Below, in pieces: positions 1 through 64,000 of a DNA stretch of 64,000 nt. The translations under genes were made by a program, and so were the position numbers. The notes beneath the pieces were generated by a model. It had not been told where the DNA came from. It was given only the letters and a program-made list of their open reading frames with translations, and made no database searches. Each line of letters opens with the position of its first letter. Position 1 is the first letter of the stretch. This stretch comes from Larus michahellis (lineage: Eukaryota > Chordata > Aves > Charadriiformes > Laridae), in the NCBI RefSeq assembly GCF_964199755.1, contig NC_133899.1, positions 26,825,446 to 26,889,445 of the forward strand, given 5' to 3'.

Positions 1-203
1 AACAGATAATGTAATTATCGGATGAGTCTTCTTCAGAAGTTTCAATCTTGCTTTTGAAACTAAAAAATCAGATGTAAAAAACCCATTAGATTTCTTTAAA
101 GAGACCAACATGCAAAAACATTGAGAAGCTCTCATGCATATCATCTTCCCATCTTTCTGAAAGGCTTTCAAAAAGTCCCTGCCAAAATCCTTAAAGACAC
201 TGC

Positions 204-712
204 ATAGGATGGTTTAGGTTCGAAGGGTCCTTCTCCTCAGGGCTGCTCTCCACCCAGCTTGGATTCATGCATGAGATTGCCCTGACTCATATGCAGGACC
301 CTGCACCTGGCCTTGTTGAACTTCAGAGGTTCACATAGGCCCACCTCTCAAGCCTGCTAAAGACAGCATCCCTTCCCTCCAGCGTGTCAACCGCACCACA
401 CAGCTTGGTGTCATCGGCAAACTTGCTGAGGGTGCACTCGACCCCACTGTTCACATCGCCCACAAAGAAGTTAAACAGCACCAGTCCCAGTACTGACCCC
501 TGAGGAATGCCACTCATCACGGGTTGCCACTTGGACATAGAGCCATTGACCACAACCATTTGAGTGCAACCGTCTAGCCAGTCCCTTACCCACTGAGTGA
601 TCCATCCATCAAATCCATATCTCTCCAATTTAGAAACAAAGATCTTGTGTGGCAGGGTGTCAAATGCTTTGCACAAGTTCAGGTAGATGACGTTAGTTGC
701 TCTTCCCTTATC
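204..712 (-). mobile_element. CR1 LINE fragment (reverse-transcriptase region)
   Basis: Minus-strand translation of 323-676 gives a CR1 reverse-transcriptase segment: [27 protein letters not shown] and the catalytic FADD box. The frame continues as [13 protein letters not shown] to about 235. It then joins sequence resembling the CR1 3' terminus (GGACCCTTCGAACCTAAACC on the minus strand), so several hundred bases are deleted. Non-functional. Confidence 0.9.
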
Positions 713-1385
713 CTTAACTTGAACTTATCCTTAACTTAAACAGAGAGTGCAAAACAGGGAAATTTCTTGCATGGAGAAGCAATTGGGTACAACACAGAAA
801 CAGGAGGAGTGAGGAGCTGTTACAGCAAAGAACTTCATTAGGCCACCGTATATATCCATGATTATGTTCTAATTTGGGAAAAGAAAAAAAAAAAAAGAAA
901 AAAGCAAAGTCTAGCAAAACTGCCATGTGCCAGGACAACAGTCCAGAGACAAATTTAGCATCTAGGACAAACTGGAGTAACCTAATTTCAGGCTTACATG
1001 GAGTTATATAACTGCTCCAGTTCAACTTGGTCACTCAAAATACTTTCTCCCAAACAAAATACTTTCTCCCAGTGAGCCTAGTTAATTCTGATGGAATGAA
1101 AGGACAGAATTGTAATTATCACATTTTAGCCTGAATGTGTACAATTCGTAGAATCTTAAATTACCTGATCAGCTCTTCTATAGCCTAGTAAGCTCCAGTG
1201 TGTACCAGCTACTCAGTAAATAGGTCATGCAGGAGTAAAAAACCAGGCATCTCTCTTATATTATTGTACTCAATTAATGACCTTGCTTACAACTACTGAT
1301 TCAGTTTAAAAAGCAATAGGTTTTTTAATATAGAAAATAGAAAGAAAAAAGTAAACTTAAGATATTAAAATTTTCATTACTAATA

Positions 1386-1457
1386 AATATATGCATATTT
1401 GCATATGCATATGTATATGCACACATATGCATATGTGTGTATATACACACATACACT
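1386..1457. repeat. Alternating purine-pyrimidine tract (TA/TG/CA)
   Basis: About 70 bp of mostly alternating ATATGCATATG and TGTGTGTATATACACACA units with several internal palindromes. Microsatellite-like, potential Z-DNA or hairpin former, in FANCM intron 13. Confidence 0.75.
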
Positions 1458-4400
1458 GTTTAATTCACACACTTAATTTAAGGCATCTAATATCAAAATT
1501 AATATTAACCTCTCTCTCCTCATAAGCTGCTTTGGATGTTCATTTTCTAACGAGATTCAGATGTCTGCCAAAACCCTGGTGATTTTGCCATTTAAAAATT
1601 AAAAGATACATCTGCAAACAGATACAATATAGATTGTAACAATTATAACTTCTTTAATTGAAAGTTTGATTGAAATGTAGGGAAAAGCAGCATGAACAAT
1701 CAGCATTTAAGTGTTTTCTGACACAAACCAGAACCTATCTTCAGAACTGGTTTTTTGTTAGATCTAGGGAAGAAAGGCTTTGGGATTTTCAGTTTCACAC
1801 TGAGTGTTAAAGCCCATGGAGCCGACGCTGCCAATACAGTTAGTCACATGGGTATATTTTCTGGTTAACTTCTGTGTTAGCATGAATATTAACAAAAATT
1901 ACAGCAGTAAGGCTGGTGGTTTTCACACAGTATTTTGAGTAGGTAGAGTAGGTATCAAAGCAGTATATTCCAATCTATTCAAATGAGAAGTGGTTACAAT
2001 TGTCTCCTTGTAGGTGATCAGTTGATCCCTTAAATACTGAAGGAAAAACCCTTGTGTTTGCCCTCACACAGGATCCTCAACACGTGGAAGAGCCCCTTTC
2101 GCATATTCTGGAAACAAAACACTGTGCCTCAAATGCTCTCAGCCATGTCCATTCTCCCCCTAGTCCCCACAAACACTTTTTTAAAGTTTACAAATACCTC
2201 CTAGGCTATAATTATTGTTTTTAATATATGGGACATGTTAGCACACACTCACTGAGGAAGCCAAACTGCCCTTCAGTTGCAATGGGAGGCTTCTGGAGGA
2301 CAGAGAAATGGAAGTGTGCAGTCTTCCTCCAGCTCCTCCAGAGAGAGCGTCTGCCTTTCAAGAGTCCCGCTCACCTGCCCAACAAACTGGGCAGTAGGCA
2401 GTAAAATGCTATGTTCTACTGAAATGGTTTACCATAAAAGTATGTATTATATAGCACTTATTAGTGCCCAGTAATGAGACTGAAGCACAAGACTGCAAGA
2501 GGACAAACAGCCACAGCTGTCAGACAAAGGCTGCTTTAACCCAGTGTGTTGTATGTGACCAAGAACCGAGAAAGTGTAGAAATAAAGAAATTACAGAATG
2601 CTCCTTCCCCAAAACGCGTCCATCTGCCCACACGGGTTACTTGATGTGAGCTTACACTGGCTAAAAATTATGTCTACATCCCCCTGAACGGCAGTAGATG
2701 AACTTTCACTGTATACAAGGTCAGGGCATATGACATATTTTTACCATAACCGAATATTTTCTGCTTCATTTTATGCTACTTTTCCTACTGATTTCTGAAA
2801 TTCCTGTCCCTTTTCTGAGCAACAGTGATCATTAAACTAATGTTTACCCAGAAGTATCCAAAACAACTCTTTCCTGGCTAAGGCAGCTTTCTCCTTCACT
2901 CAATTTCAAACTTACTGGTACAGAATTTAACTCTCCAGCTTTTTAGAACTTGCTCACATGGTAATTCTTTTTGAAATTTATTACCATCTTTTACTTTTAT
3001 CACCAAAAATAATATTTTACTGCTGTAAAAGTTATCCCTTTTCTAGATCATTTAGCAAACAGGTTAAACAATTCTGCTGCTTAGCTGCTAACCTCCCTGC
3101 CATCTGAGTACAGGCCATTATTTATACCTTTCGGGAACTGGTTAATGAACAGAATAATCAATCCCTCCTTTTCCGTGTTCTGTGATTGCTTAGTTTCCAG
3201 AAGAGACTCTAGGGGAAGGAACACCAACAAAAACTTTGTTTGGAAGTTCAAGTATATTCCATCAGATGGCCCTTAAAAATATATTTAGTTGATTCACTAA
3301 AGAAGCCTAAGGGACACAGAAACCACAATTCCCCCCTACAAATTTCTCTTACTAACAATATCAGGTCATAGATGTATCTACCACTTCTATTGCTGTTTTG
3401 CTGTCGGGCAGCTTGCCTGCAATGAATCACGAACTCTCCCATGCAGCCACCCAACACCCTTTTCAAAACCCCAGGCAGCGCCTGACACCTCCTGCTCCTG
3501 CGACACCAGGCTGAGCCAAGTGCTGGGAATCCTTGAAGGGTTACCATCTGCTCCTGCTTAGAGCAACCGGCTACTTCTCATTTATCTGCTTCTACTTATT
3601 TTGCTGATACTCTAATTTGAGAGAGCATCTGTCTATACAGCAAACACAGCTACACAAAAAAAACACTCAAAAGATCCCTAAAAAGGAAGATTCATTAGCA
3701 AAATACAGGGTATATACCCTAGCGATTCTGGGAACAGGTATCATTAGGTATCATTAAAGAGGCTACAGAGGCAAGAGTGAATGTTCAAGAACATCTGAAG
3801 TGTCAGAAAATAAATTAATCTCTGGTTTAGTGACTGTGTATTTTATAAAACTCTCGGGACAGAAGTGACAGGTAGTTAGTATTAGAGGTGTCTGACCTGG
3901 CAACCACAGATGGTTCTGTTATCTGGCATCACAGAGAGGTTAATGCGGACATTTACTGTTTGACTTCCTTAGCCTGGGGCGTCCCGTGCTAAGAATTGTG
4001 GAAATCTACAGGGGAGAGGGGAAACCCACCACACTACAGAGAGATACACAGCAATGACCTGGATACCTGTGTGTCATTTCCATGAAAATATGGATAGCGA
4101 AACACTCCTGAACCCCACTGACCATGGTCGTTTCTTAAGCACTGCATTTCCATGCCAATATTAAAAATACAAGCAGCAACAGGTATATCCAAGCGGATAG
4201 CAGGACCGTTGCATCTAGAAGTAGTTTTTCAACTACAGCAGCAGTTCATTGTTCTAAATAAATGATTATATTCCACCAAACTTTGTCACCGGTGCATTAT
4301 TATAATATTAAAAACAATGTTAAAATATTATCCCGTCTCAAAACATAAATAGTATCTTCAAGGAGCTTTGGTGTATAGTAGCTCCTACATGAGTCCCAAG

Positions 4401-7354
4401 ACTGCGAATGGATTGCCAGTTCATACTTGGCACACTGACTGTCAAAGAGCTTTGCCAAATCAGTCTCCTGTAAGAGCTTAAGGAACAACCAACTGATTAT
4501 TCACAGACACAAATAACATAAATATTTTGACAGTTTGTGAAATACAGCATACAACTATTTTAAATTCAGAAACCTAAATGCAAAATTTAGATGTGTGTGT
4601 ACATACACACACATCCCTAAACAAATAAAATAACAATGGAACAAACCCAACAAAAGCCAACAGTAGCCAGAATAGGTACGTGCTGTACAATTCTACTGCC
4701 AGCAGGGCGGGAGCTCAGGAGCACATCCATTAGTAATAAACACCCCAGAAGGCAGGCAGCGACATACCATACCACAGAGCGCGCATCAAGTGTCTCTTGG
4801 CTGTAGATTTAAGTTGGCAACCCTATATCCCATACCTGATATTCTATTTGGTTTCCACAAGATGTTATATTACGGCATGTTTTGCAGAAAACTGAGATCA
4901 TTTAACTTCGGTGGGAAGACTATTTTTGGCTGGTCTGCCTGAACCCGAGGCACAAGGGCTGTGGAAGGCTTTCACGCAGCGCTGCAGAGGAACACCGAGT
5001 CACCCCTAAACAGGGCAGAAACGCTAGCTCAAATTAACACGGCTAAGCCCTTCCAGGTGCCACACAATCTGCTCAATCCCTTGGCCCATGCACATGGCTG
5101 ACACCCCAGAATCCTTTGCCTAATCACTCTTACTTCTCCATTCTCACTGCCACAGGATCATTAAAAACAGAAAGCACCTGCAATTAAAGGTCTGAACAAT
5201 CTTAACCGGGTCTCAATTAGCGTTCAGGCTCAAATCATTTGGCAACAAGATCAGAAGAATCAATATGGCACAAAGAAACTATTTTAATTGGAGAGCTGAG
5301 ATTTTTTTGGTCTTGTGGGCTCTCCCTGGCAGCCTTACTGGCTGAGAACAGAACAAATGTCCTGCCGCCCTCCCGCTGGGACGCATGTTCCGCTTGGGCT
5401 TTCTGCAGTAAAGAACAATCCAGGCCACCTCTGCTGAGCTTTCTTTTGAGGATCCCAAGACAGTGCATTTTCTCTGATTATCTGTTCTCTGCTGATCAAG
5501 CCAGATTCAGTGCCCAGACAATAAATAGCACCCCACAGTTCAAACCCGCAGTTCCACAGATGCGTTAGTCCGTCTCTCACAAACACTGTAACAAAACATC
5601 ATTTACCATCTAAAATTATTTGTTATTGGGTGGGAAGAAGTCTCGCCACATCTCTATCAGGATTTTAACCCGAGACGTACTAATGTCAATAAAGGCAGAA
5701 AAAAAAAAAGTTTTATTGTCCTTTCTTGAACCATTTTTAACTTTGCATTCATTGTCTCCTGGAAAAAAGTCACAGCTGGCTGGGAACACTGTGTTTTCCC
5801 CCAAAACCAGGTCTGAGGTCTGATTTAAAACTTCAAAATCATGGAAAGACTTTTATTTGGAATTTTAGGGTATCCTGGGAACACTTTCCCTGCTGCCAGG
5901 CATTTCACCCCGTGAATCCTTCAAAGCAATCTAAGACAGAGGATAAATGACAGATGATTTTAGTGGCAGTTGTTGCGGGTTCATCTTCTAAACCCTGTTT
6001 CCCAAGGTGTGTGGTACCAGAGATTACTTGGGTGAAAAAGGGTGAGAATCTTTTGAGTGGGAGTTTTTGTGTTTTCTTTTGTCTTTCTAGGGATAATAAT
6101 GAACCTCACTGTAACTTCACACTGCCAACTCTGAAGTGGGAAATGGACACCCATAGTCATCCTCCCACACTGGACAACATTCTGACATTTACAAAGTCCC
6201 TAAGAGTTGCCTGCCTCCCCGGGAATAAAAAATAATGCACTCGCACTTCAATATTTCCTGTCACTTACCCTCAGAAACTTGGACAAATAGCATTTCAATA
6301 AAAATGATTACTTTGCCCTGACCTTGTTTCCAAACAGTACAGTTTAATTTTCAAAAATGCTTATAAAAGCTATTGAATTATCTTGCATAATGACAACTTG
6401 ATTTGTTACCATGTTACACAAAAAATCCCTGTTTGTAGCTAGCAGAAAATCCAATCCCATCTGCCCACTTCTCGTTGCTGTAGTAATAAAGCCACACAGG
6501 CATTAAGGGCTTTTCTGCAGTGGATGTGGCCTGTCGCAGGCTTCATATTTGGGATTTCTTTTACTTTTATTTTTTTCTTTTGATTGTGCCAACTTCTTCT
6601 CTAAGTTTTTAAGAGCATATAAATACAATATACAATTTTTTCCCCCAAACATTTTCACTTCATCTATTTAAAAATATCGAAGCCTTTTCACTGACTTTTT
6701 AAAATTTATTATGCAAAACACAATTGCATAGGAAGTTTCTTGGAATCATGGAATGAGTACAAGGAAAGGAAAGCTACATATCAGTAAATTCCTGAGCTTT
6801 CTTCTGTAATAAAAACCAAAACACTCATAAAGAACACATAAATACCTCCTAAGATGGCTCGTATTAAGTTATTGCTAATCTCTGAATGAGATTCTTCCCA
6901 AGAAATAATTAGTTTCATCAGAAGCTTCTAGATCATTTGGTTATTCGTAGTAAAATAAGGATTTGCCTGTTTTTATCTTTTATCCCTCAGTAAGAAAATA
7001 ATCAATAGAACTGTGGTTTGAAGTTCAATATCTTAGTTATTTAAGGCAATAGCTTTGACTCGTATTTGTCTTAAATCCCTCTGCTATTAAGAACTGTAAA
7101 TTAACGTCAGACAGATTAGCAGTGGTATATTTGGCAATAAAATATTTATAGTAGGAACTTTGATGCACAGTACATACATGCAAAACCCTTTGACTCACTG
7201 CTAAAACAATTCTTGTTTCCATCCACTTATTTTCATATAAGACTAACATTTTAGGTAGATTTTTACAGGCTTAACTTCTGCTAAAGGTAATTTCCTGGAG
7301 GCTGGAGTAATATTCCTTTATGCTGTCCCACTGTTTAATAACAGCACTTCCTAC

Positions 7355-7410
7355 AATTTCAAACCACATTTGAAATTGTGGTTTGAAATTCATTCAATTC
7401 AATTCAATTC
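7355..7410. repeat. Inverted repeat and CAATT repeat
   Basis: Perfect 14-bp arms AATTTCAAACCACA (7355-7368) and its complement (7377-7390) around an 8-nt spacer, followed by a short CAATT tandem (about 7391-7410) and a further CAAACCACATT copy at 7410-7420. Confidence 0.8.
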
Positions 7411-8544
7411 AAACCACATTGAAAGCCAAGCTTCCAAAAGTTTAAACTTGCTATAGAAACATCCTTCACCAAGAATGCCTCAGTCAAATGGGTGTGTAAA
7501 CCAGCAAGCCTGAATTAAGACCATCCCAAGCTGAGTTCTGTATATTCAGCACACACAACGCACCCGGGGATACCTTAATCCAGGCCCAGCAGAAGCACAG
7601 AGCTCACGGAGAGGCCGTAGCAGCCTCAGCCCCAAACTGCCCGTGCCTGGAGCAAGCACAATGTGTCTGGGGGTCCCACTGCAAAACGGAGCAGGACACC
7701 GAACAGGGTGAGATCCAAATCTGGTAAAAAAGCTTGATTCTAAATCTCACGGCTTTCCCAATCATATGCTGAACTGAACTGCTCATGAAAATACAGTGAC
7801 AGAGAAACACGGGGCCAGCGTTCCACAGGCAGCTCTTTCAGTGGGTGGAATTTTGCCCGCACAGCATCAGTCAGGAATACAGACAAGACAGAACCACCTA
7901 GAAGAACATGCCTTAGTAAGTGTGCAGAAATTCAAAGCATTGCCTACAAACCTCTAAGTTTCTTTAATTTTGCTCTACTTCTGCATTTTTTAATTAATAT
8001 TTTCTTCTAAGAACAAATACCCTACAATACACAAAAAAAAAAAAATAAAAATCAGTGTAGTAGTTACTGCCAAAGTAAACCATCCATGCCTCCCCACAGG
8101 TCTGGCTATGGGCAACATGGCATAATCAGTTTTTGGCAAAGCTTGATTTCTGAAAGATCCTGATGTGAACAATTTCACATGCATAGTGTTAGGAATACTG
8201 TAGAGTACGATATAGTAAGAATACTATATCATAAGGAAAACCTAAACGTCTGAAATTACAATACTACATGAATGTTATATTTACTCCAATTTTAAGTTAA
8301 AGTACAAACTTCAAATCAAACTAGTATGAAAACATCCAAGCTTTCAAGCAAATATCCCACGAAGCACACAGAACGCTTAGGGATGAAGACCTCAAGACTG
8401 CCTTTTATGATGTAACTAGCTTTGGGGGCAAGAGAAGGGCAGCAGATGTTCTTTACCTTGACTTTACCAGGGTTCTGATACATTCTCCTAGCTAAGCTTG
8501 TGAGATGTTGGACCACCACAATTAAATCATTTTGAGGACTGGTA

Positions 8545-9130
8545 TGAAGTCCTGGCAGTGGCTAGCTGCTAGGAGCATTTCTCAGAGGTTCTTAGTGTTT
8601 AACATTTTTATTACTGACCTTGACTACAGCACAGAGAGCACATTCAGTAAGTTTGCAGATGATACCAGGGGAGGAGAAGCAGGTGACATGCTTGAGGGCA
8701 GGGCTGCTGCCCAGAGGTTCCTCAACAAAATGACAGAAACCTCACGACAGAAAAATGAGACAGCAGTGTGCCCTTGTGGCAACAAAGACGATCGCATCCA
8801 GGCTCCATTAGCAGGACAGTAGCCATCAGGGCAAGGGAAGCGATTGTTCTCCTCTGTTCATCCTCTGTGAGGCCACATCTGGAGTGTTTAGGCTAGTTTT
8901 GGGGTCCCAGTACAAGTAATATCTTGGACTGGATCAAGTCCAGCAGGGGCGGCCAAAACTGTCTTGGGGCTGGAGCATACGGAGGTACAGGGGCAGACAA
9001 GGGAACTCTGTTCAGTCTTGAGAAGAAGGGGATCTCATTGCTATCTTTATCTAGTGTAAGAGCAGAGGGAAGACAGAGCCAGGCTTCCTGGAGTATATAT
9101 AGCACAGAGCAGAGGCAGGTGAGCTGGGCT
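8545..9130 (+). mobile_element. Degraded CR1 LINE fragment
   Basis: Plus-strand translation contains VFNIFITDLD and TFSKFADDT of CR1 reverse transcriptase. Further on are GGGGTCCCAGTACAAG and CTGTTCAGTCTTGAGAAGA stretches typical of the 3' part of the CR1 ORF. Many indels and gaps; old copy. Confidence 0.8.
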
Positions 9131-10601
9131 GTCTCATTCCCGTGAGGGACACTAGGCAGACCTGTCTCTGTAAAAGTTCTGTAAAAGCTCACTTATGAAT
9201 GCAAGCGTTTGACATTCTGCCTTGCTTATCATTTTTGGCACCTACTTTGGCAGAGTTTGGGGGAGAAGACTGAAGACTCGCTTGGTGACTAACAAATTTG
9301 CTCTGTAAATTATTTTCAGGGTGCCAAATGTTGGTTTAGCATCTATAACTTTGAAGGCACTCGGGAACCTGAACAGAATTCTGGTATCAATACACTTTCA
9401 CAAAAGGAACTGAAGTCACAAATACTTCAAGTGCCTGAGTTGGTGGTGGGGAGTGGGGTCCTCAATTAGAAGAGAAATCACAATTTTTTTAACCATTTCT
9501 TTGCCCTTTGACTTCCTTCAGCTCTCTATACCTGAACTCTCCCCAAAGTCCTCTCTCTGTTAGTACGTTCTTGGCTGTAGCTCAGGAACACAGACTCTCA
9601 AAGAAGTCAAGAATGCCATTATTCTGTGATGAAGTGGAGAAGCTTATCTTAGCTCTGGAAGTCTATTTACAACTTTCCATTAATACACTTTCCTAGCAAG
9701 GAGTACAACTACAATGTCTCTATTCTCTTCCTTGATTAGTCTAGTTATTCAGAAAACTCTGGCAGCTTAGCAACAGATTCTGATGACCTAGAAAACTTCA
9801 ACACACTAAAAAGCAATATGTGTGGAACGTAAAAGAGATAAACTGGAGGAAAAAGAGTGTGGTGAACAACCGAAGTCTTCAGGTACTTCAACAGATCCAC
9901 CTCTACACACATCTTATTGTATGTGCCTTTCATTGTAAAGGCATATCTGCTATCCATAACTGATAGCAAAAAAAATTCTCATCTCCCAAATGGTTTTCAT
10001 CCCTGTTAGTTTGACTGCCCTCCTCTTATCCTTTAACTCTTAGGAGCAATTAAGTTTCTAATTACAGCTTCCACAGAAAACAAACCAAAAAGCCTCAATA
10101 CACAACTACCTTAAAACATGCATTACATTCTGGCATTATTTTTATGTGATGCATTTAATGTACAAAATTATTTCCAATTCCTATTACACTCTGGAATAGT
10201 TCTAATATCATTCTTGGTGACCTTGCTCCTTGACATATATATTTCTTGCATTTAATGTCCTTCTGTAAAAAATTGACACTTGGATCCCTTAAAAAAAAAA
10301 AAAAAAACAAAAAGATGATTTATGGGTGGGACTTTCTTCTGTTTTCAGAAACACTAACTGTTTTTAAACAGCTTCTGTGGAATAAATTAAGAATTACAGA
10401 ATACCAGAGGGATACATCTTGAAACAAAATTAAATACACGTTATCCGTTCCACAATAACTAACTTGCCCCATGCAAACATTTCTCCACTTTTTGTTTCAA
10501 CTGACCAGCCAGAACTAGAGCACTTATTATGTTTTAATTAGTCTGACTGTGCATTGAATACTTGCTGCTTGTTTACAACCAGCCAAATGTAAACACCTTA
10601 C

Positions 10602-10754
10602 CTGTTCATGTCTCATTAGCTCTATCATTTCCATAACACCGATAAAATGGTAGCAACGATCTGAGTGATCAACCATGGATGTAGGAAAAGGACGGTTCTG
10701 CCAAATTCTCCATTCAGACAAGGAAAGTTCATGAGCTGCCTCCTCTTTATGTTT
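10602..10754 (-). CDS. FANCM: FANCM exon 13 (MHF-binding region)
   Basis: 153 bp, 51 codons, phase 0 on both sides (CTGCAG acceptor, GTAAGG donor). Residues 716-766 contain [17 protein letters not shown] and [12 protein letters not shown], both FANCM-diagnostic. The next exon is not in the window. Confidence 0.94.
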
Positions 10755-13700
10755 CTGCAGTTTGAAATTAAGAGTGGCAAGGAGATATTAATCAAGAAAT
10801 TGTTTAGCAAAACTAGTGTCTACTTCTCTGGTAGGGACTATAAATACTCCGAATGCAGGAAAGTATTTAAACATTATCACAAATGTTTAAGTCTGGTTTA
10901 AATAAAAGCAATTCTGTGTTTTGTGTGGTCACACCTTTTCAAGGAAGACAGGTTGTTTTAAGTGGTGAAATGACACAAACGCTCCAAATTTTTTCTCTGA
11001 ATCAGAAAAGAGCTTGTAAAACTTGAGCTTTTCTTTCAGTAACACTTTTATAGTTCTATAAACAAGGAGATGAAAACATGTGGATACAATACCATCATGA
11101 ATACAGTATCCTGCATGGAATTCTTCGAAACAGGAACAGAATTTAATGGATACTGAGAGATTTTTTAATGCATTTTGCATTTACAGAGCTAACCTCAAAT
11201 GCCCATTTCAAACACCTAACCCTTAAATTCTTAACCTCAAAAACCTACACAGAATTCTCAAAATTGCATTTTTAATACAGACCTCCTTCAAATTCTTAGT
11301 TAACTTTGTTACTCAGGGTATCCTTTAGGCCTCATATCAAAGAAAACATTACATTTAGGTTATACTCACTGATACTTCTTCCAGGTTTTCTAAGGTTTCA
11401 AACCGAGTTTGAGGCAGTATCGGTTCCTTTACTCCATCACTTTCCTTAATCCTGTAAAGTCTGTCCCATATTTCAAATTCCTCAGGTGACAGAGACCAAT
11501 TCTCATGACCGTGTATTTGCTTTTGGCCTATGGGGAAAAAAACAGTAACAGAAAAATGTTACCCACTTGAAGAAAAAGGATACGCGGAATAAAAAGAACT
11601 TTGTATGACACCAATCAAAAGAAAAAATACCTTCTCTGTGCCACAAGCATAACCAGATAGAGAGAATCTGATGTCTGAAACAAGTACCAGAACAGTGTTG
11701 TATGTGTTATAATTATGGATAAATCTAATAAACAATTTTGGGGGGAGAAGGCATCATATAAACAAAGATATAGATGGATAGCAAGGAAAGAAAAACGAGG
11801 CTCATGAGTTTTATTTTGACTCATAACTGCAAGTGGGAAGTATAGGGAACCTGTGCGCACCAATGCTAGAAAGAAACAAAATAAGTGCTCATATGGCACC
11901 TTACTGAAGACAAGGGCCTGGTGCTGCTTGGCTCTGAGCAAGTACGCTCCAGTGCCGACGAGGAAAGGGAGTCATTTTTGGCAGGCTGACAGCAAGCCTC
12001 AATACCAACATTATCCAAACAAATGCCAAATCCCTCAAAACAGCCAACCGTGTGAATGGCAAAGGAGCATGCAAAGAATCCTTTTTAAGAGCGTGTTAAG
12101 AATGTGCGTACTTTCATCCCAGATGTATGAAGCTTGGAGAAAAATAATTAAGTTAATTTGACAATCACTCTGCAGACAGGATTTGGAATGAATCTGCAGC
12201 CAACACTCTATTCTGAATTAGTGCCATGTACGAGGAGTCAGCTTGTACCTCTCAATCCTCTCAAATTACAATTGCCAGAGACTGTGTCTTCACAGGATGG
12301 TGTGACAATGTTTATTAGAGACTCAAAAACACATCCCTGAGAGTTCAGAGTACTAGGTTCAAGTCCTGTTCAGAAAAAGTCTTTCACAGCTGGAAAAAAC
12401 TAACCAACACTGAAGTTCTTCAAGGTCATCGTTAAAAACAAAACAAAACAAAAAAACCCCACAAGATCGATGTTGCTACTAAAATATTTTTGACTCTACA
12501 TCTCGGAGATGTTACACTCCTTTATAGCTAACACACAGTTCAAGTAGAGGAGGAAAAATATAGAGTTCTGAAGGCAAAGAAAATTAAGAACACTTATCAG
12601 AAAAGCATATCTCACAGCCTTTCCTGTTGTTTATAAGAACAGTTAAGTATTAGGTCTGCTCTAGCAGTTAATATCCAGCACCCACACACCAAGACAGAAT
12701 ATGTCAATCTCTAATTAGCGTGGAGTTCTGGACCGCGTTGCCTGGCCACGGTAGAAAGGAAATGCCAGAAAGAGTCCTCAGTTGTAACCGAACCCTAATG
12801 CCCTTGGTCAGTCCAAAGTGACTTCTACTGCCTCACTTAAGATTTACCTTCATAACCAAGAAGCAAAAAGATGGCCTACCAAGGAACTGAGAATGCATTT
12901 TCAAACAGCAAGTTGTTAAGACAGGAAAAAGTGGGCACCAGTGAAAAGCTTCATAGACAAACAGATCTAGTTTGGGTTCCTTCTTGCTCTTGAGGATGCT
13001 TGTCCAGACAGTGCACTGGAGCCTTTCCTAACACCTCTGGTGATGGACCGTTGCCATCCAGACACGTCCAGGGACACACTGAGAACAACAGATGACTTCA
13101 GTTCTCTGTGTTACAGCTCCAGAGGAGACCCCCCTTTTGACAAGGTCAAGAGGATCCTGCGATACCACCTGCCCAAGCAATACATGGTGCAACTCTACAC
13201 TGGCATGAAGGCCTCCAGCAGCTGGCAAAATTCGGTAATAGATACTTCCAAAGCTCTGAACTTTCTCTTTCTGAGCAGAGAAAAGTATTTTTGGCTATCA
13301 AGAAAATGAGCAAGCACAACAGGCCTCCCTAGAGAGGGGAATGGAAGCATTGATAGAGTCTGAAAAGGGGGGAGTAAAGTAATTGTGAAGAGCCAGGAAA
13401 AGAATAATTCATAAAATGAAATTTCATCTAGACAAATGCAATGCAAAAAGAAAAACCAAAAGAAATCATTGATAGCTTGAAATGACATTCAGCTACCTGA
13501 ACAACAGGCTACGGGAAGAGCACATTTTAATGCATGTTAGCTATTTTTTGCCATGCCCATTGTGGTTTCCTACCTCTCACAGAGCAGGGAGTTTGGCAGA
13601 GAACTTGCAAAGATAATAATGTTAGAGATGATTATCTAGATCTTTCAGCTCTTTCACCTTTTCATTTATCTTGTGGGATAGTTATTCTCATTTTATAAAG

Positions 13701-16700
13701 TAAAAAAAGATGAGCATAAAAACATGAGCTGTCTCCAAAGATACCTGTTCGGAGAATTTTTTCCTCCAATGAGACCAAGCCATTTTAAGCACAAATCTAT
13801 TATTTCTTAAATGCTTTTTGATTTTACCGAACTTACTGATATGCTGCTCAATTTTAGCAAACTCTTAAAAAAAAAAACAAAAAACACAAAAAACCCAACC
13901 CTATAAACAAACAAACAAAAAAAAACAGAGAGAAAAGAATCTCAAATTAGAATGGGATTTTTGTTCTTGTTGCTGTACTTTTGGAAGAAAAGCTCCTACA
14001 CCTGAGGAACACACTTGGTTAGCAATGGGGCAAGACAAGAATAATGTGTCCTTTGGGTACTGAGAAACATAAAATTTATGAAATAGGTTTTGAAGTGTAA
14101 GGATAGTGTAAAATTAATAGAAATTGGATCAAATTAGGAAGACCAGGAAATATTAAATTTTGACTAGAAGTGAAGGAGAATGCTTGAAATTACAATATTT
14201 CAATTTCTGTGCACATCTATTCTTCCATGGACAAACCTGAAGAACCTCAAGAACAAATGACAAGTAAGAGAGCATAAATAAGACAACACACAGCTTATTC
14301 ATTACTGCTACTTTTTTCAATTTTCTAATGTGGAAGGGGGCACTGAAATAAGGAGAGGAGAAAACGCAAGAAATGAAGACCTTTCTTTCTCTTCTTTTTG
14401 AGATTTATCTTGAATATCATTAAAATCAGAAACAGACACTAGCTTCATACAGTAATGAAGGCGACTTCAACACAAAGCTGGTGCTCAATAATTTGCACTC
14501 ATGTAAGACTTGTTTGCAAGATGGGCGGTCAATCATGTTCATCTTCAGCAGCTGACAGATCTCCCCGCGCACTAGGCACTGCAATTGTGGTGGCTGCTAA
14601 CCTATTTCACACAAAAGGAACCTGGTAATTAGAGCCTCTGAAGTGCTGTTCCCTCAGCAGGAAGCATGTTCAGCATATTATCTTCTTTATGCACTTACTG
14701 CCTGTCATTTCTATTTTCTAGGACAGACTTACATTCTAAAATTATTATTTTAATTCCATGTTTTGCTCTGCTTATTTTCTTGCAAGTTGTGCCTGTTTAT
14801 CCTGTCCTCACTTTCCCTCACTGGTGGCCATCCTGGCCACCCCCTGGGCTGTGCACAAGCCCCAGATAAGCATGCCTTACAGCAGGCTCCAGAGGCATAA
14901 CGGGAGATGTCGTCATTAGGAGCATCGCCACGGCTGTGTCTGCAGCACACCCATACTTACAAAGAGTTTGGGGTGAGAATGGCACGTACACATTGAGTTA
15001 TCAATACTAATTCTCCTCCATTACATTTCTACCCTGCAAAATGGGAGATAGCATGAAATGGTTTGGAGGCCAAAGGGGAAGCTCATATTTTCCTGCATGG
15101 TTTTGTAGCTTGCTTCCCATTTCTATGTTCACCCTTTTGTTTGCCCCAGACGGTGTTTGAAAAGAGATCGGATGTAGGTGATCAGAAGCATTTAGAAAAC
15201 ACTAACACTGAAGTCCAACTACTCAGATTCTGAAATATGAAGTTTCCCAAGGCTTTTAGGAGATTCTTCTTTCAAGAAGTTGCAACTGGTCTTTACAGAA
15301 AGCACTTAACCAAAGAGATCGAGCACAACGATTTCCAAGTATTTACAAAACTTAGCTCTTTCTTCCTATCTTATAATTTTGTTCAGTTTAGTGAGCATTT
15401 CAGTACCATGTAACTGCATCAACTAAAGAGCTGTTTCTCTTTTTAGATTAATTTTCCTCCATGGGTGTGTGCAATTCATAAGTATTCGACCCTTGATTTC
15501 TCCTTCTCCTCAAAATCCTTTGGTTTTCAAGCATTTCTGTTCTATCGTCATTTACAGAGGTATAAGACATACTTTTCTTGTATTAACAAAAACATTAAGC
15601 CTAACTGTTAAAGCTCAAAACCAGGTTTGGTATAGAATTATCACTAAACATTTAAGTGACAATTATGCCACCTCTCATTGGTATATCAGAATTCTTCAGA
15701 AGACATCATGAACATTTGCCTCTTCTGTTTGTAGCTGGAGTTTCTGACCTTCAGTCACTGACTCCATGAGAAGCTCTATTAAGAAAGATGAAATGTCTGA
15801 TTTGAAGTATGGATATTTAAGGACAGAACTGTGATTTTAGGATGTTAAAGGAAAAGGATGAGGAACCAAAGCAGCAGTCAGCACGGTACCACAGCTTCAG
15901 CTGACAGAAATTACATTTTTGCTAGAGACCCAGAACTCATGTGAGCACACAGTTTTGATGTGCTGTAATATAACAACATGAGATAGCAGCTTACGCAGCA
16001 CTTAGAAAAACACCATAATCCTCTTACCAGTGACACAGGAAAAGAGAGCAGATTTATGCTGGAGGGAACTAGATCTTCTCTCTTTGGAAAGCATTCTTGA
16101 ATTGCTTGGTTCATATTTTTCAGCAGTAATAAACATTTTATGCAACTTCGGATTTATGCCTTCTGGAATCATACGTGGGCTATGCTGGTAGAAATGAAGC
16201 ATTTTGTTTCCTGAAATAGCTTTGTGGATGCTCCTTTTGTTAGACTGGCTTTGATTGTACGTCTGTAAAAGAGAAGATAAATCATACGTTGTTGGATTGT
16301 TTTTTCGATCACAAGTAAAAGAACACCTGAGTGACTGTGGGGCTTCTCATTATTTTTTTATTCTGTCATCAAATTATTTGGGTTTTTTTCTTTTCTTCCC
16401 CAAACACAACTGAAACAAAATAGGATGCAAGGCCGTGAGAACCAACTATACACCCTCTTCTGTGAATATTGTCAGGTAGGTCAACATAGCTGCTTGTTCA
16501 AGTTCTTGAACTGCAAGTTCAGGACTTGCTGTATGCCTCCACATTATGGTAACCAAAGCAGGGAGGGGAAAGGAACAGAAGGACATGGATGAAAACAACA
16601 AGCAATAAGGTTGTATTGGAAATCTGATAATCAATACATTAAAACATAGCTACTAAGTTTTGGGGGTTTTTGTTTTTTTGGTTTTCTTTTTTTTTCCAAG

Positions 16701-19700
16701 AGCTTCTATACTAAAATATTTAAGTCAAATTAAACTTGAATTATCATCCTTTTGTGCCTAGGTAAAACATTCAAAGCAAACGTAACACAGAGCAAGGAAG
16801 TACCTTGAAGGAAGTACTACAGAACAGTGATTGTTCTTTCAGTTGCAAACAATACAAAACATAAAATAATGTACAGCTTTTTTACACTCTGTAAGGAGAC
16901 GAAAAGTAGGCACAGCACTTGAGAGGAAAAGAAACATAGCCCTCGCCTGGGGGAATTTACAATCTGCAATAGATACAGGGATGATGTAAATTAGATTACA
17001 GAAACAAAAAAAGGCACAGGATTATTTGTTAATGTCATATATGCTCCAAGTCCTTTTGATTACACTCCATTTTTATTCTGCAATAGAGAAACCAAGACAA
17101 AGACAGAAAAACTAAGAAAAGAAAGTGGTCCCCTCTCTGAACATTTCTTGCCCTAATACTCTTCCAAGTCTCTGGGGCATAGCGCTGGCGCAGGCAGCGT
17201 GCCCAGTTAGGCAGTCTACGTGTTCTGTGTGTGACAGCATGGCAGCTCTGTCCTTTTGAGAGAGATGGTCTCTGGAAGCCAGGATTAGAGGAGACAGACA
17301 CAAAAAGATGCTCTCTGAATAAACCTGGAAGAGGTTAATGACTATTATACTGTGCCTCAGGTATTCCAATAACTATATTTTAAGCCTAGAACAGGCAAAA
17401 ACATATTTTTATGGAAAAAAAAATTGTATTACCAAAGTAATTGGTTAACAGAATTGTTACTTTACTGTTACTGAGACAGTATGTTTCCTTTTCCTTTGTT
17501 TCACAGGGTGTCAAGCTCGGCCTGACAGGAGCCCGAGAGGCTGTGAGCTCCCCGTGCCCTTCTCTTTGCACTGGTTCAAATCTGCAGGTAACGGCCCCCA
17601 TCCAGGCTGATGCACATGCAGTGGAGCTGTCACAAGATGTTAAAAAACCCCGAATCACAACACTGTGCATCTCGGAATAGGGCCAAACTAGAAAGGCAGA
17701 AGATTGGGAAGCTGAACTCTCAGGGAACCCAGGGCATTAGCAACAGCATGATGTGTGCCGCAGGGCTGAGACGCAGTGCGCTTCCACGTGGGACAGCTGA
17801 ACCGGGCATGGAACACAAGGGGAAGAGAGAATCGGAACAGAGTAACAGACACTGCTGCAACAGAAATTCCTCTCTAGCTTCAAACTTAGAGACCTGTATT
17901 CTCCAGTTTTTCCCAATAGAATTTCTTCAACAGCTTTATAATTGACTTGAAGTGGTTTGATTTAAAAAAAAGACAAGAACACAACAAAAAACCCAACCAC
18001 ACACAAATTACACAAATTCCCACAAATGAATATGAGACCATTAATTACTTAGCTTCAAGTTATGTGATGGGGAAGAACCTCCACATTAACAGATCTGGAA
18101 GGAGATTCAATTAAAAAAAAAAAACCCAAAGCAACAACACCAAAACCAAAAAAAGCCCAAGCAAAACCAACCAACCAAAGCCAATATTGTTCAGCAATTA
18201 AATTTATTTCATGATCTCAACGCCCCCAAAAGTATATAAAATTACTATGCTACCTGGGGGAATGTTCTGCTTCAGAGATTTCTGAGAAAACCTGAAGAAC
18301 CCAGCAATCCAACTATTTAAGTGAAACTGCAAGGAATTTAAGGGACCATTTTAATATAGCAATACAGAGCAGAACTTTCAGTAGCAACCAGTCTTCATAA
18401 GCAGCATGAGAAAATATTTACAAATACCATTCACTTTCATAATTTTTAACTCTCATCCCTTCAAAGTAGTTTTTTTTTTCCTCAGGCAGGATTCTTTGGA
18501 CCCTCATTTAGAATTCAATCCCCGCTACCTACAAATTTAACACAGAGGCACAACATCGACTGGAATAAATGAAATAATAGCAAGACTCTGAAATGTTGGT
18601 GTTACAGTTAGCTTACACAAATCTCACGCTTCTCTGTCATGAAACCTGATTTAACTCAGAACTAACCTCACAAGTGAACAAAACCAGCAAAGAACAAAAT
18701 CAATTTTCAGGCAGAACAGTGAGGTGCACGCTAAAAATGCCCCGTGTTCCAACAGGGGTTGCACAATGGAAGTGTAAAGCTGCAGGTTGATGTTACTCTG
18801 CAACCGCTCTCACCACAGAGCAACGTCAAGAGGGACTGGCGTGTCTCCTCCTCTCTAACCCTTGCCCTGACAGCTCCCTTGGATCACACCCAGCGGGTGC
18901 AGCTGCAGTACAGCTGAAGTTGGCTTCTCCCAGCTTACAGCTCCTGGCTTAGTTTTACACTGGTACGTTAGTTTCCCAAGGGGCAGCCTGCACTCAGAGA
19001 CGATTAATTATACTCCCAGTTGAGTGCTGAGGTTCAGGAATTTAGCAAAAGTAGATTTCCACTTAAGCTGATCTCTTCAGACCTCACACGCAAGTCTGCT
19101 ACCACTAAGCACTTGTCTGAATGCGCAGTGTCGTCAGCAGTTCAGAGTGAGACACTGCCAGTCCTCCCACTCGCAGAGATCCATCCCCATCTCCTCTTCC
19201 ACGCATTGCTCTGTACCCTTGGCAGAAACCCTGTAGTTTCCGAGTTCCAGTTTATCCTTTACAAAACAAGTGTTATTAAGAACAAAGGCTTGAAGCCCTT
19301 CACACTGAGAAAGTGCACATATTTTTAGAATACTGTGGATTACTATACTTTCCTGGAGGGACAGGTAGATGTTGCTAGGAGTGCTCAGGACTTCAGTGAG
19401 CTTTAATGCACAGTGTATAGTTTCCCAGAACAGAAAAAACAAGTCTGCTTTCCCCATGAGAAGAAAGCCACACACTCACCCGTTCCTCCCGCCCTTCGGC
19501 GAGGATGACGACGATCCTGCCCTGCCGCCTGCGCCCCGTTCGGCCCATCCTCTGCACAAGGCGCACCGGGCTTTTCTGAGCGTCAAAGCAGATGATGAGA
19601 TCAACTTCTCCAATGTCTAAGCCTTCTTCCCCAACACAGGTAGAGACCAGAGTGTTATACCCACCTTCACGAAAGCGTTTTACCACCTGAATAAATAATT

Positions 19701-22700
19701 AAAATTAGATTTAACAGATTAGCCAGAAAGCCCCTTATACACACTTTGCAGTGTTTCCTAGGTTCAGACAGAAGTAGAAATAATTAATTTATATTTTAAA
19801 GCTACAAAACTCAGTTGTTCTGAATTTGTCAACTGATTTGTTGTGATCAAATACCATGCACTAATGTTATCAACATATCAACTCTTCAATTCTAAAATAA
19901 AGGAAAAAAAATCACATCTTATTCTGACTCCAACCATGGCACTTTTCTAAAATTTATCTTCCCAACTTTGCTATTAAATTTTTATTATTTTTTTTAAACT
20001 TTTCTAGATCAATGTTTAAGGTTATATCTTAGTTTTTCTACCTACAAGAAAAAAAAATCCCCATAGCAAGTATTTTAATATTTCCCCAGATTTTCAAATA
20101 TATAAAAGTTATCATTTGTTAATATAATGTAAATGTATAAAATATTTCTACTTATACGTTCTGTTCAGTGAGTATAATTTTGGATACTCTGAAAGCAATT
20201 GAACTACATTGGAATTTACTAATGACACTTTGAAGTTTGGTCACTGCCATACAATCTCTATCAGTACTCAGGTAGTTAGTTATACAATTAATACTCTTTG
20301 TCACTATTTCCTAATACACCTCTCATTTTTTCTTTACCTCAAGTTGTTCCTTTTGTGTGAAGCCTTTTGTGCTCTTTCCTGTGGAATGACCAACAAAGGT
20401 CATCACTCTAACAACCGGACTGAGCCGGGAAAGCATGTCTGCGATCTCTTGCACGCTATCTCGAAACGATGAGAAGATCATCACTCTGGTATCCACAGTG
20501 TCCACGGATGTGCTTTCCGTCGTGACTTGATCTGTTTGATTTTGAAAAGCCAAAAAACATTTTTATGCATGATTTTAAAATAACTACCAATGAAAAAGTA
20601 AGGACAGGTCATCCCATAAGCTACATATTCGCAGTTCTCGTCTCGCTTAATGGGAAGATTTTGTCCAACTATACTGCGTTATAATTTTTTCCAAAAAAAC
20701 TTTCTTTAAAAGAAATTTCATTTAAAGAAAAAAGACTTAAGCAAATAAATAAAGAACCAGTGGAGAAAACTGACAATTAGGAGCCCCTCAGCCTATTTAG
20801 ACCAACATCCCAGAAAACACTCTGAGATATATCTGCTCAAACAATTCCTCTCTGGAATCAAAGCAGTATTCTAACTTTGGAGAAATTACAATAACTATGG
20901 TGAGAATGTCTTATATTTGAGGTACCATTACTCATATTACTTTGAAAAGCTCAGGTGTGACAGCAAGTGTCTTTAAAACTTTAAGATGCCTTCTTCCAAA
21001 GAGCCTACAATGGGACTTAAATCTGCTACTTAAATGCCCAGAGTCAGATGAGGTTAGCAATATACAGCAATAAAAGCCACTGTTACCATTAGTCTAGGAC
21101 ACAGCATGGTGGAATAAAAGAGATGTATACCAACTTCCTATGATTTGCTACAGCAAGTTGTGTCTACTTCTACAGCTTAGGATCCTCATGACAGCAGAAA
21201 TGTGCAAAAACTTCCCTTAATATCATAATCTGTTGCTTCTGAATCATCTGTCATCACAACCGGTTATAGCTCTCATTTCGGCAGCAAGGATAACATTGCC
21301 TTTTTCAAATAAAAGGGAAAAATAATTGCCTTTGACCACACCCACATTCCTTATGTTACACCATCACAGTTTTGTCTTCTGGGTGCTCAACTATTTTATT
21401 TTTTTTCTTCATTTTTTAAACATGTAACAGGACCTACCTTCATAAGCACAAGCAAAAGCTATCTAAGCAACATGCAAGTCTTGAACAGTCAGCTTCTGTT
21501 TATCCTATCCAAATAATAGACCAACAACAAAACATGCTACAAAGTACAAACCTAGTATGTTAAAACAGAGAATCTCTAAAAGGATAGAATGAATAACTGA
21601 AACTGGCCCAGCTTGCATGCATTACCTAGACATAGCCCTCAGATGAAATCAAATAGATTTCCAGGGATAAAGATCTCCTCTTTTATACAATTCTCCACAA
21701 AACACCTTTATCTCATTAAAAGAAAGGTTAGACAAGGAATTAAAATTCTCAAGACGGAACGTGTAAAAAATGTTTCCCTGAACCTATGAAGTCACCTGGT
21801 GCTTGACAACAGTTTCATGCTATGCCTGTAATTCCAGCACCAAGCTGCTTCTTGAAGTTAAAGCATTAACTGCAACAGAGAAGTATATACGTCTTTGTGA
21901 TCAACTGTCAGAAATCCCAGTTTAGTTTTCAGTTGTGCATATCTACATGCAGAAATGCTTTCAGGAGCTTAAGGCAAAAAGCAGAAGCTGAAGCTAAGCA
22001 TTGTCCCCTTTTCTTTTTAAGCTGAGCCGTGAACACACAGGTAGATCATGAAGATGGCTACCTCCGGTCAAAACAAATGTGACTCTTAGGCTGACAGTCA
22101 AGGAGATCAGACACAAGGATCTCCAGAGGTCCCTTCCAAATATTCTAAATTATTCTATGATATTCTACTGCATGGTTTCAGTAAATTGCAGGTGATATGG
22201 GGGGTCACCTGTCAAGCACAGAAACCAGTCCCCAGTGAAGGCCTAGAAATGAAATGGTGAATATGATTCAGTATTTTTAGCTAGAAAACAGATAATTGCA
22301 ACACTGATATAATGTGTTCTGCATAATTTGCCATCCTGAGCAGACTGACAAACTATATATTTCAGAATAAGTGCAGGCTGGATATATCTTACTTACATGA
22401 GTTGATATTATTCTCCTCCACTAGTTTTATTCTGAACAACATTATTCTGTATCTATTTTTAGCATATTCTCATGACTTGAATAGCAATAATGCTCAGTAG
22501 TATCTCTCCCTGTATTGTGAAAAAACGTTCTGCTGTTGCCATCACCTCCTTCACCTTATCCAATACCAGACTTAGAAAATTCAATACATTAGCAGCCCAT
22601 AATCAACCTGATGAGTAATCCAGGTATGGAAGATTAGCTGGGAGAAGCTCATTATGCTCAGCCAACATTTCTTAAGGGCTGCCCAGAATGTTATCGTGCA

Positions 22701-25700
22701 CTTACCTGAATTGCTGGTAAGTGATTCATGCAAAGCAGGGGCAACAGCTACGTGGCCAGGAAACTCAAACTTAACCTGCTTGATCACTAGTTAGAAACGG
22801 TTCTGAGTTTGCACAGGCAACTTGGCATCACTCCCACACTTCTCATTTGAGGTTGCACTTCAAACAGAGGAACGAGAGCTAGTCTTGTTCTGATATGGCT
22901 AATGACTCGGGTTATAAATACTCTCCTTTTCTGTCTCAAATGTAGGGCTTTTCAAGGAAAATACTTTGCAGAAGTAGTTATCCATTTTAAAAATTACCCA
23001 GGCATGAACACAGTAAATTACGATTCAGAGTAGTTCAGCAACGCGTAATTGGAACAAAGCAGGGTTCAGTTCAGGGGGTTTGTTTGCTTCTGGTTTGTTT
23101 TTTTGTTTTGTTTTGTTTTTTCCTAGAGATACTAGGGAAATAATGATTTAGGCTTTTATTTCAGAGCCTTCTGATGGAGCAAAGATACGTGTGATTATGT
23201 TTGGAATCTTAACAAGTACTCAAGTTTTTGTTGACAGACTCATGACAAATTCTTGTCTGGAGGAGGGAGAAATGAGGACACGAGCGCGTAGTCCATTCGG
23301 AGTCCAAAACCAGAATGTAGGGTGTAGCTACTTGTGTGCGTGTGGATTTAGAGTTTACTTGCAAGAAACAGGAAGGAAGGGTAGAAATACAGGTTTTAGG
23401 TTATTACTCAAAAGGTATCATCAGAGATGCTAAGACACAGTGAATAATAAGACAAATAAATAAATTCACAGTGTCTCACTGTTTGTGTCAACTGCCGAGT
23501 GCAGTTGGGGTGGAGATGCACAAGCTTAGGGAGACACAAGCAGGAGCTTCCTACATTTCCTAAGTTACTAGAATGCCTCCAACTTCGTGATCAGACCATG
23601 AATTGTAAAGTGCTTTCTGGCTTTGTGTTATACACAAAGATTTCAGGACTGGTTGTTTGTACTTGCGTTAAATTTAATGACATGCACCTAGAGAACTGTG
23701 TTCAGGACACTGCTTTACATTCCCCACGGCCTTGCTTTGCATGTTAGTTACGAGGATAAAGGAGGTTACAGGGACGGGGAGCAAGGAAGGACAGCAAGAA
23801 AACCTAACGTACCTAGCTCAAGATATGACTGGATACGCTACCACTGCTCACCAATTGCACTATAAAAGATTATGTATTTCTTCCTGCACAGTTACTGTAA
23901 TTTTGTAACAGTAGAGACTTACGGTTCATGCCTACTCACTTCTGAGGATCATGCACACAGACACAAAACACAAAATCCAAATATTTGTATATTAATTACC
24001 TGTTAGTAATATTAAATAGACATGTCTGACCAACATTGCAAGGAAAAACATATCTGATGGGATTCATATGACAGCAAAATCCATGCTATCAAAAGACGAC
24101 GGAAGAGTATTAAATAAGAAGCCTAGTTAGGTAACTCCAGTACAGAATACAGAATTTGAAAACAAAAGGCAACAGCTTACAAAGATGTTGTAACAGGAAA
24201 CAAGACAGAGGCAGGGAGGACAGAAAGAAGTATGAATGGAAAGGGGAAAAAATAAGGAAAAAAAAAGAAGAAAGTAATTTGATTAAATGCATTTGGACGT
24301 ATAAACTAACAAAAACAGAAATGAGGAAACTTTAAGTGGCTGCTACTTTCTAGTAGGCAATTTAAGTGTATTCTGAGGATCAAACATCTAAGAAAAAAAA
24401 ATTACCAAAACCAATCAAACAAAAAATCAACAAAAAACAACCCAAAACAAGACAGAAGGGCAGGTCAGAAATTATCAGAACTTCACAAAGCACAAAGATC
24501 CAAACAGACAAGGAAAAAAGTGAAGAACTTGCAAAAAAAACCAACCAAACAAACAAAAAATTATTGTTACTCATGTCATCATTCCAAAAGCAACAACTGG
24601 ATCAAGAAGCTGAAAATTCCTAAAACCAGAGACATCAGAATGATTGTGAATACTTTGCTTCATAATCTCATGCTACTGTATGACATATTTTTGTTCTCCC
24701 TTTCAGTCAAGACAAAAAAGAATGAGAGACAGATGTATGTAACTGAAGGTTTTAAACTTCAAATCGATGCCTCAGAATCTGTCATTCTTGGCCAACAGGC
24801 TGGATATCAGAACTTTTATCCTTAAGCTCCATAAATATCTAACTTTGCAGGAGGTAATGGTAGCACTGCACTGAGAGATGGTTTCCAGCACAAACCCTGT
24901 GCCTATGAAAATCACAAGACATAGCAGCACTGGAATGAGTTTACCGTCACTATTTTACTAAGCTGCTAGAACAGGTTGTATCAAATTAATAATGTTAACT
25001 TATAGAATGTTTCTTCTTAAAGAAACATTATGGTATAGTTCTTCTAAAGAGGACTTTTCCACACAGAAGATAGAGAAACATACAAAACAATAAAGAACTT
25101 GAACAAATTCGGAAATAAATCGATAGGAAATTACTTGTTTTCATCCACAGGTTCAACTGTTCAGATACTCTTTCTTTGAGTTTTTGGTACTTACCAGAAG
25201 ATCCCTTTTTCCAGGATTTGAAGTGTCCTATTACAATTTCCTCCAATTTCCTTAATTTTGGATGGCTGTAGATAAAATCCTTTTTATTTTCAAACACTGA
25301 AAAGGAAATAAAGCAATTAAAGATGTAAGCAAACCTGCAACAAGTAGGAAGGTTTAGTGAACTTCATTTCCTCTCATTATAATTCTTTGAGTCAGACATA
25401 CAAACTCCTGACACTAGTTCTAATTGCATTCACATAAACAAACTAGTAAACTACTTAGGGAAGCACATTTGCTAAACACAGTTTTTGAGAAAGTGTTGTT
25501 ACTTTCACGCTGTAAAATATATAAAGTCAAACAGTAATATTTTAACCTTTTTTTTTTTTAAATCAAAAACTTCAAACATAGAAACCTTGTTTGAAAGTAG
25601 CTAAAACCACTGAGAGAATACAGACAGGCAGACAGATAGATAAATAAATAAGAGTCTGGGGAAAACAATCTGGAATAAAGAATATTAGCCGAGCATATCA

Positions 25701-28700
25701 CAACAAAGAGCTTCCAGCATCTACAAACTATGTAGAGCTATCTACTGTTTCATTTAAACAGAATGTAAACATTTTGTCTTTAAAAGGGAAATACTGACCT
25801 GTTTTACTCTTGTAAACATTTCCATTCGTTGAAGGCAGCAATGGGTCTGAAAACATGTCTGTAAGCTGCTGATATAGCTTCATGAAGTCCTCATTACGAC
25901 CAAGTTCATTCTTTGTACGGGTTAACCCTTTGTAAAAAGTTGAAATATCTTAGTATTTAATCTCTGGAGTGAATATAATATTTGCCGCCCAAAAGACAAG
26001 CTTTCTCAGAAGTAGCAAGCTCCTTTCAAGAGCTGAAAGACACGTTTGCTTTAGAAAATGTAATAAACATTGTTTGGCATCAATGTTTTTCAGGGAAAAT
26101 GCCACTGTAGAATTTAAACACGAAAACATGAATTACATATGTATAAACAGAAGCCTGTTCCTGTGGGTAAACGAAAAGTTTTACATCAACCATTTAGCAC
26201 TAGAAAAGGCATCCAATCCAGAAACATTGAAGGTGGTGAGACACTGGAACAGGTTGCCCAGAGTGTCATGGCTGCCCCACCCCTGGAGGTGTTCAAGGCT
26301 AGGCTGGATGGGGCTCTGAGCAACCTGGGCTAGTGGGAGGTGTCCCTCTAGACCAGGTTCCCACCTCTAGTGGGAGGTGACCCTCTAGGGGGTTTGAGTG
26401 AGACGATTCCAACCCAAACCATTCCATGATTCTATCAGTGCTGACAGTTACTCACAGAGAAAGGAACCTAGACAAAAAAGCTAGAATTAGCAAGTTTCTT
26501 GAATGATTTTATATCAATGTTGAAAACAATTTTGTTCTACTCAAACCAGAAATCAAACTTAGTAGAATTGGTACAAAAGACCTATTTATTAAGACTACTT
26601 TCCATCATCCATCTTTCAGACAGCCTGACTAGATGATCATTGTAGGACCCTTCCAGATGAAAGATTCTATTCTATTCAAATATTCTGTTCTATTCAATAG
26701 CAGGCAGGGATTTAAGGAATCTGAGAAACTAGGAAATACATTAAATGCTCTTGGGTGCCTAGGTCTAACAGCAGCACTATACTATCAGAAATGTAAACAT
26801 CTGCATGTGTGAAAGGAATAAATTGCAAAAATGTCAAAAGCATAAAATTAATAAGAAATTATTAGCATATATATACTATAAAAATATATTCTACAGATAT
26901 TCTATAATATGAAGCAAGCACTGTATGCTTTTGGTTCAGACGTAGGACAAGGCAGTGTCATTTGAATTAAGCAGTGCTGTAGGCGAAGTAGCTTTTGTAA
27001 ATTACCACATTACACAGCGAAGTGTAAACCAAAATGAAGCAAGAAGCCTGAGAGGCACACCGTGGGGTAATCAGAACCACTGGAACCTTCCCCTCCCACA
27101 TCCCATGTTTAGAACACTTGCTGTTGGACTGACACCACCAAGTGGAAATTTTCCCCCACAAAAAAGATGTCAGTACCAAACCAGGTCTTACTGATAGCAA
27201 TGATGACCCAATGGGTCCAAAAATGAATGGGGAGAGTTGCAAAAGACTCACAATGGTCAGTGAGGGAATTTGGAAAATAAACTGAGGCCAGAACAGAAAA
27301 CAGCTTTCCATTTTGCTTAGCAAGGATGGAAGATGTTACACAGCTAGGATAGAAATTCTAGTGTGATGTGTCCAAATCTGTAATCTTCTGGCAAAGGCAC
27401 TTCAAACTCATGCATACAGGAGGTTTGCCTTAGAGGGAGGAATTTCTTTACAAGACCAAACAATTTCTTAGTTTAAGCTGTTTAATGGTTATTCTCCGTC
27501 TCTCCAGAGATATTACTGTCACTTACTCTGAGTTCTGTTTGTGCCTCATTCTTTTTGGAACTGCTGCCATATAAACACGTTTGCTTTCCCAAATATACTG
27601 TATCTTTAACATTGTGCCAATGTATTTCCAATAGGGATGAAAGGGAAGAAAATACCAATTGCATTTGCGACTCATCCGTTATATATGCTGTTTGTGCAAA
27701 CTTAGACATACAGATGAGGTACATTAAATGAGAAGGAGCGGAGACAAAAGGAAGGATGTTTCTGAAGACATTTCACCTTTTGATCCATCCATAATTCCAA
27801 AAAGGTAGATAAATAATGACCGTAATCCCATTTGCAGCAGCAGCTCATAACCATGATATAAACTGATACAAAGTGCAAAATCTCCTTCAATTATGCCTTG
27901 ATGCATTCCCTGTAAAACAAAACAGAGTCATCATTAAATCAGGAAGTTGATAAGCAGTAAGAATCACACTGCAATTCTTATGACAAAAGTAAGATTGACA
28001 TCTGAGAAACCGAGCCAAAGCACAAATACCACACCACCAGCTATCTATCAAAACCGTCAGGAAACAGGTTACACAGTTCTTAATGATCAATGAAAGCAAT
28101 CTTTTTCCACCTTCAAAACAATCTCCAAAACACCTGTATTATCTTCCAAGATTTGCTCATTACTTTCTGATGCAGCGACACTCAAAATCTGACAGCTGAA
28201 CCATCCAGCAGTATTTGGCAAAGTTTCTGGCACATCTACCCAGGCTACAAAATTTAAGGCAGGAAAGTTGGCTTGCCTGCTGTGAAGTGTATTGCCCAAT
28301 GGTCTTCAGGGTACATGTCTCTCTTATTTGTTTGGTTTTTGTTTTGTTAGGTAATATTCTTCTTTAAGTTTGCAAAATTGGAACGCTCCATGAAAATTTA
28401 CAGAAAAATAGGAGCAGTGATGTAGTTTTGAGGGGAAAGTGTAAATTTGGCAGTCAGTAATTACAATCTTAAATTCTCAAAATAATTTCAGTTTGGAAAC
28501 AGAGTTCTTAATCTTTTCCTTAATTTTCCTATATTAGCATTAAGAAACGTGGAGCAAGTGGGCATATTTTATTCCAAGGCTAAAACCAGAATGTTACAAA
28601 GGAAACTTAACTTAAAATGTGTCAGGAGGCTTTGTACACTATGGAGTATTAATATTTATTCACTACTTTAATAACATGAAATAAACACATTTACCACACA

Positions 28701-31700
28701 TTGTGAAGATGGGTTTTTTCTGTATTGATCTCTTGCTAGAATTATCTGGTACTTTGTAAGGCTGGGAATGTCCCGCCTTGCTAAAACTCCTATTTTAATC
28801 AGGCGTCCAGCAAATGTTTCTAGCACCTGCAACAAAACACAGAAGTATACAAGAGATGTGAAGGTTTGTATATTTAGCCCTTTAAAGTAGTTTTATTTTT
28901 ATAAAACTTACACAACAGAACACAAGAAGCTCGCTTATTTTATTTGAAACATGGAATTTTTCAGAACAGACTGTACTGATTCTAGGAATCAATAATTTGT
29001 TACTGTGCCAGACGACAACCTGGTGCTCTGCTTCAGTGTAAGGTTCTCCACTATCAGGATGTTTCTAGGCTATTTTTCAAAATATTTTCTAAGATGAGCA
29101 GAATTTTTACAAGTTGGTTCCCTGAGGATTTGTGCCCTTCATCCTTCTGCCCCCAGGATAAGCCCATATCCATCAAACTGAGGGGTGGAAACACACACTG
29201 TGCTTTTGTAATGGCACAAGTACTGACTGAGCAGACAGGATGTGAAATGGGAGAGGTAACCAGCTACTGAACTCACACCACAGCTCCCTCTCTTACTGGT
29301 AACCCTGACTTCAACAGTGTTTCAGCCTCAGGAAAACTTGCATTCATCTCTGAGAAGTGTAAATTACGGCAGGCGGAGGCCAGCCAACAGGTGAGAAGGT
29401 TGTGTGCAGAAGGAATATAGTCGGGAGACACGAGCAGAGAGGAACGAGCGCCCAGCAGATGGGCCCGGCACAGCAGCGTGCCCTATTTCCTTCGGAAGCC
29501 ACGCCAAAAGACAACTTGTTTTTATACATCACATGTACCTGATTTCCACATCGGTGAAACAAGGGAACTGACCTGCACTAATTCATCTTAATCTTGTTTT
29601 TCCTCTTTGTTTCTTAGCCTCAGGTGGTCAGGATTTTTTTCATAGACTTAGTTTTGCATGAGCGCTAACTCTGTAATAATTGGAATAATCAGATTTGTTC
29701 TACAAAAATTACTTACAATCTGTTGGCCCGCTTGGCTAATAGCGCCAAAAACATCTCTAGTGAGCAATAACAAGCTGCTCCAAAGGTAGTCTCTACTTAG
29801 TTTGACATCAGCTAGTTCCTGATGGCTGCTTACACGCATACAGTGTTTCCCGAGTCTTCTGGGCATTTTCCCACCAGTTGAACTGGGCTGCGCTAGAGAA
29901 GGCTAGAACATAACAGATGCCTAAGCCCTTTGCTGCTCTTCTTTCAGCCCACTGAAAAGCAAGTCCAACAGAACCAATAAAAACAGCTCTAACTTTCAGG
30001 CCTCAAACAATACTGATCTGTCTTCAGCTTGTGAAGACAAAATCAAGAAAAGAAAGTCAACTGTAAGAGTGCAACGCATGTTTATACACTAAGTAACAGC
30101 ACCCCATTTGTCTTCTTCACACATTTAGTGTATGCTGGGTTTTTAGAGCCTGTTAGGATGGATAAATATTACTAACAGCCACACTCTCCTCATACCCTGT
30201 CAATGCAGTGGCAGCCTAGTTTAACTCCTCTCTGCTGCTTTGATTATTTTTATAGTTTGGTACTTCTTTAGCTTCTTACTCTGTGTACAGTGCCGACATG
30301 GCACCAAGTGGCAAATCCTGAGAAAAGGGGTGGGAATAATTGCCATCATCAACTACAGCGGCATTAATCCCCCAAAGAATCAAACATGCAAAGAGAACTT
30401 TGGAAGGGTGAATGAGCACTTGTGAAAGCACCAGTCAAACTGAAGAAACAATGTGCTGGGGAATTTCCACACCACCTGCTCCGTGCCTGCAGGTCTTTCA
30501 AAAACAGCGAGCTGGAGTCAGCAGGCTAAGCAGATTATAACAGATAAAGGCTGCTGAGAAATAATAGAAACAAAGGCTAAATTCTGAATGCTCTGGTGCA
30601 TCTTGGGCTGCTCCTCTTCCCTACTCCGGGCTTCAGGCTGGGACAGCAGGTCTCAGGTGGCTTGTTGCTTTTGCTCAGCAGAGCCCAGCTCGGACTGCTG
30701 GCTCCCAGCCAGAGGCAATCGGGCAATGCCTGCAGGAGCACTGGGAGGCTCTGGGCACGGCTCCAAAGGCAGGACGGTGCTGTGGAGCACTGCCCGCTCT
30801 CCTCCACAGCTCCCAGGAGATTTGCTGTCAGACCCAACACCAACCTGTGCCCAATAGCCCCAGGCACCACCGAGCCCTGTCTTCAGCTTTGACCATATCT
30901 ACAGGGAGCCTGGGCCATGGAAAAGCACAGCACCGTCCAGAGATGCCATCCTGGAGCATGCCTGCTAATTAAGACTAATGCACTAATTAGATCAAATAAA
31001 CCACTAACAACAAGCAAACACCAATTCACCAATTGGAAAATACAATCTTGCTAGGAATCTCCAGAGGAAAGGCGGGGGAGGGGGGGAGTAAATCAAGTTA
31101 TCTTTTTCTTAAAATACAGTCAAAAAACATTCACCAAGCCACTTGGAAGTCTAAATGCACAAGAAATTAATTTCTCATATTTGGTTTAGTTTTAAGAATT
31201 TAAAATTCAAAACTTTGTCATTTACCAAACAGTTTGTTGTTGTTACGTTGTTTTTAAAACTGGCCTGCATCTGACAAGCCACGCTACGAGGACAGAGACA
31301 GGAATGTCTGTGCCAGCTTATAAAATAAAGGTATTAAAAAAAAAAAGAAAAGAAAATGTTGACCATGCAAGGGTAACTCAGTGCTTTTTATTTTAATGGG
31401 ATATCACTGAAATAGCATTTTACCCTCCCATCAAACAGTCGGACATGAGGACACCTGAAATGCTGAAGATCAAGCTTAAGGTATGTCTCTAGTAGTGGAA
31501 ACGGAGTCAGTCTCTGAACACAAATATGATTCTCCAGAATTGAAATTAATGTTTTAATTAAAAAGTAATGCCCACAAATGTATAATATTTCAGCACTGGT
31601 TTATTATTTCCTATACTTGTTGCATGGCTTTTTTAGAAAAGGAATTACCATTAAATATACTTTTATGTTTCATCCCTTGACCTAGTTTATAATATGTAAG

Positions 31701-34700
31701 AAAATTATATTGTCACTGTTTGCTCTATGTACACCTCTGTCTGATTTAATCATCCTCTGCAAAACAACCCAAGGAAGACTATTATGAAAGACAGCGGGAT
31801 CCAGTCACCTGGAGCTTCAAAACTAATAAGGAACAGTAAACATAACCTACTTAGAAGAGATACAGAAACAAGCACTACTCAGAGCTATTACATTTACCTT
31901 GCCTCCATACCTTTATTTTTAATTAAAAAGATAATACTTCTGGAAAGTCTCCTCAATCTTTCCAAAACATTTAAGTATTATGTTACCCATTTGAAAACAG
32001 AACTGTAGAATTAATTTAAATTAATTGCTTACTAGGACTTGTGGCTTTTTCTAGCTCATTAAATTGAGTTCAAAAAGCCAACAGATTGATTACCAATATA
32101 TAAAAGACAACTGGTAAAGTTATTCCATACTGCACTAAACTCGCGAAGAATATAAGGTTTTGCTGAACAAAGTATCTTCCCCAGCAAAATCACGCTGCTT
32201 TTTGAAGCTTGTACCTGAGGTTAGTGTAGGACCTGCCGTTTGGAGCTACGACATTTAGCTGAGGACTACCATGTGTAGTACGGGCAGAACTGGCAAGGCA
32301 AAGAACTGTTACTCTTTCAGCTACACCTCACTAAAACCTGCTGTTAATCTGTTTTCTCTTGGCACAATAAAAAACAAAGGCTCTAAACAAACGACCTAGC
32401 CTAATTATTTTACTGCAGATTTGCAAGCATTCTTTACCAAAGAAAACCAAGAAATCTCCCAAGCATAAATAACAGTTTGTATTGCATTTCTGTCAGAGCA
32501 GAGAAGGAGGGGGTTGAGAGAAACCAGCCACTAAGTAGACCATACGTTCACAAAACAAAGACGTCAAGTCCACTTCTAGCCCCAGGAAAGGTGAACTGCA
32601 GAAGCTCTCCACAGCGCTCCCAGCCTCCATGGACGCACCTGACCAGCTTTATATACTCACACTGCACTTCAATGGAGCTGCCCCTTCCCTTCATCTCCTT
32701 CCCCTGCCCTCCCAACTCTCCCAGCTCCAGCATCTTCAATGCACAATAAGCCACAGACCCCTTCCAGATGTGCTGGGGCAGACACAGAATCGGTGTGCAA
32801 TAAAATGAGACTACGTTGTGTGCTGGTGAGGTAACATCACACCTACAGCTGTGCGGGAACGTTAATGTGCCCCACTGGTCTGCCTTAACCAGGGACCACT
32901 AAAACCAGGAGTAGGGCAGCAACACAGGCAGCTCCAGAACACAAATACAGGTTTCAGATGCAGCTGTGCATCACACAGACATCATGCTGCTCCTGTCCAG
33001 ATGTTCAAATTTTCAACAAAGGGAGCGAAGGAAAGGGGAAAGAAGAGACTTCTTCCAGGCTTTAGCCCCACCACCCATAGCTGGAAACGCAGCTCAAAAG
33101 GTGTATTTATCACAAGTCTTCATGATAGAATTACGATCATACTGTCCTGGGGGAGAACAAACCAGTTTTGCAGTAAGCCATGAAATCAACCAAGGCCTAG
33201 TTCTAGAGCATTCAATGCCTTGTTGTAGGACTGAAACTAGAAGGGTTTGGGTTTGTGCTGCCTTGAGAGGCGTCAGTATGGTAACCTAATATTCCTGAAA
33301 GCAACTTCCAGGAGGAAGCCACAGGAGCAAAACATGTTTAGTCTCTGCCAACCATAACCCCAGGGTGAGTGAGAGAGTCTCGAGACTACCAAAGAAGAAA
33401 GTACCCGTGGTTGCAGAGCCCAGTGGTGACCAGAGAACAGCCAGCCCCACCGCTGTAGCAGCACATCCCACGGATCACCTTGGGCAGCTTACACATACCC
33501 TTTCACCAACTGCAAAGAAACTTTTTGGGCACACAGAGTACATAAAGTTCACGTATAGAGTGAGAACAGTTTATTGTAACGTTTGATGAAGCCTCTCAAA
33601 TCACAGTATACTACATCAAAGAAGGGAGGGAGGACAATTATTAACATAAAAAAAAAAGTGGATTTATGACAGAGAAGGCAACCAAGAAAGGCATTTGGAG
33701 CTACGACTAGTGCTCAGTTTTAGTTATTCTCCCTGTAAAGCTCTGGAGTCACGACAAAGAAACAAACTCTAAACATGAGGGAGAAAAGTGCTATTTTGTG
33801 TAAGCTTTCTACTGACATTTTCTTACCTTCCCAATGATGAAAATAAAGGAACAGGGACACAGCAGGGTACAGTGTTTTTAAGCTGACCTTATAATTCTCC
33901 AAAACCAATACCAATCAACCTAGTAATGATCTTGGCGCCTCAAAGTTTTGTTGTCAAGTTTATATTAACTCATTCAGACACTTCCCAGTCTTCCCACTCT
34001 CCAGAGATCTGTTACCCATTGAACATACACCAGTCTTCCCTGGAAGCTGGTATTCACCAGAAAGATACAATAGTTTGTCCTCTTCCAACATCTTGATTTT
34101 CTCCTATTATAACATTTTTTATTTCTTAAAAGTTACAAAAAAAGATGGCCTACAGTTTTTACTTTTCAATTAATTTCACTGAGAACATTTTTACTCTTAC
34201 TCAGGAAGTCGTAAGAAAGAAGTGCCTTTTCTTTATCAATCTGCCATTCAGTAAATGTCAGCACTTTGCCACGAGACAGAAAGAAGCATCCTATGGAGGA
34301 TGTTTCATATCCTCAATTTGCAAGGCTGAATATTTTTCTTTTATATTTAGAGATATAACCTGCCAGGAAAGCATCAAGAATGCAGCACTACCAAAACTAC
34401 TTTCTTTCAAGAGTGACTATTTATTAGCCAGCAGTTGCACACAAAATTAACAAGTTGTAGGGTGGAAAAAAAACCCACAAATACAGCAAAAATCAGCTTT
34501 GTTCAACTCCAGTAACAATCAGCTACTCTACTAGTCTGAGCTGATAGCAGCATCTAGACACAGACCACAATACACCTTCAGTACTCCATCAAATGTAGCC
34601 CTTTGTACGTAATTACTAAGGGCATCATAAACCAAAACCAAACCAAATACACATGCAGTAATCTGTGCAGGTGAATATTTAAAACAGGATCTTAAACTCC

Positions 34701-37700
34701 TAGCAGTCTCTTCTCACAGGTAGCCAGTCAATACTCTTGGCATTTCTCACAAATAGAGAAATTTGGCTCTAAACAGAAATAATTTCATTTAAGCATTTAT
34801 TCTCATAATTAAGGCTTGAACAAAAGAGTTGGGATCATTTTTTGTGAGACAGCATCAGAATTATTTGTTCAGGATAGGCAGAGGAAGAGCCTCTACCCAT
34901 TGCCTCAAAAAGTCAGCTCTTCTCAAGAATAATGGTTTCCTGGAAGAAATCTCCAAGATCCAGGATGCCCTCACTGGGTAGCAATAATCCAACTTCCAAA
35001 ATTACATGGAAAATTCCTTACAAAACTGCAGTCAGTGTTCGCACTGCACTAAAACATAACTTAAGACACTACCTGTGTCATGGATTGATTCACATTGTGC
35101 CTAACTTCAAGGTACCTACCCCACAGCAATGTAGCTGCTCCACGAATAACGTTCAACAGTACCTTTGTGAGGAAAATCTGATAACTGCCAAAAAAATACA
35201 GTCCACTTCAGCACATTTTCAATGAATCTTGTGATTCTGTACACTAGGTAGTTGGCCATGAAATCAAATCATCAGACAACCAAACATTTAAGCAAGCATC
35301 ATTTCCAGCATTCATCAAGAAATTGCCTTCTCAGTGAATTTCAGATCAGAGTCTGTGATGCTGCCCATAACTAAGAGGCCAAACATCCTCCCAATGGAAC
35401 TATCTGCCTCACTGCAACCAGTGAATTCCGCTTTTCCGTAAAAAACTAACCAACCAACCAAACAACCCACATGCTAAATTCATTAGGAAAGAACTGTTCT
35501 CTCAGGACATCCCCACTGGCAGTTGTTCGTCCATTTGCAAATTCTCCAAGAAACAACAGTCCTTGGCTGGTCAGCTTTGGCTGACAGAAGGAACACTTTG
35601 TAGGAACAGCAGGATTTCAGGCTGTGGTATCAGAATTACACGGTCAGGACCTGCACATCTTTGGCTTCTAAGGCAATTACTGCTTCATCGTCACACCAAG
35701 ATCAGCCCCTGGGACTAGGTAACTAAAGTTGATCCTGGCAGAAAGATACTGAGCAGAAAAAAAAAAAAGGGGGGATTAAACATCGCATCACAGAGTCAAC
35801 AGTTACATTCCTAACCTTTGGTTTCCTCCTGCAAGCATCTCAACAGTGTAGGGGAGAGGACTATTTTCCTATTATTCTAAAATTCTAAAGGCCCAGAGGT
35901 TCCTCTTTCCTGCCTTAAAAAAAAAAAAAAGGACCACAACACTTATTTCACATTAAAGTTGGAAGGAAAGACAACCACAAATAGAACCACGTGCTCCACA
36001 CAGATCCCTGATTCAAATTCAGATCCTGCTTGCTGGCCTGGTAACAGGTCTGCTCCTCCACCTCTTTCTCATAAAGGCTTGCCCCAGCAATGGCAAAATT
36101 GGGCAGCTGTCAACTTCCAAAGGTGGACTTTCAATAATAAAATGAGCCATGGTTTTTACACTCCTAACTGCATCCAGTTTGGAATGACCTCGCAGGCACT
36201 TCTGAATAAAATGAAAGATCTGTCTTTCAAGCATGGTTTGAAAACATTAAAAGAAAATCATAATAAAGAAGGATTAACAGGGCATGAAGAGCAGTGGGGA
36301 AAAAAGATGATGAAGAGAATGGCTAGGAAAACAGCACGAGTTAAAGTGAAAAAACATAGGAAACACGAACTTTTTTAAGATCTACACTGCTTGGATGCTA
36401 CAGCGCCGGCTGAAGCCGCAGAGCATGAGGACCGCTAGCAAAGCGGCGCTGGCTGCGTGCGGGGCCCCCTGCCGGAGCTCTGCCCTGCTCCGCCAGCCGG
36501 GAGCGCAGTGCGGGCAGCCGCACATCCCTCCCTCCCTGCCGGCAGGGTACTGCCCCGGCGGCAGGCGGGCAGAGGGGGGGCCCCCTCCGCCCTCAAATCC
36601 CTGGGCAGGGCGAGCCCTTCATAAAGCGGCGCGGCGGCGGCAGCGCGCCCAGCCCGCTCCCCGGCTCTGCTCGGCGCGATGGAGACGGGCGGGTGCCGCA
36701 TGGGCGGCGCGGAGCCGGGCGGCCCGGCCATGATCACGCTGGAGGACCTGGACGGGATGGCGCAGGAGAGTCCCGATTCGGCGTACCACAGCAACGGGAG
36801 CAGCCTGGAGGAGGAGGCCGAGCGGATGGAGGACGAGGAGCAGGAGCGGCTGCTGAGCTACTGGCAGAGCGTGGGCAGGGGGCACCAGGTGGACGTGCCC
36901 CGGGGTAAGAGCCGGCCGGGCCGCGCTAAGCCGCTTACACCCACAGCGGCCCGCTGGGCTTTGGGGGATTAGGGAGCGGCATTTCGGGGTTTACCGGCCG
37001 GTACCGTAACCTTCCCGGGTACTTCTGACCTTCAGCTGCAGGATGTCCCCCTCGGCAGCCCCCCGCGCTTCAGCGATGCCGGTGACGGGTTCTCCGGCAG
37101 GGAACAGGACCCCAGCAAACCTCCCCCTTCTCCACAGAGAACCTGTCCTCGGGGTTGGCACCCAGCTGTCCCAGAGGGAGGTGTGGGGCAGGGCCAGGGG
37201 GGGATGGGGCACGGCCCCATCTGCCCCCCCTTCACCCCCAGCCAGGCTGGGGAAGGGGCTGAGGTGAGGGGGGAGGTGGTACAGCATAGGGTGTTGCCAT
37301 CATCACCCATTGCATTTCTGCACACTTCTGATACATACAGTCCGAGCTAAAGCCCTGCACTGGGAGATTCAAAAGATTTTTCTAACAGAAAAGTGGATGT
37401 AGTAGTAGTGGGTTGACCTGTTCATACTAAAAAGGACTGATTTGAGTTTTCAGTCTTAATTAAAAAATTAAGTTTGGCCACCTGCAAAAGCATTAATCTT
37501 AAGAATCTCTCCTCACTGTAGCTATCCAAGAGGTCAGTTCTTTAAAGAAAGATGCTTGAATTGAAAGATAGCACAGTGTAAACAAGCAAAAGGATTGACT
37601 TTGCTTTTTGACAGTAAGCCTCCCAGGCTTATCTTACTAAGAAACTGTTTATTTTCAAATTTAAGAAAGACTGAAGAATCTGAAAAATTGTAACAAGTCA

Positions 37701-40700
37701 GATAACTCCTAACAAGCAGCAGAGATAACTGCAAACTTAGCTCTTTCAGAAACTCTAACTGATCTGCACTGTCCTGTGTAGAGAAGTACAGAGAGCTCCT
37801 TGGCATCTCTACTGTTCAGATAAATCACCTTCTAAGAGGAGGGGAAGCAGCAAAACCTTGAACAACAGTCTGCACTAGACACTACCAAAATGAAATGACT
37901 GTTACTGGAAAACTTTTTCTAGATTCCAACACAGCAAGAGGGGCACAACCTCCTTTTCAAGTCATGCCTAGAAGTCTCCTCTTATCTTTCTAATGTTTTA
38001 ACAATGCAAATCAACGCCCTGTCAGCTACTAACAGAAGGGCAAGCTCAGTCTGAACAGAGCTCCCTGGCTTGCCTCGTTCTCGCTGCCCGCAGGAGGGGT
38101 CCTTGTGCCATCTCGTCCCTCCGGCAGCCGCAGGTTTTCATCTGTAATCAGTGCATCGTGTCTGACAGCTTTGGGGTCTACAGGGGCACAGAGAGAGGGG
38201 AGTGGAGCTCCCTATTTAAGGCATTAAGCATGAACACACAGACATTAAGTTGCTCCTTAAGAGTACCTTTGTGTATCAGAAAACAAGATTCCTTCCCACA
38301 AAATTATCTGGTATTCTATGGGTTATTATATTATAATATATAATATATAATATTATAATATTATATGGGTATTTCAATGCCCTGTTTCACTGAGATTTAT
38401 GAGGCAGGATATCAAGTCTAGGAAATAAGTCAAAGGTAGTATTTTACCACATTTTAGCTACTGTATTATAAAAGGTTTACTCTGTAATGCTACACAAGTG
38501 TTACAAAAATCTAAATGGAAGATTTTTCTTCAGATATTGTCCAGGGCTATAGGTCAAGAGTGACTGCATCTCAACTAGAACAGCCTAGGAGAGTTTGCCA
38601 GATTAGTTTACATGGTCCATTCAAAGTTCAAGCTAACTGTCAGCATCCATGCTAGTATCCAGCCAGCTAAAGAGTACTCGAGCCTCAGGGAACACAGAGA
38701 GGAAAAGTTGCTGACTTTCTGGGAGGAGAAATCCTCCCAGTCAGCAGGGAGCAAACCGCCTCTCTTGACTGCTGTGTCCCATCCAAGCAGCTGGTGTCAC
38801 TGCCTAAGCCATGATTTAAGAAAATACAAGAACTTTACCTGGCCGGCTATTGACTGCCAGCCTGGTAACTGTGCAGAGCACTTGAGACCTTAATAACAGA
38901 GTGTATATTTCCTGTAGTCTAGTGGTAAAATCTGCAAAATAAGAACATTATCAAGCCTTTCATCAATAGTTCCAGACTGCCACAAGCTCTGACACCTGTT
39001 TTGTTCTATGGTGACAACATACCTTTCAAAAAGATGACTTGCTTTGTAGCTTTTGTTTAGCACCTTTTAAGGGTTACAGGAACACAGTAAGCATTCTAGA
39101 AAAATCTAAGATTTTGTGAGATGTGAACAACAGATATTTACATGGCTGGCATTTCAATTTATCACTTAATCCTATAGACTGGCCGGCCTATGCCAAAGCT
39201 TGCAACAAAAAGGTAAAAGAAAATGAAAGGTGCAGGAAGGTATAAGCTAATTTTCTTGGCTTGAAAACTCCATTGTATCTACTCCCAGTAGAAGCAGAAA
39301 ACACGCTACAGCATGTTTACCTTAGATTTCTCAATTCTAATTTCAATACAAGCACAGTCATTAACAAGCAAGCTCAGGAAAACCCATCAAAACCATCTAC
39401 TTGCTAAAGCATAAAGCTGTCGAAAGATACTCAGTGTACAAAGCAGCATGCGCTGAGCTCAGGTACCCAGGCTCCACATCAAACTTCAGACCTGGAATCG
39501 CGGGTGGTTTTCCATCTGTTCCAATGTATGTCCCCTGCTGAGGTGACCTCACATAAGTGGCCCAGGGGCCACTGGACAGCCATAACCTCTGTGGCTGACG
39601 GAAGCGTGCAGGGAAGGACTGCAGAGCCCCCATCACTGGGTCGTGCCCAGACTGCAGCCTCACAACACAGCCCACCCCAGCCCAGTACTGACCCTGCTTA
39701 CACCTCCTAGAGCTGTTCCCCAGTTGCTCTCTCTAAGGTGCACCTCTAGTGCTTCTTTTCAGCATGAAGGTTTTGGTTCCCAGCATTACAAAGGCTGTCT
39801 CCTCTGCCCTAGAATGACAAAGTTGTATGCGCATGTACATTACTTAAGGGCACAGCTGACAAGTACATCCCACTTCAGAGACACTCCCAACAGGTCTGAT
39901 CAGACACAAATTAAGACATACAACAATTTAAATACTGTTCAATCTTGCTGCTATGCACAAGGCTTGTCAAAGGTGCCTCATCTACATAAACCCCTTTGTA
40001 AAGATTTGCCTCTTGCATAATACCTACCTATAGTAGCAACTGCAATCACAGTTTTGAAATTTAGTTAACCAAGCCTTTACACTGCTACAACTTGTCTTGC
40101 CTTTTGTCACACCAGTATTCAAGTTTGCAAGCTTGGACTGACAGATGACATGCAAATCATGCAACTCACTTGGCTTTTAGGCAGCATAATATTATATATA
40201 GTATAGTATTGTGCAGTTAAAATACTTATAATCCAAATGTTATACTGTCATGCCTGACAGGCACGGATTCATGAACTGAAGAATAAAACTCCCAAAAGGA
40301 CTTTAATTAGTTGTAATTTCTATCCTGTGCATTAATATGGAATAAATTAAAAAAAAAAAGAAAAAATATAAATCTCCCACATTTATCAATAAAGGAATCT
40401 AATAATAGAGTTAACTTTTCTAGAGTCCCCAAGTGTTTCCTAATTCTTGAATACTCTGTGGAAAATTCAGTGCTGAAGTCTAATCTACTTATAATTTTCT
40501 CAGCCTCCAAAGAGATCAATTTTACATGTCAGTTATTACTTACATTTTAAATGTTTCCCAATGACATTTAAAAAAAAATGTTTAACATTAACCAAGTATA
40601 GCCTTCTCCCCTTTATTAAAAGGATCTTTACTATTCCAAATAGTCTTAAAACTAAAACCCCTGCACTGGATGTCAGGAGATGTAGGTTTGATTCCCAGCT

Positions 40701-43700
40701 CAGCTACAGATTTACTAAGTGACCTAGGCCAAGTTAATTCTCCTGCATCTTAATTCTCCTCTTCTCTGAAACATGGATAAGACTCTCTTCCCCCATCGTC
40801 CTGCCTTTTCCACTAAAGATACTGAGGCACTTAAAACACCCAAGAGAAGGGCTCTTACTTCAGTTGAAGCTCTAGTCCTTTTCATGTATGCCTGATACAT
40901 ACCACGAGGTAGTATGGCAGAAATTCACATCCAGACTTTAAAACACTGTATATGAAAATTAAGTTTCTCAACCTCTATCAAAATACACAAGTGCTTATAT
41001 TACTTCAGCTTGAAAGGCAAGGGACTAACTCTTTTGGAAGAGATGCCTTCCATTCCTAAGACTAACCTTATATTCAGAGTTTCCAAGCCTGTCTGATAGG
41101 GATCAACTTCTAAGCAGAATTTATTTATGAACTGCAGCTGGAATTGACGTCAAGGCAACGATAGTTGCAAATACACCTAATCCATCCATATTTAAATGAC
41201 AAAACTGAAGCAGAACAGAAATACTAGAATATACTAGTACTATATATGCAAGTATAATATATTTGCTCCTTCTATCCATTTGAGCTTGGCTGGGAAGTGT
41301 TAACGATTAATACAGACTGGACGATTGCTAGGGTCACTACATCTAGAAACGGAGAATAAGTTTTCTATTTAATTTCTTACAAAATGTGAGAATCACTCAA
41401 ATGCACATTTCAGTTCCATCTCAGTTTTGGTAAGCGAACGTGTAGGTGCTTAGAGTTCTTCAACAATAGTCAAGCATTAACACTCTCCTTCACATAATGA
41501 TCCGCCACGAAAATGCAAGAGCTCAGATCAGAAGTGATGACACATGTTAGACTGTGCTCCGAGCCCTCCTTCTTCCAAAGGGCAAGACAACAGCAAACAT
41601 AAGAAGCATGCAAAACTCACGGTGTCCCTATTAGTCACATAAAGTTGGTATGTTACACTTAAGATTTACTAGTGCTTTTTGGTAACTATGAATATTTGAG
41701 AACATTGAACCACTCTATTTCTTTCAGCCAGATGTAATGGAACCATAACACTGAAACGTTTCAATTTTGCTAAATGTTAATATTCACTCTCAGTCAACAG
41801 TTTTCTGTCCCTTCCAAACTGAAATAAACCCTTTAATCTAATATACTTGGTATCTAATCGGACAGCACATATGTATAAAACCACTATGCAACAAAAAGCA
41901 ATTGTGTTCAATAAGCACAAATCTATGTTCTAATTTCTTTGTTAAAAAATCATGTCTTCTTGAGATACAGTTCTTCAGTGAAGTATACGCTGAGGAATTT
42001 TAAATTTCCTCATCTTACATTTCTTTAGCTTAACAGGACACTCTTCTCCTCCCTCACCTATACTATCTTCAATCCCCCCTCCACACCCCACCTTCGCTTT
42101 CTCCCCTCCAGCCTGCGCACATCGGGCTCTCCAGCCCCTCCTGTGCTTCACCCTGCCCTAACCAGGCAGGCAGCCCTCCAACAAATTATCTTGAGTTCCT
42201 CAATGCCACTGCTGTACCATGAAACCCCAAACCAGGCACAGCAGGGGAAATGTGGCTTCACGAGCACTGGACAGAACAGCCAGTCACACCCTTGAGCAGC
42301 TGGCTGCAGTCTTGCTGACACAGCCCCGTGTATGCCCTGTTCTGTGATGTCTCCTTCTGAAGCTACAAACAAAAGTTCATGTTCTCTTCCACTTCTTAAT
42401 GAAGATATTTGTTTGCCTTTGGTTTTGAAATCCTGCCCTCCTGTAAGGTCTTACTACAAGGGCATGCATTAAAAAAAAGTAAATATTATGCAATTCACTT
42501 AAGACCCAGAACTCCACTTTGCATAGAGGAGCTGGATCACCACAGCATCACAGCTGAAACACTCTCCTTCAGTTTCAGCTCTAACGCTCCCAGAGACTGC
42601 AACTAGGAGTGAATCACAGAGAAAAGCAGTGTGATAGCGGGGCAGCATGGCTAGCACAGCACCAGCAGCTCGGGCACTGCAGCCTCCGAGTGCCAACACG
42701 GGCCTTACACCCAACATATGTCCTGACTACTGAGTAGCACTGAAATGTGTGTAATATCAAGTGCTAAAGTAGAATATTAGACATAAAACACCATTTGGAA
42801 GTGATGAAAGTTTCCACAGTGATATTTCCTTGAACAAGAGCAGCTAACTCAATTTACTTCTTCATGTGGATACACATTAATCCAACACCAAAAGAGTTAG
42901 AAGAGTTTCTAGAATCGGCAGTGTCATCTGCACAGAGACAAAAGTCCATTAACCTTTCCTATTAATATTGAAGCGCAAACTAAACTTGTTAAAAACACAA
43001 AGTCGCCTGAAGTTTAACTAAGAGGAAGTAGAATGAGACACATATTCTTCTTATTTCTACAGCTTCACCTCTAAAACTGGAAATGTATCATTTTGTTGCA
43101 GACATGGCAGAGCCAATTCAGCAGCTGACTCGGAACAACAGCCCCCAGGAGAGACAGACCATCCCCTTCACTCTCATCCACCGCAAAGAAAAGGTACCGT
43201 TTCCCTTCCCAGCTGAGCTTGGAACAACATTTTCAGTACTCATATCTAGCTCACAAAAATATGTTTCTTCATAAAATTATTTTAACAATTTAGGATTTTT
43301 AACATCATAAGTGCAAAGCATTATAACTGGATAACTACAGTTAATTTTTAGCATCTCAACATTTTTACATGCGTGAATTTTTCTTTTTTGTAAGGTAGAA
43401 ACTATCAGGAAAGTCAGAAGATGGTCAGGAATTACAGCCTTTGTGACTTTTTAGAATTAATTTAACAAAAACCCCTTAAATTTTGACATTTGAAATAAAA
43501 TGCCTATTTTCTTCATTTAAATCAATGCATTTGCTTCTTTACACAATCACATTAATAAAACCTTAGCAAAGAATACTTGAAAGAGATTAATATTTGAAAT
43601 TAAAATGTAACATGTATTTTCATATCGTGGGTCATTATCAAACAAAGCAGCAATTTGCAAACCCATCTTATCAAACCCATCTTATCCTCTAATGAAAAAC

Positions 43701-46700
43701 TGAAATTGACATCCAGCAAATTGCTAACAGCTCAGGAAAAGTGCAAACAAGTGTCTAACCTTAAATACAGGACAAATCTTTATGAACCATGTATGAAGAA
43801 CTCTTATCACATTTTTTTTAAATAGATCTATATAATTCAAATTTATAAATATCACAATTTGAATGAGTGTATTTCATCCAAATAGTTTGGGACTCCTGAC
43901 TATTTATGTTCTGATTAAATGCTTGAAAGCAATTTCTCATTGCTACTGTAATGACTGCAGATAAACAAATGAGGTTATTCAGTGTTAATTGCAACTAAAT
44001 GTTTAATACTGCAAGTCCAAGAGATGACACTTCCTTATTTCAAAGGAGAACTACCTAGAAGTCTGCTGAAACAAATTTTGGTCCAAGATCAGCAGCATAT
44101 CCCTTCTTGATTTATGCTAGGAAGGATTAAAATTCACAGCTTCCTTTCAAGATCATTTCACTGACAGTTGAAAAAAAGATGCAATTATTCCTGTACTCGA
44201 GTTAGATGCATACACTGCATTGGGTTTGGATAGCTACTTATTATATGCTGGCTTGGACCTTGAAATGAAGCACACACGAACCAAGTATTAAACAGAATGA
44301 GCCTAAGGTACAGCTGACATTGAGACTTAAAATCATTCCTAATGCTTCCTGCTCTCCTGCTCATACACCTAAAGAAGTTGATTTTCTTATTCTACAAGTA
44401 ATATTGTAGCATATATATTTGTTGTATACAAATACAATGTATCTGTATACATTTTTTGTATTTGTACACATTTCCAATTTGTATACAAATACAATGCATT
44501 GTATTTGTATACAACAAATTGTTTGACTTTTATTTGTTTGCTTGGGTTTTTTAGGTGATTAACTTAAAATACAAAATTATTCTCTTACTGTGTTTGCAGC
44601 TTGGAGATCTGCTTTATGAAAAACGTCAGTATGGAAAAGCCAAATGGGCTTGTATAAAAATGAAAGAAAAACAGTATGAACAGAGCATATGCCTTGGATT
44701 CATGAAGCTTATGAGGTACATTTGTGAGCAGAATTCCTCAGGTAATTGGTGCCACAATTCTAGATTTAAGTTAAAACATTATATTTATGCACTAGCTCAT
44801 CCTAATTGGGGAGAAAGTTTTATTAGCTTTTCCCAAATCCTCCACCCGGTCTACAGGGACATTTTCCTGCAATGCAGCCTTTCCAGCAGAGTCTGAGCCA
44901 ACGTGTTGCTCCCTCTGCACACATGCTAGAGGAGAACATCTGCGGGAAGCAATCACAGCTTCCAAGGGCACTGTGACCATTACAACTGTCTGGGAACTGA
45001 TACTGGCTGATTTTGTAGGCTGTCAGCTATAAATTAGGCTTTTGCTACACAATTTTAGTGGTTTACTTTCCATGGCAGTACTGAAATCGCCTGTTCTAAG
45101 AACTTATTCAGAGTGTAATGCCAAGAGAGACCATAATGTTTCGTCTCTGGTTTGAGTTCATGATACTCAACTTGTGCATGTCTGAACGGACACCAAAAAT
45201 TTCTGTGTCTGAAGCATATTTTCCAGAAAGATAATCCAGTTTTAACTCAAGTACTTTAAAATAATGGCAAGTCCACCATGTCCTTGATAGCTTGTGCCTG
45301 CACGAGAAATGTGCATCTAGTTTCCAATCCAGTTTTATCTGGTTTCAACTGCCAGCCATCCATTGTCTTTTTTTTTTTTTTAATTCTCCAGTTGATTAAA
45401 AAGTATTGCAATGCCTGGTGTTTTGTTCTGTAATAGTACATGTGTTGTAATCGAGTCAACCCTTACTTTTATTTCCAAGAAACTGAAAACATTGTTCATG
45501 AAAGCTTTTCTTTAATCAGGTATTTTCCCCACTCTCCCCATTCTTTTAACACTTTAGCATAGTTTAAAAGTAATTTTTGGCTCCAGAACAGCGCTGTTTT
45601 GTTTTCAAACTGTGTACAGAGGCCAAATGCCCACTCCTAGACATCACTGCTACCTGCACAGTCGAAAGAGTCAACCTTCTCCTAGAACATTGCAAAAATG
45701 TAGCAACATGTTTGATAACAGCAAATCCTAAACTAATTCACAATGCAGCCCCCTTATCTTGCCTACATTCTTTGTTCCCAAATATTTAAAACATGACACA
45801 AGGTCAGTTTACAACATAAACATGGGGAAAGAAGTTAAATCAAACTCCTTGCCCTCCATGAAGAGAGCTCACCAAATACCACATTTTAGACACACATGCA
45901 CAATATTTGCACATGTAGGTTTTAGTTATGTACACACACACAAAGTACAAGGCATAATAAAATGCTATTTCCACTTGGAATATAGAACTGCATTTTCTAA
46001 AATATCCTACTGAATTCCTTTTAGTAATGACATTCTTGTTGCTCCACGGTACTCGGTTTGTATTATTCAGCTTGGGTTCAGAAGTCGAGCATGCTATGTA
46101 GACCTCCGTTTACATTTTCTAAAAAGTCATGTATGTCTCCTCAGGACTGTACTTGGGGATAACAATACCCATTGTGACCATAGTCCATACAAATGAATCT
46201 CAATCGGAGATGACACAGGCAGTGACAGTAGCGTACTACCTGCCTGAAGTGCTGCAGGACGAGCCACCTCATCCTTTTGACTCTGACATAATCATTGAAG
46301 AATGGCCTTCTACTATTGTTTATAGTAGGTAAGAAATATTTCAATTCTGTTCTAGTAAAATCTGTAAAAAGATGTAGTTTTCAATTTGGGCTTGTTACAT
46401 CTTTTAAATCAGGGTCTAAAGGCTAACAAACAGGAAAACTTGATTTTTTAGTAGTTGTTAAAAGTTGCCTGCTTTACGAGACTGGGATATTCAGGAAATA
46501 ATGGTTACCAGCTTACTTGGGAAAACAGTGCAGCTGTAAATGTGAGATACAAACTCAAAACACAGACTATTCTGTGTAGCTAGGAACAAAGTATCTGACA
46601 TGTCACTGAAAATGTTCAGAAAAAACTGTTATGTGTATGAGATCAGTCAGGGAGTCATTTGCGAAACACGACTAAATAATTTAGGAGGAGGCATTTCTAG

Positions 46701-49700
46701 TCTCTGGAAAAAACTGTGGATTTTAAAAAGAACTTGATATGAAGTTGATTGTTACAGGAGCTTCAGAGGAATCACCAATGAAGACTCTATAATGAGAGAA
46801 ATAAACCTGTTGGCGGAAATTCTGGAGAGTCCCGAGTTATGTTTGCAGGATACATTCATCATTGCAGGATATACAAATCCAGCTGCTGCCAACCGACACA
46901 ATGAGATATGGTTCCTTCAGAGACCATAGCCTCCCCTTTCCGATGCTTGTCACTCACAAGAATCAGTGCTGATTTACAGGTGAATCACGTAAGGCTACAC
47001 ATCAAACCCTCAAAGATTTTAGAAATGTGGCTTTTGGCCAGTTTAGCAAGGCAATCACTCCAATTTAATAATCCAACAGAGGTAACACCTGGAACATACA
47101 ATTTCCTATGTCAACTTCTACAGTTTTTACACAATTTTTATGGAGATTTTTAGCACTTTAAAAGTTAGTTCACCTTATCTTTACAAGGTAAGGCAGACAG
47201 AGACTTCTCTCCTTGTCCAGTTATTAGCAGCTCTAGACTGCTTGTGGCCTGGGACAGTCCTAGGGGAGATCCTGGAGCCCCTGCCCTGGGCACCCAGTGC
47301 TGCACCAGCTACACAAAGACCCTCTTGGGGCCTTCAGTGGGACACGTTAGAACCACCTCACACATGCAGGCTATGCTGCAGAAAAAGAATGTTCAGGTCT
47401 TAATCTCTGAAGAGAACTACCAGATATAGACCACTGGGATTAAACCAAGGAGTAAAACTAGACCAATGCTGACTGCTTTTAATGTCATCATCTGTGGAGC
47501 AGAGATTCTTAATGCTTACCTCAAAAAGCATTCAACCAAAGTACTTCTAACCTTGAGAAGAGACCAAAAAAGCAGAACAGTCCTAATGCTCATTGAAGTT
47601 TTGATAGCAAAAGTTACAGGTTATCTTAATCACACACTCATAGTAATCCCACGGCTATATTTGGCATTTCTAAATACAAAGTGGTAATTCTTAACACTTC
47701 AGCTTCACAAACACTTTCATCTTATAACTTTGCTAAATGTTAAAACGTTACAGCTGAAGTAATTCGTTCAGTACTTTTTACACTCGTCTGGCAGTACCAC
47801 ATTATTAATGTTATAATTGATACAAATATTTCACAGAAAAAAATTTCAGCTCAAAGTGACCTCTGGCAGTCGCACGGTGCAGCTCTGCTGCGCTGCTGGC
47901 AGAGCGGGCTGCTCAGGGCCTCACACTGCTGGATTTTGAGCACCTCCAGGGGTTGGGAGCCTGTAACCCTCTAGGCCCCATTCCAGTATCTGACCACCCT
48001 CACTGTGAGAAATTTTTCTTCCTAATACCTAATTTTCCCTGTTGCAGCTTGTTTCTTTTATCCATATGATAATTCTTGAAGTAGACAACTGCTAATCTAG
48101 CACGCTGTGATCAAAAGACAAGCCCACGTCATTCTCCATGCATCAGGAGGCCTGAAAGCAGCACTCACACTTTGCTGTGTTCTACAGCTACAGAGCACCT
48201 ACTGCACTTTAGAATCGGGGTAGCAAACAGTTTTGCTCTCAAAAATCCCTTCCTAAAGTCTCCCCTCACAGACATGACAGTAGAGTTTAACCTTAACAGA
48301 ATTAAATGTCTTTTTATATAAAAAATTCATTAATTATATCACCAGCGTTATTTATCGATTATATGATTTAGGCTCTAAATAACGCTTTTGTGTTACTGAG
48401 TTACAACATACAAGACAGCACCCAAACCAGTGTCTGTTAGCTTACAGTAGCGTTAATTGGCAAACACAATGGATTTATGGAGTACTTCTGACTGAATAAA
48501 CACACAGGTCTCAAGAACTTTAAAGCCTCCGGGTTCCACAAGGCTCTCTGCTGCACAAAATTGACTTTATGCTTAACCTCAAATCTCTTGCAGAGCAGCA
48601 GGATCAGGGCAGGCTGGCTGGCCCTGCTTAAGCATGCCTAAGGCGCTCTCTCGTGGTGGCTGCCCTCAGAGACGCCTTGGGGAGGCAGCAAGAAGGGGAA
48701 AAGGAAAATAAAAAATAAAAATAAAAATAAAAGAGAGAGAGAGAAGGTTTAATTTAAACGCAAACAAACTGACACAGACCGGCAGGTCCGTCACAGACCT
48801 TTGTATTGCCACAAATTAATGGGATGTTAAACTGATGGGGGGCAATCTCAAAAAAGACTGTGGGATTGGGGGCTTTCTTATTCCAACCAGAAAGCTACCA
48901 AATCCGGTTTGCCAGGTGACAGCAGAAATGCTTGTGCCAGTTGTGGCCACAACTAGGAACTACTTTGTCTGATGTGCCAATTCAGATGCACATCGAAGTA
49001 TTTCTTACTGAACAGAACGAGACAATGAAGGTATCTGTCAAGTCTTTTATTCCTCTCCATTTGTTCAAGATACAGGATCATAGCCAGGGAAAAAAATTCA
49101 GACTTCCTTTTCAATATGTTGAATTGTTTCTTATTTGATTTTTATTTATGTTGCTTCTTATTTATTTTTAACATTTCCTCAGATTGTTGGAAATACGAGC
49201 CAGTATTAAAGTGAAAGCTAACAATTTAATGGAAAACATTAGTTTTTAAAAACTGAATTGAGTAGAGGGCCCAGGGAGGCATTAAATAACGGGTTCTGTT
49301 TTGCCCTCATCCCCCACAAGATTTTTATAAGAGCAAATAAAAACAATTTTCACCTTTGACATGATTTTATGGTAAAATAAAGAAGTTTCTGCAATTTGAT
49401 TGCTTTTGCCAGTCATAGAAATTATTTTAGGCTTTAGCAAATGTCAAATAGCTATTGGAAGCAGTTAAATCCTCTCACCATAAAGTACCAGTTTGTACAT
49501 ACTTTGCATTTTAAACGTCTATCGCAAAAAGCATTTGCTATATCTTATGTCTCTTTCCATAGGCAATCTTCACCTAAATACTTCTGTGACTCAGCTACTT
49601 GTGGGTATGTTATAGAAACATTCCTGTTACTGAAATATAAAAATAAGGTATTTATCTGAATGTGCTGATATCCTAACCGCAGCAAAGTGTTCAGCGTTGT

Positions 49701-52700
49701 TTTATGTAAAACTGTGAATTCCAAGATAGTATTTATTTTGACTTATGTTAGACAGCTTCTGCTGCTGAGAAAGAACCAATTAATCTCGAGTTTGAAGATA
49801 CACTTTATGGCTATGGAATATTGTACCAACTTCTGTAACCAGCCCTCACAAGCACGGGCACAAAGAATTGTGTTTTTTCATTGACACACAATAAAATTTA
49901 CTTCATAGTTACACCACTGAATGCCAAGGAAACGTTACTATTACTCAGATACATCACTTGAGAAAGCTTGAAAACATTATGTCAAGCTTCATTATCTAAC
50001 TCCTGTTACCAGAATAGGTACGTTGTTATCCATCTGTGGCTCTACCCTGTAAGCCATTAATTAATGGATTTTCATTTTTAATTTGAAGTTATTTGATTTC
50101 CACTATTCAAAGGAGATAAAAAAACAGAATTCACCCATATTTTTGGAAGATTAAATGACGTAGCCTTAACAGATAAATGTTGTCCTGCATACTGTGTATT
50201 TTTCAAACAAGCATTAGTGCCTAAAAAGTTTATTCCAGCTATTGTGATACTCAGGGCCTTGCTTATTGTATGTATACAAATATAAAAATAATTTTTCTGG
50301 CATTGTTGCATTGTGCTGTTTTACACTGTCCTTCATTTTCACTGAAATGTCGTCTTGTTTACTGTTACTGTTTATCAAAATTAAAGGTAATGATTTTATT
50401 GTGCAGAGTACACCTGGCTTTGTTTTTTGCTATCTTTCCTTTGAATGGGAACAGCAGAAGTCACAAGTTGCTATTCTGATTCTACAAAAGCCATAAGCCC
50501 AACAAAAATTAAATAACTTTCAGAAGACACACATTCTTTGAAATAAACAGGTACATTTGGAGCTATGTTACTACGGGCTGCAGCCAGCAGGGCTGCTAGC
50601 AAACTCACTCCTCCTGACTGCAGAAGCCATCTGCAACCCCTTTTCTGTCAAGTGCCCAGCACAGTCCCCCACAACCCTCAAAGCAGCACAGACTGGGGTA
50701 GGGCTGGTTTCAGAACCAAGCTGGAGAGAAGCAGTTCTTAACAAAGAGTGACATATGTATTGGAGCTTTCTCCTAAATCCCAATGCCATTCAAACGTAAT
50801 CCACGACTGATTCTTTTGGCAGGGGACAAGGATAATGCAACATCTACGCGTTGCTCCTGTGGCTACACTCACATCTCTATCCTGATCTCAAGCCACTCAG
50901 AAGCCAAAACACAGGAGCACAGCAAACAGTGCAACTTAACTTCAGGGCATGACCGACGTCCATCGCTGTGCTGCAGAAAACTGCACAACCACAGAAATAC
51001 CTCGGCGGAAACTGAGGCACAGGAGCCACTTCTGAAAGTGCTGGGGTCTCTAATACTAAGGCTTGGCTTGCCCCTGAACACTGGAAAAAGCGGGGGCACT
51101 ATCCTTCCACACTCTCTGTGTTGTTACAAGTCATATTTTCTATGTAAAGCAGTAGCAAAACAAGTGCAAATACCAGATCAAAGAGAGGAAATAGAAACCA
51201 CTGAAGCCACAGTAACGATTTAGTCCAGGTTTGTCTATACTCCTCAATTACACCAGATTAGCCAAACCTGTGTGCTTATTTCAGCTTAAATCTCAAGTGA
51301 AACACCTCAAATTAAATCCCTGCACTCCATACGAGCTTTCAGAGGCACCTGTAGTGATGCAAAACTATCTTTAAAGTTCTTGCTAGCTTATCAGTGGAAC
51401 TTCCTCATTTAAATATACTCTCAGGTTACTGGATTGAAAACAGGTGAACTAACTTAATCTAGAAAATGAATGAACAAGTTTGCCAGTGGTCTTCACATAA
51501 ACACAAAAATCATTAACTTTAATCAAAAACATACTCTAAGGACAACAGTCTGATACTAACGTAATCCTATTTTTTTTTATCTCTCTTACCAAAAAAAGAA
51601 CATACATTTTGAACGTTTCAAAGCAGTACTTTATATAATACCATTTGTCTACCAGTACCTTACTGAGAAGACGCAGACCATTAAGTTGTCACTGACTTGC
51701 TAACAGTGCTGGTCCCTGCTAATCTGCCCTAAATTGAGACATTACCTACTGGTAAAAAAGAAAAGAAAAAACCCAAACCCAAAAAACCAACCAAACAAAA
51801 AAAAAAACCAAGGAGAACTAAGTACACTTACAGATGACTTAAAGCTCTAAAGAATATTCTTAATCAGAGGAAATGCTTCAGTCACTATACAGTTTTCATA
51901 AGGCTGGCAATAACCCAGACAACACCAGCATGGTCATTCTCAACATCTTAATACTACTAAATTCAGCCAAATTAAGAAGCCCTCAGTTTAGGTCTCATGG
52001 CAATTTTGCAAGGACTCCTGAAAGAGGATGAGAAAACTAATTCAATTTTAAGTTTTCCATCAGAGCTCTTCAAGTTATTGCAAGGTAATAACTAGCATTG
52101 GTGGAAAGTGAAACCGCAGCTGCTAAAGTTGAAACAATGTTTCTTTTTTTGCCTTATACTCAAAAGCAAAGTTAATTGAATAGGAAAGTGTTACTTTATA
52201 AGTTATTGCTAGTCTAGATAAGAGATGTTAACACAGGAAGGGAGATATTTAGTGACACTGTCTGTTTAACAACAAAGAAATGCAACAACTCACCTGGATG
52301 TAAGCACTCTGAATTTCTACCAATTCTTCACCAAGCGGAACAACAATTTTCTCCACTTGTCGCTCATGAGAATAAGGCTGAATTTCCGGAGAATCTTCAG
52401 CACATAGTTCTATCTGAGCAATGAGTAAGTTGGAAATAACTTGCTGCACAGCCTGTTTGAGAAGCCACAAAAGACAACTGTATTTTCTCGTTAACACTCC
52501 GGCAACACAAGTCAATATCACGTGAAAATAACTATTTCCATATTTTAGCAGGCCTTGAATATAATTGTAAGGAAAAGGTACCTACTAACTATATATGAAA
52601 AATGAAAGACTCTCCAGTTAAAGATCTCAAGTAGTATATATAAAGAGTCAACATGGTAAGTTCCTGAATGCAAAAAGCGTGCTACTGCACAAGGGCTGGA

Positions 52701-55325
52701 GTGACAGAACTCTCCCTTTGGCTTTGGGTGCCCCATGAAATACCCGCTGAGAAGTAACCTAGAGTTAGGAGCTTAAACTGAATTTGGCTGTCCATCCGCC
52801 TCAGACTGAAAACCTCAGCCTTACTTATGTTTACCCAATATAGTACACTGAACAGAGTATGAAAGCCATTTGGAATTGAGAGTATATTCTTTTTCGTTCA
52901 AGTGGGTTTGTACTCTCAAAAACCAGCAGGTATTGTTTCCTTTTAGAAAGGTGAGGAAATAAATAATACAAAGTCGATAGCATGAAAAAGACAAACACTC
53001 ACTAAGTAATGGATTGATTAAGTTTTTATGTGGAATTCTAAGACTTCAGTATCCTGCACAATGTTCAAACTGTACCAAAAGGTATTAAACATAGCTTCTA
53101 CTGAAACTTTATTATTCCAACCACGCAAGTTGATTTGACTCACCTTTGTATCACTGCCCGGTGTGGCACTTAGGGCCAAGATCCGAAATTGATTTGTATA
53201 TTTGCTTAGTTCCCTAACAACCTAAGAATAGGGAAGATTCCATTAATATCCTTAAAGGAGATTATTTGCTGACACAAATTATATTGATGAAAATATTCAC
53301 TAAGTAGAGTGAGCTTAACAAAATAGTCTAAAAAAAGTTTATCTAAATTCAAATGGGAACCAGGAACTATGCACAACTCCACATGTATTCGGTCAATTTC
53401 TCCAGTATATAAAACTAACTTTCTTTTAGGTCACACATTGCTATGAGATTAAGCCACAATAACACAACAAACTCTTTGTTAATCAATATGAAACACAATT
53501 TTAAAAAGAAACCTTGAACTCATTTTACTAAGAACTTTACCAAAAAAAAGCTGCCCTTTTTTCTGGAAAAAATACCTCCCCCTTTTAAGAGCTATTCCAA
53601 CATAGCAAACACACCAGAGTACACCTGTAAATACAAATACATCTGAAAGAAACATCACAGTGACTTTTTTTTAAAATTGCCCTAGTAAAAAAAGTATGTT
53701 GAAACAAAAATTACAATTTTATTCAGACATTAAAAAAATTCCCACCTTGCCTTACCAAGTTTTACTACAGCTTTTACATAAAAACAAGGCACTGATGACG
53801 CAGAGGACTGTCTGATCTCTTTCAAACAAAGCTAAGGACCTATATGATGACAGTGACACTTTATGGAGATCCTGTAAATGATTTGGGGGGAGTTTTTTTG
53901 TAATTATGAGACAAGACTGGGGTGAATCCAGCATTACCTGACAGTAGGCGTGATTTCCAAGGGCTTTGTGGGCTTCATCAATAACCAAACATTTAATCTC
54001 CACAGCAGGACACGTCCCACGAGAAAGATCATTCACCATTATTTGAGGCGTAAGGAAAAAGACTCTCTTGGTAGCCCACAGTTCCCTCCGATTGAGGGCT
54101 TGGGTTCCCCCTGAAAATTAAAGAAATAACATTAGCAAACTGTTCTGCTGAGAACACACCATGACCTGAGAGCAACAGCAGAAGACCGAGAGGGCTGGCA
54201 GACATATGCTGGCTTTGGGAAATGAGCACCTTTTAAAATAGCATGCACCTTGATGCTATTCCCATTTTCAGAGGAGAAAAAAAAAAAAAAAGGCAAATAC
54301 AATGACCAGGAATATTTTTTGCATTAAAACACCATATCCAGAGACGCAGAAAACAAGGCTATAAAACTCAAGATGGGCCCTAGCCCTCCGCAGCCCCACA
54401 CCTAACCTACCCCTCCTCTGACAGAAGGCTGAACTTAAGAACAGGTAACGGATTTGGTCATGAAGGCTGTTACTTCAGTCAGCAACAAACCGCAGCTCAT
54501 GAAGTTAGGAAAAAAGGGGAAAAGAGCCATTATCCTTTGTCTTAAGTTTCATACAGAGCATATTTTCTGTGCAGACATATAAATCTCCACGCAGAAGCCC
54601 CAAGGCTGTATATGGCCCACAGGGCTGCACCCCAAAGCTCCAGAAAACATCTCCCCTTGCTCCATCACCCTTACATTGGCGACCTGGGGTTTTAACTATT
54701 GCAAAAAAACCCTGAAGTTAACCCCTGAAAAGCTTCTCGCCCTAAAAAAAAGACTTTTTTTTTTTTTTTTTTTTTTTTTTGTACCGTGAAAACACGGTGC
54801 TTGCCCTTGCCTTTAAGCTAAGCAGCCTCGATGGTGAACCTCTGAGGCGACCCCCGAGCACGACCCTCCCCGTCCCTTACCTGTCATCTCGGCCATGTGC
54901 CGGGCCGGGATGCCCATAACGCGGGCACAGGCCTCCATCTGCTGGGCCACCAGCGGCTTGGTTGGGGCGAGGAAGAGCACCTTGCCGGAGGGGAACCAGC
55001 GGTAGAAGTTGTACATGACGACGGCGGCCACGAAGGTCTTACCCAGCCCGGTGGGCAAGCAGACCAGCGTGTTGGCCAGCAAAGAGGCGCGTGCCATCCG
55101 CAACTGGTAGCCGCGCTCCGGGTAGTTGGTGGGGTAGATCCAAATGGACCCCACCGCCGCGCAGAAACCCCCCACCGGGCTCGGGTCCGCCGCCGCGGCC
55201 GCCGCCAACAGCAGCTCATCGTCGTCTTCTTCTTCTTCATCCTCCTCCTCCTTCCTCTTCTCCGTCGCCTTCCCGCCCGCCACCCGCCAGGCTTGAGGTA
55301 AAGTTCGTTGCCGGCCGCCGCTCAT
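10602..55325 (-). CDS. FANCM: FANCM, DEAH-box DNA translocase of the Fanconi anaemia core complex (5' portion, exons 1-13)
   Basis: Whole-gene entry; exons are listed separately. Splicing 13 exons gives 766 in-frame codons that match vertebrate FANCM throughout. Motifs seen: Walker A LPTGLGKT (residues 90-97), DEAH (193-196), SAT (224-226), motif IV around [10 protein letters not shown], motif [13 protein letters not shown] and motif [10 protein letters not shown] (560-567). An insert domain separates the two RecA lobes (about 286-450). Exons 11-13 carry the region that binds the MHF1/MHF2 histone-fold pair in the family. Known role: ATP-driven branch migration and fork reversal, and anchoring of the FA core complex to chromatin. 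The FAAP24-binding ERCC4-like C-terminus is not in the window. Every catalytic motif is intact and every junction is GT-AG. Start chosen at 55323-55325 (A at -3), as the translation opens with the family's MSG-RQRTL pattern. Shares a promoter with FKBP3; intron 4 holds an opposite-strand gene. Confidence 0.96.
11370..11527 (-). CDS. FANCM: FANCM exon 12 (MHF-binding region)
   Basis: 158 bp, phase 1 in, phase 0 out (CCATAG acceptor, GTGAGT donor). Residues 663-715. Aligns with human FANCM through W-LS-EEF--W-RLYR; the MHF1/MHF2 interaction maps to this part of the human protein. Confidence 0.92.
16028..16262 (-). CDS. FANCM: FANCM exon 11
   Basis: 235 bp, phase 0 in, phase 1 out (TTTACAG acceptor, GTAAGA donor). 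Residues 585-662: [15 protein letters not shown], then [20 protein letters not shown], the conserved tail of the helicase core, then a divergent Ser/Arg-rich stretch leading to the MHF-binding region. Confidence 0.96.
19480..19686 (-). CDS. FANCM: FANCM exon 10 (motifs V and VI)
   Basis: 207 bp, 69 codons, phase 0 on both sides (TATTCAG acceptor, GTGAGT donor). Residues 516-584 hold the nearly invariant [19 protein letters not shown] and the arginine-finger motif QRMGRTGR (560-567). Confidence 0.97.
20338..20531 (-). CDS. FANCM: FANCM exon 9 (motif IV)
   Basis: 194 bp, phase 1 in, phase 0 out (AAACAG acceptor, GTAAAG donor). Residues 451-515 contain [19 protein letters not shown] and [17 protein letters not shown] Thr/Ser/Asp-rich divergent linker precedes motif IV. 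Confidence 0.96.
22105..22168 (+). mobile_element. CR1 3'-end remnant
   Basis: Contains ATCTCCAGAGGTCCCTTCCA followed by ATTCTATGAT-type terminal units characteristic of CR1 3' ends. Only the terminal part remains. Confidence 0.7.
25195..25296 (-). CDS. FANCM: FANCM exon 8
   Basis: 102 bp, phase 1 on both sides (TTTTCAG acceptor, GTAAGT donor). Residues 417-450 include [20 protein letters not shown], the start of the second RecA lobe in FANCM. Confidence 0.95.
25799..25927 (-). CDS. FANCM: FANCM exon 7 (insert domain)
   Basis: 129 bp, phase 1 on both sides (ACAAAG acceptor, GTCAGT donor). Residues 374-416. The first half ([15 protein letters not shown]) is strongly FANCM-like; the second half is divergent. 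Confidence 0.93.
26218..26437 (+). mobile_element. CR1 LINE 3' end
   Basis: Translates in pieces to VVRHWNRLP and [18 protein letters not shown], the C-terminus of the CR1 ORF. The 3' UTR follows, ending AACCCAAACCATTCCATGAT and TCTATC. Lies in FANCM intron 6. Confidence 0.9.
26621..26700 (+). mobile_element. CR1 3'-end remnant with ATTCT units
   Basis: GACTAGATGATCATTGTAGG and ACCCTTCCAGATGAAAG followed by repeated ATTCTATTCT units: the 3' terminus of a second CR1 copy in FANCM intron 6. Confidence 0.8.
27777..27909 (-). CDS. FANCM: FANCM exon 6 (insert domain)
   Basis: 133 bp, phase 0 in, phase 1 out, TTTACAG acceptor and GTGAAA donor. Residues 330-373 and the first base of 374. Carries [20 protein letters not shown] and a GIMDGSK end, as in other FANCM proteins. 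Confidence 0.95.
28695..28826 (-). CDS. FANCM: FANCM exon 5 (insert domain)
   Basis: 132 bp, 44 codons, phase 0 on both sides (TTGCAG acceptor, GTAAAT donor). Residues 286-329 contain [18 protein letters not shown], a FANCM-diagnostic stretch. Directly continues exon 4 in the FANCM alignment, so no coding exon is missing from the long intron. Confidence 0.95.
28827..36399. other. FANCM: FANCM intron 4, part upstream of the nested gene
   Basis: No coding exon was recognised on either strand. About 30590-30900 is a GC-richer patch open in more than one frame with no recognisable product. Otherwise AT-rich unique-looking DNA with A-rich tracts. The 139-codon open frame at 35959-36378 resembles no family known to me and is probably chance. 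Confidence 0.6.
36400..37280 (+). promoter_or_regulatory. CpG-island promoter of the nested SOUL-like gene
   Basis: An isolated GC- and CpG-rich block in AT-rich intron DNA, starting about 280 bp upstream of the start codon and running into intron 1. A TATA-like TTCATAAAG lies at about 36618-36626, roughly 55 bp before the ATG. This would give the nested gene transcription independent of FANCM. The transcription start is inferred. Confidence 0.75.
36679..36904 (+). CDS. SOUL-like gene exon 1
   Basis: 226 bp coding, phase 1 out at a GTAAGA donor. Encodes residues 1-75: a Gly-rich start, then [20 protein letters not shown], then an Asp/Glu-rich helix-like run (about 45-57) and a [15 protein letters not shown] tail. 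GC-rich and inside a CpG island, unlike the later exons. Confidence 0.85.
36679..46929 (+). CDS. SOUL/HEBP-family heme-binding-like protein, nested in FANCM intron 4
   Basis: Whole-gene entry. Five exons with GT-AG junctions splice to 271 codons plus stop. Residues about 105-271 look like the SOUL heme-binding domain: an N-terminal [18 protein letters not shown] strand, [11 protein letters not shown] (154-164, compare G-GMT-PI in HEBP1), [18 protein letters not shown] (202-219) and the terminal GYTNP...NRHNEIWFL (252-268), where HEBP1/HEBP2 have GYDPP...R-NE-W. Family members bind tetrapyrroles or act in mitochondria; chick SOUL is expressed in retina and pineal. Heme binding here is not shown. 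Residues 1-105 are an acidic Ser-rich extension absent from HEBP1 and HEBP2, so this is probably a third vertebrate subfamily; I cannot assign a symbol. Start at 36679 has G at -3 and +4; in-frame Met8 and Met18 (MITLEDLDG) are alternatives. No stop or frameshift interrupts it. Confidence 0.88.
38323..38366. repeat. AT-rich low-complexity repeat
   Basis: About 44 bp of TTATAATATATAATA-type sequence composed almost only of A and T, self-complementary in several registers. In intron 1 of the SOUL-like gene. Confidence 0.8.
43102..43193 (+). CDS. SOUL-like gene exon 2
   Basis: 92 bp, phase 1 in, phase 0 out (TTTGTTGCAG acceptor, GTACCG donor). Residues 76-106, with [11 protein letters not shown] and [15 protein letters not shown] linker between the acidic N-terminus and the SOUL domain. 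Confidence 0.85.
44479..44514. repeat. 36-bp perfect palindrome
   Basis: Exact self-complement centred on ATGCAT, with arms TTGTATACAAATACAATG. A related TTGTATACAAATACAATG copy lies about 60 bp upstream (near 44423). In intron 2 of the SOUL-like gene, about 85 bp before exon 3. Confidence 0.92.
44600..44741 (+). CDS. SOUL-like gene exon 3 (start of SOUL domain)
   Basis: 142 bp, phase 0 in, phase 1 out (TTTGCAG acceptor, GTAATT donor). Residues 107-153: [18 protein letters not shown], then a helix ending LMRYICEQN. Corresponds to the YEER...GKFATV and helix-A region of HEBP1. Confidence 0.9.
46145..46328 (+). CDS. SOUL-like gene exon 4 (core of SOUL domain)
   Basis: 184 bp, phase 1 in, phase 2 out (CTCCTCAG acceptor, GTAAGA donor). 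Residues 154-214: the LGITIPIV strand, the [18 protein letters not shown] segment (compare the RIPNQFQSDPP-like region of HEBP1) and [13 protein letters not shown]. Confidence 0.92.
46758..46929 (+). CDS. SOUL-like gene exon 5 (C-terminus and stop)
   Basis: 172 bp from a TTACAG acceptor to a TAG at 46927-46929. Residues 215-271 with SFRGITNED, a helix, and the family's terminal AGYTNP...RHNEIWFL strand. Confidence 0.92.
47910..48060 (-). mobile_element. CR1 LINE fragment
   Basis: Reads as the complement of CR1 3'-region sequence: GAGCACCTCCAGGGGTTGGG, then CCATTCCAGTATCTGACCAC and CCTAATACCTAATTTTCCCT. Lies downstream of the SOUL-like stop codon and may be part of its 3' UTR. Confidence 0.8.
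48705..48745. repeat. AAAAAT and GA simple repeat
   Basis: Tandem AAAAT/AAAAAT units to about 48732, followed by GA dinucleotides to about 48745. Confidence 0.85.
52294..52452 (-). CDS. FANCM: FANCM exon 4
   Basis: 159 bp, 53 codons, phase 0 on both sides (AAACAG acceptor, GTGAGT donor). Residues 233-285 close the first RecA lobe: the translation matches FANCM around [20 protein letters not shown] and VPLGEEL. The next exon is about 23.5 kb away, beyond the nested SOUL-like gene. Confidence 0.96.
53144..53221 (-). CDS. FANCM: FANCM exon 3 (motif III, SAT)
   Basis: 78 bp, 26 codons, phase 0 on both sides (TTCTTAG acceptor, GTGAGT donor). Residues 207-232 carry the ALSATPGSD motif that couples ATP hydrolysis to translocation in SF2 enzymes. 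Confidence 0.95.
53938..54110 (-). CDS. FANCM: FANCM exon 2 (DEAH box)
   Basis: 173 bp between a TTTTCAG acceptor and a GTAATG donor. Encodes residues 149-206, including the segment [12 protein letters not shown] and the Walker [17 protein letters not shown]. Phase 1 in, phase 0 out. Confidence 0.96.
54755..54780. repeat. Homopolymer T(26)
   Basis: Twenty-six consecutive T on the plus strand, about 100 bp beyond the FANCM exon 1 donor, so A-rich in the FANCM pre-mRNA. Confidence 0.95.
54881..55325 (-). CDS. FANCM: FANCM exon 1 (start codon, acidic N-terminus, Walker A)
   Basis: 445 bp coding, ending in phase 1 before a GTAAGG donor. Encodes residues 1-148 and the first base of codon 149. 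An acidic Glu/Asp run (about 26-37) and a six-Ala run replace a longer Ser/Pro-rich segment in human FANCM. The conserved core then begins at the IWIYPTN motif, with the ATP-binding LPTGLGKT at 90-97. Lies inside the CpG island. Confidence 0.96.
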
Positions 55326-55608
55326 TCTCCCTCAGGGCACCACCGCTCCGCGCGGCTCCCGCCCGCTCTGAGGTAACGCGCGCCGAGGCGCAGCGTCCTC
55401 CATTTTCCCTCAGCGCCGCCGCTTGAAAGCCCCGCGGGAGCCGCCGCAGGGACGGAGGGGTGGGACCGGAGACGGCCGAGCCGTCTCCGGTCCCACCCCT
55501 CCGTCCCTGCGGCGGCTCCCGCGGGGCCGACGGGAAGGCTGGGCGGTGCGTGAGGAGGAGCCGGTGGTGGAGGAGGAGGAGGAGGTGGCGGCGGCGGCGG
55601 GCGGGAAA
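55326..55608. promoter_or_regulatory. Bidirectional FANCM/FKBP3 promoter
   Basis: 283 bp separate the divergent start codons of FANCM (minus) and FKBP3 (plus). The segment is very GC- and CpG-rich, has no TATA box, and sits in a CpG island running from about 54840 to 56080. The layout is typical of a housekeeping head-to-head pair. It contains a long perfect inverted repeat. Confidence 0.85.
55429..55527. repeat. Perfect 48-bp inverted repeat with 3-nt loop
   Basis: Arms 55429-55476 and 55480-55527 are exact reverse complements around the loop CGA. Arms are GC-rich (they begin GCCCCGCGGGAGCCGCC). The first mismatch is immediately outside each arm. It lies in the shared FANCM/FKBP3 promoter, in the 5' UTR or core promoter of FKBP3. 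Confidence 0.97.
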
Positions 55609-55719
55609 ATGGCGGCGGCGGCGGGTCCGGCGCAGCCCTGGAGCGCTGAGGAGCTGCGGAGCGAGGCGCTGCCCAAGAAGGATATTATCAAGTTCCTTCA
55701 GGAGCACGCAGCCCAGGCG
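55609..55719 (+). CDS. FKBP3: FKBP3 exon 1
   Basis: 111 bp coding, residues 1-37, phase 0 at a GTAAGG donor. A poly-Ala start, then [20 protein letters not shown] as in other FKBP25 proteins. The frame is open upstream of the ATG but has no earlier ATG. Confidence 0.96.
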
Positions 55720-58700
55720 GTAAGGGGTGGGTGTGTGGAAGGGGGTCCCCTCTTCTGTGTGTCCCTCCTTCAACCGGCGTGTCTTGCAGTTCCTGGCGGA
55801 GCACAAGCTGCTGGGGCAGGTGAAGAACGTGGCGAAGACGGCGAATAAGGAGCAGCTCATCGCGGCCTACACGCAGCTCTTCCACACGCAGGTTTGGAAC
55901 CGGGGTGGTGGGGGCCGGCGGCCGGGGCTCAGGTGGTGGCTGATGGCTGACGCCCCTCTGCCTCCCCTCAGCGGTTCAAGGGCACGGATGGCACGGAGAA
56001 GGCGGCAGAGAAGGCGAAGCCCGCCAAGGTGGAGGAGGCCAAGGGGAAAGCAGCGAAGCCTGAGGAGGCCGTAGAGGAGGTGGGCGCAGCACCCCCTGAC
56101 TCGCCTCATTTGGGTGATTTCGTGGGTGGATTTCAGTGGTGCCCAGTGACAGGACGAGGGGCGACGGGCACAAACTGAAACATGGGGAATTCTATCTCAA
56201 CATGAAGAGAAACCTCTTTACTTTGAGGGTGCCCAGAGAGGCTGTGTAGTCTCCTTCTCTGGAGATATTCAAACCCCACCATGGATCCGTTCCTGTCCCA
56301 CCTGCTCTGGGTGACCCTGCTTTGGCAGGACGTTGGACTGGATGAGCTCCGGGGGTCCCTTCCAACCCCACATTGTGTGGGCCAGCCAGGTTATCCAGGT
56401 CTTCAAAAACCTGATTACTGCAAGAAGTCTGGTACCATGCCTTAAGCTTACCCAGCTTCTGTAATGTAATTAGTGATCGGCACTGTGCCTCCCTCCCAAA
56501 GCTTCAGCCTTTGCTGAAAACTGCACCTACGCTGCTGTGTTTTCCCCAGATACTACAGCCCTGCAATATCGCATGAGTGTGCCATTCACTAACACTGCAT
56601 CTGTTCATTTGGTGCCTTGGACTAACTCATTGTTCCATCTTGAATGTAGTTGGTCTGAGACTAGTTAATGCAGCAGTCATAACTCTTGTTTTTATAAACT
56701 TAGGGGCCGCCGAAGTATACAAAATCAATTTTAAAGAAGGGCGATAAAACCAACTTCCCGAAGAAAGGGGACACTGTTCATTGCTGGTATACAGGCAAAC
56801 TACAAGATGGAACAGTCTTCGATACCAATATTCAAACAAGTAAGGTCACGTATATACTGTTTGGCTTTTGTTGCAAATGTGGGTAGAGGAAATTATGTGG
56901 ACTCGTTAAGCAGCCTTGGGCAGGCGCTCCCTTATGGAAGCTGTGCATGGTGGGAGTCGTGACAAACTACTTTTACCGTGGTGGTGTTGGGCTGACTGGG
57001 GCTGTCTCTGCAGTCTGCTCTCGGAGCCTGATTTTCCATGAGGGAGCGCAGAGCAGTATTTTGGGAGTGGCTGGTGTCAAGTGACAGTGCTGCATCTTGC
57101 CAGGCCTCACGTCTGGTATTCTCCAGCCATACATAATGTGAAATGCAGGGATTTAATCAGGGCTGAAACTACTTGGGAGGAAAGATGGCTCCTCCTCCGG
57201 GAGCTCCCTTTATCTGTGGAACTTGAGCACCAACAGCATAGATCGCTTCTCTAAATAGACAGGTCTTGGTGTGCTTCTGTAATAAACCCTGAAGCGCGGA
57301 GGCACTGGAATGAGAGTGATTTGAAGTAGTCTGGTGTTCCGTATCCACTGCAGAGAAGTCTGCTGGTATTTTTGTGGCAGTTTCTCAATCGGGATTTAGG
57401 TATATGAAATTCTGCAGTCTTAGAAACACTTTTCCTGCAGCGATGTCCAAGACCGAGAGGAACAGCAGGGCTGTCACTGGAATACTGTCTGTGAGCCATT
57501 GTACTTGTTCTGTGTTCTGTATTGACTTTTTTTGGTTCACTAATGTGTTTATGACTTGTACCATCAACTGTAGTAGTTCAGAAATGAGTCTTGGAGTTCA
57601 GTGGATCAGTATCTTAAAGATGCTCATCAGCTTTAGCTCTTGGTGCAACTTGCATGTTTCATAACGTTTTTAGTGCACTTCTAGAAATCTGATAATGGGC
57701 TCAAAATAATACAGTAAGAACAGATATTTATATAAAGCATGATTTAATAGTAACTTTAGATAGAAGCATGGAATGTGCTGGTGTGATGTTAAAGCAAATG
57801 CACATAAAACTGTCTTTCAGGTTCAAAGAAGAAAAAAGCAGCCAAACCTTTAAGTTTCAAAGTTGGCGTAGGAAAAGTAATCAGAGGTGTAAGTAAACCA
57901 TTAATGACTCCCTCAGAACCCAAAAAGAGTTTTCATTCCACAGGATTTATGACTGGGGTGCAAATTTTAAGCTGCTCTTCTTGTTTCTGGTGGAGGTAAA
58001 AAGGCAATTGGAAAGGGTTTACATCCGCCGGTGTAATATTTGTTCTTTATGGATGCATTCATTCATCTGCAGTGTCATTCCTCTCGTTAAGTAGTGTGTG
58101 GAACACAGTGTAACGTGTTACACAGACACTGGTGTGAACTTGGCATGTCTGGGAGATACCAGCTGATGTGCAAAGGAGGTGCTTAACTCTGGCTGTGGCT
58201 GAGCCAGTGGTGAAACAGGTGTCTGTCTGCACGAGGCAAGAATGCAAGAAGCGTCTTATGTTTACCTGACTCTAAAAAAACAAAACGAACCTGACCCAGC
58301 ATAATCTTCCATGCTGCCGCTGTGCAGGAAAAAGGCCTTTATGGGTGAAGGGATTGGCACTGGGAGGGGGAAATGTCCCTGGGCTTGTGGCCAGTACTGC
58401 AGAAGCAGGAGTCACTTGGGTTTTCTGTAGCCTCTTGGCTCCCGTGTTTGTGTGGCTGGCAGGTATCCTCCTCACACAGTTACAAGGCGTGAGCAGCAGC
58501 TGCTCATTGTGAAGTGTTGATACAGTGCTAAACAGAACACCGGCTTTGGGCAGTGCAAGCGAGTCTTGAAGAGGGACAAGCACTGAAATAAGTCTTTAAG
58601 CATCATCCTCAAATAACGGGTAATCCATTGATACTGCACAACAGCAGGGAAACCTGAGGCAGAGAGACAAACCCCTTGGTACAGTGTGTGGTGGTCTCCT

Positions 58701-59712
58701 GGGAAGCGCTTTCTGAAACAGGATAATTCCTTAGAAACAAGCTTGTTACTGCATTGGTTCATGAGTATCATCACAATGTAAAAGCAGGAATCCGCACTGC
58801 CAAGTACAGTGCAAACTAACACAGGAACAGGGAACGTCCGCCAAAGGCGATGTTTCTTCCCACAAATCAAAAGGTGAAGCTACCTCGCAGCGCATGCTGG
58901 GGTGGGTGAGCGTGCTGGAGAAAATGACGCGGTATTCACAGTTACTCACAGCAGCAAACGGGAGAAGCATGTGAAATGCACTTTCCCTTAAGCTCTCTGA
59001 GACTGCTGTGTTCTTTTGTGGTTTGTTTGAGTTTGTTCTGGTTTGGTTTTTCAGTGGGATGAAGCTCTCTTAACAATGAGTAAAGGAGAGAAGGCTCAAC
59101 TGGAGATTGAACCTGAGTGGGCATACGGCAAGAAAGGGCAGCCCGATGCTAAGTATCCTTCCACAACTAATTACTCATTAAGCAACTTGGAAATGCTTGG
59201 TGGAATAAGGTGCTTTATGGAGAGGGCTGTAATGGGGGAGCATTCGCTTGGCACGCATAGCAGGCTTAGAATGTTAACAGTACAAAAAAAATTCAGTGAA
59301 CTTAATGGATGGATGCAACTGCCCATTTGTTTTGAAGAAAAACTCCTGTAGGGAGTACTGCGGGGGAGAACCCGCCAGTGTTTGCTGCTGGCGTTTTTAT
59401 TCTAGCTGCTTCCAAATGCTTTATTAAGACACATGTCTAAATAAAGCGCTATCCACGGAACTGGGACTGAGCGTCTCATGACAGCTGGGTTTAGAGACCA
59501 GCTGTGGCTCCGCACTGAATCCGGGATGTTAAAACGGGGCAGTGAAATAGAAAACTGACACATGAGAAACAGGACAGGTGCTAACTCACTTAACACGGAT
59601 GGATGTGATAACTGTGGGCTGGGGTTTTTTTTAAGCTTCCTTAACGTGTGCCAACAGGATTCCACCAAATGCAAAACTTTTCTTTGAAGTGGAATTGGTG
59701 GATATTGAATGA
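55609..59712 (+). CDS. FKBP3: FKBP3 (FKBP25), nuclear FK506-binding prolyl isomerase
   Basis: Whole-gene entry. Seven exons splice to 225 aa (human has 224). Residues 1-71 match the basic tilted helical bundle unique to FKBP25 ([31 protein letters not shown]). Residues 72-107 are a Lys/Glu/Ala-rich linker. The FKBP domain (about 108-225) has [18 protein letters not shown], a basic KKKKAAKP loop (nuclear-localisation-like), [16 protein letters not shown] and [18 protein letters not shown], with the pocket Trp at 176 and the usual VELVDI end. Known role: nuclear peptidyl-prolyl cis-trans isomerase that binds rapamycin, nucleic acids and chromatin factors. Start chosen at 55609 (A at -3, G at +4). 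It is transcribed away from FANCM and converges on PRPF39. The reading frame is intact. Confidence 0.97.
55790..55891 (+). CDS. FKBP3: FKBP3 exon 2
   Basis: 102 bp, 34 codons, residues 38-71, phase 0 on both sides (CTTGCAG acceptor, GTTTGG donor). Completes the N-terminal helical bundle. Flanked by very short introns of 70 and 80 bp. Confidence 0.96.
55972..56079 (+). CDS. FKBP3: FKBP3 exon 3 (charged linker)
   Basis: 108 bp, 36 codons, residues 72-107, phase 0 on both sides (CCTCAG acceptor, GTGGGC donor). Begins RFKGTDGTE, then Lys/Glu/Ala-rich and more Ala-rich than the mammalian linker. Confidence 0.93.
56132..56388 (+). mobile_element. CR1 LINE 3' end in FKBP3 intron 3
   Basis: GTGCCCAGTGACAGGACGAG, GAAACATGGGGAATTCTATC, GGAGATATTCAAACCCCACC, then GACTGGATGAGCTCC and GGTCCCTTCCAACCCCA: a contiguous CR1 3' region, well preserved compared with the other copies here. 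Confidence 0.92.
56704..56839 (+). CDS. FKBP3: FKBP3 exon 4 (start of FKBP domain)
   Basis: 136 bp, residues 108-152, phase 0 in, phase 1 out (ACTTAG acceptor, GTAAGG donor). [20 protein letters not shown] and [18 protein letters not shown] are diagnostic of FKBP25. Confidence 0.97.
57821..57888 (+). CDS. FKBP3: FKBP3 exon 5
   Basis: 68 bp, residues 153-175, phase 1 in, phase 0 out (CTTTCAG acceptor, GTAAGT donor). Basic KKKKAAKP loop, then [11 protein letters not shown]. Confidence 0.96.
59055..59152 (+). CDS. FKBP3: FKBP3 exon 6
   Basis: 98 bp, residues 176-207, phase 0 in, phase 2 out (TTTTCAG acceptor, GTATCC donor). [20 protein letters not shown] and [11 protein letters not shown]. Confidence 0.96.
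59658..59712 (+). CDS. FKBP3: FKBP3 exon 7 (C-terminus and stop)
   Basis: 55 bp coding from a CAACAG acceptor to TGA at 59710-59712. Encodes [18 protein letters not shown]. Confidence 0.96.
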
Positions 59713-61167
59713 AATGAAGACTTCCCTTGGCTGCTGGGAATCCATTTCCGATCAAGAAAGCTTCTGACAATGCAGTTTTGCTCTTGTAACTTCAGGATAT
59801 AGTTACAACTGTGGCCTTGTATTGAAATCAAGTTTGTTTTCCCTGTCCCCAACTGCTGTACAGTAACACACCACTAAAGAAAACATAGTTTATACATGCA
59901 AGTGACTGCACTTCTTTGTGTGTACGATCCCCTTAAAGCTTCTTTCTCTTACTGTGGGGGGAAAATTGCACAGATCTCCATCAAACTGTGGAAGGAGAAC
60001 TAGACCCATCTGGAACAGCCACACCTGTTACGATCCCAGGCTGTACTGAGCACGCTTTCACTGTAAAGCATATACTGCAATACACAAGTCCTCAGCAAGG
60101 CGTTGTCTTGTGTAGCTGCCAAATTTTACAACAGCACTCGCCCTACCATTTCAGATAACCTAAACTATTAGGAGAGGGGAAGAGGAAAAAAATGTACATT
60201 TATACTCTAGGCACTACATTTCTCCTTTAAAGGTGTTTTATAGAAGCGTCAAGTCTTGATGCTCCCCCTTCTAGAAGGGAAGCGTATGTGTTCCTGTACC
60301 TCAGCCACAGAAATTTGTGCAGGTGTTGAGCCGAGACTCTGCCTTGAACGAGGCAACCCAAGAAAGCTCAGAGAACTACTGAATTCCTTGCTTTTATTAC
60401 AAAAATGGGAATGATCACTTTGATCAAAATGAAAAAAGTTTGCTCACACTGTGTACATGAAAAACTCTAAATACAAAAATCATCCCAAACACAGTTTGTG
60501 CTTTTTAAAAAAGAATGCAACATCATTTTGCACTGCGTTTTAATTTTTGACCCCCACATAGAATAGAAAATACACACCGCAGCTTGCAAAGGCTGCATCG
60601 TACTCTGACGAGTTTCAATCGTAACGAGATAAAGCAGCAGTCTGGGAGCTGCTGGCTGGGGCAGGGAAAGGGATATCATGATGGAGCAGGTTGCAACGCT
60701 GCGGCTGGAGCACAGAGCAGGAGGTGACAGCTCTGCTCCTGCCAGCCCCCACCGACCTGCTCCCGTCCTGCAGCAGCCAACAGCGGCACCCAACACTGCT
60801 CGGCACAACAGCTTCGGAAAAAAAAAAAAAAAAACCAAAACCCTACAGCTGTACTGATTTAAGTCTATGGAATCATTATGGGGCTGAAAAAAAATCTTCA
60901 GGTATCTCCATAAATTAGTGCAGGGAAATAAAAAAAAAAAATGCATTTATGGTAAACTAGAATTGTAGAGAGATACCATTTATCAGTAACCAGCACACAA
61001 GTCTTGCTTCACACATACCCTGTGAACAACAGCTCGTTTCACATGCAAAAGACCAAAAAGCAGGTATTACAACAGTTCTTTCACATCCCTAAATTAGAAA
61101 AATATAATTTTTTTTTATTCCATCTTTGTTGAAACTGCAGCACAGTGAACTTCACTCACTCTTCGGA
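59713..61167. other. Convergent 3' ends of FKBP3 (+) and PRPF39 (-)
   Basis: 1455 bp between the two stop codons. For FKBP3 no AATAAA or ATTAAA was seen until 60927-60932; a weak AATACA variant lies at 60079-60084. For PRPF39, minus-strand AATAAA lies at 61114-61119 (about 50 nt past its stop) and at 60394-60399. The two 3' UTRs may overlap. A-rich runs near 60820 and 60930. Confidence 0.6.
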
Positions 61168-61218
61168 TCAAGTTGGATGATAATACTGTCCGTAATTCCA
61201 GGCATTCTGGTAATTGTA
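61168..61218 (-). CDS. PRPF39: PRPF39 last coding exon
   Basis: 51 bp: 16 codons (YNYQNAWNYGQYYHPT) and TGA at 61170-61168. TTTCTAG acceptor. Phase 0 junction with the preceding exon. Confidence 0.94.
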   Translation of the reverse strand, partial: YNYQNAWNYGQYYHPT

Positions 61219-63035
61219 CTAGAAAACAAACACAACATAATAGCGTAAGTCAGACTGCCCACGCTGCAGGAAGAGCGCTGGTGACAAGCCATGATCTCTG
61301 ATTCAGAAGGGCACAGCTGAGTTCTCCCTTTGGCAACTGCAATGGTTCTGAAGAGTGGCCAGCGTGGCTGTGCCAGTGTCGCCGTGCCCACGTCACCCCC
61401 AGAACGCTGGGGTGTCAGCCCTTCTGTAGCGAGGCCCTGCCCGCAGCCCATGCCTCAGGCTGGGAACAAGCCAGGAGTTCCTCGGCAGCCCCTGAATTCC
61501 CAACCACCTGAAAGCTCCACTGGGAGTCAGCTTTGCTCCAGAGGCAAAGCTGAAGTGAGATTCAGTTTGAGTCCAGGGTCAGGTTTGTACCCAGGGTCCG
61601 TGCAGAGGCTGGTACTGGTGCCCATAGTGTTTTTAGTCCCTTAATAAACACGTGTGCAGCAAGTCTGAAAACGCAGGACAGGTCAGAGGTTCACTAACCC
61701 TCAGATCCCCTCTGGTTCCCGCTCTATGGCTCTGCCTCACTCCCCTTTCAACAGATTCTCATAAGAGGGAGGAAGAAGGGAGGGAATAGAAGGTAACGGA
61801 CACCTGAACTGTCTGTGTTCTGGCTCCACATCCACCGTTACGTCACAGCCCCAAATTAAACTGCTTCAGCCAAAGTTTCAGTTGGACGCTGTACAAGTCA
61901 CAGAACCCACACCCAGATGTTACAGGAACTACTAACTGGAGAAAGTAAACTGGCGTCCCAAGGCAAGTCTCCTGGGCAAAACACTGCAGCACACAACGGG
62001 TCTATTGCCCTCAGCCAGCAATGCCCTTCAGTGCTGTCACGCAGCCCTTCGCTTGAAGAGCTAGCCACCAAACCGCTCATCTGCCCCAAGAGGAATATTT
62101 TACACTTGCATAGCAGACCAAAGAGGAATCAACAAAAACAGAAGCTAAATTTTTACTCCCAAGCTTTCCTCACCAACTGATTCTGGGCCATAGACAGATA
62201 AATCCACCGGGAAAACCCCAATGTGCATACAGTCAGACTGCACGCGCTCTAGAAGTAACCAAAGCAACACCCACCTGGTACCAGGCGTTGTAGTTATACG
62301 CGGCCTGGTTGACTTGCATGTCTCCGTCCATCATCTGTGCTGATGCCAAAGTTGGGTCGTCTGTGAGCATTTTCTTTTCATCTGGCTCCTCTGATCTGTG
62401 AAGTGAATATTTGCTTGTAAATGGTATTTTAGATCAAATTCTAAGCATGTCTTTGTGTGAGAAGTGCTGTAACAGGTAAGGGTAAATGATATTTTCAAAT
62501 TTGGTGCCCTGTTGGGCTTCAGAACAGCAGTCTGGTTTTTAAAGTGTTCTGGTGCTCAAACTGAGAGAGCTAAAGCATGTTTCTGCTTAGAGACTGAGTT
62601 ACATTTACCAGGACCGTTTAGCTTTTCTGTGAAACATAGCTGAAACGTTTACTTTCCAATAAATCTGTTTCCAAATATTTATGCCAACAGTATAGCCCTA
62701 GTTAGTATACACTTTAAGTGATTTAAGACAACAGTGATTTTGTTCTTGCAAGCAGTAGGTTTAAAGCTGAAAAATGTATGTATAAATATTCAAAACCTAA
62801 AGAAAAAGACATAGTTCCCAAGACTGTTCTTGGAACTATTTTTAAAGCCTTTCCAAAGTGCTTTGTCTCAGCTCTAGCTTGGTGTAGTACGTGTTCCAGC
62901 GACCCCACGCTGCGTCATCTATTGAGTTCGTTTATCCCCTCAGGTGAGCAGACTTCCTACCCGTTCTCTGCCCTCCTCTTTAAAGAATCCTGCTCCTTCA
63001 GAAGGGCTTGATGTTCATCATAGGCATCCAGAAGC
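61168..63035 (-). CDS. PRPF39: PRPF39, U1 snRNP-associated splicing factor (3' portion, last three coding exons)
   Basis: Whole-fragment entry. Three exons (62961-63035, 62275-62395, 61168-61218) join in frame to give the C-terminal 81 complete codons. They match PRPF39: LLDAYDEHQALLKEQDSLKR (end of the last HAT-repeat-like helix), AENGSEEPDEKK linker, then the Tyr/Asn/Trp/Gln-rich tail NQAAYNYNAWYQYNYQNAWN ending GQYYHPT. Known role: HAT-repeat protein related to yeast Prp39, which helps the U1 snRNP recognise 5' splice sites. The N-terminal HAT repeats lie past the right edge. Converges on FKBP3. Confidence 0.94.
61219..62960 (-). other. PRPF39: PRPF39 last two introns
   Basis: Introns at 61219-62274 and 62396-62960. 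The first has a GC-richer stretch near 61370-61520 with no recognisable product. Nothing else seen. Confidence 0.7.
62275..62395 (-). CDS. PRPF39: PRPF39 penultimate coding exon
   Basis: 121 bp: one base completes a Gly codon, then 40 codons ending AAYNYNAWYQ. TTCACAG acceptor, GTGGGT donor. Confidence 0.94.
62961..63035 (-). CDS. PRPF39: PRPF39 third-last coding exon
   Basis: 75 bp, CCTTCAG acceptor and GTAGGA donor. It enters on the last base of a codon and exits after two bases of the Gly codon completed in the next exon. Confidence 0.92.
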
Positions 63036-64000
63036 CTGAAGGAGACAGAAAACAAATAAAGCTTTGCTCACCATTTTCATGTCAACGCTTTAAACACATG
63101 AGCAACCATTTTTAAGTGTCTACTTCAAACTGTACAAATACAAAAGCATTCTAAACCACTCAACCATAATCAAATTTTAATCAGTGATCCACCATGAAGA
63201 TGGGAAAGCCAAAAAAAATTAATTTGAAGGGGGATTCCACAACACATATTGAAGAATTTCGTTAGCTCAGAAATTCCCAACTTGCTCAGCTTTTTTCACG
63301 CTTCATGCAGTTCTTTTATAAAGAAGTTTTCTAAAACTTATTTGTGATACAGCTGCTTCCTCCAGTAATTGCATTCCCTCAGCTGCGCACTGATGCCATC
63401 TATAGCAGCACTGATATCTAGGAATCAACATTTCTTTAAATACTGGAAATTAGCATTAGACAAAATCATTACAATTCCAAAGTATCACCTACAGCCTTTT
63501 CCCAAACAACATGGGAAGTACATATGTATATTTAATGCAGCACAGAAAAGCTATATTATTTATATCTCAAGTATTACCATATATTGCTGAGTGAAAGAGT
63601 AATACTTCTGTTTCCTAGGTAAAATTCCCATGAATAGCCAGCTATCATTTAATCTGCTGCATACCACAGCTTACAATATTCTGTCAATATTACTCTTGGT
63701 GAAAACCATTTCTTGTATTTATTCTGTGCTCTAGTGTTGTTTGGGAACTGCAGACTTCATTTTGTTTGGTCTGTCTAGGATCCCAGACTTGTAACGCCTG
63801 GCTGCCACGCAAGTTAGAGTGTTCAGTCAGCAGAAACTAAGGACCAGCTATTGTTAAAAACATACAAAGCAGAAAAACTAACGCATGCTTAGTCCTTCCA
63901 AGTTAATTAGCTGCAAATTGTAAACAAAATCAAACACTTGTTTTACAGTAGGGAGTTAAGAGGGGAAAAAAGTATATCTAGTATTTAATTAAGAAGTTGC
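63036..64000 (-). other. PRPF39: PRPF39 intron running to the right edge
   Basis: No exon, repeat or regulatory motif was recognised. The next upstream PRPF39 exon must lie beyond 64000. Confidence 0.65.

What the first reader, a model, noticed from the sequence alone, without database searches (positions are those of the whole stretch)
28827..52293. SOUL-family heme-binding-like gene nested antisense inside FANCM intron 4
FANCM exons 4 and 5 are consecutive in the protein but 23.5 kb apart. A complete five-exon, 271-aa gene with its own CpG island lies between them on the opposite strand. I do not recall such a gene at the human FANCM locus, so it may be retained in birds, and perhaps other non-mammals, and lost in mammals. 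Convergent transcription through a DNA-repair gene could cause regulatory interference, especially if, like chick SOUL, it is active in retina and pineal.
Basis: partly seen in the sequence, partly recalled or inferred. Interest (0 to 1): 0.75.

Follow-up and report, generated by a model that had tools for sequence, protein, structure and literature searches.

The report
SOUL-family gene nested inside FANCM intron
An intact gene of the SOUL (heme-binding-like) family sits on the opposite strand inside one intron of the DNA-repair gene FANCM in what looks like a bird genome; it is a real but ordinary nested gene, and it appears to be a different SOUL gene from the one known from chick eye and pineal.

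Summary
FANCM exons 4 and 5 (minus strand) are consecutive in a solved FANCM chain and are separated here by an intron at 28827-52293 (23,467 bp). A five-exon, GT-AG, 271-codon gene with its own CpG island lies in it on the plus strand. Residues 94-267 match Pfam SOUL (E 1.4e-42).

The reading needs changing. The same genome shows SOUL exons at four loci: HEBP1, a HEBP2/SOUL gene, this gene, and a close sister with identical intron phases. This gene is not the HEBP2/SOUL orthologue (31% identical to solved HEBP2, against 53% for the HEBP2-like locus), so chick SOUL's retina and pineal expression cannot be carried over. It shares with its sister an N-terminal extension that matches no Pfam family above cut-off. 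The heme ligand reported for mouse SOUL aligns with Gln here, so heme binding is open.

Loss in mammals is plausible but untested: no vertebrate genome collection was available. Divergence suggests the gene is older than the bird-mammal split. Interference with FANCM is unsupported speculation. New member of a known kind.

The parts
28827..52293 (-). FANCM intron 4 (host intron, 23,467 bp)
   Evidence: Exon 4 ends at 52294 with donor GTGAGT, exon 5 starts at 28826 after TTGCAG; the joined peptide is gapless against FANCM chain 9el5_A
52294..52452 (-).
   Evidence: CAG acceptor before 52452 seen
28695..28826 (-). FANCM exon 5; 3' end by the GTAAA donor read by eye
36301..37200 (.). CpG island over exon 1 of the nested gene (GC 0.68, CpG o/e 0.76)
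36679..36904 (+). Nested gene coding exon 1 (acidic N-terminal extension; alternative starts at 36700 and 36730)
   Evidence: the whole-genome search with 58 residues of it found only this place, but missed the sister's exon 1, which local tblastn found at 34%
43102..43193 (+). Nested gene coding exon 2 ([31 protein letters not shown])
   Evidence: counterpart DMAGPIVQMTR.. in the sister
44600..44741 (+). Nested gene coding exon 3, SOUL domain
46145..46328 (+). Nested gene coding exon 4, SOUL domain
46758..46929 (+). Nested gene coding exon 5 with stop codon, SOUL domain
54751..56100 (.). CpG island at the 5' end of FANCM (minus strand), shared with a plus-strand frame that reads like FKBP3 (name recalled)

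Best explanation
A functional protein-coding gene of the SOUL family, of a branch distinct from HEBP1 and HEBP2, nested antisense inside FANCM intron 4. Shown: intact five-exon structure, SOUL domain, own CpG island, position in the host intron, no coding-exon overlap with FANCM, and an intact sister gene elsewhere in the genome with the same exon phases and the same kind of N-terminal extension. Inferred: it is transcribed from its own CpG-island promoter into a spliced mRNA, while FANCM RNA polymerase passes over it in antisense and the whole gene is removed as intron, so the two normally coexist without much effect on each other. Inferred: the protein is a soluble SOUL-fold protein that binds tetrapyrroles or another hydrophobic ligand and acts in heme/porphyrin handling or oxidative stress, with the N-terminal extension as a docking or regulatory part. 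Inferred: the lineage is older than the bird-mammal split.
For: Gene structure and ORF; Pfam SOUL 146.1 bits; PDB hits 9 of 9 at E up to 1 are HEBP2 or HEBP1; host is FANCM with consecutive exons; 10 SOUL exon matches at 4 loci in the genome (the tool scores only its best candidates, so this is a lower bound); sister gene with phases 1,0,1,2 and equal exon 3 and 4 lengths, 142 and 184 nt; pN 0.357 against pS 0.706 between the sisters (dS 2.1, near saturation), i.e. coding constraint over their history; N-terminal extension 35 of 66 aligned residues identical, SOUL domain 78 of 178; this gene is 29-31% to solved HEBP1/HEBP2, about the HEBP1-HEBP2 distance (30.6%), while the genome's own HEBP1 and HEBP2-like genes are 70.4% and 52.6% to the solved ones. 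Lead only: zebrafish soul5 is light-induced, its promoter has predicted D-boxes and drives light-inducible transcription (PMC12561580, passages), and it rises with alas1 and fech in manganese toxicity (PMC9227717, passages).
Against: No transcript, protein or cross-species orthologue was available. The heme ligand reported for mouse SOUL, His42 (PMC6321638, passage; I place it at the His of YEIRHYG by inference), aligns with Gln here; HEBP1 (Ala) and the genome's HEBP2-like gene (Gln) lack it too, and HEBP1 does bind heme (PMC7700505, passage). No exact D-box was found in 1.5 kb upstream plus exon 1; with one mismatch one site, read on both strands, against 3 rows expected. The constraint test is between paralogues and cannot exclude recent decay of this copy; the N-terminal part has low synonymous change too (pS 0.41), so its higher identity is not proof of stronger selection.
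Confidence: 0.82

Rival explanations
1. It is simply the bird HEBP2/SOUL orthologue moved into FANCM, so chick SOUL biology (retina, pineal) applies.
For: Best PDB hit is HEBP2 (E 8.2e-24, 87 bits).
Against: Another locus, C12, is the HEBP2 counterpart (160 bits and 52.6% to HEBP2), this gene 31.4%; it has N-terminal exons shared with its sister and not seen in the parts of HEBP1 and HEBP2 compared here (the first exon of the C12 gene was not found).
Confidence: 0.04
2. A recently silenced or decaying copy: intact frame but no longer expressed or needed.
For: No expression evidence; single genome; constraint is measured only against a paralogue.
Against: No stop in 271 codons and all 8 splice sites canonical; CpG island kept.
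Confidence: 0.08
3. Antisense transcription of the nested gene is used to regulate, or interferes with, FANCM.
For: Opposite strands within one transcribed unit; a CpG island inside the intron. [quoted passage not shown]
Against: No coding-exon overlap: nearest FANCM exons are 7.9 kb and 5.4 kb away. Opposite-strand nesting is the common form, and expression divergence of mammalian nested pairs is not different from unnested genes (PMC8467205, abstract and passages).
Confidence: 0.06
4. A lineage-specific insertion of a SOUL gene into FANCM in this group, rather than an old nested gene later lost in mammals.
For: The nested arrangement was seen in one genome only; the majority of vertebrate gene overlaps are reported as not conserved among lineages (PMC2151771, abstract and passages).
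Against: Identity to the sister (46.3%) is below that of the genome's HEBP1 (70.4%) or HEBP2-like gene (52.6%) to the solved ones, so the gene itself, though not its place, looks older than the bird-mammal split. Rate differences could mislead.
Confidence: 0.2

Closest known systems
HEBP2 / SOUL (PDB 5gqq, 3r8j, 4ayz)
   Same: SOUL domain, 31.4% identical over 159 columns; intron positions within the SOUL domain look the same, by eye, in the genome's C12 gene
   Different: Extra N-terminal exons; the reported heme ligand His is Gln; the HEBP2 BH3 motif LASILREDGKVFDEK (PMC9171138, passage) is [14 protein letters not shown] here; a separate locus is the HEBP2 counterpart
HEBP1 / p22HBP (PDB 7oon, 2gov)
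   Same: SOUL domain, 29.2% over 161 columns
   Different: Different N-terminus; the genome has its own HEBP1 at C1 (70.4% to 7oon)
Sister gene at G000:C3:14658111-14661940 (minus strand)
   Same: Five exons, phases 1,0,1,2, exon 3 and 4 lengths equal, N-terminal extension EDLDG..PRDMAxPI; 46.3% over 244 columns
   Different: 245 aa; lies near a kinesin light chain gene, with an Ig-domain gene read as PTK7 (recalled) on the other side
Zebrafish soul5
   Same: A SOUL-family gene beyond hebp2, so fish too have extra members (PMC12561580, passages)
   Different: No sequence was available; orthology is an untested lead
Nested LRRTM genes in alpha-catenin introns
   Same: Protein-coding gene on the opposite strand in a large intron of an unrelated host; such structures can be lost: of 91 examined, 19 had lost host, nested gene or both in frog or chicken (PMC3933685, passages)
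   Different: Different families; this internal gene has five exons, whereas internal genes are typically intronless (PMC8467205, passage)

Membership tests
SOUL/HBP family (PF04832) | SOUL domain above the curated cut-off | tested here: met
   146.1 bits, cut-off 27, profile positions 2-172 of 173
SOUL/HBP family (PF04832) | Binds heme or other tetrapyrroles | not testable with these tools
   Needs purified protein; the His reported as ligand in mouse SOUL aligns with Gln
HEBP2 orthologue | Closest relative of HEBP2 in the genome | tested here: not met
   C12 locus 52.6%, this gene 31.4%
HEBP2 orthologue | BH3-like motif with a D-G core | tested here: not met
   D-G is S-P in the alignment
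HEBP1 orthologue | Closest relative of HEBP1 in the genome | tested here: not met
   C1 locus 70.4%, this gene 29.2%
Nested (intronic) antisense gene | Whole gene inside one host intron on the other strand, no exon overlap | tested here: met
   CDS 36679-46929 (+) within 28827-52293 of FANCM (-); UTR ends not known
FANCM as host | FANCM-specific MHF-binding domain and helicase exons | tested here: met
   FANCM-MHF_bd 47.4 bits, DEAD, Helicase_C in 3 of 4 FANCM pieces given; the fourth piece matched no Pfam family but FANCM chains match in PDB
Gene lost in mammals | Orthologue absent from FANCM intron 4 and elsewhere in mammals | not testable with these tools
   No mammalian genome collection; that human has only HEBP1 and HEBP2 is recalled

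The most novel reading that the evidence does not exclude
This gene and its sister are members of an ancient third SOUL lineage, marked by a conserved N-terminal module (EDLDG .. PRDMAxPI), that non-mammals keep and mammals lost entirely; the protein is a light- or oxidant-responsive heme buffer, and its promoter inside FANCM couples heme/oxidative state to the output of a DNA-repair helicase in the animals that keep it.
Probability: 0.05. Interest if true: 0.65.

Novelty: new member of a known kind. Interest (0 to 1): 0.33.

Why it matters
If the lineage loss holds, mammals lack a SOUL branch with its own N-terminal module, and work on HEBP1 and HEBP2 in mice would miss it. The locus would also give a natural comparison for transcription through a DNA-repair gene with and without a nested promoter. 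If it does not hold, this is an ordinary nested paralogue of a small family.

Tried and rejected
D-boxes in 35179-36904 (1.5 kb upstream plus exon 1): TTAYGTAA 0 exact; with one mismatch one site at 35434, read on both strands (2 rows), against 3 expected from the window's density; RTTAYGTAAY 0 with none or one mismatch; one E-box CACGTG at 35988, not read as evidence. Relatives in viral contigs: 3 stretches matched a pattern, 0 relatives. Relatives in bacterial/archaeal contigs with the two-sister alignment: 70 stretches matched a pattern, 0 relatives. NCBIfam: 0 families. N-terminal extension in Pfam: none for this gene; for the sister HTH_66 at E 0.13, below its cut-off, rejected. Genome search with exons 2-3: 7 rows at E up to 10, of which 2 are this gene, 1 the sister, 1 the C12 locus (E 1.48) and 3 at C1, C9 and C10 (E 0.45-4.5) taken as chance. 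The search with exon 1 returned this place only but missed the sister's exon 1 (found), so diverged copies may be missed. Rfam and tRNA scans of the window: 0 and 0. Tandem repeats in the intron: 5 short rows. My first exon boundaries were one to two bases off and gave stops; the corrected model is. The SOUL evolution paper of Fortunato et al. 2016 is not held. Searches for print on this locus: 'SOUL + heme-binding + FANCM' 0 papers, 'nested gene + intron + FANCM' 0, at least two of '2-like/1-like/HEBP2-like/SOUL-like/bird' 0; the library lacks most subscription papers, so this is no proof of absence. Seen without bearing on the verdict: HEBP2 (or SOUL) differentially expressed in longspur hypothalamus (PMC11659517, passage); a SOUL gene with daily rhythm in two cnidarians (PMC4476465, passages); the chick pineal paper PMC2405806 has the word SOUL only in a reference title.
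Full report
What was checked. The finding makes two kinds of claim: that a complete SOUL-like gene lies antisense in FANCM intron 4, and that it may be kept in birds, lost in mammals, active like chick SOUL, and able to interfere with FANCM.

Host. On the minus strand the window reads FANCM exons from 55.3 kb downward (most of them recognised from memory). The exon ending at 52294 is followed by a GTGAGT donor and the exon starting at 28826 is preceded by TTGCAG. Joined, the two peptides match PDB chain 9el5_A, 'Fanconi anemia group M protein', residues 183-277, without a gap (E 2.4e-38). Other pieces match DEAD, Helicase_C, the FANCM-MHF-binding family and further FANCM chains; one of the four FANCM pieces given to Pfam matched nothing. 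The intron is therefore 28827-52293, 23,467 bp, exactly the stated interval.

Nested gene. Five plus-strand exons (36679-36904, 43102-43193, 44600-44741, 46145-46328, 46758-46929) have AG and GT at all 8 intron ends, phases 1,0,1,2, and read 271 codons without a stop. A TAA lies in frame 57 nt upstream of the first ATG. Pfam gives SOUL, PF04832, 146.1 bits, E 1.4e-42, over residues 94-267. Exon 1 sits in a CpG island (36301-37200, GC 0.68, CpG o/e 0.76, against 0.34 for the window). The coding span starts 7.9 kb from FANCM exon 5 and ends 5.4 kb from exon 4, so no coding exons overlap. The domain score together with the splice structure excludes chance. The exact start is open: the sister gene begins near this gene's internal Met at 36730, so the protein may have 254 residues.

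Relatives in the same genome. The window lies in an unnamed 1.405 Gb assembly. Searched with the SOUL family it shows 10 exon matches at 4 loci, a lower bound by the tool's own note. A query with exons 2-3 gave 7 rows: this gene (2), the sister (1), C12 (1, weak) and 3 chance-level rows. A query with exon 1 returned this place only, but it missed the sister's exon 1, which local tblastn then found; diverged copies could therefore be missed. Locus C1 is HEBP1: 70.4% to solved HEBP1. Locus C12 is the HEBP2/SOUL counterpart: 52.6% to solved HEBP2. Locus C3 (14658111-14661940, minus strand) is a sister of the nested gene: 245 aa, five exons, the same phases, exons 3 and 4 of equal length (142 and 184 nt), 46.3% identity over 244 columns. 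It lies near a kinesin light chain gene and an Ig-domain gene that I read as PTK7 from memory.

What follows. The nested gene is 31.4% to HEBP2 and 29.2% to HEBP1, as far from each as they are from one another (30.6%). It is a separate branch and not the SOUL of chick retina and pineal, which the literature equates with HEBP2 (PMC6321638, passage). Both sisters carry an N-terminal extension not seen in the parts of HEBP1 and HEBP2 compared; it is 53% identical (35 of 66), the SOUL domain 44% (78 of 178). It matches no Pfam family above cut-off. I read it as a docking or regulatory module; that is inference. The N-terminal part also has low synonymous change (pS 0.41 against 0.82), probably because it lies in GC-rich exons, so its higher identity is not by itself proof of stronger selection.

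Age and loss. The two sisters are less alike (46.3%) than the genome's HEBP1 and the solved HEBP1 (70.4%) or its HEBP2-like gene and solved HEBP2 (52.6%). Chain 5gqq is human (PMC6321638, legend); that 7oon is mammalian is recalled. If rates were similar, the sisters parted before birds and mammals did. I recall that the human genome has only HEBP1 and HEBP2, and all 9 PDB hits are those two. Together this makes loss of both sisters on the way to human the simplest reading, but no mammalian or other vertebrate genome could be searched, and nothing shows where the gene lay before. The alternative, insertion of an old gene into FANCM in one group, remains open. Loss of nested structures has precedent: of 91 opposite-strand pairs, 19 were reported to have lost host, nested gene or both in frog or chicken (PMC3933685, passages).

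Function. SOUL proteins are tied to tetrapyrrole binding, mitochondria and cell death, and their exact role is unsettled (PMC6321638, PMC6739868, PMC7700505, passages). The heme ligand reported for mouse SOUL, His42, which I place at the His of YEIRHYG by inference, is Gln here; it is also Gln in the genome's own HEBP2-like gene and Ala in HEBP1. HEBP1 binds heme all the same, so binding by another route is possible. The HEBP2 BH3 core is not kept. Zebrafish soul5 is induced by light; its promoter fragment, with predicted D-boxes, drives light-inducible transcription, and the gene set to which it belongs is reported as induced by light or oxidants; the mutation tests in the passages I saw were on hebp2 (PMC12561580, passages). 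soul5 also rises with alas1 and fech in manganese toxicity (PMC9227717, passages) and marks a meningeal cell type (PMC11220022, passages).

Interference. Nested genes mostly lie on the opposite strand, and expression divergence of mammalian nested pairs does not differ from that of unnested genes; but in Drosophila it does, and some properties of mammalian nested genes fit interference (PMC8467205, abstract and passages). The internal gene's five exons are unusual, since internal genes are typically intronless (same passages). I found no evidence for or against an effect on FANCM itself.

Verdict. Real, precisely described, functional-looking, and ordinary in kind: a new member of the SOUL family in a nested antisense arrangement. 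The lineage-loss idea deserves a search of vertebrate genomes; the chick-SOUL analogy should be dropped. That the genome is a bird's was not proved: a FANCM exon is identical to chain 7da2 (recalled as chicken) at 39 of 43 residues and to 4e45 at 22 of 42, and a CR1-like reverse transcriptase fragment is present (name recalled).

Noticed in passing
window 323-724 (-): A 133-codon open frame that reads like a CR1-type LINE reverse transcriptase fragment (name recalled), fitting a bird or other sauropsid.
   Followed up: no
window 54751-56100: CpG island between the FANCM start (minus strand) and a plus-strand frame that reads like FKBP3 (name recalled): a probable shared promoter.
   Followed up: partly
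L012 (G000:C3:14654500-14664000), minus strand: An intact five-exon sister SOUL gene, 245 aa, near a kinesin light chain gene; with the nested gene it shares an N-terminal module that no Pfam family covers above cut-off.
   Followed up: yes
window 36620-36625: A TATA-like CATAAA 59 bp upstream of the first ATG, inside the CpG island.
   Followed up: no
window 36730: In-frame ATG matching the sister gene's start better than the first ATG does; the true N-terminus may be 17 residues shorter.
   Followed up: partly
G000:C12 locus (L010): The genome's HEBP2/SOUL-like gene also lacks the His reported as heme ligand in mouse SOUL (Gln instead), so that ligand may not hold for bird SOUL.
   Followed up: partly
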